Positions 1 to 64,000 of a DNA stretch of 64,000 nucleotides are shown in pieces (position 1 is the first letter of the stretch; each line of letters opens with the position of its first letter). The notes beneath the pieces were generated by a model. The model was not told the origin of the DNA, did no database searches, and saw nothing but the letters and a program-made list of their open reading frames with translations. This stretch comes from an uncultured Isosphaeraceae bacterium (GTDB taxonomy: Bacteria; Planctomycetota; Planctomycetia; Isosphaerales; Isosphaeraceae). The stretch covers positions 1 to 64,000 of the forward strand of contig CAMFLR010000001.1 of the NCBI GenBank assembly GCA_945957605.1, read 5' to 3'. Position numbers and translations under genes: made by a program.

Positions 1-102
1 CTTCAACTTCGCGTCGCACACGTCATTAGTGGCGACAAGGAGATAGTACCAGACCCTGGCGCTGGTTCAATAGGCTACTGGGATTTTTTTTGGAATTAAT
101 CC
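1..102 (+). CDS. possible 3' end of an unidentified upstream gene (partial)
   Basis: Frame 1 is open from the window edge to a TAA at 100-102 and would encode about 33 residues ending in GSIGYWDFFWN. The piece is too short to identify and could be chance. The only support is position: it is followed by about 140 bases of apparently non-coding DNA before the next gene on the same strand. Confidence 0.2.
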
Positions 103-103
103 G

Positions 104-119
104 TGGCACTACTCTGGCA
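104..119 (+). promoter_or_regulatory. weak sigma-54-like -24/-12 site upstream of sugar transporter operon
   Basis: TGGCAC, five bases, then TGGCA. The GG and GC pairs have the spacing of the sigma-54 consensus (TGGCACG-N4-TTGCA), but position 7 and one base of the -12 element deviate. It lies 124 bases before the start of the binding protein gene. It may be a chance match. Confidence 0.22.
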
Positions 120-242
120 CTTCTATCAGAGCGGTAGGGCGGTCGCAATTGTCTGGCTTGTTGACGCTCCCAAACGCGCCTCCTACGATGGGGCGAGTTT
201 CACTTCCCTTGCTCCATCCTATATGTCGTCGAGAGGTTCGCG

Positions 243-1310
243 ATGGCTCTTCGCGTCGTGCGTCGCCTAACGCTCATTGCTAGCCTCGCCTTTATTGGTT
301 GCGGCGACAGCTCCGCTCCAAGCTCGTCATCAACATCTACCCCTGCCCCGGCGGCTTCAACGTCGGGTCGCACAGTGAAGTTTGTTGGCTTTGACGCGAG
401 TTCGCGACTGGTCGAGGCTATTAAGGAAGGAAAGTTGCACGGCACCGTCGTGCAGAATCCTTATAAGATGGGCGGAACGGGCGTGAAGACGCTCGTGGCG
501 CATCTCGAAAAGAAGCCGGTTGAGGCGAAGATCTCGACCGGCGAAACGATGGTCACACCTGAGAACGTCACGAGCAGCGAGATTGAGCCGCTGGTGAATC
601 CGATCAAGGCCCCCAACTCGCAGAACTCGGCGGTTGGCGGCCCCAAGGCGAAGAAGTATCGCGTGATGGTCATTCCTAAAGGAACGACGCACGAGTTCTG
701 GCAGACGATTCATGCCGGCGCGGTGAAGGCGGCGGAAGAGCTCGGAAACGTCGAGATCATCTGGCAAGGGCCGCAGAAGGAAGATGAGCGGAGCGATCAG
801 ATCAAGCTCGTGCAGAATGCCATTGCGGTCGGTGTCGATGGCATTGTGCTCGCGCCTCTCGACGCGAAGGCTTTGGTTGAGCCCGTTGAGCAAGCGATCG
901 CCAAGGGGATTCCGGTGGTGATCATCGACTCGGGGCTCGAGTCGAACAAGATTGTGAGCTATGTGGCGACTGACAACTATCATGGCGGTGTTCTGGCGGC
1001 GAAGCGGCTGGGCGAGTTGCTCAAGGGAGAAGGGAAGATCATTCTTCTTCGTTATGCGGTTGGTTCGGCGAGCACGGAGGAACGTGAAAAGGGATTCACG
1101 GATACAATCAAGAACGAATTTCCCAAGATCACGTACTTGTCTGACGATCAGTATGCGGGCGCCACTTCGGACCTGGCTCAGCAGAAGTCGCAGAACTTGA
1201 TCACGCGATTTCGTGGGCAGGTTGATGGCGTGTTTTGCCCCAATGAGTCGAGCACGCTGGGGATGTTGCGCGTGTTGGAAGGTGCGGGATTGCTCGCGGG
1301 GCGTAAATGA
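243..1310 (+). CDS. circularly permuted ribose-type ABC transporter substrate-binding lipoprotein
   Basis: Periplasmic sugar-binding component (RbsB/Peripla_BP_4 family) of the importer encoded with the next two genes. An N-terminal signal ends in a lipobox with Cys20, followed by a Ser/Pro/Ala tether. Residues 45-122 (VKFVGFDAS, VVQNPYKMG, ISTGETMVTPENV) then match the extreme C-terminus of the family. After a linker at about 123-136, residues 137-355 match the normal N-terminus onward: KYRVMVIPKGTTHEFW, GVDGIVLAPLD, GIPVVIIDSG, ATDNYHGG, VDGVFCPNESST, ending GLLAGRK. Family members continue GLAGK-VKFVGFDAS, so the order is permuted. The stop overlaps the ATPase start (ATGA). Length, reading frame and motifs are otherwise intact, so the protein may well fold. 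The bound sugar cannot be named. A rearrangement artefact is the alternative. Confidence 0.9.
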   Translation: MALRVVRRLTLIASLAFIGCGDSSAPSSSSTSTPAPAASTSGRTVKFVGFDASSRLVEAIKEGKLHGTVVQNPYKMGGTGVKTLVAHLEKKPVEAKISTGETMVTPENVTSSEIEPLVNPIKAPNSQNSAVGGPKAKKYRVMVIPKGTTHEFWQTIHAGAVKAAEELGNVEIIWQGPQKEDERSDQIKLVQNAIAVGVDGIVLAPLDAKALVEPVEQAIAKGIPVVIIDSGLESNKIVSYVATDNYHGGVLAAKRLGELLKGEGKIILLRYAVGSASTEEREKGFTDTIKNEFPKITYLSDDQYAGATSDLAQQKSQNLITRFRGQVDGVFCPNESSTLGMLRVLEGAGLLAGRK

Positions 1311-2803
1311 CGGACCCCGATGTGGTGATGGAGATGCGTGACGTCGCCAAGGCGTTCGGCGCGAGCCGGGCGCTTGACGGCGTGTCGCTGACGCTGCGTC
1401 GAGGCGAGGTTCATGCGCTGATCGGTGAGAACGGAGCGGGCAAAAGCACGCTCATGAAGGTTCTTAGCGGCGCGTATCGGCCCGACTCCGGCGAGATGAT
1501 CTATGAAGGGACGCCTTACGCGCCTAAAGGTCCGCGCGACGCGCTCGCGCGCGGGGTGGCGATGATCTATCAGGAGTTGGCGATCGCGCCGCACCTGACG
1601 GTCGAAGCCAACGTGATGCTCGGCCAGGAGAAGTCGTGGCGTGGGTTTCTCAAGAAGGGCGAGCATCGCAAGCTCGTTTCGGAAGCGCTGGGATTGCTCG
1701 AACACGCCGAGATTCGGCCCGATGCGATTGCTGGAAGCCTGAGTATTGGGGCGTGCCAGCTTGTTGAGGTGGCTCGGGCTCTGGTCTCGCGTGCGCGCGT
1801 GATTGTTTTTGACGAGCCGACGAGTTCGCTCACCGAGAAGGATGCGTTGAAGCTGTTCGGCGTGATCGAGCGCCTGCGGAGCAAAGGGATTGCGATTGTT
1901 TATATCAGTCACTTTCTCGAAGAAGTGCGACGCCTGGCCGATCGCTACACGGTTTTGCGCGACGGGCGGACGGTTGGCACGGGCTTGATGCGCGAGACCG
2001 ATTTGCCGAGCATCATCAAGATGATGGTGGGGCGCGAGCTGGGCGAATTGTTTCCGAAGTCATCGCGTGAGCCCGGCGATGTTTTGCTGCGTGCTGAAGA
2101 ACTCGGCGGCCGGAAATTGCCGAGGCGGGCGAGTTTTGAGGTGAGGCGCGGGGAAGTGCTGGGGATTGCTGGGCTTGTTGGCGCGGGGCGGACTGAGTTG
2201 GTGCGGTCGATTTTTGGTTTGGACGAGGTCAAGCGAGGCGAGGTTTCGATTGGCGGGACGACGCTCAGTCGCAGTGATGGGCCGAAACAGCGGATGGCGC
2301 TAGGGCTCGCGCTATTGAGTGAGGATCGCAAGGGGGAAGGACTTGCGGTTCGGCGGTCGATCGAGGAGAACCTGACGCTCTCTGGCCTGGAAAAGCATAG
2401 CCGGATGGGCTGGCTGAATCTGGGAGAGCGGAGGAAGTCGGCCCGAAATTGGATGGAGGCCGTCCGAGTGAAGGCGGCTGGTCCGTGGCAAGCGGTCGAG
2501 AAGCTGTCGGGCGGGAACCAGCAGAAAGTGGCGATCGCGCGGTTGTTGCATCAAGACGCGGATGTGTTATTGCTCGATGAACCGACGCGCGGGATTGATG
2601 TGGGATCGAAGGCGGAAATCTATCGGCTGATTGATGAATTCGCGAAGTCGGGGCGAGCGGTGGTGATGATCAGCTCATATTTGCCTGAGCTGATGGGAAT
2701 TTGCGACCGCATTTGCGTGATGACGCGGGGCGTGCTGAGTGACAGTCGTGCCACGAGTGAGTGGACCGAGCACGCGATCATGGAAGTGGCGACGGGAGGG
2801 TGA
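1307..2803 (+). CDS. sugar ABC transporter ATP-binding protein (RbsA/MglA type)
   Basis: Cytoplasmic ATPase with two fused nucleotide-binding domains, energising sugar import through the adjacent permease. The first domain has Walker A GENGAGKST at about 40-48, Q-loop IYQELAIAP, a divergent signature LSIGACQ and Walker B VIVFDEPTSS. The second has the lysine-less GLVGAGRTEL usual for this subfamily, the canonical signature KLSGGNQQKVAIAR and LLLDEPTRGIDVG. The 498 residues and domain order are normal, unlike the preceding gene. Its ATG overlaps the binding protein stop by four bases, so the pair is translationally coupled; the permease follows after three bases. Confidence 0.95.
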   Translation: MTDPDVVMEMRDVAKAFGASRALDGVSLTLRRGEVHALIGENGAGKSTLMKVLSGAYRPDSGEMIYEGTPYAPKGPRDALARGVAMIYQELAIAPHLTVEANVMLGQEKSWRGFLKKGEHRKLVSEALGLLEHAEIRPDAIAGSLSIGACQLVEVARALVSRARVIVFDEPTSSLTEKDALKLFGVIERLRSKGIAIVYISHFLEEVRRLADRYTVLRDGRTVGTGLMRETDLPSIIKMMVGRELGELFPKSSREPGDVLLRAEELGGRKLPRRASFEVRRGEVLGIAGLVGAGRTELVRSIFGLDEVKRGEVSIGGTTLSRSDGPKQRMALGLALLSEDRKGEGLAVRRSIEENLTLSGLEKHSRMGWLNLGERRKSARNWMEAVRVKAAGPWQAVEKLSGGNQQKVAIARLLHQDADVLLLDEPTRGIDVGSKAEIYRLIDEFAKSGRAVVMISSYLPELMGICDRICVMTRGVLSDSRATSEWTEHAIMEVATGG

Positions 2804-2806
2804 ACG

Positions 2807-3847
2807 GTGGGTGTTGAAGATCCCGAGTTCAGCAGTGCATCGAGCGTGGCGAAATCGAAGCGAAACGCCGCGGGGACGGTGCGCTGGTTGATTGGCGTGC
2901 TCGGGCCGTTTTTAGGTTTGATCGTCGTTATTGGGTTGTTTTCATTCCTGACGCGCGACACCGGCTCGTTTCTGACGACCTATAACTGGCGTGCGATCGC
3001 GGTGCAGACGGTGGTCGTCGGCACGGCGGCGCTTGGGATGACGATGATCATGATCACCGGCGGGATCGACCTTTCGGTCGGTTCGGCGGTGGCGCTGGTG
3101 ACGGTGGTTGTTGCGTGTTTAGTGCGCGACGTGGGGATGGCCGTCCCAGTCGCTCTCATATGTGGGGTGCTGGTTGGTGGCGTTTGTGGCCTGCTCAATG
3201 GCGGGTTGATCACGAGCCTCGGCGTGGTTCCCTTCATTATTACGCTTGGTGGCTTGAAGGTCTTTCGCGGACTTGCGAAGTGGTTCTCGTCGAGCACGGC
3301 GGTTTATGTTCCAGGGAGTGCCAAGCCAAGTTGGTTTGGCACATTGTTGGCCGTTGAGCCGAAGCCGGATTGGTTGATTGTCGCGCCGGCGGTTTGGGTG
3401 CTGCTGGTGCTCAGCCTGTTTGTGGCGGTCTGGCTCAGGCGGAGCGTGCTCGGACGGTATTTTTACGCGATTGGTTCGAATGAAGCGACCGCTCGGCTTT
3501 GTGGAATCAATGTGCCCGTCGTGAAGCTCGCGGTTTATGTATTGGCTGGACTGTTCACCGGGCTCGCGGGGATCTTGCAGTTTCTCTACCTTGATGGGAC
3601 GGGCGATCCCACCACGGCCGACGGGCTTGAGCTTCAAGTGATCGCGGCCGTTGTGATTGGCGGCGGCAGTTTGGCGGGTGGTGAAGGAACGATTCTGGGG
3701 ACGTTGATTGGCTGTTTGTTCATGTCCGTGTTGAACAACGGCTGCGTCCACGCGGGGATCTCGAACGCGAGCCAGGATGTGATGATCGGCGGGATTATTG
3801 TCGCAGCGGTTACGCTTGATCGGCTCCGTCGCAAGGGGCGGGATTGA
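2807..3847 (+). CDS. sugar ABC transporter permease (RbsC type)
   Basis: Inner-membrane permease of the same importer, from the branched-chain/ribose permease family (BPD_transp_2). It has a charged cytoplasmic N-terminus, a first membrane segment near residues 27-47, and then about eight more hydrophobic segments. Conserved features include MIMITGGIDLSVGS, the EAA-like loop around YAIGSNEATARLCGI, and the C-terminal GGGSLAGGEGTILGTLIG block. Translation appears to begin at a GTG three bases after the ATPase stop. The three genes form a tight operon with no regulator or sugar kinase beside it. The gene order binding protein-ATPase-permease is standard. Confidence 0.93.
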   Translation: MGVEDPEFSSASSVAKSKRNAAGTVRWLIGVLGPFLGLIVVIGLFSFLTRDTGSFLTTYNWRAIAVQTVVVGTAALGMTMIMITGGIDLSVGSAVALVTVVVACLVRDVGMAVPVALICGVLVGGVCGLLNGGLITSLGVVPFIITLGGLKVFRGLAKWFSSSTAVYVPGSAKPSWFGTLLAVEPKPDWLIVAPAVWVLLVLSLFVAVWLRRSVLGRYFYAIGSNEATARLCGINVPVVKLAVYVLAGLFTGLAGILQFLYLDGTGDPTTADGLELQVIAAVVIGGGSLAGGEGTILGTLIGCLFMSVLNNGCVHAGISNASQDVMIGGIIVAAVTLDRLRRKGRD

Positions 3848-3933
3848 GTTGAGGCTATCGCGTTATTTGGACGCGGCGTATCGTGGAAGAGAGACACGCG
3901 TTCGAGGCGCGAACCTCGGAAGGGATGGCGACC

Positions 3934-4701
3934 ATGTGTCCGATTCGGCAAGCCGCGCTGGCGTTCATGGCAGTCGTGCTGGGCGTTCTTGGGAGCACGA
4001 ACCCGGTCGAGGCGCAGGCCGTTCAGCTTGCGGAACGCTCGAAGATCTCCGTGGTTGGACGCGGGCAAGTTCCGGCCACACCAAATTTGGCCGATGTCAG
4101 TGTTGGAGTGAGCACGCAGGCACAGACGGCCAAGGGCGCGCTGGCGAAAAATAGCGAGACGATGACCAGCCTTCACAACTCGCTCAAGGAAAAGGGCGTC
4201 GAGGCCAAGGATATCGAGACGACCCAGTTTTACGTTTATCCGGTGTACAGCCAGCCGAGTCCGCGTCAGCCGCCGGGTGAAGAGTTTACGCCGCGCGTTG
4301 TTGGTTACCGCGTGGTGAATATGGTGAAGGTGACGGTTCGGCAAATTGATAAGCTGGGCGATTTGTTGGATCTGGTCGTGAAATCCGGTGCGAACGAGGT
4401 GCACGGAATCAACTTACGGGTTGATAACGACAACGAACTGCTCGACCGGGCGCGGAAGCTGGCGATGGCCGATGCGAAGCGGAAGGCGGAACTGCTGGCG
4501 AAGGAGGCGGATGTCACGCTCGGCATGCCGTGGCAAATTATTGAGAATGGTACGGAAGCGCCACAATACTGGTCAGTTCCGGCGCCGACGCAGATGTCTG
4601 GCGTTTCTCCCGCGCCCCGGGCGCCGATTGCGACTGGAGAGCGAGAGGTGTCTGTGACGATTCAGATCTCGTACGAGATCGTGCCGTCTAAACCTCGCTG
4701 A
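3934..4701 (+). CDS. SIMPL (DUF541) domain exported protein
   Basis: Secreted or periplasmic protein of the SIMPL/DUF541 family, whose biochemical role is poorly known. From ATG 3934 it has a signal peptide (hydrophobic AALAFMAVVLGVLG, processing after about VEAQA). The SIMPL domain follows, with the typical opening ISVVGRGQVPATPNLADVSVGV, an internal NSLKEKGVEAKDIETTQFYVYP stretch (both cited in part), and a C-terminal half with conserved ANEVHGI and ARKLAMADAKRKAELLA. I chose 3934 because GGAAGGG at 3918-3924 lies nine bases upstream; ATG 3925 is too close and the in-frame GTG at 3883 has no clear site. It follows the sugar permease by 86 bases and could be co-transcribed. Confidence 0.88.
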   Translation: MCPIRQAALAFMAVVLGVLGSTNPVEAQAVQLAERSKISVVGRGQVPATPNLADVSVGVSTQAQTAKGALAKNSETMTSLHNSLKEKGVEAKDIETTQFYVYPVYSQPSPRQPPGEEFTPRVVGYRVVNMVKVTVRQIDKLGDLLDLVVKSGANEVHGINLRVDNDNELLDRARKLAMADAKRKAELLAKEADVTLGMPWQIIENGTEAPQYWSVPAPTQMSGVSPAPRAPIATGEREVSVTIQISYEIVPSKPR

Positions 4702-4829
4702 GACAATGACTTTTGTCTGAACGCTGGTCATGGACGAATTCGATCCTCGGATTGACACCCATGGCAGGGCAATCTACGATGCCGCCGGCGCGAACCGCCC
4801 CCAACGGATCGGGGGATGGGAGAAGCCGT

Positions 4830-4855
4830 CCTGAGCGGGCCTTTGTCCGCTCGGG
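4830..4855 (+). other. intergenic hairpin
   Basis: Eleven-base-pair stem (two wobble pairs) with a CTTT loop, between the SIMPL gene and the flippase gene. No T-run follows, so it is at best a weak terminator or an mRNA 3' stabiliser for the upstream gene. Nothing else is evident in the roughly 250-base gap. Confidence 0.4.
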
Positions 4856-4951
4856 AGAGGTGTGGGTGGTTTCCTCTACGAGCCGCTGAACTCGCGGAAC
4901 GCTCGGTATTACCGGGTTTTCCAGCCGCCCTGCCAGGCACACGGACGTCGC

Positions 4952-6460
4952 ATGGCCACATCCTTTCGAACATCCCGTCTCACGCGACGGCCGCCGACCA
5001 AAACCGCGACTCCTGGCGTCAGCGATGCGCTGAACAAGCCCGCGTGCGTGCCGGCCTCGCGGAGAATGGCGGGAAATTTTGCGTTAATGAGTCTCGCCGA
5101 GGTGGCGTGTCGCGCCATTTCGGTCGGTGTAACGCTCTCGCTCACGAGACGCCTCGGGCTCGCCGGCTATGGTCGGGTCGAGTTCGCATTCAATATTGTC
5201 TTCTGGCTCGTGCTGCTGGTTCGCGACGGGTTTGAAGTGATTGCCGCACGCGAACTTGCGCGACATCCTCGCCTCCTGCGCCCGCTCGTGAATCACGTCC
5301 TCGCCGTGAAGGGATTGCTCGCCATCGGGCTGTATATCGGCCTGGTGACGATCGGCTGCCTTGTGCTCAAGGGGCAGAACGAGCGGTCGCTGCTGGCGGT
5401 TTACGGGCTGATGTTGCTGACGACCGCACTGGGCATTGACTACGTCTATCGCGGGCTCGAGCGCATGGGGATTGTCGCCCTCTCGTTGTGCCTGCGAACC
5501 GTGATTTATGCCGCGGGCGTGGGATTTTGGGTGACCGGCCCTGAGCGAATTCTCTGGGTACCGGCCTGGCTGGCGGTGGGCGAGGCAGTGGGGATTGCTC
5601 TCGTCTGGTCGCATTATGTCCGACAAAACGGCTGGCCGCATCCGTTGCCGGGGGCGCGGTTCCTGGGCGTCTTCTTCAAGCGGGGACGCACCGTTTTGCT
5701 GGTGCAACTGGCTCAGACTGTGCTGGCGTCGATCGACCTTGTTGTCGTTGGCTGGGTTTGCGACTGGGATGCGATCGGTCTTTTCGGTGCGCCGCACCGG
5801 ATGGTGACGGCGATTCTGACCTTCGGTGTGATCTTTCAGCAGGTCGTCTTCCCGAGCCTGGCGCGATCGTGGCGGAAGAAACCTGAACATGGCCGCCGGG
5901 CGCTCGACGTGATGACTCGCGTGCTGGCGATGGGGCTGTTACCAATCGCAATTGGTACGACCGTGCTTTCCGAGCGAATTGTCGCGCTCTTGTTTCCACA
6001 CGAATATCAGTCGGCGGGAAGCTTGCTGGCGATTGGGATCTGGCGCGCCCCCCTGCTGACGCTCGCGTTCCTCTATCAGACCGCTCTCATCGCCTTCAAT
6101 CGCGAGGCGGTTGGCGTGCGGATGCTGATCACTGGTGCGGTGGTCTCGGGACCGTTCGTCGCAGTATTGTTAACGCGATTTGGATTGCTCGGCGCGGCTG
6201 GATCAATCGTCTTGACCGCACTTGCGCTCTCAGTGGCTGGCTATGTTTGCCTGGCTCGTGAGGGACGCAATCCGAAGTGGCACCATCACGTCATTCGCCC
6301 GCTCGTTGCTTCGGCCGCGATGGCGTTCGCCTGCATGGCACTTAAAGATGTGCACGTGGTTCTTACTATTGTGGCGGGAGCTTTCGTTTATTTGACGACG
6401 CTCTGGGCGATTGGCGGGATCAGCCGATCCGATATCCACGCGTTGTTGTCGCGAGGGTAA
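4952..6460 (+). CDS. polysaccharide biosynthesis/lipid flippase-like membrane protein (MATE/Wzx superfamily)
   Basis: Integral membrane protein with 12 to 14 hydrophobic segments. The order is typical of the oligosaccharide flippase (Wzx/MurJ-like) superfamily: it opens with NFALMSLAEVACRAISVGVT and a GLAGYGRVEFAF-type arginine/glycine loop, and has a second half beginning GRTVLLVQLAQTVLASIDLVV. It probably moves lipid-linked glycans across the inner membrane, in keeping with the glycosyltransferases elsewhere in the window; the substrate is unknown. The start is uncertain: ATG 4952 gives a basic 38-residue N-terminal extension, while ATG 5066 (MAGNFALM) would match the family start better. 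An even longer frame opens at 4862. Confidence 0.85.
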   Translation: MATSFRTSRLTRRPPTKTATPGVSDALNKPACVPASRRMAGNFALMSLAEVACRAISVGVTLSLTRRLGLAGYGRVEFAFNIVFWLVLLVRDGFEVIAARELARHPRLLRPLVNHVLAVKGLLAIGLYIGLVTIGCLVLKGQNERSLLAVYGLMLLTTALGIDYVYRGLERMGIVALSLCLRTVIYAAGVGFWVTGPERILWVPAWLAVGEAVGIALVWSHYVRQNGWPHPLPGARFLGVFFKRGRTVLLVQLAQTVLASIDLVVVGWVCDWDAIGLFGAPHRMVTAILTFGVIFQQVVFPSLARSWRKKPEHGRRALDVMTRVLAMGLLPIAIGTTVLSERIVALLFPHEYQSAGSLLAIGIWRAPLLTLAFLYQTALIAFNREAVGVRMLITGAVVSGPFVAVLLTRFGLLGAAGSIVLTALALSVAGYVCLAREGRNPKWHHHVIRPLVASAAMAFACMALKDVHVVLTIVAGAFVYLTTLWAIGGISRSDIHALLSRG

Positions 6461-6694
6461 TCGCGGCGATCTTCCTCCTTGTCGACTGCCAGCGTGAGCA
6501 GTTCCTTCGTGACGCCTTAGGCGCGATCGAGCAGTTCGTCGGATCAAGGCGAACGGGAAGCGATTAAATCAAGCACCCACTCCCTCGGTTCTTGCTGGGG
6601 ACCAACTCGAATATCGTTACTCTTTACGGCGAGTTCGCCTCAGGATACCATTCCAAAAACTAATTTTTTAATTTTCAACTGCGGGAGGGGTGCT

Positions 6695-7279
6695 GTGAAA
6701 CTACCCCGTATCTCAATCGCCTGGGTCATGGAGATTGTCATCCTCGTCGCCGTCGATCTTGCGGCATTCCGTGCGGCATTCCGTGCAGCGAATGGGACGA
6801 CGTCCCTGCCGCCGATCGGTACGCTGATCGGTGTGCTTGTCGTATACGGCGCGATGCCTATGGCGAGCATCCTCGTTTTCGGCATTCCGACTCTTATCAA
6901 GATGTTCAGGCGAAACGATAAGTCGCGTCCGTTCCTGATGGGCTTCGAAGCAGCCGGTTGGGAGATCGTGCTGACCTATACCGTCGCCTCCGTTTTGTCC
7001 CCCTTCTGGGTTGCCGGAAATCTAGAGTTGCTGGCAGGAGAGGTTGTTCAGCTAATCCCGGCTTCGATGCGGGAAAGCATTGTCGTCGTGATGCTTCTCA
7101 TGCTGCTCATCATGCTTCCGCAGTTGGCCGTTGCCCTGATGGGCGGATGGTTCAACTGGAAGTTCAAGATTTCGATCACCGTCGAGCGGAGGCGCACGGC
7201 GGGGGTTGAGGCCAATGGGCCTTCGCCGGCGCAGCCACCTACCGCAAAGCAGTCGCTTGGATCATTTGCTTGCCGCTGA
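6695..7279 (+). CDS. unrecognised four-helix membrane protein
   Basis: I do not recognise this 194-residue protein. It has about four hydrophobic segments (near residues 9-27, 42-64, 88-108 and 126-151) and a cytoplasmic Pro/Ala-rich tail. The GTG start at 6695 is supported by GGGAGG just upstream at a good distance. A 12-base direct duplication gives the repeated AFRA-AFRA early in the protein. It stands alone between the flippase gene and the convergent paralogue array, so context gives no function. Confidence 0.75.
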   Translation: MKLPRISIAWVMEIVILVAVDLAAFRAAFRAANGTTSLPPIGTLIGVLVVYGAMPMASILVFGIPTLIKMFRRNDKSRPFLMGFEAAGWEIVLTYTVASVLSPFWVAGNLELLAGEVVQLIPASMRESIVVVMLLMLLIMLPQLAVALMGGWFNWKFKISITVERRRTAGVEANGPSPAQPPTAKQSLGSFACR

Positions 7280-7430
7280 AGTGGATGACGTGTTAGCTAG
7301 TCATCGACGCGAAACGCTGTGGGAAATGCGGCCTTCGTCCCGCCTGTTCCTCCTGCTCGAACAAGGTGGTGTTGGACGTCGCTGCTGATCGTCGCCGATG
7401 CCCAACCACCACCCCAACTCTTCTCATCTC

Positions 7431-8705
7431 TCAGCGCGCTGGTGCGGGTTCGTAGCCTTCGGGGAGTGCCTTCAGATACTTCGGTACCAGTTCTTCGGTC
7501 TTCTCCGGCGCTGACGTGTGCTCGCGAGCGTAGAGGCGTTCGGCGAGATGGATGATGAGTGTCGCGCGGGTGACGGTCTCGCGATCGACTGCCTTATCGA
7601 ACGGTGAACTGAGTATGGCTGGTTTGAGAAGGCGTGTGGATTCGATCCATGTGTTCAATTGCTCGGACGTGAGTCGGCGTGCCGATTCTGGCGCACTCGG
7701 TGGTAAGTCGTAGAGCGTGACATCGCCGAACTTGCGGCGTCGTTTCAGACGTTCAGTGAACGTCAGATCGCCTGCGGCAATTTGGTTTGCCCAGTACAAA
7801 CGGAGGACGCGGCGGCTGCGTTCGGGCTCGCGTTTGAGCAGGTGCCAGAGCGTCTCGTTTACGCGTTCCCGAAAGCTTACCTCTTTTTCGGCGCCGCCTT
7901 CCATGAATTGCCGGAGTTTCTCCCGTGTGAGCCCAGGCTGGTCGAACAACCTCCTGTACGCGAAATACTCGGCCTCAAAAGTCTCGCTCAGCGGCGGAGT
8001 CATCGACTCGATGGCGATCAGGTCGTCGAGAGCCTGACGGAGCAGTTCGATCTCGAGATTCGGCTGATCGGCCCAGGCGAGAATGTTGCCGGCGAGTCGT
8101 TCGTAGATTTCAACTCCGATCGCGCGGCCGACGAATCCTGCGTGCATCGCGCAGTGCCGGCTCGAACGGAGTGCGGCGCGATACATCGTCCAGGCAGCTT
8201 CGAAGTCACCCACGGCTTCCATTCGGAGCCCGGCGATTTGAGCGAGCGAGCCGAAGGAACGCATCGTCTGAAGCGGGTCGAGCGGCTTGTAGTCGATCGG
8301 AGCGTCGCGTGCCTGGATAAAGACGGCGCGGTCCATTGTGGTTCCCGCGAGCCAGATTCGTACCGCCTCATTATTCTCCCAGAACCAGTTACGGTCCTGT
8401 TCGGTGACGTTTGCCCACGACGTGAAACGCCCTCCCGATCGACCGCCTTTTAGCTTTGAAATTGCTACGCGATAGTATGTAAACGCGTTGTCTTTCTCGG
8501 CAATTTTGACTGTGCCGCGGGCATCGAGGTCGAACGGTTCGCCGATGTTGGGAAGGCCGAAGAGGGTAACGCCGCGCCAGACGAGAATGGCTGCGATGAT
8601 GACGCCAAACGGAACGGCGAGCCAGAGCCAGCGAAAACGCGGGCGCTTCCAAACACCGTCCATCGGGCCTGGGTCGTTCCATTCTTCGGCGCGAGGGAGG
8701 CTCAT
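7431..8705 (-). CDS. membrane-anchored paralogue family protein, copy 1 (most divergent)
   Basis: Last gene of a five-gene tandem array of one family that I cannot name. It shares the array architecture: a short cytoplasmic N-terminus, one membrane helix (about residues 25-45), the motif LPNIGEPFDLDARG..DNAFTYY, a helical middle (AALRSSRHCAMHAGF, KREPERSRRVLRLYWAN), and the C-terminal ALIIHLAERLYAREH..ELVPKYLKALPEGYEP. It is the most diverged copy and has a tryptophan-rich leader (RFRWLWLAV). ATG 8705 is taken; a TTG directly before it is in frame. The location is inferred as anchored in the inner membrane with the main domain outside. Confidence 0.85.
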   Translation of the reverse strand: MSLPRAEEWNDPGPMDGVWKRPRFRWLWLAVPFGVIIAAILVWRGVTLFGLPNIGEPFDLDARGTVKIAEKDNAFTYYRVAISKLKGGRSGGRFTSWANVTEQDRNWFWENNEAVRIWLAGTTMDRAVFIQARDAPIDYKPLDPLQTMRSFGSLAQIAGLRMEAVGDFEAAWTMYRAALRSSRHCAMHAGFVGRAIGVEIYERLAGNILAWADQPNLEIELLRQALDDLIAIESMTPPLSETFEAEYFAYRRLFDQPGLTREKLRQFMEGGAEKEVSFRERVNETLWHLLKREPERSRRVLRLYWANQIAAGDLTFTERLKRRRKFGDVTLYDLPPSAPESARRLTSEQLNTWIESTRLLKPAILSSPFDKAVDRETVTRATLIIHLAERLYAREHTSAPEKTEELVPKYLKALPEGYEPAPAR

Positions 8706-8769
8706 CAAATGTCATCCGGCGGCTATGGGTGTTAAGAGCGGACGATCGTACCATTCTGGGCCAGCGAAT

Positions 8770-10071
8770 TCATGGTGTTGCTGGCTTTGGTGCGGGCGAA
8801 GTGGCGGAGCCGCTGGGATCGAATCCTACCGGCAGTTTCTTGAGATATGTGCCTACGAGATCTTGCGCGGCTTTGGGTGGCTTGCCGTTTTCACGGGTGT
8901 AGATTTCTTCGGCCAGATGAATGATCAGAGCGGCCTGCGATTGTTCGTCACGTGAAAGGGCGCGATCGAGTCCAACCCACATATAGGCGTCCAGCTTTGC
9001 GTAGAGCGTTGTGTCGAACCATGCGGCGAGATCGTCGAGCGATAGGGGTGGTGTTTCTCCGGGCGACGGTTCGTAAAGCGTAAGTTCCTTGACTTGCACC
9101 GCCCGCTTCGCGAGTTCGCTGGTCGGCAAATCGGCGGCGGCGAGCCAGTTGGCAACCTCGAGTCGAATTACGCGTCTGCTTCGCTCCGGCTCACGTTTGA
9201 GGGCGCCGTATGCTGTCATCGCCTTGATTTTGATCGAACGAACGAAAGTGGGCGGCGCAGGCGTGGCGAGATTACTCAGCGAAACTTCGAGCAATCGTTC
9301 GCGCCCGTTGTGATCTTCGAGTGAGTTGGTCAGCGAAAAGTAAGCTGTGCGAACGAGGTCGCGACGCGAGACGGTGAGTGCGTTGATTTCGAGTACGTCG
9401 TTCAGTGCTCGCTTGAGTTGCGGGATAGTGACTTTGGTATTCTTGGACCAATGAATCGCAGCGCTACTGGTGGCGTGGTAAACCGCAATGCCGACGCATC
9501 GCCCGATGATTTCGCCGTCCTGTCCCACATGCCTGCTCGCCCTTAAGTTGGCGCGATACCAATCCCACGCCTTAGCAAGATCGCCTTCATGTTCATGGCG
9601 ATAACCGATCAGATTGGCTGAACGGCTGATATTGCGGACCGTTAACGTTACGGGAACTTCTGTCGCGAAATTCACAGTCCCGGGCTGATGATAGACCGCC
9701 CTTGTCCGTTTGGTTCCTTCGAACCAGGTTTCGAGTGCCTGGCGGTTGTCGTCAGCATACGCGAGATGAGTGGGGTCGACGTCGAGCCAATCGGAATAGA
9801 CGCCTTTCATCGTGCCAGGCTCGATGCCTTTCAATTGTTCATGGGCGCGAGCGTAATAAGTGAACGCATTATCTTCGGGATTGATGTGGATGAAGCCGCC
9901 GCGTTCGTGATCGAAGGGAGGCGGAATTTCGGGCAGACCGCGCAGACTGGTCATCCGATAGACGAACGCACCGACGAGGAATACGACGATCGCCAGCAAG
10001 ACGCGAATGACGCGACTTCGCAATGATCTTGCTGGTTTCGTCTCGGCGGTGGCTTTGGTTTCGGTCGCCAT
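8770..10071 (-). CDS. membrane-anchored paralogue family protein, copy 2
   Basis: Second array member, 433 residues, function unknown. Its N-terminus (ETKPARSLRSRVIRVLLAIV) is nearly identical to that of copy 3. It carries the family block LRGLPEIPPPFDHERGG..PEDNAFTYYARAHE after one membrane helix. Further shared blocks are YRANLRASRHVGQDG, LKREPERSRRVIRLEVANWLAAADLP (cited in parts) and ALIIHLAEEIYTRENGKPP followed by DLVGTYLKKLP. A strong AAGGAGG lies 8-9 bases before the ATG. It is preceded by copy 3 with only 21 bases between them, so these two are probably one transcript. Pro/Ala-rich C-terminal tail. Confidence 0.88.
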   Translation of the reverse strand: MATETKATAETKPARSLRSRVIRVLLAIVVFLVGAFVYRMTSLRGLPEIPPPFDHERGGFIHINPEDNAFTYYARAHEQLKGIEPGTMKGVYSDWLDVDPTHLAYADDNRQALETWFEGTKRTRAVYHQPGTVNFATEVPVTLTVRNISRSANLIGYRHEHEGDLAKAWDWYRANLRASRHVGQDGEIIGRCVGIAVYHATSSAAIHWSKNTKVTIPQLKRALNDVLEINALTVSRRDLVRTAYFSLTNSLEDHNGRERLLEVSLSNLATPAPPTFVRSIKIKAMTAYGALKREPERSRRVIRLEVANWLAAADLPTSELAKRAVQVKELTLYEPSPGETPPLSLDDLAAWFDTTLYAKLDAYMWVGLDRALSRDEQSQAALIIHLAEEIYTRENGKPPKAAQDLVGTYLKKLPVGFDPSGSATSPAPKPATP

Positions 10072-10092
10072 CGCGGTTTCCTCCTTAACTAA

Positions 10093-11385
10093 CTATCGCG
10101 CTGCGGGCTTCACCAAAGGTATCGCAGCGCCGGTCGAGTCGAAGCCTGCGGGGAGAGCTTGGAGATAGGGCCCCACAAGATCTTGTGGGGTCGCAGGCGA
10201 TTTTCCTTTTTCGCGTGTATAGATTTGCTCGGCGAGGTGGACGATGAGGGCGGCGCGAGTTTGCTCGTCGCGAAGCATGGCACGTTCCAGGAGGTTCCAG
10301 TTCTGCAAATACATGCGGGCGAAGAGTGTGGTTTGGTACCAACTTGCTAGCTCATTGGGCCGCATCGACTTCGCACACTCTGGTGAATCGTAAAGCGGTA
10401 GTTCGTTGTGCATTTTCAGGAGCTTTAGTCGTTCCGCTGCAGGGAGGTCTGCGGCTGACAACCAGTTGGCCGTGACGAGTTGGAAGACGCGTTTGCTTCG
10501 TTTGGGCTCGCGCCTGATTGCGCCGTAGGCCGCCACTAAGCGGGCTTTGGTCTTGGTTTTGAAAGTACTGGTTGAATTGGAGGCATTGATGAATAAGTTA
10601 TCGAGTGCCTCTCCCCGAATCGAGGAATTCTCGAGCGAGTTGATGTAGTTGAAGTATTCCGCCCGAATAAGGTTGCGGACCGAGCCTGTGAGCGCATCGA
10701 TTTCGAACACGTCCTTGAGCGCCTGCTTGAGCTGATCGGTGGCGACCCTCGGGTTTTCGGCCCAGCGGATCACGTTCGGGACTGTGATGGCGTAGATCGC
10801 GTTCCCGATGTAGCGTTCGATCGCGGCGCCGTTTTGGCCGGAGTGGCGGCTGGCACGAAGGGCTGCGCGATACCACTTCCAGGCTTTGGCGTAATCACCT
10901 TCGTGCTCATGACGATATCCGACGAGATTTGCGGCGTGGCAAAAGTTGCGAAGCGAAAGTAAGGCAGGCAACTCCGTCATAATGTTGAACGTATTCGGCT
11001 GAATATAAACGGATCGCTCACGCGTCGTCCCTTCAAACCAGATGCCGAGCGCTTCGCGATTGTCGTCGATGAACTTGAAGTGTTTCTGGTCGACTTCCGA
11101 CCAATTGGAGTAAGTCGTGGGTATGTCTTGGGACTGAATGTCGCGGCACTTCTCTTGGGCGCGAAAATAATACGTGAACGCGTTGTCTTCGGGTCGAATA
11201 TCGACGACGCCGTCTCGCTCTGGATCGAATGGCGGGGTGATGTCGGGAAGACCACGCAGACTCGTGAGCCTATATGCGAATGCACCGAAGAGAACCGCAA
11301 CGATGGCCAGCGAGACGCGAACGATGCGACTTCGGAGCGATCTGGCAGGCTTGGTCTCTGTGGCGGCTTCGGTTCCGGTCGCCAT
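10093..11385 (-). CDS. membrane-anchored paralogue family protein, copy 3
   Basis: Third array member, 430 residues, function unknown. It has one N-terminal membrane helix, then LRGLPDITPPFDPERDG..RPEDNAFTYYFRAQE, a helical middle with ALRASRHSGQNGAAIERYIG, REPKRSKRVFQLVTANWLSA (one residue class change from the family REPERS), and ALIVHLAEQIYTREKGKSP with DLVGPYLQALPAGFD. ATG 11385 is preferred because GAGG lies eight bases upstream; an in-frame GTG immediately precedes it. It is spaced 57 bases from copy 4, so the array looks operonic. No catalytic motif is visible. Confidence 0.88.
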   Translation of the reverse strand: MATGTEAATETKPARSLRSRIVRVSLAIVAVLFGAFAYRLTSLRGLPDITPPFDPERDGVVDIRPEDNAFTYYFRAQEKCRDIQSQDIPTTYSNWSEVDQKHFKFIDDNREALGIWFEGTTRERSVYIQPNTFNIMTELPALLSLRNFCHAANLVGYRHEHEGDYAKAWKWYRAALRASRHSGQNGAAIERYIGNAIYAITVPNVIRWAENPRVATDQLKQALKDVFEIDALTGSVRNLIRAEYFNYINSLENSSIRGEALDNLFINASNSTSTFKTKTKARLVAAYGAIRREPKRSKRVFQLVTANWLSAADLPAAERLKLLKMHNELPLYDSPECAKSMRPNELASWYQTTLFARMYLQNWNLLERAMLRDEQTRAALIVHLAEQIYTREKGKSPATPQDLVGPYLQALPAGFDSTGAAIPLVKPAAR

Positions 11386-11442
11386 CACCGTTTCCTCGGG
11401 TTGCCGATTGCAAGGCGGTACGACTACTACACACGCATCGAA

Positions 11443-12738
11443 CTATCGTCCTGCCGGCTTCACTGTGGTGGGTATAGTCGCGTCGTTTGGGTCGAAACCT
11501 GCGGGAAGAGCTTGAAGATATGAGCCGACGAGATCTTGCGGCGTCGCGGGCGGTTTTCCTTTTTCACGCGTATAAACTTGCTCGGCAAGGTGGACGATGA
11601 GCGCGGCGCGAGTTTGCTCGTCGCGAACGAGTGCGCGATCGATGTTGCCCCAGCCGGGCATGTACATGCGGGCGAAAATCGTTGTGTCGAACCAGCTTGC
11701 GAGCTCGTCGAGCGGCATAAGGCTGGTAGCTTCAAGTGTATCAAAGAGTGGCAAATCTTTGTGCATCTTGAGGAGTTTGAGGCACTCGGGGGCGGGGAGA
11801 TCGGCAACGGTTAGCCAGTTGCTCACGACGAGCTGGATGACGCGTTTGCTTCGTTCGGGCTCGCGACGAAGTGCGCCATAGGCAGCGATGGCACGCACCT
11901 TGACTTTGGATTTGAAACTCGGTTGTTGGCCAGAGCCATCGAGGTAGGAGCCATCGAGAACCTGGGTGCGAATCGTCGCATCTTCGAGCGAATTCATGCA
12001 CGAGAAATACTCGGCACAGATGAGGTTCCGCGGCGAACCGGTAAGCGCTTCGATTTCGAGCACTTCTTGCAACGCTTGCTTGACCTGAGCAGTCGTCACC
12101 TTGGGATTCTCGGCCCATCGCCGGACGTTCGGACTCGTACTGGCATAGATCGCGACACCAACGAGCCGCTCGATGGCGACACCGTGTTGGCCCGAGTGCC
12201 GGCTGGCTCGCAAATTCGCGCGATACCACTCCCAGGCCTTGGCGTAATCACCTTCGTGCTCATAGCGAAACCCGACAAGATTCGCCGCGCGACAGAAGTT
12301 GCGGAGCGACTGCACGGCGGGCAGCATTGTCATGAAGGTCAGCGTTTTGGGCTGATGATAAAAGCCCCGATCGCGTTTCGTGCCTTCAAGCCAAATGTCG
12401 AGTGCCTCGCGATTGTCGTCAACGAATTTGAGCTGTGCTTGATCAACCTGCAACCAATCCGTGTACGACGCGAGCATGCTCGTGGGCTGGGTGTCGCGAT
12501 ACCTTTCATGGGCGCGAACGTAATATGTAAACGCGTTATCTTCCGGTCGAAGGTCGATCACTCCGTCGCGCTCGCGGTCGAACGGAGGGGGGATGTTCGG
12601 CAGTCCCCGCAGGCTCGTCAGACGCCAGACCGTGAGCCCACCGCCCAGGACGACGATTGCCAGCACGCTGCGAACAATGATTTTGCGAACCGACCGCGCG
12701 GGCTTGGCCGGCGTGAGTGCTTCCGTCGTCGACGACAT
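11443..12738 (-). CDS. membrane-anchored paralogue family protein, copy 4
   Basis: Fourth array member, 431 residues. It is very close to copies 3 and 5 over the post-membrane block (LPNIPPPFDRERDG..LRPEDNAFTYYVRAHE), the middle (YRANLRASRHSGQHGVAIERL) and the C-terminus (ALIVHLAEQVYTREKGKPP, DLVGSYLQALPAGFDP). The membrane helix is at about residues 19-40. Start at ATG 12738; the ribosome site is weak (GGGGATCTC). The 89-base gap to copy 5 has no evident terminator. Function unknown; the C-terminal pattern resembles the helix-Gly-Pro-Leu-Pro motif found at the end of many planctomycete exported proteins, an inference only. Confidence 0.88.
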   Translation of the reverse strand: MSSTTEALTPAKPARSVRKIIVRSVLAIVVLGGGLTVWRLTSLRGLPNIPPPFDRERDGVIDLRPEDNAFTYYVRAHERYRDTQPTSMLASYTDWLQVDQAQLKFVDDNREALDIWLEGTKRDRGFYHQPKTLTFMTMLPAVQSLRNFCRAANLVGFRYEHEGDYAKAWEWYRANLRASRHSGQHGVAIERLVGVAIYASTSPNVRRWAENPKVTTAQVKQALQEVLEIEALTGSPRNLICAEYFSCMNSLEDATIRTQVLDGSYLDGSGQQPSFKSKVKVRAIAAYGALRREPERSKRVIQLVVSNWLTVADLPAPECLKLLKMHKDLPLFDTLEATSLMPLDELASWFDTTIFARMYMPGWGNIDRALVRDEQTRAALIVHLAEQVYTREKGKPPATPQDLVGSYLQALPAGFDPNDATIPTTVKPAGR

Positions 12739-12827
12739 TTGCGAGATCCCCTAATCACTTCGTTTATCGGACAGTTGTAAGCCTACCCCAGCGCGAGCTG
12801 GGATTCAACGACAAATGTCGCAGAGTG

Positions 12828-14108
12828 TTAGCGGGCGGGACTTGAAGGAGTGGTGTACGCGCTGGGAAGTTGCTGGAGATAGGGGCCGACCAGTTCGTTG
12901 GCGGACTCAGGCATGTTGCCGTGCTCGCGCAAGTAAATCTGTTCGGCGAGGTGGACGATGAGAGCGGCGCGGGTTTGTTCGTGGCGAGCGAGTGTCGCGT
13001 CGATGTTGCCCCAGCCAGGGAGATAGACCTTGGCGAAGAGCGTTGTCTCGCACCATTCGGCGAGCTCGTCGAGTGAGAGAGGGCCTGTGTGATTATCGTC
13101 GAGTCGATAGAGCGGAATGCCGCAATGTTTTTCGATCACTTTGACCCGATCGGCAGCCGGCAAATCCGCTGCGGCGAGCCAGTTGGAGAATACAAGCCGA
13201 ATCACTCGGCTGCTACGTTCGGTATCGCGCCTGATGGTGCCATAGGCGGAAATGGCTTTGCTTCGGACGGATTTCGCGAATGATTCAGGCTTTTGATCTT
13301 TGGGAGCGGGGAAGTTGCCGTCGGCGCTCAACGCGATATTGCGGAGAACGGGATCTTCGAGCGTGTTGATCATGCCGAAATATTCGGCGCAGACCATGTT
13401 GCGCGTTGGACCGGTCAAGGCGTCGAGTTCGAGTACATCCTGTAGAGCTTGTTTCAACTGAGCGGCGGTAACCTTGGGATTTTTGGACCAGCGGATGACG
13501 TTTACTTTGGTGTTCGCGTAAATCGCGCTGCCAACGAGGAATTCGATCGCGACTCCGTGTTGACCCAGGTGGCGGCTCGCACGCAGATTTGCGAGGTACC
13601 ATTCCCAGGCCTTCGCGAAATCACCCTCGTGTTCGTAGCGCAGGGCGATCAGATTGGTCGTACGGCTAAAGCTTCGAAGCTTTTGCACGACAGGAAGGTC
13701 TGTGGCGAAGGTTATTTCACGAGGCTGGATATAAACAGCGCGGTTGCGTTTGGTGCCTTCAAACCAGACGTCGAAGGCTGCGCGATTTTCCTCGATGTAC
13801 TTGCGATGAGGTTCGCCAACCTCGGACCAGTCAGCAAAAATAGGCCCCTTCGACTCGGGCTCGAGCGTGCGAAGCATCCCGTGAGCGCGAATATAATAGG
13901 TAAACGCATTATCTTCGGGACGAATGTCGACAAAGCCATCACGCTCGCGATCGAACGGCGGGGGAATGTTGGGAAGGCCACTCAAACTCGTGATGCGGTA
14001 ACCAAAATAACCGCCGACAAGCATTATCGCCGCGAACACGCCGCGAACGATGAGTTTGCGAGTGGATTTCGCCGGCTTTGATGCAACAGCTTCGGTTTTC
14101 GTCGACAT
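12828..14108 (-). CDS. membrane-anchored paralogue family protein, copy 5 (first in transcription order)
   Basis: First gene of the array in transcription order, 426 residues from ATG 14108. That start is preceded by GGGAG at six bases and matches the sibling N-termini; a longer frame from 14165 lacks support. It has one membrane helix at about 19-38, LSGLPNIPPPFDRERDG..RPEDNAFTYYIRAH, YLANLRASRHLGQHGVAIEFL, RRDTERSSRVIRLVFSNWLAAADLP (cited in parts) and ALIVHLAEQIYLREHGNMP with ELVGPYLQQLP. It lacks the Pro-rich tail of copy 2. Upstream lies a short non-coding stretch and a palindrome at 14219. Confidence 0.87.
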   Translation of the reverse strand: MSTKTEAVASKPAKSTRKLIVRGVFAAIMLVGGYFGYRITSLSGLPNIPPPFDRERDGFVDIRPEDNAFTYYIRAHGMLRTLEPESKGPIFADWSEVGEPHRKYIEENRAAFDVWFEGTKRNRAVYIQPREITFATDLPVVQKLRSFSRTTNLIALRYEHEGDFAKAWEWYLANLRASRHLGQHGVAIEFLVGSAIYANTKVNVIRWSKNPKVTAAQLKQALQDVLELDALTGPTRNMVCAEYFGMINTLEDPVLRNIALSADGNFPAPKDQKPESFAKSVRSKAISAYGTIRRDTERSSRVIRLVFSNWLAAADLPAADRVKVIEKHCGIPLYRLDDNHTGPLSLDELAEWCETTLFAKVYLPGWGNIDATLARHEQTRAALIVHLAEQIYLREHGNMPESANELVGPYLQQLPSAYTTPSSPAR

Positions 14109-14218
14109 GGCGCACTCCCAGACAGATGCCAGCGTAACCCATGCATTGTTACGTGGCGACGACAAATGTAAAAGACGGTGGCGAAACTTATCCCGTGGCG
14201 ATACTTTTGGGTTGGTGC

Positions 14219-14235
14219 CACTGGCTGTGCCAGTG
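14219..14235. repeat. REP-like palindrome, copy A
   Basis: CACTGGC-TGT-GCCAGTG, a perfect seven-base-pair stem preceded by GTGC and followed by a CTCCTC tail. A related copy in the opposite orientation lies at 15077-15105. The two flank the gene at 14300 and the RHS remnant. Confidence 0.5.
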
Positions 14236-14299
14236 CTCCTCTACGCAAGCGCAAAACTCGAAGGATCTCGTTCTCAATCACAACTTAAAGGAGTAAAGC

Positions 14300-14875
14300 A
14301 TGAACGATTCAATGTCCGACGCGTTGATCAATCGCATCGAGCGTCTGGAGCGGTCGAATCGAAGGCTCCTCCAAGTGCTGGCCAGCCTTGCACTGGTAGC
14401 CGTGATCGCTGTTTCAGCGGCCGCTGCCAAGGTGGCCGCGACTCCTGACATTCTCGAGGCGAAGCGCTTCGTCTTGAAAGGACCCGACGGGAAAGATCGA
14501 GTCGTGATTGGCGTCAATGCCGAAGGAATGACCGAACAGAGTTTTCTGGGAGCGGACGGTAAACGAATGCTGTGCTTCGTTTCTTCAGAAGACGAAGGCG
14601 CGTTTGTGGCCCTTAGCGCGAAAGGTGAAGAAGAACCATGCCTAATTCTAAGAGTTGAAGCTGATGGAATTCCCAACATCGACATGTATGAAAAGGGCAA
14701 AGAGACTGCGAGACTCGATTTGAGTTTGACCAAAGAGGGATTGCCCGTGATGAATTTCTTTGACAACGGGGATAAGCTTCGTCTGCAGTTCATATTGGAT
14801 GCGAACGGAGTGCCACTCTTGACGGTGCGGGATAAAGATGGAAACGTTATCGAAACAATTCCTCGCGGCAAGTAG
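14300..14875 (+). CDS. unrecognised single-pass protein with beta-repeat C-terminus
   Basis: 191 residues. The N-terminus is a short charged coiled coil (RIERLERSNRRLLQVLA), running into a membrane helix at about residues 25-42. After this come four or five short repeats of the form 'hydrophobic-GPDGKDR-VVIGV...G', each ending in a Gly/Asp turn, suggesting a beta solenoid or sheet outside the membrane. AAAGGAG at 14288-14293 supports the ATG. It lies between two inverted REP-like palindromes and just before an RHS remnant, in a region that looks mobile or decaying. I know of similar coiled-coil plus GPDGK-repeat proteins in planctomycetes but no assigned function. Confidence 0.75.
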   Translation: MNDSMSDALINRIERLERSNRRLLQVLASLALVAVIAVSAAAAKVAATPDILEAKRFVLKGPDGKDRVVIGVNAEGMTEQSFLGADGKRMLCFVSSEDEGAFVALSAKGEEEPCLILRVEADGIPNIDMYEKGKETARLDLSLTKEGLPVMNFFDNGDKLRLQFILDANGVPLLTVRDKDGNVIETIPRGK

Positions 14876-14899
14876 GGCTCATCCGACTGGACTGCGTGA

Positions 14900-14922
14900 C
14901 CGGGACAACTTGCTTGTCTCGG
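14900..14922. repeat. dispersed GGGACAA palindrome, copy 1
   Basis: CCGGGACAA-CTTGC-TTGTCTCGG, a nine-base-pair stem with one G-T pair. The arm and its GAC flank recur at 24260-24281. Both copies are intergenic. Confidence 0.45.
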
Positions 14923-14942
14923 TGCGGAGCACATGGAGAACG

Positions 14943-15068
14943 AATAGTTATGCCTACGACGCCGCCAACCGCCTGACGACCATTACTCAGGCCGTCGGCT
15001 TCCGATGGCCTATGGGATACGACGGTCGAGGTAAAGACACGACCATCAAGGACCCGAGTGCCCACGTA
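14943..15068 (+). pseudogene. RHS/YD-repeat gene remnant
   Basis: An open stretch encodes NSYAYDAANRLTTITQ, then GYDGRGKDTTIKDP. This is the classic RHS/YD pattern (Y.YDA.NRLT.IT..G...Y.YD..G..TTI.DP). Only about two repeat units survive; the flanking sequence in the same frame has no RHS character and there is no plausible start. RHS proteins are very large polymorphic toxin or wall-associated proteins. This is a leftover fragment, perhaps carried with the palindromes on either side. Confidence 0.6.
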
Positions 15069-15076
15069 AGGAAGAG

Positions 15077-15105
15077 CGCTGGCAGAGCCCAGTGGCACCC
15101 GGCGC
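15077..15105. repeat. REP-like palindrome, copy B (inverted)
   Basis: Read on the minus strand this gives GTGCCACTGGGC-TC-TGCCAGCG followed by CTC, matching copy A at 14219 with small changes but in opposite orientation. The two copies bracket about 0.85 kb that contains one gene and the RHS remnant. Confidence 0.45.
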
Positions 15106-15269
15106 TCCCCTGCTCTGTCCTGAGTCGAACAAATGCCAGGGTAACGTGCAGGACGTCGTTGATCAATGACAAGTGTAAAAGATTGGGCGTTGGGCCGAAC
15201 GATGAGTGCGGTTGATCAGATTGATGTCGTCGATTTCGTCAAAACGGTCCGATTCGAGCCGTTGCAGAT

Positions 15270-16397
15270 TCAATGCCATGAAAGATCAGCGATTTCGGCG
15301 CTCGGCAGTAGAGTATTTAGTTCTGCAATTCCCTTTGACGTTACATGTGTGTCCGTGAGAATGAATCGCTGAAGCTGAGTCAACGATTTCAGGACAAGTA
15401 TTCCCGTATCAGTCACTGGCAGGTCTTGAATCGTGAGATCCTCCAGCGATTGTAGTTTGCTTAAATGAACTAGTCCCGCATCGTCGACTCCTTTATTCGA
15501 ACCCAAGGCAAGTTTTTGAAGGCCATCAATAGATTCAAGAGTTTGCAAAGAATGATTAGAAAGATTCATGCGAGTGAGCGTTAGTTTTCTGAGATTGCGA
15601 GCGATCTTTATCCAATCGAGATCTGCGATGTTCATATCGTCAAAAATTATCGATTCATATTTTGAATTAATAAGTCTCCCGAGCTCGGCGCCCGTCACGC
15701 AGGCATGGGCTAATTCGAGTTTCCTAATCTCCTTGAGATGGCGCAGCGTCCGCAAGCCTTTGTCTGTAATGCGGTTACTGCCAAGACTTAACGACTTTAT
15801 TCTTGCAAGTGGAATAAGATGTTCAAGGTCATCATCTGACAGTGGAAGTTCCGAGAGATCGAGATACGTTAGGCTTGTGTTCTCACGCAAATGTACCAAG
15901 CCGGGACCTTGGACGCTGGTCCAACTAAGATTTAACCCTCTAAGCCGAGGCAGGCTTCGCAAGTGCAACAAATCTTCATCGGTGATCTGCTTTCGTCCTG
16001 TCAAATCGAGATAGCTCAGCCCTTTAAGCTCTACAACTCGTTTTAAGAGATCCTTCTCGCCCATCACAGGGCGATCACCAAAATCTGGATGATTAAGAGA
16101 CAAATATGCAACAGAGCCCAAAAAGTCATACCCGCAGGCTTTCACTAGCCAGGTAGGGTAAGGGCAATGATCGACGGTTTGGTCAATGATTCGGTCTCGT
16201 TCCCAATCCCAGTCCCATGAATAGACGACCATTCCACCGTGTTCGCGAACCGCCGCGACGACCTCTCGTTGCTTTCGTTCGTGATAGAGAGTGAGACCCA
16301 CCGCGCTGCCCAAGATGGCAGTCAGCACCAGAAAAACCCTGAGGTTAATTTTCGTCAAGCTACGTTTGAGCATATTACGTAGCATCGGAAAGGCCAT
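15270..16397 (-). CDS. leucine-rich repeat protein with N-terminal membrane anchor
   Basis: 375 residues. One membrane helix at about 19-37 follows a basic N-terminus, then a region of about 90 residues with Trp-rich YSWDWDWERDR, then eight or nine leucine-rich repeats of 23-25 residues. Examples are LKGLSYLDLTGRKQITDEDL, LRGLNLSWTSVQGPGLVHL and IKSLSLGSNRITDKGLRTL. The D-x-GL consensus is that of planctomycete LRR proteins, which are thought to bind proteins; no partner is evident. The gene is noticeably more AT-rich than its neighbours, which may indicate a different origin. An alternative start is ATG 16385. Confidence 0.88.
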   Translation of the reverse strand: MAFPMLRNMLKRSLTKINLRVFLVLTAILGSAVGLTLYHERKQREVVAAVREHGGMVVYSWDWDWERDRIIDQTVDHCPYPTWLVKACGYDFLGSVAYLSLNHPDFGDRPVMGEKDLLKRVVELKGLSYLDLTGRKQITDEDLLHLRSLPRLRGLNLSWTSVQGPGLVHLRENTSLTYLDLSELPLSDDDLEHLIPLARIKSLSLGSNRITDKGLRTLRHLKEIRKLELAHACVTGAELGRLINSKYESIIFDDMNIADLDWIKIARNLRKLTLTRMNLSNHSLQTLESIDGLQKLALGSNKGVDDAGLVHLSKLQSLEDLTIQDLPVTDTGILVLKSLTQLQRFILTDTHVTSKGIAELNTLLPSAEIADLSWH

Positions 16398-16503
16398 CGG
16401 CCCTAGCTCCGGACGAGAAAGACATTGCCGAAAATTCGGAAGTACCTGTGCAACGCATTAATTTACGTCGATCGCACTTGTCATGCTAGCATGCGGCGAA
16501 CTC

Positions 16504-16881
16504 TTAGTAGAGGCAGGTTAACACGAGAGCCCAGACTCCGATGGCGATCGCCACGACTCCCGCGGCGATGAATCCAGTGCGCGTCGCGCCGCGTTCCATT
16601 GAGCGGAGTGCCTTATTGGGCAGGAGAAAACAGATTGAGCCTTTGAGGAGCAGAAGCAAACCAAGAATTGTGACCACAACTGCTGGCCAGGTCCACACGC
16701 GGTGTCCGGCCACGATTGCGGCGCCGGTTGCGAGGTGAAAACCGCCGTTTGCAAATGCGCCGGGTCGACCGGAACAGCGTAGCCGGTTGTAGACTTCGAC
16801 CCAGTCGTCGGCGCGAATGATGTGGGAGGCGCCGATGATCAGCGATGTGATGGCGACATACCACTCAACGGCCTGTTCCAT
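16504..16881 (-). CDS. unrecognised four-helix membrane protein
   Basis: 125 residues with four hydrophobic segments (about 5-22, 46-64, 66-86 and 103-124) and a polar loop containing ADDWVEVYNRLRCSGRPGAF. It resembles small uncharacterised planctomycete membrane proteins, but I cannot assign a function. ATG 16881 is the only good start. On the minus strand it lies just downstream of what seems to be a decayed membrane protein gene (16960-17155). Confidence 0.7.
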   Translation of the reverse strand: MEQAVEWYVAITSLIIGASHIIRADDWVEVYNRLRCSGRPGAFANGGFHLATGAAIVAGHRVWTWPAVVVTILGLLLLLKGSICFLLPNKALRSMERGATRTGFIAAGVVAIAIGVWALVLTCLY

Positions 16882-16959
16882 CGTACTTACTTCCCATAAA
16901 CAAGCAAAAGTGTAAGATGAGTGAAACTAATCGTGTGTTTTAAGTTATGAATCGATGAT

Positions 16960-17155
16960 ATGATTAAATGGGTCAGTGAGCGTTGTTCAAATTCGCCCAG
17001 ATCGCCATATTGTGGAAAGGCGCTGCCAAGAAAAGCAAGACCACTGAAACCAATGATTAGAAGAGCCCAAGCCTGCCTTCGCGATCGAATCCGGGGTCAG
17101 CAGTCCGGAAAGTGGCAAGGTAAATCCCGATCATCGCAATCGCGGACATGACCAT
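16960..17155 (-). pseudogene. possible frameshifted remnant of a small membrane protein gene
   Basis: On the minus strand an ATG at 17155 opens MVMSAIAMIGIYLATFRTAD and soon stops. A second frame, entered around 17080, continues naturally as RRQAWALLIIGFSGLAFLGS and on into FPQYGDLGEF. Together these look like two hydrophobic helices split by a one-base frameshift. The two frames fit one protein better than chance, but no family is recognised. The rest of 16882-17315 holds nothing else I can support. Confidence 0.3.
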
Positions 17156-17315
17156 GCGAAAGGTCTAGGCTCGCGGGTTTGCGTCACCATCAGGCCGTTG
17201 CTCCTTTGTCCCTCAGGGAAAGAGAGCGGCTACCAGATTAACTGACGACCGCGCCGGATTTAATGCCATGATTGGCGCGTTTTCGGAGTGGGCATTCGAC
17301 GTCGACTATCTTGGA

Positions 17316-18602
17316 TCAGGCGTGATGATCCACTCTGTTCGACCGTCGGCTGTGCGCATCGGCGAACTTGGGACGCGGTGGATTGCGGCGCCCGGCTTGG
17401 ATGGATTCAATCAGGCCGAAATAGCGGTCGAGATGTGCGGTTTCGGACCATTCGCCGGTGCGGACGGCGTAGCCGCGATGCGCGAGATTGTCGCGGAGTA
17501 CGTCGTCGTGAACCATGCGTCGGAGCGCGAGCAGGAGCTCGCCGTCGGTTTCGTAGCCGATCCCGCCGCCGCTCTGTGCGCCGGTTTCGCCGATGGCACC
17601 GCCGCCGAGGTGGACGACCACTGGCGTGCGTACGGCGAAGGCTTCGAGGACGACGTAGCCGAATGTTTCGGGGAAGAGTGAAGGGACGACCACGGCACGG
17701 GCGCCGTGGAAGAGGCGGGCGAGTCCTTGACCGCCGAGCAGTCCTTCAAATTTGACGTTGGGCAGATTGGCGGCCATGGCGCGAAGCTCGGGCTCGTAGG
17801 GGCCGGTGCCGGCGATGCGGAGGTCGACCTCCGGCAGGAGCTTCATGATGGGGATGAGTTTTTGGAAGCCCTTCATGCGGACGAGTCGGCCGGCGGCTGC
17901 GATATATGGACGGTCGGTGTGCGGCGGATCCTCGTCTTCGATGCCGTTGGTCCAGTCGTCGGGCAGGAAGTAGGGCAAGTGGACCATCGGGGCGCCGATG
18001 CCGCGCTGGCGATGTTCTTCGAGTGTGTGACGCGAAGGGAAAATCAGGGCGTCGAGCTCGCGGAGGCCGGCGTCGATGGCTCCCGTATAACGCCAGGCCT
18101 GGGGCGGACGGTGGCCGGCGAGCATGCAGCGGATGCATTCGGGGCCGTCGCAGGCTTTTTTGTCGTACTTCCAGAGCAGGTGCATCGGGCAGATGAGCCA
18201 GTGCTCGTGCGCCGTCATCAGTTTCACGGCGTTGCGGCCGAGTTTGAGGACGCCGGGCCCGCCGACGAGTGAGATGTTGTGGAAGTGGATGACGTCGGTG
18301 TCGACGGCTTCGAGAGCTTCGCGAAGAGCGTCGGATTTGAAGAAGGGCTGGCCGGTGATCTGCGTGGCGATGGGCGAGAGCGCACCGGCCTTGGATTCGA
18401 GCGCGTGGACGTGCAGGCCAGGAGGCGGAGTGTATTCGCGGAGCGGGTGATTGCCGCGGACGGCGTTGAAGGCGTCGACGCAGTGAAAGACGTGCACCTC
18501 GTGCCCGCGCCGGACGAGGGCGCGAGAGAGACGGTCGACGTACGCGGCATCGCCCCCAAAGCTGTGGGCACCAAAAAACGTCGTGACCATGCAGACCTTC
18601 AC
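17316..18602 (-). CDS. family 4 glycosyltransferase
   Basis: Retaining GT-B glycosyltransferase (GT4), probably adding a sugar to an exported glycan or glycolipid at the cytoplasmic membrane face. The N-terminal donor-fold opening is KVCMVTTFFGAHSFGGDAAYV. The C-terminal domain carries AAAGRLVRMKGFQKLI, LRIAGTGPYEPEL and VVVPSLFPETFGYVVLEAFA, the last with the EX7E-type glutamates. The middle holds a cysteine cluster (ICPMH..CDGPECIRC) of the kind seen in several GT4 enzymes. GTG 18602 is chosen because AGGAGG sits six bases before it; the frame extends to a GTG at 18620 without support. It stands alone, convergent with nothing on its 3' side. Confidence 0.92.
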   Translation of the reverse strand: MKVCMVTTFFGAHSFGGDAAYVDRLSRALVRRGHEVHVFHCVDAFNAVRGNHPLREYTPPPGLHVHALESKAGALSPIATQITGQPFFKSDALREALEAVDTDVIHFHNISLVGGPGVLKLGRNAVKLMTAHEHWLICPMHLLWKYDKKACDGPECIRCMLAGHRPPQAWRYTGAIDAGLRELDALIFPSRHTLEEHRQRGIGAPMVHLPYFLPDDWTNGIEDEDPPHTDRPYIAAAGRLVRMKGFQKLIPIMKLLPEVDLRIAGTGPYEPELRAMAANLPNVKFEGLLGGQGLARLFHGARAVVVPSLFPETFGYVVLEAFAVRTPVVVHLGGGAIGETGAQSGGGIGYETDGELLLALRRMVHDDVLRDNLAHRGYAVRTGEWSETAHLDRYFGLIESIQAGRRNPPRPKFADAHSRRSNRVDHHA

Positions 18603-18734
18603 CGGCGACCTCCTGTCCACCTTCGCGAACGACCCACGCGCATTCCCTGCGGGTGCGATCTAGTTACCACGATCGGCAGTTATCGCCTAGTCGAAGTGTG
18701 GCAACCTGGCTTCCCAAATCATGAGATGGCGGAG

Positions 18735-20945
18735 TTATACCCATCCCTTGCGCTTGCGGAGCCACCATTCGAGCGTGAGGATTGCTGTGAAGATGAGGAA
18801 GAAGATCCAGTTATCCCAGATCCGCTTTTCCGAGAGGCTCACGCGTTCGGTGGCGCTGGTGTCAAGGCTGGCGAGTTGTTTGCCGAGGGCTTCGGTTGTG
18901 ACCGATTGTCCGCCGGTGATCTCGGCGATGTCGCGGAGCAGTTTGCGATCGGCGGCGGGATTTTCGAGTTCACGGTCGTCCTGGTAGACGTTGAATTTGG
19001 CCTTAGCGCGGCCGAGTTCCTTGGTTCCTTGCTTGGCGATCACTTCGACCTGGTATTCGCCCGGTTTTCCGAGCGCAGAGTAGAAGCCTTTGGCGGATTC
19101 GCCCTGCGGGAAAATCTGCACCGTTTCGGGCTTGGCGTCGGGAGAGTCGGTACGAGTGACGGTGGTTGTGAACTCAGCGTCAGTGATCGCCTCTTTCTTG
19201 GAATTGAGCGCAGCGGCGGTCAGTTCGAGTTTTTCGCCCACGGCCACGCGCCGTTTTTCGAGCTTGAGACGGACTTCGTCGCCGGTTTCGTTCTCGCGGT
19301 GCGCCATCCAAAGAATTGCCTGACGCCAGAATCGGAAGAAGGCGAGCCGGCCTTCGTCGCCGCCGCGGCCCCAGATCCACGTTTCGCCACCGAAGGCGAT
19401 GGTGCGTCCCTTGCCGGTTTCCAAACTCACCAGAAGAGGATCCTGGCCCCCTTCTCCGCCGCCCGTTGCCAGCACTTCGGCGCTTTGCTTGGGCCGGCTG
19501 AAGCGATTGGCACCCGGAAGCGTCGGAAGACTTTCCCAGATGCGCTGGGAGTCGGCGGGGTTGGGGGCGAGGCGGAGAATAAAGCTTTGCATTGCCTTGA
19601 GATTGGGGACGAACTTGATGCCATCTTTCGGTTCGACCGCACCATCGCCCGCACGCATTTCAACCGGCATCACGGCGGCGAGCGGCGAGTTGGCCCAGCC
19701 ACCCTCGCCGAAGCTGGATCGCCCGCCCAGCATGATGAGCCCTGCGCCTCGCGTCACATTCGTGGCGAGCATCGTTTGCTGTTTTTCCGTAAGGAAGTTC
19801 GCGGGGATGCTGCCGATGATGTAGACGTCGTAGTTGCCGAATGCGAATTCGGCGTCGTCGAGCAGGCCACGATCGCCGACGGCCGGCTGACGAACCACCT
19901 TGAGATCGACGTGAATTTCCTTCGCGGCATCGAGCGCGCGGGTGAGGTATTTTGGCTCCCACGAGAAGTCGGTGCCGTGAATGTACAACACCTTCAGACC
20001 GCCGCCGAGGACGTTCAAGTACGTCGTATATTTGTTGTTTTCTTGAATCAGCTCGCCGTCTTGTGCCTTGACTCGAAGCTCCACCCGCTTTTCGCCGGCG
20101 GTTTGCGGGAGGTATTTCAGGCCGGTGATGGGGATGAGCTCGGCGCCTTCGGTTGCGGTCACGGTCGTCCGCGCGACGACTCCCTCTCCTTCGACGTCGA
20201 GCTCAAGCTCGATCGGCTTGCCGGCAAAGCCGCGGACTGAGATCGCCCCCTTGATTTCAGGCTGATTTTTGACGAAGACGACGGGGCCGACCACAAGGTC
20301 GCGCACGGCGATGTCTTTTGATCCCGTGCCCGCGTTTTCTTCGCCAACGCCGACGGTGATGACCGGTACGAGCTTTGATTTGAGCTGGCTGGCGGCGACG
20401 AGCGGCGGAATTCCGGCGTTTGAAGCACCGTCGGAGATCAGCACGATCGAGGCGACGTTCATCCCCTGCATGCGCTTGACGGCTTCGAGCATCATCGTGC
20501 CGAGCGCGGTTTCGGTCCCTTCGGGCTTGGTCTTGTCGTCGACGGTTTCCTCTCGAAGCTCGTTATCAAACTGGAAGACTTTGACTTCGATGTCTTTGAG
20601 CTTTTCGCTGATCGTCTTTTGAGCTTCCGCGAGTGCTTTTTTCGCGACGGTCCAGCGCTGCTGGCCGTTGACCTCGTCGTTGAACGTCTGGCTCTTGCTG
20701 CGGTCGATCATGAGGATGATCGCCGCGGTTTGCTTCTTCTTTTCGGGGAAGTTGATCGACGGCCGAAGCGCGGCGACGAGGCAAAGCAGCACGGCGAGCA
20801 GTCGCAGTCCCAGCGCGAACCAACGCCACGCGCCTTTCGTGTGACGCATGCGCTGGGCGTAGGCCCAGAGAGTGAGAAAGACGACGATGGCCGCGAGGAT
20901 GACCACGACCGGCCAGGGACCAATTGGCTGGAATGTGATGCTCAT
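18735..20945 (-). CDS. membrane VWA-domain protein of the MoxR-BatA cluster
   Basis: 736 residues from ATG 20945, with GGAGA about eight bases upstream; a longer frame from 21023 would overlap the upstream gene. There are two N-terminal helices (about 11-29 and 43-60) and then a von Willebrand factor A domain with MIDAS residues in IDRSKS (Asp81, Ser83, Ser85) and LISDGASNAG. A Ig/transglutaminase-like middle follows. Next is a glutamine-amidotransferase-like segment (VLYIHGTDFSWEPKYLTRAL, GGRSSFGEGGW), and finally a C-terminal helix and basic tail (LEWWLRKRKGWV). It is the last gene of MoxR-DUF58-BatA-VWA, 28 bases after its neighbour. Such clusters are thought to act in assembly or stress tolerance of envelope complexes. 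Confidence 0.88.
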   Translation of the reverse strand: MSITFQPIGPWPVVVILAAIVVFLTLWAYAQRMRHTKGAWRWFALGLRLLAVLLCLVAALRPSINFPEKKKQTAAIILMIDRSKSQTFNDEVNGQQRWTVAKKALAEAQKTISEKLKDIEVKVFQFDNELREETVDDKTKPEGTETALGTMMLEAVKRMQGMNVASIVLISDGASNAGIPPLVAASQLKSKLVPVITVGVGEENAGTGSKDIAVRDLVVGPVVFVKNQPEIKGAISVRGFAGKPIELELDVEGEGVVARTTVTATEGAELIPITGLKYLPQTAGEKRVELRVKAQDGELIQENNKYTTYLNVLGGGLKVLYIHGTDFSWEPKYLTRALDAAKEIHVDLKVVRQPAVGDRGLLDDAEFAFGNYDVYIIGSIPANFLTEKQQTMLATNVTRGAGLIMLGGRSSFGEGGWANSPLAAVMPVEMRAGDGAVEPKDGIKFVPNLKAMQSFILRLAPNPADSQRIWESLPTLPGANRFSRPKQSAEVLATGGGEGGQDPLLVSLETGKGRTIAFGGETWIWGRGGDEGRLAFFRFWRQAILWMAHRENETGDEVRLKLEKRRVAVGEKLELTAAALNSKKEAITDAEFTTTVTRTDSPDAKPETVQIFPQGESAKGFYSALGKPGEYQVEVIAKQGTKELGRAKAKFNVYQDDRELENPAADRKLLRDIAEITGGQSVTTEALGKQLASLDTSATERVSLSEKRIWDNWIFFLIFTAILTLEWWLRKRKGWV

Positions 20946-20973
20946 CGATGTTTCTCCGTCGCGATGAAGTCGC

Positions 20974-23145
20974 TCATGCGGTGGCGGTCTCGCGATGGAA
21001 TCTATTGGCGAGCAGATTTTCAAGTGTGACGATGATCAGAATCAGCAGCATGATCCAGGGGAAGATCTCTCGGCCGATGCGCACCTTGTTGACGAGTTCG
21101 CCCCAATTCTTCGCATCTTCGGCGAGGTGGACGTTTTCTTTCGAGCCGAAGATTGAGATCAGCTCGTTTTCTTCAAGTGGGACGACGGTCGACTCCGACT
21201 CAGGTACGTTGACGCTGAAGCCCATGTTGATCGCCGAGCCATCGGGTGCCTTGCCGGTGACCTTCCATTGTCCAATCGATTGTGGCGAGGAAATCGGTAC
21301 CTTTTCCTGAGTGGGCGACACGCTGGGCGACTGTTTGTCTTCGGGCTTTGGTCCCTCGACCGCAAAGTTTGATGCGCGGCGAACTGGATCGAGGCTGAGA
21401 TAGGCGTCCTGGCCCGCCTCGTAATTCAGGGTTTCGGTCGACGTGCCGGCGAGGTACTCGACCGTCTCCAACATCACCAGGAAGCTCCAGGAATTCCATA
21501 ACTCGTTCCAGCCGGGATCTGTGCCCCGCCCGCTGACGCCGCGAGAAAGCGACGTGGTCCAGAGGAGAACATGGCCTGTCCGGGTTCCTGGGAACGGACG
21601 TTCGAGCAATGCTGGCGTGCCGTCGTTATATAAAAGGATCGGCCGGCTCGTTTGCGGTTGTACGCTCCAGGCCTTGTAAACCGGGACGCGTGAAAGCGCG
21701 GCTTCGTACTCGTTACGGAAGCGGTTGAAGAGTGAGTGGCTACCGTCCGGCTTCGCGAAGACGGAGTTTTGCGGCATCGTGCGAATCTTGTCGATGCGTG
21801 CGGGCAAGAGCTGTCCGGCAGCGGTGTCGTTATAAGACTCGGGGGTAACGCGGCTTCCCAGGCCGACGACCAGGCCGCCGCCGTCGCGCACGTACGAAGT
21901 GAGTGCGCCCCAATCGGAGTCGGTGAGCCTGGCAACATTGAGCAGGAAGATCGCCGAGTATTCTCGGAGCGAGCTCTTGTTGGGCATGCGCGAGAAGTCG
22001 TTCGCTAACATGCGCGTGACTTTGCAGAACTGAGTTTCGCCTTCGCGGAGATCGCGCGGATCGGGTTCGAGCACGTTCTTGACGAAGTCGGCATCAATGG
22101 ACAGGTCGGAAATGATGAGCACACGGTACGCCGGCTGAACGACGAACGAGAAGAATCGCTTGTCGTCGAATGACATATTGTCATCGCCGCCAGAGAGCCG
22201 GATATCGCCTTGATGCAGGCCGGCGGCCAACGTGGCGGGCGTCAGGAACGACACTTCAACTTCGGCGTTCTCAGCGAGCTCGATCGGCCTCTTTTCCTTG
22301 GGCTGGCCGTCGATCCAGAGTTCGGCGACGCGCGTGGTTTTCGGGCCCCACGAACGGATGACCGACTTGATTTCGAGACGATCACCCTGGGTGGCGAACT
22401 GCGACGCCGGCTCGGCCGAAACGATGCCGACGTCCCTCACTTCTTTTGGCGTGAGCCTGAGAACGTAGCACGAGACTTTCTTGTCCTTGGTCGCGTTCGC
22501 TTTATTGATCGCCTCGGAGACGGTTGTCGAGCTGGTGTCCCAGGCCGAACGCGCAAGGTCGGTGAGGACGTAGACGTCGCGCCGCGGCAATGGACTCGCG
22601 CTGACGGCGGCGATTCCCTGGATGACGGAGGCGTTGAGCGGACGATTGGCGTCGCGGAAGTCGAGCGCTTCGATTTGCTTGAGTGCGAGCGCGGGAGTGA
22701 CGGAAGCAGGACGCGCGGGATCGGCCGAATTGATGACGAAGATCTCGCTGCGATCGGTTGCTTTCTTGAGAATCTCACCCGCGCGAATCTTGGCGTCCTT
22801 GAGACGATCGTTGCCGCGCTCGGTGTATTGCATCGACAGACTCGTGTCGAAGACGAGCGCAATCGCGGCGTCGACGTCGTCACCCGCCACGGACGATTCG
22901 GTGGTGATGCGCGGCCGCGCGAGTGCCAGGGCCATCAGCATGAAGAGCGCCATGCGTGCGAGCAGGAGCAGCCAGTTTTTCACTCGCAGACGCTTCTTGG
23001 ACTGCTTTTGGCGGTCGCGCAAGAGGCGAAGTGCGGGGAAAATGACGTGTTTGGGCGTCTGGCGCATCATGAGATGGAGGATGAGCGGCACCACTGCGAG
23101 TGCCGCTCCCGCTGCCAGCCCAGCGTTGATCAGCGAGATATCCAT
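20974..23145 (-). CDS. BatA-type N-terminal domain / VWA membrane protein
   Basis: 723 residues from ATG 23145, chosen because MDISLINAGLAAG matches the usual BatA-domain start; the frame extends to 23193 without support. The N-terminal aerotolerance domain has helix 1 at about 8-25, a basic segment (RDRQKQSKKRLRVKNW) and helix 2 at 57-77. The VWA domain has MIDAS FDTSLSM (Asp100, Ser102, Ser104). An amidotransferase-like region (YSAIFLLNVARLTDSDW, GGGLVVGLGS) precedes the final helix (PWIMLLILIIVTLENLLA). It shares its layout with the next gene, suggesting ancient duplication and a heteromeric complex. Confidence 0.9.
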   Translation of the reverse strand: MDISLINAGLAAGAALAVVPLILHLMMRQTPKHVIFPALRLLRDRQKQSKKRLRVKNWLLLLARMALFMLMALALARPRITTESSVAGDDVDAAIALVFDTSLSMQYTERGNDRLKDAKIRAGEILKKATDRSEIFVINSADPARPASVTPALALKQIEALDFRDANRPLNASVIQGIAAVSASPLPRRDVYVLTDLARSAWDTSSTTVSEAINKANATKDKKVSCYVLRLTPKEVRDVGIVSAEPASQFATQGDRLEIKSVIRSWGPKTTRVAELWIDGQPKEKRPIELAENAEVEVSFLTPATLAAGLHQGDIRLSGGDDNMSFDDKRFFSFVVQPAYRVLIISDLSIDADFVKNVLEPDPRDLREGETQFCKVTRMLANDFSRMPNKSSLREYSAIFLLNVARLTDSDWGALTSYVRDGGGLVVGLGSRVTPESYNDTAAGQLLPARIDKIRTMPQNSVFAKPDGSHSLFNRFRNEYEAALSRVPVYKAWSVQPQTSRPILLYNDGTPALLERPFPGTRTGHVLLWTTSLSRGVSGRGTDPGWNELWNSWSFLVMLETVEYLAGTSTETLNYEAGQDAYLSLDPVRRASNFAVEGPKPEDKQSPSVSPTQEKVPISSPQSIGQWKVTGKAPDGSAINMGFSVNVPESESTVVPLEENELISIFGSKENVHLAEDAKNWGELVNKVRIGREIFPWIMLLILIIVTLENLLANRFHRETATA

Positions 23146-23203
23146 CGTTTGACGACCTGCGATTTCTGGCGGAAATGCAATGGGATGCGACAAGACACGC
23201 GGA

Positions 23204-24103
23204 CTAACCGCGGCCTTGCCGGCTATTCAGATAGCTCATGAGCGCCTTGTCGAACGGGAGACCGGTATGAAGCGGTACGTAGTCTATCCGCGCGTTCTGG
23301 CACTCCTTGCGGAAGTTCGTCTTGAACTCGTTGACTGCGTCGAGATAGTCGGCCTTCACGGCGTCGGCATCCACCTCGAGCTTTTCGCGTGTTTCATTGT
23401 CCTCGAGCTCGAGCATGCCGGCGAACGGGAACAAGGCTTCAGCTTCGTCGAGAATGTGGAACACGATGACGTCGTGGCCGGAATGGCGGAGACGGTGAAG
23501 CGCTTTGTAGATGGGGCCGGGCTCGGCTAGCAAGTCGCTGAAGATCATCACCAGGCTCTTATGCCGCAGCATGCCGGCGAACTGGTGCAGGCTCTTGGCG
23601 ATCTCGGTTTCGCCGGTCGGTTTCAGGCCGGCGAGCATCGACAGAATGTTGCCGAGCTGAGATCGCTTGCTCTTGGGCGCGAGACTTTTGCGAACTTCCT
23701 TATCGAAGGCGATGAGGCCGACGGGGTCTTGCTGATGGATCATCAGATAGCCGAGCGCGGCGGCGAGGCTGATCGCGTACTCGAACTTCGTCAACTCCTG
23801 GCGATAGGTGTAGCCCATCGACCCGGAGAGATCCATCAGCAGGTAGCCGGTGAGGTTCGTTTCGGCCTGGAACCGCTTGGTGTAGAAGCGGTCGGTCTTG
23901 GCGAAGACGTTCCAGTCGATGTCGGAAATGTTGTCGCCGGGGCTGTACTTGCGATGCTCGGAGAATTCGACGGAGAAGCCGTGAAACGGGCTCGCGTGCA
24001 GGCCAGCGATGAACCCTTCGACAATGAACTTGGCACGCAGGTCGAGCCGGGAGACCTGGCGAATCACCTCGGGCTTGAGATACTTTTCGGCGGTGGACGA
24101 CAA
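23204..24103 (-). CDS. DUF58 domain protein of the MoxR cluster
   Basis: 299 residues. It has the DUF58 hallmark SPGDNISDIDWNVFAKTDR around 54-72 and a downstream VWA-like core with LLMDLSGSMGYT. DUF58 proteins accompany MoxR ATPases and VWA membrane proteins; they are cytoplasmic or membrane-associated partners of unknown biochemical role. Translation appears to start at TTG 24103, with GAGG six bases upstream and no closer ATG; this is an unusual start choice decided by the site. It is separated from the MoxR gene by 225 bases that contain the palindrome at 24260, and from the BatA gene by 58 bases. Confidence 0.93.
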   Translation of the reverse strand: MSSTAEKYLKPEVIRQVSRLDLRAKFIVEGFIAGLHASPFHGFSVEFSEHRKYSPGDNISDIDWNVFAKTDRFYTKRFQAETNLTGYLLMDLSGSMGYTYRQELTKFEYAISLAAALGYLMIHQQDPVGLIAFDKEVRKSLAPKSKRSQLGNILSMLAGLKPTGETEIAKSLHQFAGMLRHKSLVMIFSDLLAEPGPIYKALHRLRHSGHDVIVFHILDEAEALFPFAGMLELEDNETREKLEVDADAVKADYLDAVNEFKTNFRKECQNARIDYVPLHTGLPFDKALMSYLNSRQGRG

Positions 24104-24259
24104 GGTCGGCCTCGCTCAGCGGATTTCGAGGTGATGGGGACAGAATCTTCTCTCGCTGAGGAGCAACGCGATCTGAGCAACGGAATGGAATAGGTTGAGT
24201 AATGCGGCCACGAGAGGGCGAAAGGGACAACTTCGCGAGATCCTCTTGTCGCTTCGCGA

Positions 24260-24281
24260 CCGGGACAACAAGTTGTCCCGG
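24260..24281. repeat. dispersed GGGACAA palindrome, copy 2
   Basis: CCGGGACAA-CAAG-TTGTCCCGG, a perfect nine-base-pair stem in the gap between the MoxR and DUF58 genes, flanked by GCGA and CCAC. It matches the arm at 14900. It may be a REP-type element or an mRNA processing/attenuation hairpin within the operon. Confidence 0.5.
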
Positions 24282-24328
24282 CCACCCAATTCTATCTATC
24301 GCGTTGTCCTAACAGCGTAACTCCTCTC

Positions 24329-25351
24329 TCACTTCTTCTCATATTTCGGAATATCAGGTTCGCGAATCTCGTTGAGCAGCCGTTTGATCAGGCTATCGGT
24401 TGTTTGACCTTCGGCCTGCGCCTGGAAGTTGGTTGCGAGCCGGTGACGCAAGACGGGGATTGCGACTTTGCGGACGTCGTCGAGCGAGACGCTGAATCGT
24501 CCGTCCATCGCTGCCATCGCCTTCGCGCCGAGAATCAGGTTCTGACCGGCACGCGGACCAGCGCCGACATCGATCAGATCCTTGATGAACTGCGGCGTGT
24601 TCGGGTCTGAAGGACGCGTGGCGCGGACGAGTTTGGTGACGTACTTGATTGTATAGTCAGAGATCGGCACAGATGTGACGAGCTTTTGAAGATTGACGAT
24701 GGCTTTCGCCGAAAGCATCTTCTTGAGCTCGATCGATTCGCCCTTCGTTGTCGCGCCGAGGATTTTTTCTTCTTCCTCGATCGTGGGATAGCCGACGCGG
24801 ATGTCGAACATGAAGCGGTCGAGCTGGGCTTCGGGAAGGGGATAAGTTCCTTCCTGTTCGATCGGGTTTTGCGTGGCGATGACGAAGAACGGGTCGGGCA
24901 AACTCAGCGTTTCCTGGCCGACGGTGACCTCGCGCTCTTGCATCGCCTGAAGGAGCGCTGCCTGTGTTTTGGGCGGGGTTCGGTTGATTTCGTCGGCGAG
25001 AATGATGTTCGAGAAGATCGGGCCGGGGACGAAGCGGAACGACCGGCGGCCGGCTTCGGGCTCTTCGAGCACGTTCGTGCCGGTGATGTCGGACGGCATC
25101 AGGTCGGGCGTGAACTGAATGCGTTTGAAGCCGACGTCGAGGATTCGCGCGATCGAGCTGACCATGAGCGTTTTGGCCAGCCCCGGCACGCCGACGAGCA
25201 ACACGTGCCCGCGGGTGAAGATCGCGGCGAGGATCTGCTCAACGACCTCACGCTGGCCGATGACGACCTTGGATAATTCGGCGACCATCATGTCGCGGGA
25301 GTGGCGGAATTCGTCGAGAAGCTGTGTGATCCGGTCGCCGGCGTTGGACAT
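24329..25351 (-). CDS. MoxR-family AAA+ ATPase
   Basis: Cytoplasmic AAA+ chaperone-like ATPase of the MoxR/RavA group, likely remodelling the VWA-domain partners encoded downstream. From ATG 25351 (340 residues) it shows the entry motif VVIGQREVVEQILAA, Walker A GVPGLAKT at 54-61, the MoxR FTPDLMPSDITG block, Walker B IILADEINR, sensor 1 VIATQNPIEQEGTYPLPEAQ and sensor 2 GPRAGQNLI. The frame extends to 25417, but the family length and MSNAGDRITQL start favour 25351. It heads the minus-strand cluster; the 883 bases upstream would hold its promoter. Confidence 0.95.
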   Translation of the reverse strand: MSNAGDRITQLLDEFRHSRDMMVAELSKVVIGQREVVEQILAAIFTRGHVLLVGVPGLAKTLMVSSIARILDVGFKRIQFTPDLMPSDITGTNVLEEPEAGRRSFRFVPGPIFSNIILADEINRTPPKTQAALLQAMQEREVTVGQETLSLPDPFFVIATQNPIEQEGTYPLPEAQLDRFMFDIRVGYPTIEEEEKILGATTKGESIELKKMLSAKAIVNLQKLVTSVPISDYTIKYVTKLVRATRPSDPNTPQFIKDLIDVGAGPRAGQNLILGAKAMAAMDGRFSVSLDDVRKVAIPVLRHRLATNFQAQAEGQTTDSLIKRLLNEIREPDIPKYEKK

Positions 25352-26234
25352 ACGTTTGAACGACCCCGCGCAGATTGTGGAACAGTGGCATGAGGCCCTT
25401 CGCTCGCCCATGCACACGAGGGAACGACAAGGTGCCCGCCCAGACAGAAACGACAGGACAGGCCGACTCCGCCTTTGAGGCCGTCGACAGCCTTCGACAA
25501 CCTTATTCTAGTGGCGATCCTCATGCCACTCAAGCAGCCCCAGACATGGCCTCCGACAGATTTCAGAGATGGTTTAGTCGCTATAAACCGCCTAAAATTC
25601 CTAGACGCGCAGAATTGCAATCGGAATGGCTCGTCTGGCCCGCTCATGCATGCTCGAAGTCTGCTCAATCGCGCGGCAGATGCCTGACCGTTTGGCATTG
25701 ATGACTTAGGTTCTGGGCGTGTCCTATCTAAAATATTGGTGAGAATCGGTATCCGAATTTATTCGGAATAATGCCAGGGTTTTCGCGAAAAGCTCAACGG
25801 AATGCGCGGAAAACCTGCATCGACCGTATCATATCGTGGCGGTGCGTCCTCGAGTTGGCCCGTGAGTTGCGTTAGTGACTCAGCGTGACTCGCTCGGATC
25901 TGCCGAGTTGATGCGCCGGCCGTGATACAACCAAGGACTCTGGCCGTGAATCGTTCCAACCCCGTTTCCTTCCTCTCCGCCTTGGCCTCTTCGAGGTCAT
26001 GCGCGTCATGCAACTGTTCCACCCGGATTTGACGGACTCGTTGAACGACACCGCTCGGTGAAGCTCGGCGATCAACGATTGAGTGGTTCGGGAAGCCGTG
26101 TGCGGCTGGCCTGACTCAATACGTTTTGCTGTGAGCGTTTGTGGATGCTGATTTGCGCGACAGTGGCGTTGCGCTGTGATCGCTCCACGCGCCGAGAGAC
26201 GGCCCCTGCCGGTGCCAAGCGCGAGGGTTTTTCG
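25352..26234. other. 883-base intergenic region between divergent genes
   Basis: No convincing gene. Short frames here have no ribosome site, family resemblance or codon pattern and overlap each other. The part from about 25500 to 25760 is more AT-rich than the surrounding coding DNA and probably holds the promoters for the MoxR cluster (minus) and the beta-propeller gene (plus). Confidence 0.6.
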
Positions 26235-27341
26235 ATGCGTTTCTCCCTGACAGCGATGTTTCGGTTCGGAATGATCGGCTTTCTGGTTGCGACGGCGACG
26301 GCGATTGGCGTCGCCAGGCTTGCACCCGAAGGTCGCGGCTGGCGTATGCCTTGCCTGAATACGTGCATCAACGTGCCGGCCGCGATGCTTGGCCGGAATA
26401 ACGAGGCGTCGCGCTGGCTCGACGTGAACCGCGGCGAAATCGTCTCGCTCGAGCTTCCGCGCGGCGATGCCCTGCTTTTCACCAGCTCGGCTCCGTGGGT
26501 CGACGATCGAGGCCAGTCGGAAGCGGTTGGGCTTTGGGTTCATTATCAGGGCAACCAGCGGGCAATGAGCGATATGGGGCTCGCCCGCGTCAGCTTCCCC
26601 GATGGCGAAGTTCGCGAGATCATTCACACCGACATCGTTCCCACGAGTGTGCCAACGTGGTACCCAGGCACAGCGTCGCGCGTCCTGTATTCGGCTGGCG
26701 ACGGCAAGTTGTATCAGTACGAATTCGGCTCCGATTCCAAGGGCGCGATGATGATGGCCACTCCCGAGATGCTGACGTGGGAGTGCGAGGTTCCCAGCGG
26801 CGGGGTGATCATGTCCGACCCGCACTGGGTGCTCGACCCCCGGCTCGAGAACGTTGTGCTCGTGTCGCTTCGTGAGCGGGAAAGCGGCACCAGTCCCATG
26901 CGGATGGGGCATAGCCGTCTCTGGTGGCTCAAGCTGAGCGACGACGGCCGGAAGATTGTCGCAGCGGGAAAAATGGGCGACTCGAAGCGGGGCCTAGACG
27001 CCAATACTGAGGAACGCTACCCCACGACAGGGAAAGACGCTTCCGGTCAGGTGGTTCTGGTCTACCAGCGCAAGGTTGATAACGAGTCGTGGGACGTTTA
27101 CGCAACACCGTTCCGGATCGACTCCGAGAAGAAGGAACCGCTCGCTTTGCCGAACGGTCAACTCGGCCGAAAACTGGCGCATCAGTGCTATCCTGTCCCC
27201 ACGCTGTTCTCGAAGGACGGACGGTGGGTCGGGGTCATCGGAGTCGATGGCGAGTTTGGAGCGCTGCCGCGTCGCGTGCCGCTGGAACCGCCGCTGGAGG
27301 TTGTTAGCCTGTCGCCGTCTGGCCTGACGATTGCTCGTTGA
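26235..27341 (+). CDS. exported beta-propeller-like protein of unknown function
   Basis: 368 residues from ATG 26235, with GAGGG about eight bases upstream; the frame continues back to 26139 without support. An N-terminal membrane anchor or uncleaved signal (FRFGMIGFLVATATAIGVAR) is followed by repeated sheet units. Examples are TWYPGTASRVLYSAGDGKLY, HWVLDPRLENVVLVSLRER and YPTTGKDASGQVVLVYQRK. These are reminiscent of TolB/WD40-like PD40 repeats. It sits between the MoxR cluster and the DUF4159 gene, on the DUF4159 strand, with 100 bases between them, so a functional link is possible but not shown. Confidence 0.8.
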   Translation: MRFSLTAMFRFGMIGFLVATATAIGVARLAPEGRGWRMPCLNTCINVPAAMLGRNNEASRWLDVNRGEIVSLELPRGDALLFTSSAPWVDDRGQSEAVGLWVHYQGNQRAMSDMGLARVSFPDGEVREIIHTDIVPTSVPTWYPGTASRVLYSAGDGKLYQYEFGSDSKGAMMMATPEMLTWECEVPSGGVIMSDPHWVLDPRLENVVLVSLRERESGTSPMRMGHSRLWWLKLSDDGRKIVAAGKMGDSKRGLDANTEERYPTTGKDASGQVVLVYQRKVDNESWDVYATPFRIDSEKKEPLALPNGQLGRKLAHQCYPVPTLFSKDGRWVGVIGVDGEFGALPRRVPLEPPLEVVSLSPSGLTIAR

Positions 27342-27441
27342 CTTGTCGCACCGGGATGCCGCGTGGCATACTTCAGGAAGATTCCGCGTGCACGCGGCGT
27401 CTGGTGCGGCGGTCTGACGCGAGATCAATCAAGGCGGCCTT

Positions 27442-29736
27442 ATGTTCGCAAACACGCGCAGGCTTGTTGTTGCGATCGTACTTATCTCATTCTTCGCAGG
27501 CGTTTTTCCTCCCAGGGCAAACGCGGCCGTCTCGAAGGAAGAAGTCGAGCGGGCCATTCGCGAAGGGGTGCGATACCTCAAGTCGAAACAGCGCAACGAC
27601 GGGTCGTGGCCCGAAAACATGGATGAGGAAGCGCGGACCGGCTTGACCAGCCTGGTCACGCTCTCGCTCCTGACAGCAGGTGAAACGGCCGACTCGCAAG
27701 CGATTTCCTCGGCGCTCAACTACCTGCGGCACTTCGACGCCAAAGGGCTGAATAGCGTTTATGCAGTTTCGCTGCAGACCATGGTGTTCTGCGCGGCAAA
27801 ACCGAAAGAAGATATCGTTCGAATCGCGGCGAACGTCGCGTGGCTCGAAGAAGCCCAGCTTCGCCCCGGCGACCCGCCCTGGCCCGGCTCGTGGAGCTAC
27901 AAGAACACCCGAACTCGCTTCGGCGACAATTCTAATAGCCAGTACGCATTGCTTGCGCTTAACGCCGCAGCGGAAGCGAATGTTCCGATCCGGCCCGAAA
28001 CCTGGACGAGCGCTCGGCAATACTGGTTGAGTCAGCAGCATCGCGATGGAAGCTGGGCGTACACCCCGCGCCAGGGGGCCGAAGATGCTCTCGGCAGCAT
28101 GACGTGCGCGGGGCTCGCGAGCCTGATCATCACCGGCACGAAGCGGTTTCAGGGGCGCGAGATCGTCAAGGGTGATACGGTCACGAACTGCGGCAAGATC
28201 GCGGCGGATCCCGACATCAAGCGGGCCATCGATTGGCTGGCCGCCCATTTCGCTGTCGGGGTGAATCCCAACTCCGGTCCGCAGTGGCGCTACTATTACC
28301 TTTACGGCCTGGAGCGTGCCGGACGGCTTTCGGGAGTACGGTTTTTCGGCTCGCACGACTGGTATCGGGAAGGGGCCGAGAAGCTTGTCCACGAACAGGA
28401 CCGGTTCGAAGGGTTCTGGCGCGGGTCGATGATGGAGAAGGACCCGCTGATTGCGACGAGCTTTGCGCTGCTGTTCCTGGCCAAAGGGCGAGCGCCGGTG
28501 CTGGTGAACAAGCTGGTGCATGGCCCGGGCGCGGATTGGAACAACGACGCGGACGACATGCGCAACCTCGTCAATCTGATCTCGCGCGACTGGAACCACC
28601 TGATGACGTGGCAGGCCGTCGACCCGGCGACGGCGTCGCTCGAAGACATGATGCAGGCGCCGATTGCTTATATCACCGGGCACGAAGCTCCGTTGTTTTC
28701 CAAGCAAGGACAGAAGCGGCTGCGCGAGTTCGTCGAACAGGGTGGATTTATCTTTGCCGAGGCTTGTTGCGGCCGGAAGGAATTCGACGAAGGCTTCCGC
28801 AAGCTCATGAAAGACGTCTTCCCCGAAGCCGAATATGACCTCCAGGCGCTCACTGAGGAGCATCCCGTCTGGCGTGCGCACTGGCAGCTCTCGCCCGACG
28901 TCCATCCGCTTTATGGCATCGAACACGGCTGTCGAACGGTGGTGATTTATTCGCCCGAAGATCTGTCGTGCTACTGGAACGAGATGGAGAATCAGCCTGG
29001 TTTGCCGCGGGTCGTCAAATCCCAGCGCGTCGGGCAAAACATCGTCGACTACGCAACCGGCCGCGAGATCCCGGCTGACAAACTATCGACGCCGGAGGTG
29101 AAGGATTTCAAGGGGGAGATCGCCAAGCGCGGGGCACTTCAGATTGGCAAGCTGCGGTATGCCGGCGAGTGGAACATCGCACCCTTGGCGATTCCCAACC
29201 TCACGTCAACGCTGCGCGACAAGCACAAGTTTGATGTGGTGATCAGCCAGAAGGAATTGATCGCGAGCGATCCGAACTTGCGGAACTTCCCTTTGCTCTA
29301 TCTCCACGGCCGAAGCGCGATCTCGTTCAGCGAGGCCGATATCAAAGCGCTTCGCGAACATTTGAAGCCGGGAATGGGGACACTCTTCGTCGATAGTGCA
29401 TGCGGCAGCCCGGCGTTTGATGCGTCGTTCCGCAAGCTTGTCGTCGCGCTTTTGCCGGGAGAGTCGCTCGTGCCGATTCCGCGCACGGATGAAATCTACT
29501 CGAAGAAGATGTCGTACGACCTTTCTGACGTCCAGTACAGCAAGAGTGCCGGCGGCGGAAAGGATTATCCGCAGCTCGAAGGCGTGAAGATCAACGGCCA
29601 CTGGGCGATCATCTATTCCAAGCTCGATATCGGCTGTGCGCTCGAGCGACACGCCGGTCTTGACTGCAAGGGGTACAGCTTCGAGAGCGCGATTCGAATC
29701 GCCACGAACGTGGTGATCTACGCTGCCCTCCCCTGA
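27442..29736 (+). CDS. alpha/alpha-toroid (prenyltransferase-like) protein with two DUF4159 modules
   Basis: 764 residues with a signal peptide (LVVAIVLISFFAG...ANA). Residues about 30-340 form a prenyltransferase/squalene-oxidase-like toroid with QW-like turns (KQRNDGSWPENM, QHRDGSWAYTP). Two DUF4159 modules follow: the first around 355-520 (APIAYITGHEAPLFSKQG, GGFIFAEACCGRKEF) and the second around 560-760 (FPLLYLHGRSAISFSEADI, GMGTLFVDSACGSPAF). The catalytic DxDD of cyclases is not seen, so the toroid is probably a binding scaffold. DUF4159 proteins often lie with MoxR/BatA clusters, as here. The gene ends nine bases before the convergent photolyase gene. Confidence 0.9.
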   Translation: MFANTRRLVVAIVLISFFAGVFPPRANAAVSKEEVERAIREGVRYLKSKQRNDGSWPENMDEEARTGLTSLVTLSLLTAGETADSQAISSALNYLRHFDAKGLNSVYAVSLQTMVFCAAKPKEDIVRIAANVAWLEEAQLRPGDPPWPGSWSYKNTRTRFGDNSNSQYALLALNAAAEANVPIRPETWTSARQYWLSQQHRDGSWAYTPRQGAEDALGSMTCAGLASLIITGTKRFQGREIVKGDTVTNCGKIAADPDIKRAIDWLAAHFAVGVNPNSGPQWRYYYLYGLERAGRLSGVRFFGSHDWYREGAEKLVHEQDRFEGFWRGSMMEKDPLIATSFALLFLAKGRAPVLVNKLVHGPGADWNNDADDMRNLVNLISRDWNHLMTWQAVDPATASLEDMMQAPIAYITGHEAPLFSKQGQKRLREFVEQGGFIFAEACCGRKEFDEGFRKLMKDVFPEAEYDLQALTEEHPVWRAHWQLSPDVHPLYGIEHGCRTVVIYSPEDLSCYWNEMENQPGLPRVVKSQRVGQNIVDYATGREIPADKLSTPEVKDFKGEIAKRGALQIGKLRYAGEWNIAPLAIPNLTSTLRDKHKFDVVISQKELIASDPNLRNFPLLYLHGRSAISFSEADIKALREHLKPGMGTLFVDSACGSPAFDASFRKLVVALLPGESLVPIPRTDEIYSKKMSYDLSDVQYSKSAGGGKDYPQLEGVKINGHWAIIYSKLDIGCALERHAGLDCKGYSFESAIRIATNVVIYAALP

Positions 29737-29745
29737 CCTTTGGGG

Positions 29746-31149
29746 TCAGGCATCGAACAGCTTGCCCTGCTCCAGGCTACGGACACGGGCGATATATCCG
29801 TCGGAGTCGAACTTCTTGCGCGTGCTCTCGTAGCTCATGAAGCGAACGGTGCCAAAGATGGGGCGTTCGGGCCAGGGGCGATCGTGCTTGCCACCAATCG
29901 CCCAGGCGACGCCGGTGTACCCGTTCGGGTCGCGGCCGTCCATTTCGTAGCGATCGTTCAGGTCGAGCGCGATGTTGAAGGCGGTTTCGGCGTCGGGCGC
30001 CCATTCGAGAATCTTTTTCGCCCAGTACATCCGTAAATAATTGTGCATGCGACCGGTGATCACCATCTCGCGCTGGGCGGCGTTCCAGAGCGGGTCGTGC
30101 GACTCGCCGGCTTCGAGCTTCTTTGCGCTGTAGTTGTACTTGCGTGGATCGGATGCGTGTTTCGCAAGCGTGGCGAGCGCCCATTCTGGACATCCTGAGA
30201 GTTCGTCGTACTTCGGGTTGCGCGCGACGAAATTGATCGCCACCTCGCGTCTGACGATCAACTCTTCGAGAAACGCCTCGCGGGATTCGTCGGGAATGTC
30301 TTCCGCAGCCTCGACGGCGAGGGCGATTGTGTGCGGGCCGATCTGGCCGAAATGGAGATGCGCGGAGAGTTCGCTCGTCATGTAAGGAGTGGGTTCGTTG
30401 CGATCAGCCGCATAACGCGGCAGGCGTTCTTTGATGAACGTGTGCAATCGCTTGATCGCCTCGTCGGTTCCGCCTTGGTAGCCCTGCACAGGGCCTACTC
30501 CTGCGGCTTTGACTTCCTTCATCAAGGATTTGGTGTCGATTTTCTCGCCTTTGGGGCGGTCACTGTCGCTCCAAGGACGACGCGCAACTAGCCTGGGGAC
30601 GGGCTTGAGATATTCGGGTAGGAGGCGATGGATCTTGGGTCGGATGGTTCGGGCGGCGTATTCCTCGCGGAGAAAGTGCGAGGTGGGAACAATCACGTCG
30701 GCGTCGACGAGGTGGAAAGGCACATGGATCTTTTTGGCCAACTGATCACGCCATTGCTCGCCGATCCTCACCGGGTTTTCGTCTCCAATCACGGCAGCCG
30801 CATTCAGTTCGGTCGCGAGCTTTGCGACGACGGCGGGGGGATTGCCGAAGCGGACAACGAGCGGTACGCGAAGCGCTTCGAGGTCGCGTTCGGTGTCGAC
30901 AAGGCCTTCGATAAGAAACTGATAATGTCTGCGCTGAGCGTTCGGGTAGGTTGGGGCAAGGGCGAAAACTGTGACAACCGGAAGTTTCAATGCATTCGCG
31001 GTTGCAATTGCGTAGTTCAGGGCGGGATTGTCACGGGCTCTCTGCGCGCGTTGCATCCAATAAACAACACACTCTCCTTCTGCGCTCGGTTGACCTTCAG
31101 TCATGAAGCGAACTCGTGCATTCGGCGCCCAGAGCCTGGTAATATCCAT
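29746..31149 (-). CDS. phr: class II CPD photolyase
   Basis: Flavoenzyme that repairs cyclobutane pyrimidine dimers in DNA using light. The N-terminal Rossmann-like domain opens at about residue 27 with VVYWMQRAQRARDNPAL. The C-terminal FAD domain has the class II hallmarks SAHLHFGQIGP, DPLWNAAQREMVITGRMHNY (in part), LRMYWAKKILEW, and LDLNDRYEMDGRDPNGYTG followed by WAIGGKHDRPWPERPIFG. Length (467 residues) is normal. It stands as a single gene; about 470 non-coding bases separate it from the prepilin gene. Confidence 0.95.
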   Translation of the reverse strand: MDITRLWAPNARVRFMTEGQPSAEGECVVYWMQRAQRARDNPALNYAIATANALKLPVVTVFALAPTYPNAQRRHYQFLIEGLVDTERDLEALRVPLVVRFGNPPAVVAKLATELNAAAVIGDENPVRIGEQWRDQLAKKIHVPFHLVDADVIVPTSHFLREEYAARTIRPKIHRLLPEYLKPVPRLVARRPWSDSDRPKGEKIDTKSLMKEVKAAGVGPVQGYQGGTDEAIKRLHTFIKERLPRYAADRNEPTPYMTSELSAHLHFGQIGPHTIALAVEAAEDIPDESREAFLEELIVRREVAINFVARNPKYDELSGCPEWALATLAKHASDPRKYNYSAKKLEAGESHDPLWNAAQREMVITGRMHNYLRMYWAKKILEWAPDAETAFNIALDLNDRYEMDGRDPNGYTGVAWAIGGKHDRPWPERPIFGTVRFMSYESTRKKFDSDGYIARVRSLEQGKLFDA

Positions 31150-31620
31150 GAACTTGTATCCTAAGAATTCATGTTCAAAGAAGCGGGTAGTACGAATTCA
31201 CTCGGAGATTCGAATACTCACACGAAAACGCGCGATAGTCATAAAACCTTCTCAATAGCTTCACAGCATTGGGTTAATCTCTCGGTCTGCGCCGGAATTT
31301 CATTGAAATTGCATATGTGGCACGGAGAATGCTCTTTACACATCTCACGAGTGGCATCGCCCTAAAACAAAGGAGTTTGCTGGGAATTCGCCCGTGCGAA
31401 CCTCACGCACCTGCTCATTTTCTGCGCGGAAGTGTTTGCAAGTGAAGCATTTCTCCAAGTAACCAAGAGTTGCCCTCAACCGTATCATGCGGTGATGTAT
31501 CGTCGGTTTTCATTCGTTGAACCGAAACGTTCACGCTGGAACGTGACGTCTCACCCGGAATGGAATCCTCCTGTCATCTGGCTTTGTTACTCTTCTATTC
31601 TCGAAGCGGGGTTTTTCCAC
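31150..31620. other. 471-base intergenic region upstream of the prepilin gene
   Basis: AT-richer than its surroundings and without a credible gene. It separates the divergent photolyase gene from the prepilin and contains the sigma-54-like site at 31318-31333. A long 5' leader for the prepilin is implied if that site is used. Confidence 0.55.
31318..31333 (+). promoter_or_regulatory. sigma-54-like promoter element upstream of prepilin
   Basis: TGGCACG-GAGA-ATGCT matches the sigma-54 consensus TGGCACG-N4-TTGCW at every position but one, including the invariant GG and GC with exact spacing. It lies 288 bases before the prepilin start. Pilin genes in other bacteria are often driven by RpoN, so the association is plausible, but activity is inferred. 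Confidence 0.42.
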
Positions 31621-32709
31621 ATGAACAGTTGTTCTCGTACGAAGCGCCGTGGTTTTACGCTGATCGAGCTTCTCGTGGTCATTGCAATCATTGCGGTATT
31701 GATTGCGTTGTTGCTGCCTGCCGTGCAGGCGGCGCGTGAAGCTGCCCGTCGTGCGCAGTGCACCAATAACCTCAAGCAGGTTGCGCTTGCCGCGATGAAC
31801 TACGAATCGGCGAATAGCTGCTACCCGGCCGGTTCGTACTCGAACTACAACGGCGGTTCGCCCAGCACGACCTGCGCCAGCGGCGTGGTCGGCTGCAAGT
31901 CGCCGGAAAACTTTAGCTGCTTCGTGCGGATGCTGCCGTTCACCGAACAGCAGGCGATGTACAACGCGGTGAACTTCAATCTCACCTCGTCGAACTGGCA
32001 GAACCTGACGATCGCCGGCGTTCAGCTCAACATTCTGACCTGCCCCAGCGAGCCGAACACCGCGCCCTCGGTTATTGCTTCGTCGACCCCGTCGGCAAGC
32101 TTCAACGTCTACCAGATTGGCAGCCTGCCTGCCGGTAACTGGCTGCAGTACTTCTCGAGCTACGCCGGCAACGCGGGCCCGTTCAACTTCGGTTACAACA
32201 CGACGTATCCGATTGCTGAATTCACGATGCAGTACGGCGTGATCTTCAACGACAGCTCGGTGTCGATCGCCCAGATCACCGACGGTACGAGCAACACGTT
32301 CCTGTTCGGCGAGCATAGCCGCTTTGCCCTGCAGAAGGCTGGCAACGGCTATGTGAACTCCGACTGCGCGTGGAACTCGGGCCGCTACTACGACACGCTG
32401 TTCGGCACGTTCTATCCGCCGAACCCGCCCACCGCCAAGGGCTACTCGTATTACTACCCTGAAGCGGCTGCGGGTAATCACCCGGGTGGCGTGAACATGG
32501 CGTTCGCCGACGGCTCGGTCCGGTTCATCAAGAACTCGATCAATAGCTGGATGATCAGCGGCACGAACAAGAGCAGCTACGGCGACTTCTATCCCGATGG
32601 AACGACCGTCGCCAGCTACATCTGGTCGTTCGGCACGGCCCAGCTCGGCGTTTACCAGAAGCTTTCGACGCGTGCTGGCGGCGAAGTGATCAGCGCTGAC
32701 GCGTATTGA
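31621..32709 (+). CDS. DUF1559 type IV-pilin-like (type II secretion G-like) protein
   Basis: Planctomycete DUF1559 protein. From ATG 31621 it has a short basic leader and the prepilin peptidase site RRG-FTLIELLVVIAIIAVL (cleavage after Gly11, Glu at +5), then a long hydrophobic helix and the family opening AREAARRAQCTNNLKQVALA. The C-terminus has the DUF1559 signature HPGGVNMAFADGSVRFI. Ser/Thr/Asn-rich sheet regions and cysteines lie between. It is probably exported and assembled or anchored at the envelope. The frame runs back to 31432, but the leader logic fixes the start. It is followed by a terminator-like hairpin and a small lipoprotein gene. Confidence 0.95.
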   Translation: MNSCSRTKRRGFTLIELLVVIAIIAVLIALLLPAVQAAREAARRAQCTNNLKQVALAAMNYESANSCYPAGSYSNYNGGSPSTTCASGVVGCKSPENFSCFVRMLPFTEQQAMYNAVNFNLTSSNWQNLTIAGVQLNILTCPSEPNTAPSVIASSTPSASFNVYQIGSLPAGNWLQYFSSYAGNAGPFNFGYNTTYPIAEFTMQYGVIFNDSSVSIAQITDGTSNTFLFGEHSRFALQKAGNGYVNSDCAWNSGRYYDTLFGTFYPPNPPTAKGYSYYYPEAAAGNHPGGVNMAFADGSVRFIKNSINSWMISGTNKSSYGDFYPDGTTVASYIWSFGTAQLGVYQKLSTRAGGEVISADAY

Positions 32710-32747
32710 TCCTGAAGCGTTTGCTGCACCGAAATTGATGCGGTTTC

Positions 32748-32777
32748 GAGGGTCGGGAGCTTGCCTCTCCGGCCCTC
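32748..32777 (+). terminator. terminator-like hairpin after the prepilin gene
   Basis: GAGGGTCGG stem pairing with CCGGCCCTC (one wobble), extended by an inner GAG/CTC. It lies 38 bases past the prepilin stop and is followed by a weak ATTACACTTT. The poor T-run suggests partial termination, allowing read-through into the lipoprotein gene. Confidence 0.5.
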
Positions 32778-32813
32778 ATTACACTTTGACTCTCTACTTG
32801 CGTGGACTAACGC

Positions 32814-33251
32814 ATGCGCGGGATTGTTTTTGCTTCTTTGCTTCTGACCGCGAGTTCGATGATTGGCTGCAGTGAGCCGGTCGCGAACTCGAACAGCAAG
32901 CCGTCGCCAACCGGCGGCGCGATGTTCCCATTGCCTGGCAACAAAGGATTTGTTGCGGTTTCGACTGAGTCGCCAGAGGGGCCCCGCGGATCTCGCACGA
33001 AGACGCATACGACGTCGATTGTCGCGTCGTTCTTCGGGCCTGACGGCACCTCGGCGCTCTCTCCTGCTCCTACGGACGTGAACGTGAAGATCGGCGTCGA
33101 TGGTGATGCCAAGGCGGTGCCGTTGCCGGCGGACGCCAAGAATCCCAACCGTTTCGCGACCGCGCCCGGACAGTACCCCGAAGGCTTCCAGGGTAAAATT
33201 CAGGCGAAGATCGATGGCGCGGACGTTGAAACGGAAGTCTCGGCTCGCTGA
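32814..33251 (+). CDS. small lipoprotein accompanying the prepilin
   Basis: 145 residues. The signal sequence ends in lipobox SMIGC (Cys19) with a Ser/Asn/Pro tether. The rest is a single small beta-rich domain (TTSIVASFFGPDGTSALSPA, VNVKIGVDGDAKAVPLP, YPEGFQGKIQAKIDGADVE), perhaps transthyretin- or Ig-like. Small lipoproteins of this sort commonly sit directly after DUF1559 genes in planctomycetes, and it may be in the same transcript. Ligand and role are unknown. Confidence 0.8.
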   Translation: MRGIVFASLLLTASSMIGCSEPVANSNSKPSPTGGAMFPLPGNKGFVAVSTESPEGPRGSRTKTHTTSIVASFFGPDGTSALSPAPTDVNVKIGVDGDAKAVPLPADAKNPNRFATAPGQYPEGFQGKIQAKIDGADVETEVSAR

Positions 33252-33260
33252 TTTCGAGCC

Positions 33261-34283
33261 TTAGATCAGAGCATCGGTCAGAGGTGGTTTGCCGAGCCGT
33301 TTGCGGACGGCGGCCACCTCGGCCGGGTCGTTTACCGGGCTGATTGGTGCACGACCAGCGAGGACATTGATCACGTCGACGGCAACTTCCGTCGCCATGT
33401 TCGTCAGGCTCTCGATCGTCTGCGCCGCGCTATGGGGCGTGAGCATGCAATCCTTACGGCCGATGAGCGGGTGCCCCGGCTCGGGCGGCTCGACGGTGTA
33501 AACATCGGCGCCGTAGCCGAAAAGATGCTTCGATTCGAGCGCATCGCGAACCGCGTGCTCGTCGCAGACCGGGCCACGGCAGGTGTTGATTAGCACCGCG
33601 TTGGGCTTGAGCTTCGCGAGCGTTTCGGCGTTGATCAGCTTGCGAGTCGAGTCGTCGAGCGGAACGTGGAGCGTGAGATAATCGGACTCGGCGAGGATCT
33701 GGTCGAGTGAGACTCGGGTCGCGCCGGCACGCTCTTCGATCTCGATCGGCGCGGCGACGATGTCATTGTACAGGACGCGCATGTTGAAGCCGAGTTTGGC
33801 GATCGCGCCCACACGCCGGCCGATACGGCCAAAGCCGATGATTCCGAGCGTTTTGCCGAAGATGTCGCGACCGACGAGCTTCGTGCGGTCGTTGTGGCGA
33901 TACTCATCGACGGCGAGCGACTGCTTCGGAAAATGCTTGGAAACGCCGATCATCATCGCGAAAACGTGCTCGGCGACTGCCTCGGTATTTGCGCCTGGCG
34001 TGTAAACGACCTGAATGCCTCGCGCGGTGGCGGCGGGGACGTCGACCTGGTCGTAACCGACACCGTGGCGGCCGATGACGCGGAGCTTGGGGGCGTGGTC
34101 CATGAGTTCGGCGTTGATGTCGCCGGCGGTGCGGATCACGAGGGCATCGGCGTCGACAATTTCCTTGTGCAGGACTTCCGGCTTGAGCGACGTGGCCATG
34201 CGAACCTGGCCCGCTTCGTGAAGCCGGTTCATCCCGGATTCGTGCATCGTGGTGAGCGAATAGATGATCGGCTTGGTGGGCAT
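33261..34283 (-). CDS. D-isomer 2-hydroxyacid dehydrogenase (phosphoglycerate dehydrogenase-like)
   Basis: NAD-dependent dehydrogenase of the SerA/2-hydroxyacid family, 340 residues, without the C-terminal ACT domain of full-length SerA. The cofactor motif is LGIIGFGRIGRRVG around 147-160. The catalytic Arg is in NTCRGPVCDEHAV, Glu in DVYTVEPPEPGHPL and His in MLTPHSAAQT. The substrate-binding domain has GRHGVGYDQVDVPAA. It could make phosphohydroxypyruvate for serine or reduce another 2-oxoacid; the sequence does not decide. It converges with the lipoprotein gene with only nine bases between stops. Confidence 0.92.
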   Translation of the reverse strand: MPTKPIIYSLTTMHESGMNRLHEAGQVRMATSLKPEVLHKEIVDADALVIRTAGDINAELMDHAPKLRVIGRHGVGYDQVDVPAATARGIQVVYTPGANTEAVAEHVFAMMIGVSKHFPKQSLAVDEYRHNDRTKLVGRDIFGKTLGIIGFGRIGRRVGAIAKLGFNMRVLYNDIVAAPIEIEERAGATRVSLDQILAESDYLTLHVPLDDSTRKLINAETLAKLKPNAVLINTCRGPVCDEHAVRDALESKHLFGYGADVYTVEPPEPGHPLIGRKDCMLTPHSAAQTIESLTNMATEVAVDVINVLAGRAPISPVNDPAEVAAVRKRLGKPPLTDALI

Positions 34284-34436
34284 TGGGCGCTATCCGGGCA
34301 ATGTGCGGATTGGGAGACCGAGGCTCGCGGTTGGGCGGGGCCAAAGAATGTGCCAGGGTAACACATCATCCCGGAAGCGCGGTAGCATGAAGGGGATCGT
34401 GGCGTTTGGGATGGCTGAGTGTGAGTTGTTGAGCGG

Positions 34437-35669
34437 ATGTCGATGCCTGCGAAGTCTGGGTTGCGCTGGTTGCTGCTGCCATTGATTTTGGGAGTGGCTG
34501 TGCGCGTGGTGGTGGCGATTCCTGTTGGATACGAACTGGCAGATCCAGACCAGTATTTGCCGTTAGCGCGTTCGCTGGCAGACGGCCGGGGATTTTGCCT
34601 GAATGGCCAACCGACCGCTTATCGTCCGCCGCTTTATCCCCTGCTACTTGCTCCGCTGGTAAAGCTTGGCGGCCTGAATCCTGGTCGGGCGATTATTGGC
34701 CTCCATCTCGTGCTGAGTGCAGCGGCGATCGCACTCGTTTTCGTCACGGCGCGACGTTGGGGTTTTACGCTCTGGCAAGCGGTTGTTGCCGCGTGTGTGG
34801 TTGCGTTTGATCCGGTTGCCGTGATTCAGTCGCGATCGGTGATGACCGAGACGCTCGCTGCGTTTCTTGTCGCGCTCACCCTTTGGGCGTTCACGTTGCG
34901 CGGACGAATGGGCGCGCTCGCTGGTGGTGCTGCGATCGGTCTGTGCATTCTTTGTCGACCGAGTTTGCTGCCGTGGGGCGGGCTACTGGGACTGGCGATT
35001 CTGGCCGATTTCGCGACTTCGGGGCGCGAGCGATTGATTCGCGCGGCGTTTCTTGCCGGCGCGATCTTTGTGATCACGCTCCCCTGGGCTGCGCGCAATG
35101 CTTGGTGGTTTGGCGAGCCGATTTGGACCACCACACACGGCGGTTATACTCTCGCCTTGGCGAACAATCCCAACTATTACGCCGATGTTCTCAACGGTCC
35201 TCCCGGAGCGGTTTGGAGCGGTGATAACCAGGAAGCGTGGTTTGAACATATCCGCCAGATCACGGTGGGTATGACGCAACCGCAGGCCGATCGATTCCTC
35301 TCGAAGCAAGGTTGGCGCATGCTGGCCGAACGGCCGAGCGATTTCGCGCGAGCATCGCTGGCTCGTTTGGGACGATTCTGGGGCGTCGCGCCATCGGGGG
35401 CGGTTTACGACGGTAGGCTGCGCTGGGCGGTTGCGGGTTGGACGATCCCTCTTTGGGTGGCACTTGGGCTTGGTTTGATCCGTCGCGAGCAATGGATTTA
35501 TCCGGCAATCACCGCACCGTTGTTGCTCATCTCGCTGACGATTGTTCACGCGTTCTACTGGACTGACATGCGGATGCGCGTGCCGACCGTGCCGGCGATC
35601 GCGCTCATCGTGGCGCAAGGTGTGACTATCTGGCGAAAAACTCGGGAAATTCGGCCGAAAAACGCGTGA
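34437..35669 (+). CDS. PMT/ArnT-like (GT39/GT83 type) membrane glycosyltransferase
   Basis: 410-residue protein with about nine membrane helices. It has the family's first periplasmic loop (GYELADPDQYLPLARSLADG, an acidic DPDQY replacing the usual DE pair), a YRPPLYPLLLAPL motif, and a run of helices with short basic loops. These enzymes transfer sugars from polyprenyl-phosphate donors to proteins or lipids at the outer face of the membrane. Start at ATG 34437, with ATG 34443 also possible. No operon partner is on the same strand before it; the RRM gene follows after 162 bases. Confidence 0.85.
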   Translation: MSMPAKSGLRWLLLPLILGVAVRVVVAIPVGYELADPDQYLPLARSLADGRGFCLNGQPTAYRPPLYPLLLAPLVKLGGLNPGRAIIGLHLVLSAAAIALVFVTARRWGFTLWQAVVAACVVAFDPVAVIQSRSVMTETLAAFLVALTLWAFTLRGRMGALAGGAAIGLCILCRPSLLPWGGLLGLAILADFATSGRERLIRAAFLAGAIFVITLPWAARNAWWFGEPIWTTTHGGYTLALANNPNYYADVLNGPPGAVWSGDNQEAWFEHIRQITVGMTQPQADRFLSKQGWRMLAERPSDFARASLARLGRFWGVAPSGAVYDGRLRWAVAGWTIPLWVALGLGLIRREQWIYPAITAPLLLISLTIVHAFYWTDMRMRVPTVPAIALIVAQGVTIWRKTREIRPKNA

Positions 35670-35831
35670 AATCTTCGTCGAAAAAATGACGTGGTGACGG
35701 CAAATTCGCGTTGTCGAAGCCGAGATCGTATGGTTATTCTTAACAATCGCCGCGCTCGGCGGGTTCGACTCTTAGCCGTCAGGGACGCTAGTCTCGCCAG
35801 AACGCATCTTCGCAGGAGCAGGGGTGTTTCC

Positions 35832-36236
35832 GTGTCCAAGAAGCTCTACGTCGGAAATCTCACGTACGACACGACCGAGGACGATCTGGTCGAGCTGTTC
35901 CAGGGATTTGGAACGGTGCTGTCCGCCCAGATCATGATCGATCGCGAGACGAATCGTTCCCGCGGTTTCGGATTCGTGGAAATCGAATCCGGAGGAGACG
36001 AGGCGATCGACCAGCTCAACGGCCAGGATTTCCGCGGCCGTAACCTCACGGTGAACGAAGCCCGCCCGCGCGAGCCTCGCAGCGGTGGTGGCGGCGGCGG
36101 CCGTGGTTATGGTGGCGGTGGCGGCTACGGCGGTGGTGGCGGCGGACGCGGCTACGGCGGCGGTGGCGATGGTGGCGGTGGTGGATACGGCGGCGGCTAT
36201 GGCGGTGGCGGACGCGACCGCGGTGACCGCTATTGA
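35832..36236 (+). CDS. RRM-domain, glycine-rich RNA-binding protein
   Basis: 134 residues from GTG 35832, with AGGAG about 14 bases upstream. There is one RNA recognition motif with RNP2 LYVGNL (5-10) and RNP1 RGFGFVEI, giving the full beta-alpha-beta-beta-alpha-beta order. A Gly/Tyr/Arg tail (GGGGRGYGGGGGYGG style) follows from about residue 83 to the end. The layout matches the single-RRM glycine-rich proteins of cyanobacteria and planctomycetes, often cold-induced. The frame extends far upstream to 35691, but that part is basic, poorly constrained and probably the 5' leader. A strong terminator follows at 36284. Confidence 0.92.
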   Translation: MSKKLYVGNLTYDTTEDDLVELFQGFGTVLSAQIMIDRETNRSRGFGFVEIESGGDEAIDQLNGQDFRGRNLTVNEARPREPRSGGGGGGRGYGGGGGYGGGGGGRGYGGGGDGGGGGYGGGYGGGGRDRGDRY

Positions 36237-36283
36237 TTTGACGTTGCCCTACGGCAACCTGATTCGCCCAACAATACATGCGA

Positions 36284-36315
36284 GGGGCCGGTCGAACACT
36301 CGACCGGCTCTTTTC
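36284..36315 (+). terminator. Rho-independent terminator after the RRM gene
   Basis: Perfect GCCGGTCGA-ACAC-TCGACCGGC stem, extended by wobble and Watson-Crick pairs at its base and followed by TCTTTTC. It lies 48 bases past the stop codon. It is the clearest intrinsic terminator in the window. Confidence 0.88.
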
Positions 36316-36484
36316 GTTGACACTCCTGGAACGATTGCGGAAATTGGAGTTGTCGCAGTGGTTTAATTCGTTGCGGCAACAGGACATGATGCTAAACTGA
36401 AATTGGCGAGTCGGACGTTTCGGATCGGCCTCGGGGGTCAGAGGTGGCGTCGCGTCCGGTCACGAATGCCGAGGGGCCTGATCC

Positions 36485-37984
36485 ATGCCTGCACTCGATG
36501 CGGAGAGCCTCGCGCAACAAGCGGTAATGATCGGCCTGGTCTCAAAAGATCAGGCCAAGCTGGCGAGGTCCACGGCCGACGATGGCTCGGTGGAAGCGCT
36601 TATCAAGTCGTTCCTGCGCCACGAGATGCTGACTCGCTGGCAGGTTGAGCGGCTTCAAAAGGACGACGCGACCGGCTTTTTCTTTGGCGATTCGGTCATC
36701 ATGTTCCACATTGCCGAAGGGACTTTCGCCCGCGTTTATCGCGGCAGAAGGTCGGTCGGCGAGCCTGTTGCCATCAAAGTTTTGCGCAATCGGTTTGTTT
36801 CCGACCCCGACGCGATTCGCAGGTTCAACGAGGAAGCCGAAGCTGGAATCCGCTTGGTTCATCCCAACATTGTTCGCACATTTGAATATGGTGCGACCGA
36901 CAATAAGTACTTCATGATCATGGAGTACGTTGAAGGATCCAACCTGCGCGACTTCCTCAAGATTCGTGGGCGGGTGAGCGAATCGGAAGCCCTGCCCTTG
37001 ATGCTTGGGCTCGTCTCAGCGCTTCAATATTCGAACGAACAGGGTATCACGCATCGCGACATCAAAGGGACCAACATCCTTATCTCATCGAATGGTGTTG
37101 CGAAGCTCGTTGATTTCGGTCTGGCGACGATCGAAGGCGACGAAAAGAAGATGGCGCAGGCGCACGGTCAGCGCACGGTCGACTACTCTGCGCTCGAGCG
37201 ATCGTGTGGCAGCCCGAAAGGCGACCCAAGGTCCGACATCTTCTTTCTTGGCTGCGTTTTCTACCAGATGCTGACCGGTCAGCTTCCCCTGCCGGAAGTC
37301 GAGACGAACGACCCGCTCGCCAAGATGCTCAAACGCGGGATCAACAGTATCAAGCCGTTGCATGAGCACGCGTTTGCACCTTCGGGCGAGCTGACGCAAA
37401 TCATCGAACGAATGATGAAGGTCGATCTCAAGGCGCGTTATCAAACGTTCGCCGAGGTGCATCACGACCTTGATGTCTATCTGGCGCACATTGCCGCAGC
37501 GGCCCGCAAGGAGCGAAACGCAGCTAAATTGGCCGTGCGATCGGAAAGTGCCAGCGGCGAGATTGCCGCCGTGCGCGACGCGCGTAAAGCGGCTGGTGGT
37601 CAACCCACCCTGCTCTGCGTCGAGTCTCAGGACGAAATTCGGGACGCGTTTCGCAAGACGTTCGCGAAGATGGGCTATCGGACCATGCTGGTGTCCGACG
37701 CAGAAGTGGCGGCCGAACGCTATCGCGAGGAAGCGCCCGACGGCGTGGTGTTCGATGTCGACGGCCTGGGGGCTGCGTCATTGAACGCGTTTCTCGATAT
37801 GCACGAAGCCGCGCACGACGATGGCCACGTACTTGTCGCGCTGGTGTTGCTTGGACCGCGGCAGCACTATCTCGCCAAGAATTTGCCGACGAACGACGAT
37901 CTGATTGTGCTGACGAAGCCGCTCAAGATGCGTGAAGTGCAGGACGCGATTACGAAGCTGGTGCCGATCAGTTCGGAGTCATGA
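36485..37984 (+). CDS. Ser/Thr protein kinase fused to a C-terminal receiver domain
   Basis: 499 residues, cytoplasmic, with no membrane helix. The N-terminal 65 residues contain QQAVMIGLVSKDQ and FLRHEMLTRWQVERLQ, a helical leader common before planctomycete kinases. The kinase domain (about 73-340) has P-loop IAEGTFARVY, Lys98 in VAIKVL, catalytic HRDIKGTNIL (Asp192) and DFG (Asp210). Residues 375-499 form a response-regulator receiver: acidic pocket ESQDE, candidate phosphoacceptor Asp424 in VVFDVDG, and Lys478 in LTKP. Serine/threonine and two-component signalling are thus joined in one chain. Its stop is shared as a palindrome with the convergent UDG gene. Confidence 0.93.
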   Translation: MPALDAESLAQQAVMIGLVSKDQAKLARSTADDGSVEALIKSFLRHEMLTRWQVERLQKDDATGFFFGDSVIMFHIAEGTFARVYRGRRSVGEPVAIKVLRNRFVSDPDAIRRFNEEAEAGIRLVHPNIVRTFEYGATDNKYFMIMEYVEGSNLRDFLKIRGRVSESEALPLMLGLVSALQYSNEQGITHRDIKGTNILISSNGVAKLVDFGLATIEGDEKKMAQAHGQRTVDYSALERSCGSPKGDPRSDIFFLGCVFYQMLTGQLPLPEVETNDPLAKMLKRGINSIKPLHEHAFAPSGELTQIIERMMKVDLKARYQTFAEVHHDLDVYLAHIAAAARKERNAAKLAVRSESASGEIAAVRDARKAAGGQPTLLCVESQDEIRDAFRKTFAKMGYRTMLVSDAEVAAERYREEAPDGVVFDVDGLGAASLNAFLDMHEAAHDDGHVLVALVLLGPRQHYLAKNLPTNDDLIVLTKPLKMREVQDAITKLVPISSES

Positions 37985-38953
37985 TTTCTTGCGGTCGGGC
38001 ACTTTGAGGCCCATGGCGTACATCAAGAGCTGAAGATCGTCCCACGCTTCCTTCTTGGCTGTGGGCGTGCGTAGAAGGTACGCCGGGTGCCAGGTGGCGA
38101 CGGTGGGGATTCCTCGATAGCGGTGCCACTTACCGCGGAGCCGGTTCATCGGCATCACCGTTTGCATCAGCGCGGTCACTGCGGTTTTGCCGAGGAGACA
38201 AAGGAACTCGGGGCGGATGATCTCGATTTGCTTTTCGAGATACGGCAGGCAGCGTCCCATTTCTTCGGTGTCGGGCGTGCGGTTTTCGGGCGGGCGGCAT
38301 TTGAGGATGTTGGCAATGTAGACATCCTCGCGTTTCAGGCCCATTCCTTTGGTGATCATGTCGGTGAGTAATTGCCCTGCCTTGCCGACGAACGGCTCGC
38401 CTTTGCGATCTTCGTCGGCGCCTGGTGCCTCGCCGATGAACATTAGCCGCGCGTTCGGATTGCCCACGCCGAAGACGGTTTGGGTGCGTGTGTCGGCGAG
38501 AATGGGACAAAGGCGGCACGGAGCAATCTGTGCGGCCAGCGCAGCGAGCGCGGCGGGACGTTCGTCTGCCGGCATGATCGGCGAATCGAATTCCGACTCG
38601 CCGAAAAGGGAGGCTGTCGATCCGACCGGATAGTTGCCAGTTGTCGGATTTGAGTTGTCAGCGGAGGCTTTTCTTGCGGGATAGTTGTCAGTTTTTGGTT
38701 GTGAGTTGTTAGCGGGATCTTGTCGCGTGGGTTGGTTGTCAGTTTTCGGTTGTGGGTTGTCGGCGGGAGCTTTTTGTGTGGCTTGTGCTTCGGGTTGCGG
38801 GCGCGAAGCGGGCGCGGCTGGGCGAGAAGAGGCGCGGCGCGGGCGGAGTTCGGGGAGAGGCGGCATGACGACGCGATCGATCCCGGCGCGTCGGAGTGCC
38901 TCGACCCGTTGACGGACCGCGCGGATGAGAGAATTGCGTTCCGCGTCGTCCAT
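37979..38953 (-). CDS. type 4 (iron-sulfur) uracil-DNA glycosylase with a repeat-bearing N-terminal extension
   Basis: Removes uracil from DNA in base-excision repair. The catalytic domain is C-terminal: iron-sulfur ligands [16 protein letters not shown] and EFLCLLG; motif [20 protein letters not shown]; and the late [10 protein letters not shown]. It starts with a SPO1-polymerase-like helical leader ([21 protein letters not shown]). Between leader and catalytic domain is a Pro/Asn/Gln-rich insert made of three 17-residue repeats, probably a flexible linker. It is the last gene after rmlA and rmlC on the minus strand (30 bases after rmlC), and its stop overlaps the kinase stop. Confidence 0.94.
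38629..38781 (-). repeat. three tandem 51-bp repeats inside the UDG gene
   Basis: Three imperfect units of 51 bp starting near 38629, 38680 and 38731. Each encodes 17 residues ([17 protein letters not shown] and relatives). The whole-codon period keeps frame, so copy number could vary between strains without breaking the enzyme. Confidence 0.8.
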
Positions 38954-38983
38954 CGTGCCTCTCGAAATCGTCTCGGAGTCGCT

Positions 38984-39604
38984 TTAGCTGCTGGTTCGCG
39001 GCGAACTGATGCCGCTGGGCTGATCGGCTCGCACGCCGCGCGGCATGCTGGCGACAACGGTTGGCAATCGGTGTTTGGGGAGGTCGGCCAGAGTTGGGGC
39101 CGCGGCGTCCTTGGGGGCGAGAATCGGCTCGCTGATGGGCCAGTCGATCCCGATCGCCGGGTCGTTCCAGGCGAGGCTCGCCTCGTCGCTGGGCGTGTAG
39201 AATTCCGTACATTTATACAGCACGAGCGCCGTCTCGCTCAAGACGGCGAAGCCGTGCGCGAAGCCTTCGGGGATGTAAATCTGGTGCCGGTTTTCCGACG
39301 AGAGCGTGACGCCGACCCACTGACCAAAAGTCGGCGACCCCAGGCGGATATCCACGGCCACGTCAAAAACTTCGCCGTGCAGAACCGAGACGAGTTTCCC
39401 TTGCGCCGCCGGCCATTGATAGTGGAGGCCGCGGAGCACGCCGTGCTTTGAGCTGGAAAGATTATCCTGCACAAAACGAACGGGAAGACCGGCACCATCA
39501 TACCGTTTCTGGTTCCAGACTTCCGTCAGGTAGCCGCGGTCGTCGCGGAAAACGGCTGGCTCGACCACGACGACGCCGGGCAGACGAGTCTCGGTTACCT
39601 TCAT
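38984..39604 (-). CDS. rfbC: dTDP-4-dehydrorhamnose 3,5-epimerase
   Basis: RmlC, third step of dTDP-L-rhamnose synthesis: epimerises the 4-keto-6-deoxy sugar at C3 and C5. The cupin-type fold opens [19 protein letters not shown], with conserved [18 protein letters not shown] (catalytic His), [16 protein letters not shown] and [10 protein letters not shown]. Tyr and the acidic partner are in the [19 protein letters not shown] region. It overlaps the upstream rmlA gene by four bases. The last 25 residues are an Arg/Ser/Pro tail beyond the usual end. The partner genes rmlB and rmlD are not in the window. Confidence 0.95.
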
Positions 39605-40476
39605 GACTGGCTCGCTTCCTTGAGAATCATCTGGAGATACGGCCCGAAGTCGTTACGGTACGCCGCCGCGAGTTTTTCAAGCTGGGCTGCGTCGATGAAG
39701 CCCATGCGAAACGCGATTTCTTCCAGGCAGGCGACTTTAAGCCCCTGCCGTTGCTCGATGGTCTGGATGAATCCCGACGCTTGCTGGAGCGCCTCGAATG
39801 TCCCGGTATCGAGCCAGGCGGTTCCGCGACCTAATGTTTCGAGCCGTAACTGTTTGCGCTTGAGGTATTCGTTGTTGACGTCGGTGATTTCCAGCTCCCC
39901 GCGCGGCGAGGGTTTCAGGTCGCGGGCGATGTCGAGCACCTGATTATCGTAGAAATAAAGACCGACGACTGCGTAGTTGGATTTCGGCTGTTTGGGTTTC
40001 TCTTCAATACCCAGAACGGTCCCCTGGCGGTCGAATTCGACCACCCCGTAGCGTTCGGGGTCCTTCACGTAATAGCCGAAAATCGTTGCACCCTGCTCCT
40101 GCTTCGCTGCGTCCTGAAGCGTTTCGCTTAGGCCATGCGCGAAGAAGATATTGTCGCCAAGCACAAGCGCGACTGAGCTATCGCCGACAAACTCTCGGCC
40201 GATGATGAACGCCTGTGCCAGTCCTTCGGGACGGGGCTGAACGGCGTAACTCAGGTTCAAACCCCAGTTTGCGCCTGTGCCTAGTAGGTCGCGGAAGCGT
40301 GGCAGGTCTTCGGGTGTCGAGATGACGAGGATCTCGCGGATACCCGACAGCATCAGAGTGCTGAGCGGGTAGTAGATCATCGGCTTGTCGTAGATCGGCA
40401 GTAATTGCTTGCTGACGACGCGGGTGAGCGGGTGCAACCGCGTGCCCGAACCGCCGGCCAGGATGATTCCCTTCAT
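39601..40476 (-). CDS. rfbA: glucose-1-phosphate thymidylyltransferase
   Basis: RmlA, first step of dTDP-L-rhamnose synthesis: joins glucose 1-phosphate and dTTP. The nucleotide-binding signature is [16 protein letters not shown], with [16 protein letters not shown], the sugar-binding LVLGDNIFF and [20 protein letters not shown], and [11 protein letters not shown]. Length is 291 residues from ATG 40476. That start has GGAG eleven bases upstream; a GTG at 40488 in frame lacks a site. It leads a tight minus-strand unit with rmlC and the UDG gene. Rhamnose likely feeds the glycosyltransferases in this region. Confidence 0.96.
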
Positions 40477-40639
40477 GGCGCGATTCACTCCGTCGGCGGC
40501 GCGAGGATGGAAGGCCGCCCGATGGGTGCAACCTAACCCGAAACGCCGCGACGGGCAATCGCGTTTCGCTCACGCTTGCCAAATCGGCAAAGTCGACCGA
40601 CTTTCATTGAAGTTGGCAGACTACGACCAACTCCAATTG

Positions 40640-42028
40640 TTACGGCTGCGGAACGCGCTTCGCCGGAATCGGATTCGGTTTGAACGCGACTTGCATCCAG
40701 CTTTGCCACGACGCGACGTCGTAGCCGAAGTCGCGACCGGTGAGTTTGACCAACGCGGCCAAAACTTCGGTGTTTTGATGGTTCACTGCGACCATGCGCG
40801 GCGTGGCGCCACGATTCGGGCCAGCGCCGCCGATGTTCAATCCCGCACCTGAGAAGGCCGAAGCAGGGACCGACGTTGCGCCAAATGCAACGACGCCAGG
40901 TCCCACGGCTGGTCCGGTCAGAATGGGAATCGACTGGCCGCCCGACATGCCAAACCCGCCATATCCGCCGGGGCCACCACTGCTGAATCCTGCGTTGATG
41001 CCATTTCCGCCGGAGCCGTTTTGATCCCAGACCGTTTGCAACTCAGACGACACGAGCGCGGGGATGAGTCGAGGAACAGCCGCCACAGCGTTGAGATTCC
41101 CCAGCGCCCATGCCGCGCGATTGATGATCGGCAGTGATTCTGACTTCAACGCTTGAACAAGCTTGGGAACGATGTTCTGCTCTTTCGACCGCGAGATCTG
41201 CGTCATGTACGATTCGCGGACTTCGCCGACCGGCTCATTGAGCAGACGCGTCACCAGGGCGGCCGAGGCTTCGGGGCCGGGGATTCCACCAAGGGCACGC
41301 GAAGCGAGCGAGCGGAACTGAGGATTTTCGTCGAGTCCAAACACGCGCACGATCGGGTTCACGGCGATCGGTTCATGGATCGCCATCACCTCGGCCTCGG
41401 CAAGCTTCGACTTGTTTTCAGGGCCGTTTACCATCGCATTTTTGAGCGAGGTCAGGCGGCGGGCCCAGGTCTTTTGCTCGGCGGTTGCCGATGCCTCGGC
41501 GTCGCGCTGTTCCTTCTCTTCGGCGGTGATCCACTTCCCTTTGACAAGGAAATAACCCTGCGCGGTCTTCAGTTCGCTCGCGGTGAGCCAGCGGCCTTCG
41601 TGATTGAAATGACCGAGCCGCTGATGCGCCTCGGAGTGATTCGGATTCTTCTTGATCGCGCTCTCGAAATGAACGGTGGCCAGGTCGTTGAGCTTGTGGC
41701 CGAGGCACCAAACGCCAAGTTGATAGTCGTCCTCAGCGCCCTTGGTTCCGGACTTCTCGACGGCCTTGCGCTTGATCACGTAATCGTCGAGGACGCCTTT
41801 TTCGGGCTCGATCGTCTGCACGCGATCTTTCTTGAGAACCATCGGCGTTTTTCCCTGCTCGCCGATGATCAAATACTGGTCGGGGTGCAAGTCATCGACA
41901 ATCGCTTTACCTTTGATAATGCTGCCATTCTTGACGTGAATTCGGTCAGCCAAACAATTTGGGGCGAGCAAGCAAATTGCGCACAATCCCAGGAGCAATT
42001 GACTTCGCAAGGCTCGAACCAGGAGCAT
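40640..42028 (-). CDS. exported TPR/HEAT-repeat protein
   Basis: 462 residues with a signal peptide (LLLGLCAICLLAPNCLA). A small sheet domain follows (IHVKNGSIIKGKAIVDDL), then TPR-like helices at about 95-140 (HFESAIKKNPNHSEAHQRLG). HEAT-like repeats run from about 205 to 330 (LASRALGGIPGPEASAALVT, INRAAWALGNLNAVAAVPRL), then a Gly/Ser/Pro-rich stretch, and a last helix with DYGF-like GRDFGYDVASWQSWM. It probably scaffolds protein interactions in the periplasm; no enzyme motif is seen. It lies 151 bases after rmlA in transcription order reversed, and is divergent from moaB. Confidence 0.82.
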   Translation of the reverse strand: MLLVRALRSQLLLGLCAICLLAPNCLADRIHVKNGSIIKGKAIVDDLHPDQYLIIGEQGKTPMVLKKDRVQTIEPEKGVLDDYVIKRKAVEKSGTKGAEDDYQLGVWCLGHKLNDLATVHFESAIKKNPNHSEAHQRLGHFNHEGRWLTASELKTAQGYFLVKGKWITAEEKEQRDAEASATAEQKTWARRLTSLKNAMVNGPENKSKLAEAEVMAIHEPIAVNPIVRVFGLDENPQFRSLASRALGGIPGPEASAALVTRLLNEPVGEVRESYMTQISRSKEQNIVPKLVQALKSESLPIINRAAWALGNLNAVAAVPRLIPALVSSELQTVWDQNGSGGNGINAGFSSGGPGGYGGFGMSGGQSIPILTGPAVGPGVVAFGATSVPASAFSGAGLNIGGAGPNRGATPRMVAVNHQNTEVLAALVKLTGRDFGYDVASWQSWMQVAFKPNPIPAKRVPQP

Positions 42029-42120
42029 ATGACGAGTCCTCCTCGGATTGTTACGAATTTGTCAAATTCTATCTCAACGGTGCTGCAGCTTCAATCGGCA
42101 TGTCGATAAGGATCGATGTC

Positions 42121-42633
42121 ATGAACCCTTCGATCAGTGAACACAGGCAAGGCGGGCGGCAGAGTTTGACGATTGCGGTGATTACCGTGTCAGATACCCG
42201 GACGATCGAGACGGACAAGTCCGGTGCGCTTGTTGTTGAACTGGCGACCGCAAAAGGACATCGCATCGTCTCGCGTACGATTGTGCCCGATGAACCTGAG
42301 CAGATGTCGAAAGTTCTCGTTCAACTTGGCAAAGATGATGAACTGGACGCGATTCTGATGACCGGAGGCACTGGCATTAGCCCGCGCGACATGACGTTTG
42401 AAACCGTCTCCGCCCTGCTGACCAAACCGCTTCCGGGCTACGGCGAATTGTTCCGAATGCTGAGTTATGCCGAAATCGGCTCCGCTTGCATTTTGAGCCG
42501 CGCGGTTGGTGGCTTGATGGGCAAGACCGTTGTGCTCGTTATGCCCGGTTCAACTGCGGCGGTGACTCTGGCGATGAACAAAATCATCCTGCCCGAGCTG
42601 CCTCATCTCGTCTCCGAAGCACGCAAGGTCTGA
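42121..42633 (+). CDS. moaB: MoaB-type molybdenum cofactor biosynthesis protein
   Basis: Molybdopterin adenylyltransferase-like protein (MoaB/Mog fold), acting in molybdenum cofactor assembly. Motifs are LTIAVITVSDTR, AILMTGGTGISPRDMT (substrate loop), ALLTKPLPGYGELFRMLSY and VLVMPGSTAAVTLAMNKIILPELPHL (cited in parts). It has 170 residues from ATG 42121, the family's usual length; AAGGA lies about nine bases before it. An in-frame ATG at 42100 and a frame running to 41959 are less likely. No other moa or mob gene is adjacent; the convergent RsmG-SpoU fusion gene lies 21 bases beyond. Confidence 0.93.
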   Translation: MNPSISEHRQGGRQSLTIAVITVSDTRTIETDKSGALVVELATAKGHRIVSRTIVPDEPEQMSKVLVQLGKDDELDAILMTGGTGISPRDMTFETVSALLTKPLPGYGELFRMLSYAEIGSACILSRAVGGLMGKTVVLVMPGSTAAVTLAMNKIILPELPHLVSEARKV

Positions 42634-42654
42634 CGTCTGTCACGCCGCAAATAT

Positions 42655-44106
42655 TCACGATTTCTGGCGGTTCCAGGCGTAAAGCGCGATGGCGGTCGCG
42701 GTTGCGGCGTTGAGCGATTCGACGTCCGGCGCGATTGGAATTCGCCTCGTGGAAGTCTGGCGAAGCTGGGCAGGAAGGCCGGGACCTTCGACGCCGGGGA
42801 TAAGGCCGAAGCTGGCCGGGAATGGTTCGGCGTCGAGGTCGGTGCCCTGAGCATCGAGTGCGATCAGAGGAGCGCCGGCGACTTCGATTTCCTTGATCGA
42901 CGGTCCCTGAAACAACTCGACCTGAAACACCGCTGGGCCGGCTGCGCGCAAGCTCTTGGGGTGATAGGGGTGCGCGGCTTCCTTCAAGAGAACAGCGCGA
43001 GGAACTCCGAATGCGGCGGCTGAGCGGAGCACGGCTCCGACGTTTTCGGGATCCTGGAATGGGATGAAGAGGGTGCAGCCGGCGGGCCAGGGACTTGTGT
43101 CGTCGAACTGCGGTAACGCCGGTGCTTTGACGAGCAAGATTGGCGCGTGAGTACCGGCGACGTCGAGTTCTTTGAGCAAGGCGTCGCTGACGCGATACCA
43201 CGTGGCGTGTGGAATTGATTCGGGCGGCGCGGGGCCATTGGGATTGGTGATCCAGGCGTCGACGCGATCGGAGAAGCGTTCGAGCACTTCGGCCACCGTG
43301 CGCGTGCCGGAGAACAAAGCCTGGCCCTGCTTGCGAATGCCTCGGCCCGTTAGCAGTTCGCGACCGAGCTTGATGAATGGGTTGGAGTCGCTTGTTACCT
43401 CGCGGATCGGGCCGCTGTGTGCGCGCGTTGGCTCGCCTTCCTCATCGGACATGGCTGGCGCGGGGGCATCGAGCCGTTCGTAAACGACGAGCCGGCGTTC
43501 GTGCGTGGTGCCGGGGATCGAGTACGCATGATTGGCGGTAATTTTGAACAAGCCCGCATGCGTTTTTCGTGCCTCGGCGACTTCGTCGAGGCAGTCGGGC
43601 CCTTTCATCAAGAGCATTTTGCCGCCCGGCAGAATGGCGCGAGCGACGCGATCTAGCGTTTGCGGGATTGAGGCGACGGCGCGGGTGATGATGCCCTGAA
43701 CTTCGAACGGGAATTTGCGGTTCACCTTGTTCGCGAAGACTTCGACGTGCTTCAGGCCGAGGCGATCGACGACTTCTTGCAAGAATTCGGCCCGTGCGCC
43801 GCGCGGTTCGGCGAGGATCATCCGAATGTTGGGTCGGGCGATTGCGAGAGGAATCCCGGGCAAGCCGGGGCCGCTGCCCATGTCGACGATCGGGTCGGGC
43901 AACTCTTCGAAACGCAGGACGAGCAAGCTGTCGACGTAGTGCTTGAGCACCATGTTGTCGAACTGGTGGATGCGCGTCATGTTGAGGCGAGTGTTCGCCT
44001 CGCGGAGCATCTGGTGGTAAGTCCAGAGTGCGTCGATTGCGCCACCAGGGAGATTGATGCCGCAGTCTTTGAGGATCAGGTCGAGCGACTTTCGGCTCGG
44101 GGTCAT
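42655..44106 (-). CDS. RsmG-SpoU fusion: two RNA methyltransferases in one protein
   Basis: 483 residues. Residues 1-225 are RsmG (GidB), which makes m7G at position 527 of 16S rRNA: NTRLNMTRI, SAM motif VDMGSGPGLPGIPLA, LAEPRGARAEFLQEV and VQGIITRAVASI. After an acidic linker (MSDEEGEPTRAHSG), residues 240-483 are a SpoU/TrmH-type ribose 2'-O-methyltransferase: an N-terminal substrate domain (FIKLGRELLTGRGIRKQGQA), motif 1 PENVGAVLRSAAAFG, motif 2 GLIPGVEGPG and motif 3 PIAPDVESLNAATATAI. Both halves keep their key motifs, so both may be active. There is no internal stop or frameshift. Confidence 0.93.
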   Translation of the reverse strand: MTPSRKSLDLILKDCGINLPGGAIDALWTYHQMLREANTRLNMTRIHQFDNMVLKHYVDSLLVLRFEELPDPIVDMGSGPGLPGIPLAIARPNIRMILAEPRGARAEFLQEVVDRLGLKHVEVFANKVNRKFPFEVQGIITRAVASIPQTLDRVARAILPGGKMLLMKGPDCLDEVAEARKTHAGLFKITANHAYSIPGTTHERRLVVYERLDAPAPAMSDEEGEPTRAHSGPIREVTSDSNPFIKLGRELLTGRGIRKQGQALFSGTRTVAEVLERFSDRVDAWITNPNGPAPPESIPHATWYRVSDALLKELDVAGTHAPILLVKAPALPQFDDTSPWPAGCTLFIPFQDPENVGAVLRSAAAFGVPRAVLLKEAAHPYHPKSLRAAGPAVFQVELFQGPSIKEIEVAGAPLIALDAQGTDLDAEPFPASFGLIPGVEGPGLPAQLRQTSTRRIPIAPDVESLNAATATAIALYAWNRQKS

Positions 44107-44258
44107 GCGCGGACGCTCTTTCGGATCGATTCGCGGTGCTTATCTGGAAGCGAAATCCCTCGTGACCGCGCAGAGCATGGTCACGAGGGCAAGGATTTCA
44201 TCATACCGAATAAACGAAGTTCCGGCACAGCTTCTCCGCGCCGAACCCCGACGTCGTA

Positions 44259-45068
44259 TCAGCTACTCGCGCTGCGATAGGACCGCAAGGCACGGGTGAA
44301 GAATGCGCGACTGGCCCAGAGCGAAACGATTGTGGCAACGATCGTGAAGCCGATCATCTTCCAGTCGAATAGCCGCACCATGACGTTCGAAGGCACGTTC
44401 GCGACGAGCAAGATCGGCAGGATGAACGTGAAGACAAACCCCAACGGGGCGACGTTCGTGTTATCGAAAATCTGTTTCGGGTATCGCGCCAGGCTGGCGA
44501 ACAGCCACCACATTTCCATCAGCGACTGATTGCGCACGAGCCAGACGGAAAAGGCCGTCAGCACGAGCATGAAGGCGTAGGCAATCAACACACCGCAGAC
44601 GAATGTCACCATGAACATCGCCAGCTTGGTTGGGTCGAATTCCCAGTGCATCCGCGCGAGTGCGATCAGCATCACAACCGCACCCATGATGATATTAGGG
44701 GCAGTGGCCCAATCAACGCGCCGGCATGTAATCAGGAATTGCTCGTCGATTGGTTTCAGGAGCAGGAAGTCGAGGTCGCCGGTGCGGACAAGTTCGGCGA
44801 ATTCGTTGCAATTCTCCAGGAACAGGCACTCGATCAGCCCGTTCAAAGCGAAGAAGCAACCGACGAAGAAGAGGTACTGGTTCTGCGTCCAGCCGGCGAT
44901 CAGGTTTGTTTTGCCGAACACCGTCGCATAGAACGCAAGGAGGATCGACAGCCAGATCGCTTCGACGGCAACCTTCACCAGAAAGTTGCCTCGAAAGGCG
45001 AGTTCGCGGGCCAGGGTGTACTTGCCGAGCTGGCCCAGGAGCTTTGTGTACTTCCAGAAAACACGCAT
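44259..45068 (-). CDS. ABC-2 type exporter permease (PF06182-like), second subunit
   Basis: 269 residues with six hydrophobic segments and cytoplasmic ends. It resembles the ABC2_membrane_6 family: a short amphipathic start (YTKLLGQLGKYTLARELAFR), FLENCNEFAELVRTGDLDFL (the conserved GDLDFLLLKP loop), and a helix cluster to the end. It is encoded four bases after its partner permease and behind the ATPase, so it forms a heteromeric exporter. Substrate unknown; related systems move lipids, peptides or drugs. Confidence 0.88.
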   Translation of the reverse strand: MRVFWKYTKLLGQLGKYTLARELAFRGNFLVKVAVEAIWLSILLAFYATVFGKTNLIAGWTQNQYLFFVGCFFALNGLIECLFLENCNEFAELVRTGDLDFLLLKPIDEQFLITCRRVDWATAPNIIMGAVVMLIALARMHWEFDPTKLAMFMVTFVCGVLIAYAFMLVLTAFSVWLVRNQSLMEMWWLFASLARYPKQIFDNTNVAPLGFVFTFILPILLVANVPSNVMVRLFDWKMIGFTIVATIVSLWASRAFFTRALRSYRSASS

Positions 45069-45072
45069 GGGC

Positions 45073-45957
45073 TCAGCCTCCGAACGCGCTATAGCGTTTC
45101 AAGCCGCGCGCAAACAGGTAGCGAGCGAGCACGATGAAGAAAATCGCCCACGCGAACTCGGCGAGTAGACCGACAACCAGGTGCCACCCCTGCACTTTCC
45201 CCTGGAACACCACGGCCGGAAAATAGGCCATGTACTGGAATGGCAGGGCCTTGAGTATGTCGACCCAGGGATGCGGCAGGAGGTCGAGCGGCAACATGTG
45301 GCCGGAGATGAAGAAGTTGAGCGTCATGACGATGTAGAGCAAGCTCGTCACCTCGCCGAACCAGAAGCCGACCATCCCCACGCACGTCTCGAAGAAGAAA
45401 CCGACTAGGAACGCCAGCACGCACGAGAGTAGGAACGCGGCGAATGTGGTGGCGTCGGGGAAGTAGTCGAAATAGTCGCGGCAGAGCCAGAAAAGAATGC
45501 CGTAAGGAATCGCCGCGCCGACGATGTACGCCAGCTTGTGAGCGATCCGATACGACAGCAGGTAGCCGATCATGTCGATGGGCTGAATGAGATAGCGCTT
45601 GATCGTCCCTTCGCGGATATCACGCGCGATCCCCCCTGCCAGACCTGGCATGCTCGAAAACATCCGGCTGATGTTCGTGAGCAAGAGGTAGGCGATCATC
45701 TCGTTATACGAGAAGCCGTTGAGCGACGATGCTGGCTTATCGGTGCCTGATGCGCCGACATAAATGGCTCGCCACAACAGAATGGTGGTGAGGATCGGCA
45801 GGAAGCGGAACAGCGTGCCGAGGATGAAGTCGAGCCGGTACGTCATGCGCTCGACGAGCGAGGCACGCAAGATCTTGAGATACTTGCGGACCGTGCCGAT
45901 CAAGCCGCGCGACGGGGCGACGGGCTCGAAGCCGAAGGCGGGGTTAAACTGCGTCAT
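45073..45957 (-). CDS. ABC-2 type exporter permease (PF06182-like), first subunit
   Basis: 294 residues, six membrane segments. The family loop reads ARDIREGTIKRYLIQPIDM, with YRLDFILGTLFRFLPILTTI earlier. It is paralogous to the downstream permease. Its start overlaps the ATPase end by 14 bases, showing translational coupling. The three-gene exporter is complete with one ATPase and two permeases. Confidence 0.9.
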   Translation of the reverse strand: MTQFNPAFGFEPVAPSRGLIGTVRKYLKILRASLVERMTYRLDFILGTLFRFLPILTTILLWRAIYVGASGTDKPASSLNGFSYNEMIAYLLLTNISRMFSSMPGLAGGIARDIREGTIKRYLIQPIDMIGYLLSYRIAHKLAYIVGAAIPYGILFWLCRDYFDYFPDATTFAAFLLSCVLAFLVGFFFETCVGMVGFWFGEVTSLLYIVMTLNFFISGHMLPLDLLPHPWVDILKALPFQYMAYFPAVVFQGKVQGWHLVVGLLAEFAWAIFFIVLARYLFARGLKRYSAFGG

Positions 45958-46942
45958 GGGCGGCTTTCCCCTCCTCGAAGACGCGCGCGATCACCTGTTC
46001 GAGCGGCGGGTCGACCACGCTCACGTCGTCGACGGCGTAGTTATCGAGCACCGAGCCGAGCATCCGGGCGACTTCGTGACGCGACACTTTCAAGTCGACC
46101 GATGGCCCTTCCCGGCGCGTGACTTCGCCGTAAATCGTCAGCTCCGAATCTTCGGGAGCAGTCTCGGCGAACCGAAGCTTCACGACCTTGTCGTTGCCAA
46201 AGCGTTCGGTGATGCCCTGGAGCGGGCCGTCATAGACGAGCTTGCCGTGCGTGATGACGAGCACGCGCGAACATAACGCTTCGATGTCGCGCATGTAGTG
46301 GCTGGTGAGCAGCATCGTCACGCCGCGGCTGGAGTGATAGTCGCGGAGACATTTTTGAATCGCGACCTGGGCGACGACGTCGAGACCGATCGTGGGTTCA
46401 TCGAGCAGAAGGAGTTGCGGTTGATGCAGCAAGGCCGCGATCAACTCCATTTTCATCCGCTCGCCGAGAGATAGCTCGCGCACAGCTTGCCGCGTGAGTT
46501 TTTCGACGCCGAGGAGTTCGGTCAGCTCAGTTAGAGTTTGATTGAACTGGGCTTCGGGGATCGAATAGATTTCGCGGTGAAGCTGGAAGCTATCGCTTGC
46601 CGGAAGATCCCACCAGAGCTGATTTTTCTGGCCCATGACCAAGGCGAACCGACGTCGGTAGGCGTCGAGTCGTTGCCAGGGGGTAAAGCCGAGGACTTCG
46701 GCCTTGCCGGCGGTGGGATAAATCAGTCCGGAGAGTATTTTCAGGGTCGTCGTTTTCCCGGCGCCGTTGGGGCCGAGGAAGGCGACCATCTCACCGGGTT
46801 CGATCGTGAACGAGACGTCGTCAACCGCCTTAACTTCTTTGTATTCGCGACGATAGAGGCCCTGGAACGCACCCCAAAGGCCGTCTTTTTTCTGAAATAC
46901 GCGGTAGGTCTTGGTCAGACCTTCCGCCTGAATGATGGGCAT
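45944..46942 (-). CDS. ABC-2 type exporter ATP-binding protein
   Basis: 332 residues from ATG 46942; a TTG 18 bases upstream is also in frame. It powers the two permeases downstream. Motifs are Walker A FLGPNGAGKTTTLK, Q-loop VMGQKNQLWW, signature ELSLGERMKMELIAALL and Walker B LLLLDEPTIGLD, followed by SHYMRDIEALC. A C-terminal accessory domain of about 80 residues (VVKLRFAETAPEDSE...) is typical of this exporter subgroup. The insert YRREYKEVKAVDDVSF before Walker A is also characteristic. Confidence 0.94.
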   Translation of the reverse strand: MPIIQAEGLTKTYRVFQKKDGLWGAFQGLYRREYKEVKAVDDVSFTIEPGEMVAFLGPNGAGKTTTLKILSGLIYPTAGKAEVLGFTPWQRLDAYRRRFALVMGQKNQLWWDLPASDSFQLHREIYSIPEAQFNQTLTELTELLGVEKLTRQAVRELSLGERMKMELIAALLHQPQLLLLDEPTIGLDVVAQVAIQKCLRDYHSSRGVTMLLTSHYMRDIEALCSRVLVITHGKLVYDGPLQGITERFGNDKVVKLRFAETAPEDSELTIYGEVTRREGPSVDLKVSRHEVARMLGSVLDNYAVDDVSVVDPPLEQVIARVFEEGKAAHDAV

Positions 46943-47156
46943 CGGCTTCACTCGCGACAACGACGTGACGGTCCATTTGGATGCCCCATTTTAGGGCTTG
47001 CCGGCAAGAATCAAGAGTGTAGTGGACGGGGGATCACTCGTCTGCGCCAAATCTTCGCGCGTTCATCAAATGTTGACGCGGTGAAAATCGCATGGAACGA
47101 TGGGACTTCGATGCGCGAGAAGTCGAAATATTTCGGCCGTTTCGGAGTTTCACACT

Positions 47157-47921
47157 GTGGAAATTGAGACGGTCGAATATGACGGATTGCTTGACGAGCT
47201 AACCGCGATCAGTCGCGAACATCGGGGCTTTGTTCTTGCGGGCGCTGCGTCATTCGCGAGTTGGGTGTACGGCGGGCTTGTCGCCGTGGCGGCAAGCATT
47301 TCGTGGATCAATCCATGGTTGCGCAAGTTTGTTGACGACCCGCGCTGGGACTTTGTGCTCGGCCCGCCGATACTTTTGACGACGCTCTTCGCCTCAGTGC
47401 TTCTCATGGGAAGCCAACGTGGTAAACCCTGGCGTCGTCGATGCCTGCTGCTTTTCTCGACGACAGTGCTTTTTTTGATTTACTGGTGCACCGATCATCA
47501 CGAACTAGTGGGACGGGCCGAACCGATTCATCGCGGAGCAAATGATCCCGCGCTCGTTCTTCTGCTAAGAGCTTTCGTGCTTGTCCGGGTGATCGCGATC
47601 GCTCAACTTAGCGAGCCCCTTGTTGTTGCTGTCATGCCCAACGCTTGGTTTACGAGATGGTTGGCTGTTTGGTCTGCCCTTGCCGGTTTTGTGTTTTGGG
47701 GGATTCTATCCCTCGCTCACCTCGATTGGGATGGAACAACCTTGCGATGGCGCAATATCGAGAATCTCCAGTGGCATGTCGTGCTCGTCGCATCACTTGC
47801 GGCGCGGGCATTGTCGAATGGAATGGCCTTGGTAAGTTGCGTCCTTGCCTGCCGCGTGCTGCGGACTCGCATACGTGAACTGAAGCGGGCCGAACATGAC
47901 TCGTTTGGCCCGCTGCATTGA
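47157..47921 (+). CDS. unrecognised multi-pass membrane protein
   Basis: 254 residues with about seven hydrophobic segments: a polar N-terminus (MEIETVEYDGLLDELTAISR), then helices near 29-49, 65-85, 95-112, 130-150, 163-190 and 205-235. I cannot assign a family. GTG 47157 is favoured by GGAG nine bases upstream; an upstream frame from 47100 has no site. It is convergent with the PEP-CTERM gene and not in an operon. Confidence 0.7.
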   Translation: MEIETVEYDGLLDELTAISREHRGFVLAGAASFASWVYGGLVAVAASISWINPWLRKFVDDPRWDFVLGPPILLTTLFASVLLMGSQRGKPWRRRCLLLFSTTVLFLIYWCTDHHELVGRAEPIHRGANDPALVLLLRAFVLVRVIAIAQLSEPLVVAVMPNAWFTRWLAVWSALAGFVFWGILSLAHLDWDGTTLRWRNIENLQWHVVLVASLAARALSNGMALVSCVLACRVLRTRIRELKRAEHDSFGPLH

Positions 47922-47947
47922 GGCATCTTCCGTCGATGGTTTGAACT

Positions 47948-49132
47948 TCAGGCAGATCGTGCGATTCGATATTTGCGAACCACAAGCACCAGGCCAAGGA
48001 CTCCGAAACCAACGATCGTGCCAGGTTCCGGCGTCTGAGTCGTAAAGCTCAAAACCGGCGTGCTGGGTGAGGTGACGCCGTCGGGTGTTAGGAGGTAGGA
48101 GAAAGTTTTGCCGTCTGAGTCCTTTGCGGAACCGATGATCTGGCCGAGATCGTTCACGCCGACGGCGCTCAGCAAAGTGTAGCCAAGTTTCGAATCGATC
48201 AGGGAATTGAGGTCTTTCATCACACCGTTTTGATAGACGAATGCGTGTGTTTCATCCGTGGCGGCGGTGCCGGTCGACGATGTGCCGACGATTTCGCCTT
48301 TGTTATTGATCGAAAGCGCCACGCTACCATTGCCGAGATTGCCGAGGTCGGTCAACTTGCCATCGGACCAAACAAAGGCGTCGCCTGAAGCGTTGCCGGG
48401 GAGGTTCGACCAGCCGACGACCTGTCCTTGATTGTTGATCGCAGTCGCAACCGTCGAATTCCCTCCGAGGGTTCCGAGCGCAGTCAGGGTTCCCGCTGTG
48501 TAGATATAGGAGGCAACCGGGGTTCCGGTCGGATTTGGCGTCGTCGCGATGACGTCTCCGTTGTTGTTGATTGCAACTGCCTGGAGCCCCGCGCCGGTAG
48601 GATTGGGGATATCTGTCCGAGTCGAGCCATTCTGAATGAAAACTTGCGAGTAGCCCGGGCCGATCTGTGCCGTTCCAACGATTGCGCCGGAATCGTTGAT
48701 GCCGCTCGCGCGATCGAATGCATCGGTAAATCCCTGAGGCGTATGCGGCGCGCCGTTTTGATCGATGATACGGGGACCGCCGTTGATAATATCGCCAACC
48801 AGGATTGTCCCATTGTTGTTGATCGATACATTGTTGCCGCCGTACGTCGGCAAGTTGGGCGAGCTGACCTGTCCACCGCTGAAGACGAATTGCGATCCTG
48901 GACTTACCGTGGGCATGTCCGTGCCGTTATAAGGCACTGGTGTGTATGCGGTGCCCACAACTTGCCCGAGATTGTTGATCCCGGTCGCGGTGCGAACGCT
49001 GGGAACTCCAGCGCCCGCGGGCAGATTATCCAAATTGGCGATGCCATACATCGGCGCACTTTGCGCGGCTATTGTAAAGCAGATGATTCCAGAGACACTC
49101 AAAAACAGGCTTCGGACCAAGTTGCGACGCAT
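47948..49132 (-). CDS. HAF-repeat protein with C-terminal PEP-CTERM sorting signal
   Basis: 394 residues. It has a signal peptide (SLFLSVSGIICFTIAAQSA) and about seven or eight HAF-type repeats, each built on INN.GQVVG / ING-like turns (TGINNLGQVVGTAY, ASGINDSGAIVGTA, TAINNQGQVVGWSN, LSINNKGEIVGTSS), which form a beta-propeller-like exported domain. The end is a PEP-CTERM tripartite signal: TPEPGTIVGFGVLGLVLVV, then basic RKYRIARS. This predicts processing by an exosortase and delivery to the cell surface or matrix; no exosortase gene lies in the window. It is probably a surface or exopolymer protein. Confidence 0.9.
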   Translation of the reverse strand: MRRNLVRSLFLSVSGIICFTIAAQSAPMYGIANLDNLPAGAGVPSVRTATGINNLGQVVGTAYTPVPYNGTDMPTVSPGSQFVFSGGQVSSPNLPTYGGNNVSINNNGTILVGDIINGGPRIIDQNGAPHTPQGFTDAFDRASGINDSGAIVGTAQIGPGYSQVFIQNGSTRTDIPNPTGAGLQAVAINNNGDVIATTPNPTGTPVASYIYTAGTLTALGTLGGNSTVATAINNQGQVVGWSNLPGNASGDAFVWSDGKLTDLGNLGNGSVALSINNKGEIVGTSSTGTAATDETHAFVYQNGVMKDLNSLIDSKLGYTLLSAVGVNDLGQIIGSAKDSDGKTFSYLLTPDGVTSPSTPVLSFTTQTPEPGTIVGFGVLGLVLVVRKYRIARSA

Positions 49133-49260
49133 CGTTTCGTCCCTTATCGCTTAAAATCAGACGCTGCGCTCCTAGAAAGCGGACGCATGATTGCGTTCAC
49201 GCGAAATATCGTCAAGATCACAATCGCTGATGCGAGTTGGCAACGAGTTCAAATCAATGA

Positions 49261-49308
49261 CGAAAGCCGTTTGCCTCGTCGGAATTCCGAGGAAGCAAAC
49301 GGCTTTCG
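49261..49308 (-). terminator. strong hairpin terminator after the radical SAM gene
   Basis: A near-perfect 22-24 base inverted repeat (CGAAAGCCGTTTGC...GCAAACGGCTTTCG) separated by GGAATTCC. It lies just past the stop of the minus-strand radical SAM gene and is followed on that strand by a weak TCATTGATTTG. The stem is symmetric, so it may act on both strands and insulate the PEP-CTERM gene downstream. Confidence 0.7.
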
Positions 49309-49333
49309 TTCGATCAATAATCGCTGACGTAGC

Positions 49334-50893
49334 TCAGTACGAATTCACGAGCTGCCGGCCCGACGCCATCTGCTTCGCCATGTAATTCGCGTGGTAGTGC
49401 ATCGCACACTTGATGATGTAGAAGAGCGCGACGCCGGGGTCTTTACGCTTCTTCACGAGATTCCAGACGCGTTTGCGATACTCTTTCCGCAGCTCTGCAT
49501 CGGGAATGCCGCGCATCATCCGGATGAACAGACCGATCGCCTGCACGCCGAAAATGGTTTGCGTCTTGATGTGCGTCCAGGGGTGCTTCTTCCAGTAGCG
49601 GAAGCGTCCCTCGCCCATCCGGATCCCTTCTTTGAGGAAGAGATCATCGAGGCGGCCGAAGTAGGCTTCAGGAGTGTAAAGGTCGTTCATCACCTTCACA
49701 TACCCTTCGCGCAACTCCTCTCGGCCGATCTTGAGCGGGATCACGTTTGTGCCGTATTCGCACGAGTCGGAAGTGTCGAGACGGCCTTCGTCGGCAAGTC
49801 GCGAATAGAGCGGTGTTTTGGGAATTGCCGCGAGCATGCCGATCATCGTGTTGGCGATGCGGGCGTCGGTGATGAACTCGCGCTGGGCTTCGAAGATCGT
49901 GTGATCGTCGTTATCGAAGCCGAGAATCATGCCGCACCAGACTTCCATTCCCGCCTTCTGGATGCGGTGCACTTTTTCGAGAATCGTGCCGCCGGTTCGC
50001 ACGTTCTGGAACTTCTTGGTCTCGCGGAGCGACGCTTCGTTGGGCGATTCGATGCCGATGAACACGGCAAGAATGTTCGCCTCGACCATCAGCTCCATCA
50101 GCTCGGCGTCATCGGCGAGGTCGATCGACGCTTCGGTGAAGAAGGTCATCGGGTAGGCATTGGCGTGCTGCCACTCGATCACCTTGTGGAGCACTTCCTT
50201 GATCGCTTTCTTGTTGCCGATGAGATTATCATCAACAATGAATGCAATGCGGATTCCCTCGGCGTTGAGTGCCTCGAGTTCCTTGATGATCTGGTCGGGC
50301 ATTTTGAGCCGCGGACGCCGACCGAAGGTGACGATGATGTCGCAGAACTCGCACTGGAACGGGCAACCGCGCGAGAATTGCAGGCTACCGAAGAGGTAGT
50401 GCCGCATCTTGAGCATGTCGAAGCGAGGTGTCGGCACCTTCGACATGTCGCTCTTTTCGATCTGCTCGTAGCGGTACTGGTGCAGCCCTTGCTTCCATTC
50501 GGTGAGGAACTGCGGCCAGGTTTCCTCGGCTTCGCCGATGAAAATCACGTCGGCCAGGCCTTCGAACAGCTCTTCGGAAACCGTGACGAGCGGTCCGCCG
50601 ACCACGGTGAAGCAACCGCGGCGTTTGAGCTCGGCGAGGATTTCCTTCATACGGTGCTTCTGGACGCTCATGCCCGTGATGCCGACGATGTCGGCCTTGG
50701 CACAGCGCTCCCAGTTGATCGCCTCGACGTTTTCGTCGATGAGCGTGACCGTATGCCCCTCGGGAGTCAGCGCGGCGAGCAACGGTAAGCAGGCCACCGG
50801 TAAGTTGGCACGCTTCCCCATGTAGGGTAACGCGTGTTCCAAGCCCCAATAGGAAACCTCGAAGCGAGGATTGATCAGGACGATGTCGGCCAT
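49334..50893 (-). CDS. B12-binding radical SAM protein with DUF4070 C-terminus
   Basis: 519 residues. The N-terminal B12-binding-type Rossmann domain reads VLINPRFEVSYW, HTVTLIDENVEAINWERCAK and FTVVGGPLVTVSEELFEG. The radical SAM core has the iron-sulfur motif RGCPFQCEFCD (Cys177, 181, 184) and FIGIESPNEASLRETKK. A C-terminal DUF4070-like domain runs from about 370. Family members are methylases or other radical enzymes; the hopanoid methylases HpnP/HpnR are the best-known relatives. The substrate is not shown here, and no hopanoid gene lies nearby. It stands alone, with a strong terminator after it. Confidence 0.9.
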   Translation of the reverse strand: MADIVLINPRFEVSYWGLEHALPYMGKRANLPVACLPLLAALTPEGHTVTLIDENVEAINWERCAKADIVGITGMSVQKHRMKEILAELKRRGCFTVVGGPLVTVSEELFEGLADVIFIGEAEETWPQFLTEWKQGLHQYRYEQIEKSDMSKVPTPRFDMLKMRHYLFGSLQFSRGCPFQCEFCDIIVTFGRRPRLKMPDQIIKELEALNAEGIRIAFIVDDNLIGNKKAIKEVLHKVIEWQHANAYPMTFFTEASIDLADDAELMELMVEANILAVFIGIESPNEASLRETKKFQNVRTGGTILEKVHRIQKAGMEVWCGMILGFDNDDHTIFEAQREFITDARIANTMIGMLAAIPKTPLYSRLADEGRLDTSDSCEYGTNVIPLKIGREELREGYVKVMNDLYTPEAYFGRLDDLFLKEGIRMGEGRFRYWKKHPWTHIKTQTIFGVQAIGLFIRMMRGIPDAELRKEYRKRVWNLVKKRKDPGVALFYIIKCAMHYHANYMAKQMASGRQLVNSY

Positions 50894-51304
50894 GATCAGA
50901 CGAGTTCCCTTCCTGTGAGAGTACGCCGGCGGCTGGCGGGGCTACGTTCCGCGATTCCGAGAGTCGCGCAAATCGTTGCCATCTATCATCGGTCGTGCGG
51001 TTTCCGTGAAATCAGCAGGAATCCCGCGTTTCGATTCACGTTCGCCCATCCTGGTAAACTGCAAGATCTGGCGATTATGGGCACGCCAAACGCGAAAGGG
51101 CAAGAATTTGTCGCAACTGTTGCGCCGAATATGGGTTTCCGTACCGATCGCTGTCGGTGGCGCATGGGAAATTGTCTCACCTTGAGACAAAGATTCTGGC
51201 ATTTTGCAACGTTCCTGATCCAATTGAGCGGTGCGTTGCCCGAAGACCTTGTGGCGTCGTGAGCCGACGCTCGGCGGCCCCGAACTCCCTGGTGAGTCCC
51301 AGCC
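50894..51304. other. intergenic region between divergent radical SAM and NHL genes
   Basis: About 410 bases with no credible gene. They should hold promoters for both divergent genes. The only clear structure is the palindrome at 51172-51190. Confidence 0.55.
51172..51190. promoter_or_regulatory. perfect palindrome, candidate operator
   Basis: TTGTCTCA-CCT-TGAGACAA: two perfect eight-base arms around three bases, typical of a dimeric repressor site. It lies 115 bases before the NHL gene start and 280 before the radical SAM start. No adjacent regulator gene is visible, and a chance palindrome or hairpin cannot be excluded. Confidence 0.4.
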
Positions 51305-52372
51305 ATGCTGTTCACCCTGCTTTTCGCGCTCTTCCTGCCCGGCGATTCGGCGCTCTCGAACTCTGCAGGCACCGGCAAACAGGGAGACGCGGGCGAAGGC
51401 GGACTGGCCGCCAAGGCGCTGATCAACCAACCGTTCGACGTTGTTTACGATCCCGCCGGAAATCTTGTGTTTTCCGATACGGGTAATCATAAGATCAAGC
51501 GAGTTGATAAGAAGACGGGATTGATTCACACCGTCGCGGGATCGGGAAAAAAGGGATTCGCGGGCGACGGCGGTCCCGCAACCTCTGCGCAGCTTGATGA
51601 ACCGTATGGCCTGGCGATCGACTCTGCCGGCTCGATTTACTTTGCCGACCGCCTCAATCGCCGCGTGCGCAAGATCGACGGCAAGACGGGAGTGATCAGC
51701 ACCATCGCGGGAGATGGTTCGAAAGCGACCTCGGGCGATGGTGGTCCGGCGGAGAAAGCCGGTATTGTCGAGCCGAATGGAGTTGCGCTGATCGGAGAGG
51801 AAACGCTCTTGATCGCCGATGTTTCGGGGCATCGGGTGCGGAGCGTCGATCTCAAAACGGGCGCGATTGGCACATTCGCGGGGACGGGCGTCGGCAAGCA
51901 TCAAGGAGACGGTGGGCCTGCGAGTAAGGCTGCACTCGCCGGCTCGCGAGCGGTCAAGGTCGGGCCTGATGGCACTGTCTACATTCTCGAGCGTAATGGG
52001 CATTCATTGCGAGCTGTCCACCCAAAGACAGGGATCATCACGACGATTGCCGGTACCGGGAAGCCGGATTACACCGGCGACGATGGGCTGGCCAAGGCCG
52101 CGAGCTTCAATGGACCCAAGGAGATGGCGGTCGATAAGGCGGGGAATATTTTCGTCGTGGACACTGAGAATCATGCGATTCGGCGGATCGACGCCAAGAC
52201 GGGAGTGATCACGACGGTGACCGGAGATGGCTCCAAGGGAGGAGAGCTGGGCGGCTGCCCGGATTTTGCCGGTAGGCTCGACCGTCCTCACGGAGTTGCG
52301 GTTGCGCCCGATGGGGCGATTGTGATTGGTGATACGAATAATCACCGCGTCTTGCGGGTGGTTTTGCCCTGA
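51305..52372 (+). CDS. exported NHL-repeat beta-propeller protein
   Basis: 355 residues with an N-terminal hydrophobic signal (LFTLLFALFLPGDSALS). About six NHL repeats follow, each with the pattern hydrophobic-D..GN..VSD-T-H-IR-ID.KTG-ITT-AG.G (DTGNHKIKRVDKKTGLIHTV, DRLNRRVRKIDGKTGVISTI, DTENHAIRRIDAKTGVITTV), completing a six-bladed propeller. Such proteins bind proteins or sugars or act as lyase scaffolds; no catalytic site is evident. It is 110 bases before the hydrolase start on the same strand. Confidence 0.9.
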   Translation: MLFTLLFALFLPGDSALSNSAGTGKQGDAGEGGLAAKALINQPFDVVYDPAGNLVFSDTGNHKIKRVDKKTGLIHTVAGSGKKGFAGDGGPATSAQLDEPYGLAIDSAGSIYFADRLNRRVRKIDGKTGVISTIAGDGSKATSGDGGPAEKAGIVEPNGVALIGEETLLIADVSGHRVRSVDLKTGAIGTFAGTGVGKHQGDGGPASKAALAGSRAVKVGPDGTVYILERNGHSLRAVHPKTGIITTIAGTGKPDYTGDDGLAKAASFNGPKEMAVDKAGNIFVVDTENHAIRRIDAKTGVITTVTGDGSKGGELGGCPDFAGRLDRPHGVAVAPDGAIVIGDTNNHRVLRVVLP

Positions 52373-52481
52373 CGTCGTTTTGATGCTCGGCGCAGGGGGG
52401 ACTGCTCTGCTAATCTGGAAGTGCACCGCCCCAAGCACGCGCCGACGCCGCTTCTCTGCTCAACACACCGGCCGAGGTCTC

Positions 52482-53588
52482 ATGTCTCTCCTCGTCGAAC
52501 CGACTCGCATCATCGACCAGGTCGTCCCCACGTTCGAGCCGCATCCGCTGCTCTGGAACGGCCATTTGCAGACGATCGTCGCACGATACATTCCCGGTCC
52601 TCGTGTGCGATTGGCTTCAACATATCACGAAATACCAATTGAAAGTGGCAACAAGCTGACCGCGGTTCAGTCGATTCCCGAAGGCTGGGAAGACGGCGAT
52701 CCGGCGGTTGTGCTGGTTCACGGCCTGGCGGGCGACGTGCGGTCGCCTTACCTTTCGCGCGTCGCGCTCAAGCTCTATCGCCTCGGCATTCGCGTGGTGC
52801 GGATGAACATGCGAGGGGCTGGCGTCGGCTACGGCCTATCGCGCGACTTCTATCATGGAGGGCGGTCGGAAGACCCCCGTGCGGTCGTCGAATGGCTCGC
52901 CGCGCAGATTCCGTCGTCGCCGATTGGGATTGTGGGATTTTCGCTCGGCGGAAACCTGGTCTTGAAGATGGCGGGTGAAGCGGCGAGCGACCCGGTTAAC
53001 GGGCTCGACTGCGTGATCGCGGCGAATCCACCGATCGACCTGCACGCTTGCTGTGTGCACATTCGCCAACCGCAGGGACGAATTTACGACCAGAATTTCA
53101 TTCGGTTGCTTCAGACGGAAGAAGGGCGGCTGCGCAAAGCATTTCCGGAAATGCATGCACCGCTCGATTTTGGACGGGTCGAGAACCTGTTCGACTTCGA
53201 TAATGTCTACACTGCGCCCAGAAATGGGTTCCGCGATGCCGAAGATTATTATGCCCGTTCGAGTTCGGCGCCCCTGATCTCTCGGATTGCGGTTCCCGGG
53301 CTTGTGATTCACGCAGCCGATGATCCATTTATCCCGGTTGAACCGTTCCTCGAGGCTCAATTTCCTGCGCAATTGGCATTGGAATTGAACCCGTTTGGGG
53401 GGCACCTCGGTTACATGAGCCGCACGAATTGGTGCGGTGACCGTCGCTGGCTCGACGCTCGGATTCTCACCTGGCTCGCGTCGCGATGGGGGCTCGACGG
53501 GAAGTTGGCTTCCCAGACGCCCCGTGGCCGAACGTCCGCTCGGGAGCACGCCGGAGGTTCAGAAACCTATGCGAGACAACGGTTTTAA
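52482..53588 (+). CDS. alpha/beta hydrolase (YheT/Abhydrolase-1 type)
   Basis: 368 residues from ATG 52482, with GAGGT four bases upstream; a longer frame from 52326 is unsupported. The YheT-like opening FEPHPLLWNGHLQTIVARYI is diagnostic. Catalytic residues are the nucleophile Ser154 in VGFSLGG, Asp in IHAADDPFIPVE and His in GGHLGY; oxyanion VHGLAGDVRSPYLS. It is an esterase or lipase-like hydrolase with no known substrate. The final 45 residues are basic and low complexity and overlap the start of the next gene by 20 bases. Confidence 0.92.
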   Translation: MSLLVEPTRIIDQVVPTFEPHPLLWNGHLQTIVARYIPGPRVRLASTYHEIPIESGNKLTAVQSIPEGWEDGDPAVVLVHGLAGDVRSPYLSRVALKLYRLGIRVVRMNMRGAGVGYGLSRDFYHGGRSEDPRAVVEWLAAQIPSSPIGIVGFSLGGNLVLKMAGEAASDPVNGLDCVIAANPPIDLHACCVHIRQPQGRIYDQNFIRLLQTEEGRLRKAFPEMHAPLDFGRVENLFDFDNVYTAPRNGFRDAEDYYARSSSAPLISRIAVPGLVIHAADDPFIPVEPFLEAQFPAQLALELNPFGGHLGYMSRTNWCGDRRWLDARILTWLASRWGLDGKLASQTPRGRTSAREHAGGSETYARQRF

Positions 53589-53919
53589 TAAGTATCGTGC
53601 CGCCATGGAAATCCTCCAGCGCGGACGCGATCAGATGGCGGATCAGATTGCCGAGGATATCCTCGATCAGGGTGAAGATCTGCTCGATAACCCCTTCACC
53701 TTTAACGACTTCCTCGAATCGCAGGGGACCCGCCTCCACTTCCTGAGCGTGGTCCTCTCCCACCTTGAGCTGCTTGCCGAAGCCCAAGACGAACGTCTCG
53801 CGGCAATGCCCCGCCCCAAACCGCCCAAAGCCGCGGCAGCCAAGCCTCGGAAGCGTGCGCCTCGCACGAAGAAGCTGCCGCAGAACACGTCGGCCGATAC
53901 TCCGACCGAAGATATTTGA
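53569..53919 (+). CDS. small helical protein with Lys/Arg/Pro-rich tail
   Basis: 116 residues, not recognised beyond a planctomycete-type conserved hypothetical. Residues 1-75 are helical and acidic (RDQMADQIAEDILDQGEDLL, FLESQGTRLHFLSVVLSHLE). The tail is basic (PRPKPPKAAAAKPRKRAPRT), suggesting nucleic-acid or membrane-surface binding. GGAGG lies eleven bases before ATG 53569, inside the hydrolase gene. The two genes overlap by 20 bases in different frames and are likely co-translated. Confidence 0.8.
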   Translation: MRDNGFNKYRAAMEILQRGRDQMADQIAEDILDQGEDLLDNPFTFNDFLESQGTRLHFLSVVLSHLELLAEAQDERLAAMPRPKPPKAAAAKPRKRAPRTKKLPQNTSADTPTEDI

Positions 53920-54012
53920 AGCGGTGGCAGTGATGTCGGTTTTTTCGACAGCCAGGTGAGTGGTCGTGCGCTGGTGGTCGAGATCGGGACGCTGAAGTTC
54001 CCGGTTGGGCTT

Positions 54013-54723
54013 TCAGGAATCGAGCCGAGCTCTCAAGTCTGCGAGAAAAATCCGCACCGAAGCGATGAACGGTGGCAATTGCTGGTCCTGATCTGCTCGA
54101 TCTTTGCAACCGACAAACTCCGCGATGGCGATTTCTTGCACCCTGATTTCGGGGAAGTTGGAAAGCCGTTCGGCGGTCATTCGCGCGTATCGCAGGCACC
54201 AGGAGAGCGAGAATAGTCCATCGAACCGAGTCGCTTCGGTGGCGACGGCCCGCCCTGCCCTGTGGGTAATCCGAGCAAGCGGCGAGAATCCGGCGGCGTT
54301 CAAATCAGGGGCGATTTCAACCGCAACCTTCGCAAGAAACTGGCGACAATGACTGTTCGGCGTGAAGAGCTCAGCCTTGCGAAGATCGGCTGCGCGGGCG
54401 AGTTCGAGCGCTTTTTTCTCGCGATCCGCCTGACGACACGCCCGGCATTGCGAGGCGGTCGAGAAGATGTCGCCTTTTGCAACTTCATACCACCATTGCT
54501 GTTGCGCAGCGGTCCAGAGTTGAGGCACTCCGCATGATCGGCAATTGAAGGCGTAATCGAGGTAGTAACCGCGAGTGAGAAATTCCGGCGGATTGTACGT
54601 GCTTTTGGGGGCGAGTTTGGTCGGGTCGACGGGGATTCCCTGGGCGCGTGCCTCGCGCTCATCCTGCTCAGCACGCGCTTTTAGTCGGGCCGCACGTTCT
54701 TCGTGACGCCGTTTTCTGGTCAT
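54013..54723 (-). CDS. zinc-ribbon protein of unknown role (zf-trcl-like)
   Basis: 236 residues. It has a charged helical N-terminus (RHEERAARLKARAEQDEREA) and then YYLDYAFNCRSCGVPQLWTA with a distal SQCRACRQADREKKALE. The pairs Cys61/Cys64 and Cys93/Cys96 look like a four-cysteine zinc ribbon. The C-terminal half is helical and unrecognised. It resembles the 'probable zinc-ribbon' group that carries the YxDYxFxCRxCG motif. It is the last of three minus-strand genes (MFS, unknown, this), 39 bases after its neighbour. Confidence 0.78.
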   Translation of the reverse strand: MTRKRRHEERAARLKARAEQDEREARAQGIPVDPTKLAPKSTYNPPEFLTRGYYLDYAFNCRSCGVPQLWTAAQQQWWYEVAKGDIFSTASQCRACRQADREKKALELARAADLRKAELFTPNSHCRQFLAKVAVEIAPDLNAAGFSPLARITHRAGRAVATEATRFDGLFSLSWCLRYARMTAERLSNFPEIRVQEIAIAEFVGCKDRADQDQQLPPFIASVRIFLADLRARLDS

Positions 54724-54762
54724 GGGCTCAAAGACACACGCCGACCGCGAGAGTTCGCTGCG

Positions 54763-55374
54763 TCAGGCATGGCGGCGGTGCTTGACTTCGCCCCGCACGA
54801 AATGGTTCAACTCGTCGGGATTGTCGAGATCGAGCTCGAAAGGCATCCACTTGCCGTTCGACTCGTCGAGGATCGCTGCGGCCGACTTGCCTGAAAGATC
54901 CCAGGCTGGGTCGGTCCAGATCAGGCGATCGTGCTCGTTGGTGAAGCCTAGACCGTCCCACTGGCCGATCCCGCCCACCGCGTTTCGAAGCGCGGTGCGA
55001 ACGGCGAAGACAGCCTGGAACGCCTCGGGGTCGTCACCCATCGAGTCGGGATAAATGCGGATCGCGTAGATCGCGCGGACGCCTTCGAGATAGTCGGCAA
55101 GCCAGCGGACGGCCGAGGGCGGCCCGCCGGTTTCGAGTCTGTCGATGAACTCGGCGACTTCTTCGGCGCCTAGAGTATTCGGGCCAACCGGGTTACGTTC
55201 GACCGTTGCCCAGACGTGCTGGTTTTCGTTCGAGACGGGCCCGATCGCCAGGTAATTCCCGAGCATCCCCGGATGGTCGACCGACCAGACCGCGCCGGTT
55301 GTGGCGGCGCGCTGAAGATCGACGAGCGGGATCGTGCGGTCGCTCAGGGTTAACAGGCGAAGGTAGTCACCCAT
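54763..55374 (-). CDS. unrecognised soluble acidic protein
   Basis: 203 residues, with no signal peptide or membrane segment. Notable features are IPLVDLQRAATTGAVWSVDH, AVRWLADYLEGVRAIYAIRI, TNEHDRLIWTDPAWDLSGK and an acidic-aromatic ending. It looks like a globular cytoplasmic alpha/beta protein. It overlaps the MFS transporter stop by eight bases and is therefore probably co-translated with it. I cannot assign a function. Confidence 0.75.
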   Translation of the reverse strand: MGDYLRLLTLSDRTIPLVDLQRAATTGAVWSVDHPGMLGNYLAIGPVSNENQHVWATVERNPVGPNTLGAEEVAEFIDRLETGGPPSAVRWLADYLEGVRAIYAIRIYPDSMGDDPEAFQAVFAVRTALRNAVGGIGQWDGLGFTNEHDRLIWTDPAWDLSGKSAAAILDESNGKWMPFELDLDNPDELNHFVRGEVKHRRHA

Positions 55375-56668
55375 CGGCCGACTCCATCGCGTAGGGCCTC
55401 ACAGCGGCGGCGACCGAACGCGTCTCTTCTCGCGAGTCTCGGCGCGAGAGTGGAACTGGCAAGCGCGAAGCGAGACGTCCCGCCGCGCCAACGCTCGGAC
55501 GAAATCCCATGATGAAAAAGACTATCAATCCTACATGAATCAGACAAGGGATTTGGAACACTGCTGCGTAATTGCCTTCGAATCGCGTCTGCAATTCACC
55601 TGAAAGCAAACTACCAAGCAATGCACCCAAGCCTGAAGTCACTGTGGTATTCAACGCTTGCGCGCTGGCCCGGCGGTCGTCGGCCGCGCGGCTATCGAGA
55701 AACACCTGACCGCCAACTGTAAAGCAGGCAATACCAATGCCGTGCAGCGGAATCCCGCCAAGTGCAATCCAGAGCGGCGGACTGAGGCTGAGAGTCCCGA
55801 ATCGAACGAGCCACGCGAGCAGTCCGAGACCGAGCGTCACCTTGTAACCGAAGCGTCGCATGAAAAATGGCATAACTGCGAGCGCGATGATCTCAGGAAC
55901 CTGGCCCGCGGTCAGTACTGTGGGAGTCCATGCGCGACTCAGTCCCAGCGATTCAAGGTACGGCGGCATCGCCTGAAAAACGAAGGGCGTGGTGAGTGCG
56001 ACCATGAACGCAGTAATGAGGTAAACGCCGACCGCAGGAGTGCGAATCAACTGCATCGCACCGGCGAGGCTCTTGGCGCCCGGGCGCGTAGCAAGCGGTG
56101 GGGTGTGGGGTAGAAAAAGGGAGAAGACGGCGAATACCGCCGAGAGTGCGGAGGCGATCCAGAATGCCTCGAACGCACCGGAGTGGGTTCGGCCTCGGCT
56201 GAACCAGGCGATGGAAAACGAGACGAGCCAGCCGACGAGCATCCAGCCGATGGTACCCCAGAGCCGGATCCGGCCAAATTCGGTCTGGGGATTGCGAAGG
56301 TTGCGGAGGGCGATCGACGCGGCGATGCCGTACGTCGGCGCTGTGATGAGCCAGTAGACCATCATCAGCGCGAAGATGGCGATCGATGTTCCCAGCCAGC
56401 CGAATGCCATCGCCAAGAGAAATATCGTGCTGATTCCCGCGCAGAGGGCGAGATAATGTTGCGAAGCCATCCGGCGATCGACGAGCGCACCGGCTCCCAG
56501 CGACGTGACAATTGCCGCGATCGGGTAGGTCGCGAAAATCCATCCGCGCTCACGCCCGGTGAAGCCCATGTCGGCGAGGTGGAGCGCAAAAATAGGCCAC
56601 CACGCCCCCTGGATTGCATAGATTAAGGCCATCATGGCCGCAAGGCGAATCCGAACACTCCGATTCAT
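55367..56668 (-). CDS. MFS transporter of the nucleoside:H+ symporter/NupG-like group
   Basis: 433 residues from ATG 56668 with about 12 membrane helices. Features are IQGAWWPIFALHLADMGFTG, the A-like loop YPIAAIVTSLGAGALVDRRM, RIRLWGTIGWMLVGWLV (the NupG-type G-W motif) and FLDSRAADDRRASAQALNTT. It probably imports a nucleoside or sugar by proton symport; specificity is unknown. The C-terminal 45 residues are basic and disordered. A longer frame from 56725 has no site. It heads a minus-strand trio. Confidence 0.88.
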   Translation of the reverse strand: MNRSVRIRLAAMMALIYAIQGAWWPIFALHLADMGFTGRERGWIFATYPIAAIVTSLGAGALVDRRMASQHYLALCAGISTIFLLAMAFGWLGTSIAIFALMMVYWLITAPTYGIAASIALRNLRNPQTEFGRIRLWGTIGWMLVGWLVSFSIAWFSRGRTHSGAFEAFWIASALSAVFAVFSLFLPHTPPLATRPGAKSLAGAMQLIRTPAVGVYLITAFMVALTTPFVFQAMPPYLESLGLSRAWTPTVLTAGQVPEIIALAVMPFFMRRFGYKVTLGLGLLAWLVRFGTLSLSPPLWIALGGIPLHGIGIACFTVGGQVFLDSRAADDRRASAQALNTTVTSGLGALLGSLLSGELQTRFEGNYAAVFQIPCLIHVGLIVFFIMGFRPSVGAAGRLASRLPVPLSRRDSREETRSVAAAVRPYAMESADG

Positions 56669-56851
56669 CAAACGCTCTCGCAGGTTAGTCTCGACTGGCT
56701 GCACCAATTGTAGAGCGCAGGGCAATTTTGACGAAGCTCAGTCCGCGAACTGTCCGGAAACGGTCCAGAGCGATAGGATGAGTTTTGACGCGGACCCGGT
56801 TTCATACGCCGGGCTGAGTGAACTTGCCGCTCCCCCAGGACGCAAGAAACC

Positions 56852-59800
56852 ATGAGCAAGCCCGTCACAACTGCCGATTCACCTCGACCCCGATCACGCC
56901 TGCGCAGGCTGATTTTGGCCGCGTTTGGTGTGCTGATTCTCATACCCGTCGGTTTGATCATTGCACTTCCCAACCTGCTCAACACGGGTGCGGGAAATCG
57001 GTTCGTCGCGCGCCGGCTCGATGCGGCATTCGCGCCGGGACACCTTCAATTCGATACGATCCGGTTTGCGTGGTTCAGCCCGACGCGACTGAGCAATGTT
57101 TCGCTTTATGATCCCGACAACAAGCGAGTCGTGACCGCGCCAAGCGCGACACTTTCACCTACGTTCTGGAACCTCGTTCGCAAACCGAAACGGCTCGGAA
57201 TTCTCGATCTTCAAAACGCACGGTTCGATGTCGCGCGGACCGCCGCCGGCCACATTGACCTCGCAGATGCGCTCGAGGGAATCTTTCGCTCGCCCGATCC
57301 CGAACGCGATCTGACGATTCGCGCCACCGACGCCCGAATCTCATTGACGGCGCCGGCATTGAAGTCGCCGATTGTGCCCGATCGCATGAACCTCGACGTG
57401 CAAATTCGCCCCTTACCTTTGACGCTTGCATGGTCGGTTGAGTTGCAAAGTGGTCCAACAGGGTCGATCGCAATTTCCGGCGAATTCGACCGCTGGCGGA
57501 CGACGTCGCAAATCAAAGAGCAGCCTGATATCGACGTGAACGTCACGGCGAAACACTGGCCGTTCCAGCTTGATCTGCCGAGCACGAATTTGAAGGGCGT
57601 TTTCGCGGGCGGGTTCAAGGCCGCCCGGAAGTCGGGAGCCTGGGCGTCGACCGGCGGTGCGGAGTTACCCGAACTGGTGGCGTTGCTTGCGAGCAAACCG
57701 GCCGACCCGATCTCGCTTGAAAACTTGACCGCGAACTGGGACGTGAAGCACGCGAGCGAGACGTGGACGTTTGACCGTCTGAGCCTCAAGAGTCCGATCG
57801 GCTGGATTGAATCGAGCCAAACCATTCCGCTCAGGGCCGATCGTCCGACCAAGATTTCCGGCGAACTGGATCTCGCCGCAGGTGCGCGCGTGTTTGGCAA
57901 GTTACTGGGCTTGCGCGAGGGATTGGTCGTCGATCGGGGCATCGCGAGGCTTGCTGTTGAGTCGCGTTCCAATGATGGACGCGCGAGTTGGTCGGTTGAC
58001 GCGACGCTCGCCGACCTTGCCGCTCATCTCGATGGCAAGGCGATCGGACTCAAAGAGCCAGCCAAAATCTCAGCTTCGGTTCAGCCGGTCGACAACGGCA
58101 TGAAGCTCGAGCGAATGGTCGTCAAAACGTCGTTTCTCGACGTGAGCGGGAGCGGTGACCTTGACGCTGGGATCAATGTGGCGGGCAAGATCGACCTCAC
58201 GAGGCTAAAAGCCCAGCTCGCCGATTGGTTCGAGCTGAAGTCGTTCGACGTTGCTGGTCAGGGTGACTGGATCGCGTCTTATAAACGGGCCGGCGAGACT
58301 TATTCGACCGACTCGCGGCTAGCGATCAAGGGGTTCAAGCTGAGCGGCGTGAGCGAGACCGATCTCGAAGCCGCCGAGGCGGTGTTCAACTTCGCGGGAA
58401 CAGGCCAGGCCGATGCTTCTGGCATTCCGAAGTCACTTGCGAAGGGAAGCCTCGTTGTTGATGCCGGGAGCCTGAACGCCCGCGCCGAAGTAACGCCTGA
58501 TGGTCCTGGGACTTTGGTTCAAGCCAGTGCCAAAGTTCCCGCACGTCTCTTTGACCGGCCGTCGGCAGTTGAAGTTGGTTTCAACGGCAAGTTCGATCAA
58601 CCGACCAGGCGCCTCGACATCGAATCGCTCGCATTCACGGCGCGGGCAACGCAGGAAGGTGTGCAGGTCGCCCCCTGGACAACCTCGGTGAAGGGGAAAC
58701 TCGACCTGAACGCGGGGACGCTCGTTCTGTCGCGCTTCTTGCCCGAGAGCAGCGGTCGCGGGTTTGAGCTCGGCGATGAAGGAATACGCGTCGAAGGGCT
58801 CGGTCAACCTGCCACAAAGCTTCACGTGAATGCGGCTTACGGTGGAGATGTTGCAGCGTTCGAGTCGCAGCTTGCGAGCTGGATGGACCGGCCGTCGCGT
58901 GACTTGCGCGGCACCTGGCGCGGTGGGTTACAGGTTGAGCCGTCGCCCGACGGTCTCGCATTTCAAACGTCCGTGCGGCTGGATGATCTCTCGTGGGTCG
59001 GCTCGAACGGCGAACGGCAGAAGGCAGAGACGCGTTTGGGTTTGAGTTCCAAGGGCGACATTAGTAAGCGTGAAGAGCGGATCGATGTGCACGAATTCCG
59101 GGCCGAGTTGCCGTTCCTGGCGATCAAGGGGCACGGTTCGGTGAGCGACTGGAAGCGTTCTGCGAATCTCGACTTGCGCGGAGAAATCGCCCCGGATTGG
59201 CAAGCCGCCACGCGCTGGCTCGCGGCGCGTTATGAGCCGCAGGCAAGGATCGACGGCAAGTCGAGCGAGTTCCACGTCAAAGGCTCGCTCCGCGGCGGCA
59301 AGGGCGACTTGCCGATCGAAGCCCATCTGGCGCTTGAGGTTCAGGAAGCGGACCTGTTCGGCATGCAGCTTGGCGCGACGCCGATTCACGTCCACTCGCG
59401 CGCTGGGGAGATTTCGATCGACGACATCAACACGACGCTGAACGGCGGCAAGCTCCACCTCGAACCGCTTTTGGAGCGAACCAAGGACGGCGGTCAAATG
59501 CTTGTGCTCGACGATGGTTCGAGCCTGACGAACGCACGGATCAATGACGAGGTTTCGCATCGCGTGTTGTCTTTCGTCGCGCCGGTGCTCGATGATGCAA
59601 CTCGTGCTTCAGGAACGGTTTCTTTCGACTTGAAGCGGGCCGAGTTCCCGCTGAACTCGCAAGTGAGCAAGAAGACGAACGTGACCGGATCGGTCGTGTT
59701 CCAGGACGTGGAGTTCGCGCCGGGTCCGCTTGCCGATCAACTGATCGGTCTGGTTGCGCCGGGGAAGCTCAACAGCGTGCGGCTGAATGAGCCGGTGTTT

Positions 59801-60271
59801 TTGTCGATCGCTGACGGGCGGATCAACCAACGGGGGCTGGCGCTTCCGCTGGGTAAGGTCGCACGCTTAGAAATGGAAGGCTGGGTCGATTTCGACAAGA
59901 ACATCAACGTCATCGCCAGCATCCCATTCAATCCCGAGCTTGCCGGCAACAGCCGCTTCCTGAACACTCTGGTGTCGGGGACCCGGATTCAGATCCCAAT
60001 CACCGGCACGCTTGATAAGCCCAAGATCGATGGTGCAGCCATGGGCGCTGCCATGAAAGACGTGGGAAGAAACTTGCTCGACCGCGCGGTTGTTCCGGGT
60101 CTTTTTGACCTGATTACCGAAGCTGCCAAGCCCAAACCACGCGACCCCAACGCCCCCCCTCCTCCACCCCGAATGACCCCCGCGCAGCGGAAGGCCCAGC
60201 GCGTCGAAAAACAGAATGAACGTAGGCGTCTTCGCGGTTTGCCACCCCTGCCCGTCCCCGATGCGCCGTGA
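56852..60271 (+). CDS. AsmA-like giant envelope protein
   Basis: 1139 residues. It has a basic cytoplasmic N-terminus, one membrane anchor at about 17-39 (LRRLILAAFGVLILIPVGLI), then over a thousand residues of repeated beta structure. Short units recur throughout (LDLQNARFDVARTAAGHIDL, VDVNAKHWPF-type, ADLAAHLDGKAIGLKEP). An AsmA C-terminal region follows (NSVRLNEPVFLSIADGRINQ, RLEMEGWVDFDKNINVIASI, TRIQIPITGTLDKPKID). The tail is Pro/Arg/Lys-rich. AsmA proteins bridge the periplasm and are implicated in lipid transport or outer membrane assembly. It is monocistronic with a good terminator downstream. Confidence 0.88.
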   Translation: MSKPVTTADSPRPRSRLRRLILAAFGVLILIPVGLIIALPNLLNTGAGNRFVARRLDAAFAPGHLQFDTIRFAWFSPTRLSNVSLYDPDNKRVVTAPSATLSPTFWNLVRKPKRLGILDLQNARFDVARTAAGHIDLADALEGIFRSPDPERDLTIRATDARISLTAPALKSPIVPDRMNLDVQIRPLPLTLAWSVELQSGPTGSIAISGEFDRWRTTSQIKEQPDIDVNVTAKHWPFQLDLPSTNLKGVFAGGFKAARKSGAWASTGGAELPELVALLASKPADPISLENLTANWDVKHASETWTFDRLSLKSPIGWIESSQTIPLRADRPTKISGELDLAAGARVFGKLLGLREGLVVDRGIARLAVESRSNDGRASWSVDATLADLAAHLDGKAIGLKEPAKISASVQPVDNGMKLERMVVKTSFLDVSGSGDLDAGINVAGKIDLTRLKAQLADWFELKSFDVAGQGDWIASYKRAGETYSTDSRLAIKGFKLSGVSETDLEAAEAVFNFAGTGQADASGIPKSLAKGSLVVDAGSLNARAEVTPDGPGTLVQASAKVPARLFDRPSAVEVGFNGKFDQPTRRLDIESLAFTARATQEGVQVAPWTTSVKGKLDLNAGTLVLSRFLPESSGRGFELGDEGIRVEGLGQPATKLHVNAAYGGDVAAFESQLASWMDRPSRDLRGTWRGGLQVEPSPDGLAFQTSVRLDDLSWVGSNGERQKAETRLGLSSKGDISKREERIDVHEFRAELPFLAIKGHGSVSDWKRSANLDLRGEIAPDWQAATRWLAARYEPQARIDGKSSEFHVKGSLRGGKGDLPIEAHLALEVQEADLFGMQLGATPIHVHSRAGEISIDDINTTLNGGKLHLEPLLERTKDGGQMLVLDDGSSLTNARINDEVSHRVLSFVAPVLDDATRASGTVSFDLKRAEFPLNSQVSKKTNVTGSVVFQDVEFAPGPLADQLIGLVAPGKLNSVRLNEPVFLSIADGRINQRGLALPLGKVARLEMEGWVDFDKNINVIASIPFNPELAGNSRFLNTLVSGTRIQIPITGTLDKPKIDGAAMGAAMKDVGRNLLDRAVVPGLFDLITEAAKPKPRDPNAPPPPPRMTPAQRKAQRVEKQNERRRLRGLPPLPVPDAP

Positions 60272-60349
60272 TCGGAAATTGTGACCGACTGTTCATTCAC
60301 ACTTCTGCAACTTCTGTTCCATTGCGCACTCTGGGCAGCATACTGCGCG

Positions 60350-60392
60350 GTGGTCTGGAGGCTGACTTGAGGTCAGACCACGGTGATTTTTT
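60350..60392 (+). terminator. Rho-independent terminator after the AsmA-like gene
   Basis: GTGGTCTG pairs with CAGACCAC around a 16-base loop, followed after four bases by ATTTTTT. An inner CTGAC/GTCAG stem competes with the outer one. It lies 79 bases past the stop codon. Confidence 0.6.
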
Positions 60393-60735
60393 GCGCGATT
60401 CTTTCACAAAAAAACGAAATCCTTCGTGTTGAATCTGCTCAACAGTCGCGCAACATCGAATGAACTGAGTGAGTGCTGTAAGCGTTTACCTGGAAATAAG
60501 TTGTGCTAAGTGAGTTGGCAGACTTGCCATTGTTCGGTGCGGATTTGGAGCGTCGACGGAAGGTGCTGGCGGGGCACAGGTTTCTTGCATCGCGCTGACC
60601 GACAGGCTAGGATTCGGTCCTTCGCGAACGCCGCCATTTTGCGGGGCGACCGGCTGAGGTAGTGTGGGTCCATTCGGACCGAACCGAGCTGATCGCCACC
60701 GTTCGCGAAGAGTCTCAACCAGAGGAATCATTCCG
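60393..60735. other. intergenic region between AsmA-like gene and small lipoprotein
   Basis: About 340 bases. The first 60 are AT-rich; nothing else is convincing. Possible promoter for the small lipoprotein gene at 60736. Confidence 0.5.
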
Positions 60736-60915
60736 ATGTCGAAGACCGTTCGCAACCTGCTCGCCTCGGCCGCCCTCGTCGCCCCGCTCGTCTTCGTTGG
60801 TTGCGAAGAAGAGAAGAAGCCGGCTGCCCCCAGCACCCCGGCTCCCGCCGCTGGCAAGCCGGCCGACGCCGCCAAGCCGGCCGACGCTGCCAAGCCGGCC
60901 GAAGCCAAGAAGTAA
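60736..60915 (+). CDS. 59-residue lipoprotein with PADAAK repeats
   Basis: From ATG 60736, with AGAGGA at 60721-60726 nine bases upstream. A signal peptide with lipobox FVGC (Cys23) and a Lys/Glu patch (EEEKKP) lead into a Pro/Ala/Lys tail of three near repeats (KPADAA, KPADAA, KPAEAKK). No folded domain is predicted, so the mature protein would be a lipid-anchored, extended, basic peptide. The gene is bounded by its own ribosome site and a strong terminator, so it is probably real and well expressed. A longer frame from 60664 is unlikely. Confidence 0.75.
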   Translation: MSKTVRNLLASAALVAPLVFVGCEEEKKPAAPSTPAPAAGKPADAAKPADAAKPAEAKK

Positions 60916-60958
60916 GCAATTTGCCTGAGAAGGCCGGCGCAAGCTGGCCATATCACAC

Positions 60959-60994
60959 AGAACCCCGCGCTGATGTCCATCGGCGTGGGGTTCT
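60959..60994 (+). terminator. Rho-independent terminator after the small lipoprotein gene
   Basis: A stem of about 17 pairs: AGAACCCC-GCGCTGATG with CATCGGCGT-GGGGTTCT and a two-base loop, with three wobble or mismatched positions. It is followed by TGCATTTC. It lies 43 bases past the stop. Confidence 0.72.
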
Positions 60995-61110
60995 TGCATT
61001 TCACACGCCAACCTCGATCCGCCTTGTTGGGGCGGTGATCAAAAGGTTACGATCGAAGGGCGTCAAACACGTGGTGCGGCTAACTTGGCGAGTGGGTTGA
61101 GGTTTCTGGA

Positions 61111-62208
61111 ATGAGCCGGGTCGTTCTGGCGATGAGCGGCGGGGTCGATAGCTCCGTCGCAGCACACTTGTTGAAAGAAGCCGGCCACGAGGTGATCGGC
61201 CTGTTCATGCGCACGGGTGCCCATGGCGACTCGCTCGAACGCCGCGCCAAGACATGCTGCAGCGCGACCGATTCACTCGACGCCCAAGCCGTTGCCGATC
61301 GGCTAGATATCCCCTTCTACGCCCTCGACTTCGAACGCGAATTCGCCCGGATCATGGACGACTTCGTCGACGAATACGCCGCCGGCCGCACGCCCAACCC
61401 TTGCGTGATGTGCAACATCTGGCTGAAGTTCGGCAAGCTCTGGGCCTACGGCAAGCAAGTGGGCGCCGACTTCGTTGCGACCGGTCACTACGCACAAATC
61501 GTCAACGATGCGAGTGGCACGCCGCGAATTTCGCGCGGGGCCGATGCGACGAAGGATCAGTCATACGTCCTGTTCGGGCTGCGGAAGGAACTGCTCAAGC
61601 ACGTGCTACTGCCGGTGGGTGGATACGCCAAGTCGGAGATCCGCGCAATCGCCCGCGACAACGATTTGCCGGTGCACGACAAGCCCGATAGCCAGGAAAT
61701 CTGCTTCATTCCCGACGACAACTATCTTCGCTTCGTACGTGAGCGCCGGCCCGAGATTTCTGCGCCCGGCACAATCCAGGACGTCGACGGGACCACCCTT
61801 GCGAACCACGAAGGAATCGAAGGGTTCACGATCGGCCAGCGCCGGGGGTTGGGGATTGCGGTCGGCGAGCCACGCTATGTCGTTCAGATCGAACCACTCT
61901 CACGCACGGTGACTGTTGGCCCTCGCGAAGCGCTCGACCGACCTGGACTCGTCGCCGCCAGATTCAACTGGCAGATCGATCCTCCGAACGCCCCATTGCG
62001 GTGCGAGGCACAAATTCGCGCCCGGCATAAGGCTGTACCCGCAACCGTGGTTCGGCTCGATGACGACGGCGTGCGCGTGATGTTCGACGTCGCGCAGTCG
62101 GCGGTGACTCCGGGACAGGTCGTCACGTTGTATGACGGCGATCTTGTAATCGGTGGCGGCTGGATCGAGGCGGCGGTCGATGCACCGGTTCCGTCGCACC
62201 AAGCTTAG
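61111..62208 (+). CDS. mnmA: tRNA-specific 2-thiouridylase MnmA
   Basis: Thiolates uridine 34 of Glu, Gln and Lys tRNAs with sulfur relayed from a cysteine desulfurase. Motifs are PP-loop MSGGVDSSVAA (SGGVDS at 9-14), NPCVMCN with catalytic Cys98, TGHYAQI, KDQSYVLFGL, SQEICFIPD with the persulfide Cys198 and IGQRRGLGIAVGEP. It has 365 residues, the normal length. ATG 61111 has GAGG about nine bases upstream. Cytoplasmic; stands alone. Confidence 0.97.
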   Translation: MSRVVLAMSGGVDSSVAAHLLKEAGHEVIGLFMRTGAHGDSLERRAKTCCSATDSLDAQAVADRLDIPFYALDFEREFARIMDDFVDEYAAGRTPNPCVMCNIWLKFGKLWAYGKQVGADFVATGHYAQIVNDASGTPRISRGADATKDQSYVLFGLRKELLKHVLLPVGGYAKSEIRAIARDNDLPVHDKPDSQEICFIPDDNYLRFVRERRPEISAPGTIQDVDGTTLANHEGIEGFTIGQRRGLGIAVGEPRYVVQIEPLSRTVTVGPREALDRPGLVAARFNWQIDPPNAPLRCEAQIRARHKAVPATVVRLDDDGVRVMFDVAQSAVTPGQVVTLYDGDLVIGGGWIEAAVDAPVPSHQA

Positions 62209-62304
62209 AACACCGCGCGGTGATTGGAATTGCCGCAAATGGGGCCAGGCCCTAAAATCGTTTCAATGTGACGAGACGGTTGATCGCATTCGGACGCATC
62301 GGCG

Positions 62305-63504
62305 ATGATGCATGCGAATGCAGTTGAGGAAAAGCCTGGTTGCCTCGCGGGTGAACTGCCAATCGATCAGGTTGCGGCCCGCTCCGGAGCGTTCGCCGCA
62401 ATGCCCACCATCAGCCTGATTGTCCTCGACCGCAACGGCCAGTCCACGCCTCGTTTGCAGGTTGACGGATGGGTCGACGCTCTCTCTGGCACCGGTCACT
62501 CGATCGAACTCGTTCGTGTAGGCGCAGACGATAGCTCGTACGCTGCCGATGATTGCTCGTGGGTCGCATCAACGGGCGCCGGTCTCTCACGCGACGCCTT
62601 TCACGGCATGCGCCACTCATCAGGCGACATTTTGATCGTCGTCGACGGCTCACGCGCATTTCCCTCGGCCGACATCGCCAAGATCGCCGGACCGTTACTC
62701 GACGGCGCAGCGCGAGTTGCAGTGGGAGATTGCAAAACGCGAGGATGGCGCAAGCTCGTGCTTGGTGCGCTCTATCCGCTCACCGGTTCCTGGGCCACTT
62801 TCAGTAGCCTGATCGCCATCACACGCGAGGCGTTTCAAGCGATCGAACGAGAAGCCAAACCGGTTGGTACGCGGTTCAGTCTGGAGATTCTCAGCCGAGT
62901 CCGCGAGGGACGCACCGATGTCGAGGTGCGCGGCGATGGAATCTCCGGTTCGTCTACTCTGACGTTCGACGACCTTCGCCATGCCAAGTGGCTGGCCGAT
63001 GATAAGCTGGGCAATCTGTCTCGGCTCATTCAGTTCTGCGTCGTTGGTGCGTCGGGGATGGTTGTCGACCTGACCCTCTATGTCGTCTTCCAGTGGATTT
63101 TCGGTCGCACTGGTTTGACGCGGCAGCCGACTTTCATCGGGCCGACACTCGACCTCGTGGCGGCGCGAGTCTTGGCAGTTTGCGTAGCTTTGATTTGGAA
63201 TTTCACGCTCAATCGACGATTAACTTTCAACTACGCAAAAAAAAGCGCGATCCTTCCGCAATTCGTGACCTATGTTTTAAGTAACGCGCTTGGAATAGCG
63301 TTGAGCCTGACATTGAGTCTGACTTTGCCCGAAATCTCCGGATTCTTTTCCCGACACAAGCTGGCGGCAGCGGTGGTGGGGATCGTTTCGGCGACAGGGG
63401 TGAGTTTCTCGATGTCGCGCTGGTTGGTGTTTCGGCACCGGGCGCCAGCTCCCGAGCTGTCTCCGACGCCGGAAACGCCTGAAGTCTCTGTGCCTTCCGC
63501 ATGA
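62305..63504 (+). CDS. degenerate GT2-like domain fused to GtrA membrane domain
   Basis: 399 residues. The N-terminal half resembles a GT-A glycosyltransferase of the DPM1/GT2 type (ISLIVLDRNGQSTP, MRHSSGDILIVVDGSRAFPS, GARVAVGD-like, FSSLIAITREAFQAI). However, the metal-binding DxD is replaced by VDGSRAF, and the QXXRW motif is absent. The C-terminal half is a GtrA domain with four helices (FCVVGASGMVVDLTLYVVFQ, ARVLAVCVALIWNFTLNRRL, FVTYVLSNALGIALSLTLSL, VSFSMSRWLVFRHR). GtrA proteins flip lipid-linked sugars. A pseudo-enzyme or regulatory role of the first half is inferred. Start is uncertain: ATG 62401 has GGAG eleven bases upstream and matches the MPTISLI start of relatives. Confidence 0.82.
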   Translation: MMHANAVEEKPGCLAGELPIDQVAARSGAFAAMPTISLIVLDRNGQSTPRLQVDGWVDALSGTGHSIELVRVGADDSSYAADDCSWVASTGAGLSRDAFHGMRHSSGDILIVVDGSRAFPSADIAKIAGPLLDGAARVAVGDCKTRGWRKLVLGALYPLTGSWATFSSLIAITREAFQAIEREAKPVGTRFSLEILSRVREGRTDVEVRGDGISGSSTLTFDDLRHAKWLADDKLGNLSRLIQFCVVGASGMVVDLTLYVVFQWIFGRTGLTRQPTFIGPTLDLVAARVLAVCVALIWNFTLNRRLTFNYAKKSAILPQFVTYVLSNALGIALSLTLSLTLPEISGFFSRHKLAAAVVGIVSATGVSFSMSRWLVFRHRAPAPELSPTPETPEVSVPSA

Positions 63505-63833
63505 TCTCGGCTGGCGGTCGGTTGCTCGAACGCAACGGATCGCCAAATAAAAAAGTCGAGACGCGTGCAAGAATGGTTCAGACTGCAAGTGAGGTTGCTT
63601 GCACCAGGGAATTGGAGCGCGGTGGATCGATGGTCGATCTGCCCTTGCCGTGATTGAGTGTGCTTGACGAAGAGCACAAACGCCTAGCGACACGCCATAC
63701 TTTGCACAACCGCAGGATGGGCGGTCTCTTTTGGTTGCGCGTCGGGACGATGCGCCCCGGTAACAGCGTTAAAACTCGGCACTCCACGGAAACGACGCAG
63801 GACTTCTTCGAACTCAGTGAGGAGCATCATCTT
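63505..63833. other. intergenic region before the last gene
   Basis: 329 bases with no supported gene. The 3' end carries a ribosome site for the gene at 63834. Confidence 0.5.
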
Positions 63834-64000
63834 ATGCGTTCTGCACCACTCGCCCCCACGAAGCCCCGGTCGCCGAAAGCTAATCTGACGGACCGCGAAA
63901 ACTCCGCTGCCTCCAGCGCGACTCATGTTGTTGAGGCTGCGCCGAAAAAGGTCGCGGCTTCCAGCATTCCTCCCGCTCCGACGAGCGCTGAGGCGTTTTC
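63834..64000 (+). CDS. 5' end of an unidentified gene truncated by the window edge
   Basis: ATG 63834 is preceded by GAGGAG at a suitable distance, and the frame is open to the last base. The 55 visible residues are a Ser/Pro/Ala/Lys-rich, low-complexity leader (MRSAPLAPTKPRSPKANLTD). It has no signal peptide or membrane segment. The main domain lies outside the window, so no function can be given. Confidence 0.65.
   Translation, partial: MRSAPLAPTKPRSPKANLTDRENSAASSATHVVEAAPKKVAASSIPPAPTSAEAF

Follow-up and report, generated by a model that had tools for sequence, protein, structure and literature searches.

A tandem array of five membrane-anchored helical proteins in an Isosphaeraceae genome and its relation to the C-terminal domain of ABC-2-type permeases

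Gene content of the array and its surroundings

The window analysed here is a stretch of 64,000 nucleotides from an Isosphaeraceae (Planctomycetota) genome of 8.84 Mb in 33 contigs (G000). Its minus strand contains, between positions 7431 and 14108, five consecutive intact open reading frames (ORF) encoding proteins of 424-433 residues, counted from the likely starts. Copy 5 (12828-14108) is the first gene in the reading direction and encodes 426 aa from the ATG at 14108, with the longest ORF reaching 14165. It is followed by copy 4 (11443-12738, 431 aa), which was used for the AlphaFold2 model, and by copy 3 (10093-11385), which encodes 430 aa from the ATG at 11385 in an ORF beginning with a GTG at 11388. 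Copy 2 (8770-10071, 433 aa) has a Shine-Dalgarno-like AAGGAGG just upstream of its start. The diverged copy 1 (7431-8705, 424 aa) has a probable ATG at 8705 within a longest ORF of 7431-8708; copies 1 and 3 thus probably start one codon inside their longest ORFs. Promoter-like hexamers on the minus strand at 14145-14172, upstream of copy 5, are candidates only, with 9 of 12 matches and no commoner than in shuffled sequence, and scans for terminators and promoters likewise revealed sites no more numerous than in shuffles.

The codon-usage model picked all five copies as genes, and the proteins could be aligned end to end with a mean column identity of 64%. The five-gene minus-strand array described in a sequence-only reading of this DNA is therefore borne out by intact ORFs, alignment and codon usage, and the motif blocks quoted there were found in the array proteins, with the DNAFTYY and SRH blocks strictly conserved in all five. 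Its statement that copies 2-5 are close and copy 1 diverged also holds: copies 2-5 are about 54-66% identical among themselves, whereas copy 1 shares 32-35% identity with the other four.

At the DNA level the copies are 63-72% identical, the longest exact run in common is 25 bases, and the spacers of 21-89 bp show no visible match among them. By these values the array is a set of old duplicates without sign of recent gene conversion, and the check for concerted evolution suggested in the sequence-only reading found no trace of it. An assembly artefact, for which nothing was found in favour, is almost certainly wrong as an explanation, given the low DNA identity, the unrelated spacers and the presence of more arrays in independent genomes. 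Assembly duplication was rejected.

Several genes surround the array. A divergent neighbour at 14300-14875 encodes 191 aa with an N-terminal hydrophobic stretch and apparent repeated short beta motifs, and showed no Pfam match. A leucine-rich-repeat protein at 15270-16397 (LRR_8, E 2.7e-7) also starts with a hydrophobic stretch, and was not picked by the codon-usage model. The region 17316-25417 is composed of MoxR AAA ATPase, DUF58, BatA and VWA/GATase1-like genes and then a glycosyltransferase, syntenic with a genome of the same genus (G001), and a DUF4159 gene lies near this cluster at 27442-29736. The nearest ABC genes, at 1307-3847, encode an ABC_tran protein and a BPD_transp_2 permease (PF02653) and are of the sugar-importer type, not ABC-2.

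Distribution and duplication history

The window's genome contained ten standalone copies in three clusters: the five in the window, two on contig C12 and three on contig C18. At least one full-length standalone copy was found in 21 of 45 Isosphaeraceae genomes. Beyond this family, a handful of genomes from one further family in the class contained full-length relatives, including a three-gene cluster in G313. The standalone copy at G018 C22:53851-54911 was recovered as two adjacent matches and is possibly frameshifted or split.

On C18, the genes next to the copies encode a W/Y-type tRNA synthetase, a TPR protein and an FAA hydrolase. The site with these flanking genes is present in six genomes, where it carries three copies (G000), one (G001), one (G008), five (G004), one (G012) and one (G002). 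This site is ancestral. Its neighbours give no hint to function, and no general conserved gene neighbourhood of standalone genes was found among the compared loci.

In a tree of 38 members, copies 2-5 formed one clade (100/100), which supports the local duplication proposed in the sequence-only reading as the source of the array. Copy 1 paired with the G001 orthologue (100/100, 53% identity), and the five window copies together with this orthologue formed a supported clade (98/98). Copies 2-5 arose by duplication inside the G000 lineage, and copy 1 is older. The G001 locus is syntenic with the window; the genes at 17316-24103 have homologues only there among the compared loci. Upstream of the copy 1 orthologue, at the place held by copies 2-5 in the window, G001 contains a decayed remnant of 148 residues (L044:14533-14979, C230) with the N-block joined to the C-tail and the middle missing. 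The G001 contig stops 385 bases past the copy 1 orthologue, and the copy count there may be incomplete.

Variation of copy number at the conserved site between genera (3, 1, 1, 5, 1, 1), the remnant in G001 and the many Isosphaeraceae genomes without any standalone gene would all fit an array that is mostly a by-product of duplication, with little or redundant function and a birth-and-decay turnover. However, all five copies are intact, and NG86 dN/dS among copies 2-5 was 0.20-0.29, well below 1, a rough ratio since synonymous sites are saturated (dS > 1). We therefore regard the by-product explanation as unlikely; the array copies are under purifying selection, roughly measured as it is.

Paralogous expansion is well described in planctomycetes (PMC8567305). 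The array is a real lineage-specific expansion and a fairly ordinary one, moderately informative and unsurprising for a planctomycete, of a family that is nameless in the searched libraries and now tied to a known protein kind.

Homology to ABC-2-type permeases

Scans of the five array proteins against Pfam, NCBIfam and PADLOC gave nothing over cutoff, and we found no paper on the family in the open-access literature. The earlier remark that no named domain is recognised was confirmed for Pfam and NCBIfam. The description as an uncharacterised, membrane-anchored family is supported, as no library family covers these proteins. The family is not isolated.

Searching with a profile of 36 standalone-family members (A3) revealed a second kind of protein, about 930-1140 aa long and present in most Isosphaeraceae genomes, whose C-terminal half matches the family. 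These fused proteins have 10-13 predicted transmembrane (TM) helices by a crude count. Direct comparison of the two profiles by hhalign gave 99.95% probability and E 1.6e-37 over 389 columns, aligning positions 31-436 of the standalone profile with 475-876 of the fused one, that is, from the TM helix to just before the permease tail. In the reverse search of the window's genome, the fused profile recovered the array copies at E 1e-22 to 1e-28, at about columns 459-847 of 929.

The fused proteins are assigned to ABC-2-type permeases by several observations. In L075, PF12679 scored 41.8 bits (cutoff 27.2); in L071, L073 and L087 it fell just under cutoff, and PF12698 was over cutoff in L071. An ABC-ATPase motif lay directly upstream on the same strand at 18 of 19 fused loci. 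The fused form was found throughout the class Planctomycetia. The one fused permease of the window's genome (C15:6984-9920; L114:6966-9908) reached no Pfam model, and its identification comes from the fused profile, which it matches along its full length (E 8e-234); an ATPase is encoded beside it (L114:9944-10963, PF00005, 1.1e-25). In G062, the fused permease at C2:4019169-4021871 appeared as two adjacent matches and is possibly frameshifted or split. The profile alignments show that the whole array protein, TM helix included, is homologous to the part of an ABC-2-type permease of about 950 aa that comprises its last helix and its C-terminal domain.

In a tree of 73 rows, which has no outgroup root, the standalone Isosphaeraceae proteins were set apart, together with their relatives from the other family, by a branch (99/65) that, by label count, was present in all 200 bootstrap trees. 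Eighteen of the 19 fused domains grouped together (100/100); the nineteenth, L081, has a very long branch and an unsure placement. Judged by this tree, the standalone proteins are an old lineage of their own within the permease-domain superfamily. Since the standalone and fused proteins group apart, the former are not recent break-offs of the permease of the window's genome.

The homology raises the question of whether the standalone proteins work together with exporters. They might be interchangeable extracytoplasmic subunits of ABC-2 exporters, docking via the TM helix at the position that the permease fills with its own last helix and C-terminal domain, and altering what is exported. The homology takes in the TM anchor and stops just short of the permease tail, and the genome has a complete permease-ATPase pair, both as such a subunit would need; we nevertheless consider this role doubtful, because no ABC-2 genes adjoin the array loci and the two kinds of gene showed no association across the 45 Isosphaeraceae genomes (16 with both, 5 with standalone only, 13 with fused only and 11 with neither; Fisher p 0.21), a set in which several genomes are incomplete MAGs. 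Five of the 21 genomes bearing standalone genes have no fused permease, and two of these five are listed as 99% complete, which argues against obligate subunits of the fused permease; an obligate partnership is unlikely. The standalone proteins may instead partner other ABC-2 permeases. That the duplicated free-standing outer domains would be swappable adaptors, redirecting in trans one or several ABC-2 exporters, is a long shot; export specificity would be varied in an unusual manner if copies did act on exporters in trans.

Predicted structure and proposed role

The AlphaFold2 model of copy 4, built with 12 sequences, reached pLDDT 85.1 and pTM 0.82, and the domain without its anchor 82.9 and 0.84. 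The model contains a TM helix at 14-40 followed by about a dozen helices, with a small hairpin as the only beta structure. We are confident that the predicted fold is an all-alpha solenoid of about 380 residues after one N-terminal TM helix. The membrane anchor read from sequence earlier was recovered both in this model and by TM prediction. Foldseek and VIA-align searches of the PDB, with the whole model and with the domain alone, found no specific relative; the matches were generic helical repeats with Z up to 10, within the range of unrelated helical models. Generic matches of this kind are expected for an alpha-solenoid, and a weak match is no proof either way.

Charge bias across the TM helix favours an N-in/C-out orientation family-wide, with no clear bias in copy 4 alone. 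From this bias, and from the position of the domain after the last helix of the permease, we infer that the helical domain lies outside the inner membrane.

Across 36-38 members, only P47, P52, F53, N68, A69, R177, Y244, E295, R296 and R299 are near-invariant. The most conserved segment family-wide is the helix 292-308 (EPERSxRVxxLxxxNWL, mean entropy 1.24), the N-block 42-67 is the next most conserved among the non-helical parts, and variability peaks in the loop 266-274, across the family as well as within copies 2-5.

This pattern bears on the hint, given in the sequence-only reading, of a conserved site at DNAFTYY and SRH, from which the array proteins could be taken as membrane-anchored enzymes. 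None of the five copies departs from either block, as would be expected of such a site, but the invariance is confined to the array: the S and H of SRH vary across the 36-38 members, and the permease version has RMARQ there. SRH is thus unlikely to be catalytic, and with no match to an enzyme fold or family we consider the enzyme explanation very improbable.

The reading we prefer, held with moderate confidence, is that the array proteins serve as free-standing helical scaffolds, anchored in the membrane and exposed outside the cytoplasm, which duplication has diversified under purifying selection. Each gene encodes a single-pass protein in which a short basic N-terminus, probably cytoplasmic, precedes one TM helix and an all-alpha solenoid of about 380 residues, probably on the outer side of the inner membrane. 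Fold and anchor are inherited in common with the planctomycete ABC-2-type exporter permease, namely its last helix and its C-terminal extracytoplasmic domain. The proteins would most likely be membrane-tethered binding scaffolds in the periplasm or paryphoplasm, holding a protein, peptide or envelope polymer. The tandem copies may be variants with differing binding faces, retained by purifying selection, and the proposal includes no catalytic step. A helical solenoid is by itself no indicator of function, and the topology comes from charges and homology. The comparison supplies an identity for a domain missing from the models of Pfam and NCBIfam, and a repeatedly expanded family gains, through its link with the outer domain of a conserved ABC-2 exporter, a testable place and partner.

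Comparison with known systems places the array proteins as follows. The array proteins, being predicted all-alpha solenoids, may resemble TPR and other alpha-solenoid repeat proteins in fold, but no TPR model reached cutoff in them: the best, TPR_14 in one copy, gave E 0.33 and 12.2 bits against a cutoff of 23.5. The PDB sequence search returned only designed TPR and chance matches (CTPR, E 0.024).

The tails of fused permeases (for example L075:2632-5700 and L073:4382-7279) weakly resemble the C-terminus of GspG (E 0.02-0.03), and against 2kep (GspG) a fused-permease tail gave E 5.9. These three weak matches all point to the major pseudopilin of the T2SS (PF08334, TIGR01710) and are at most a lead; they concern a tail that the array proteins do not have. 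The prepilin methylation motif N_methyl had no match in the five array proteins, whereas DUF1559 proteins encoded in the genome do match it in the library used.

Other standalone planctomycete proteins of 440-680 aa (for example L088-L099) match the central and C-terminal helices, but they lie on a different tree branch (84/93), several have a longer C-terminus, and one is fused to a WD40 propeller. L096:6247-8562 (G102, from another family of the phylum) encodes a 771-aa protein with the helical region N-terminal and the WD40 propeller C-terminal.

The 10-13 transport helices of the planctomycete ABC-2-type permeases (PF12679, ABC2_membrane_2) are absent from the array proteins, which have one TM helix each rather than multiple spans, show no ABC2 Pfam match and are encoded without an adjoining ABC ATPase. 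The permease tail DPYxGxPFGY ... LYSVGPDxxD is also missing from them, as they end about 15 residues past the LP motif. Up to that point, the alignment of the array proteins with the last TM helix of the permease and its helical domain of about 390 residues is full-length.
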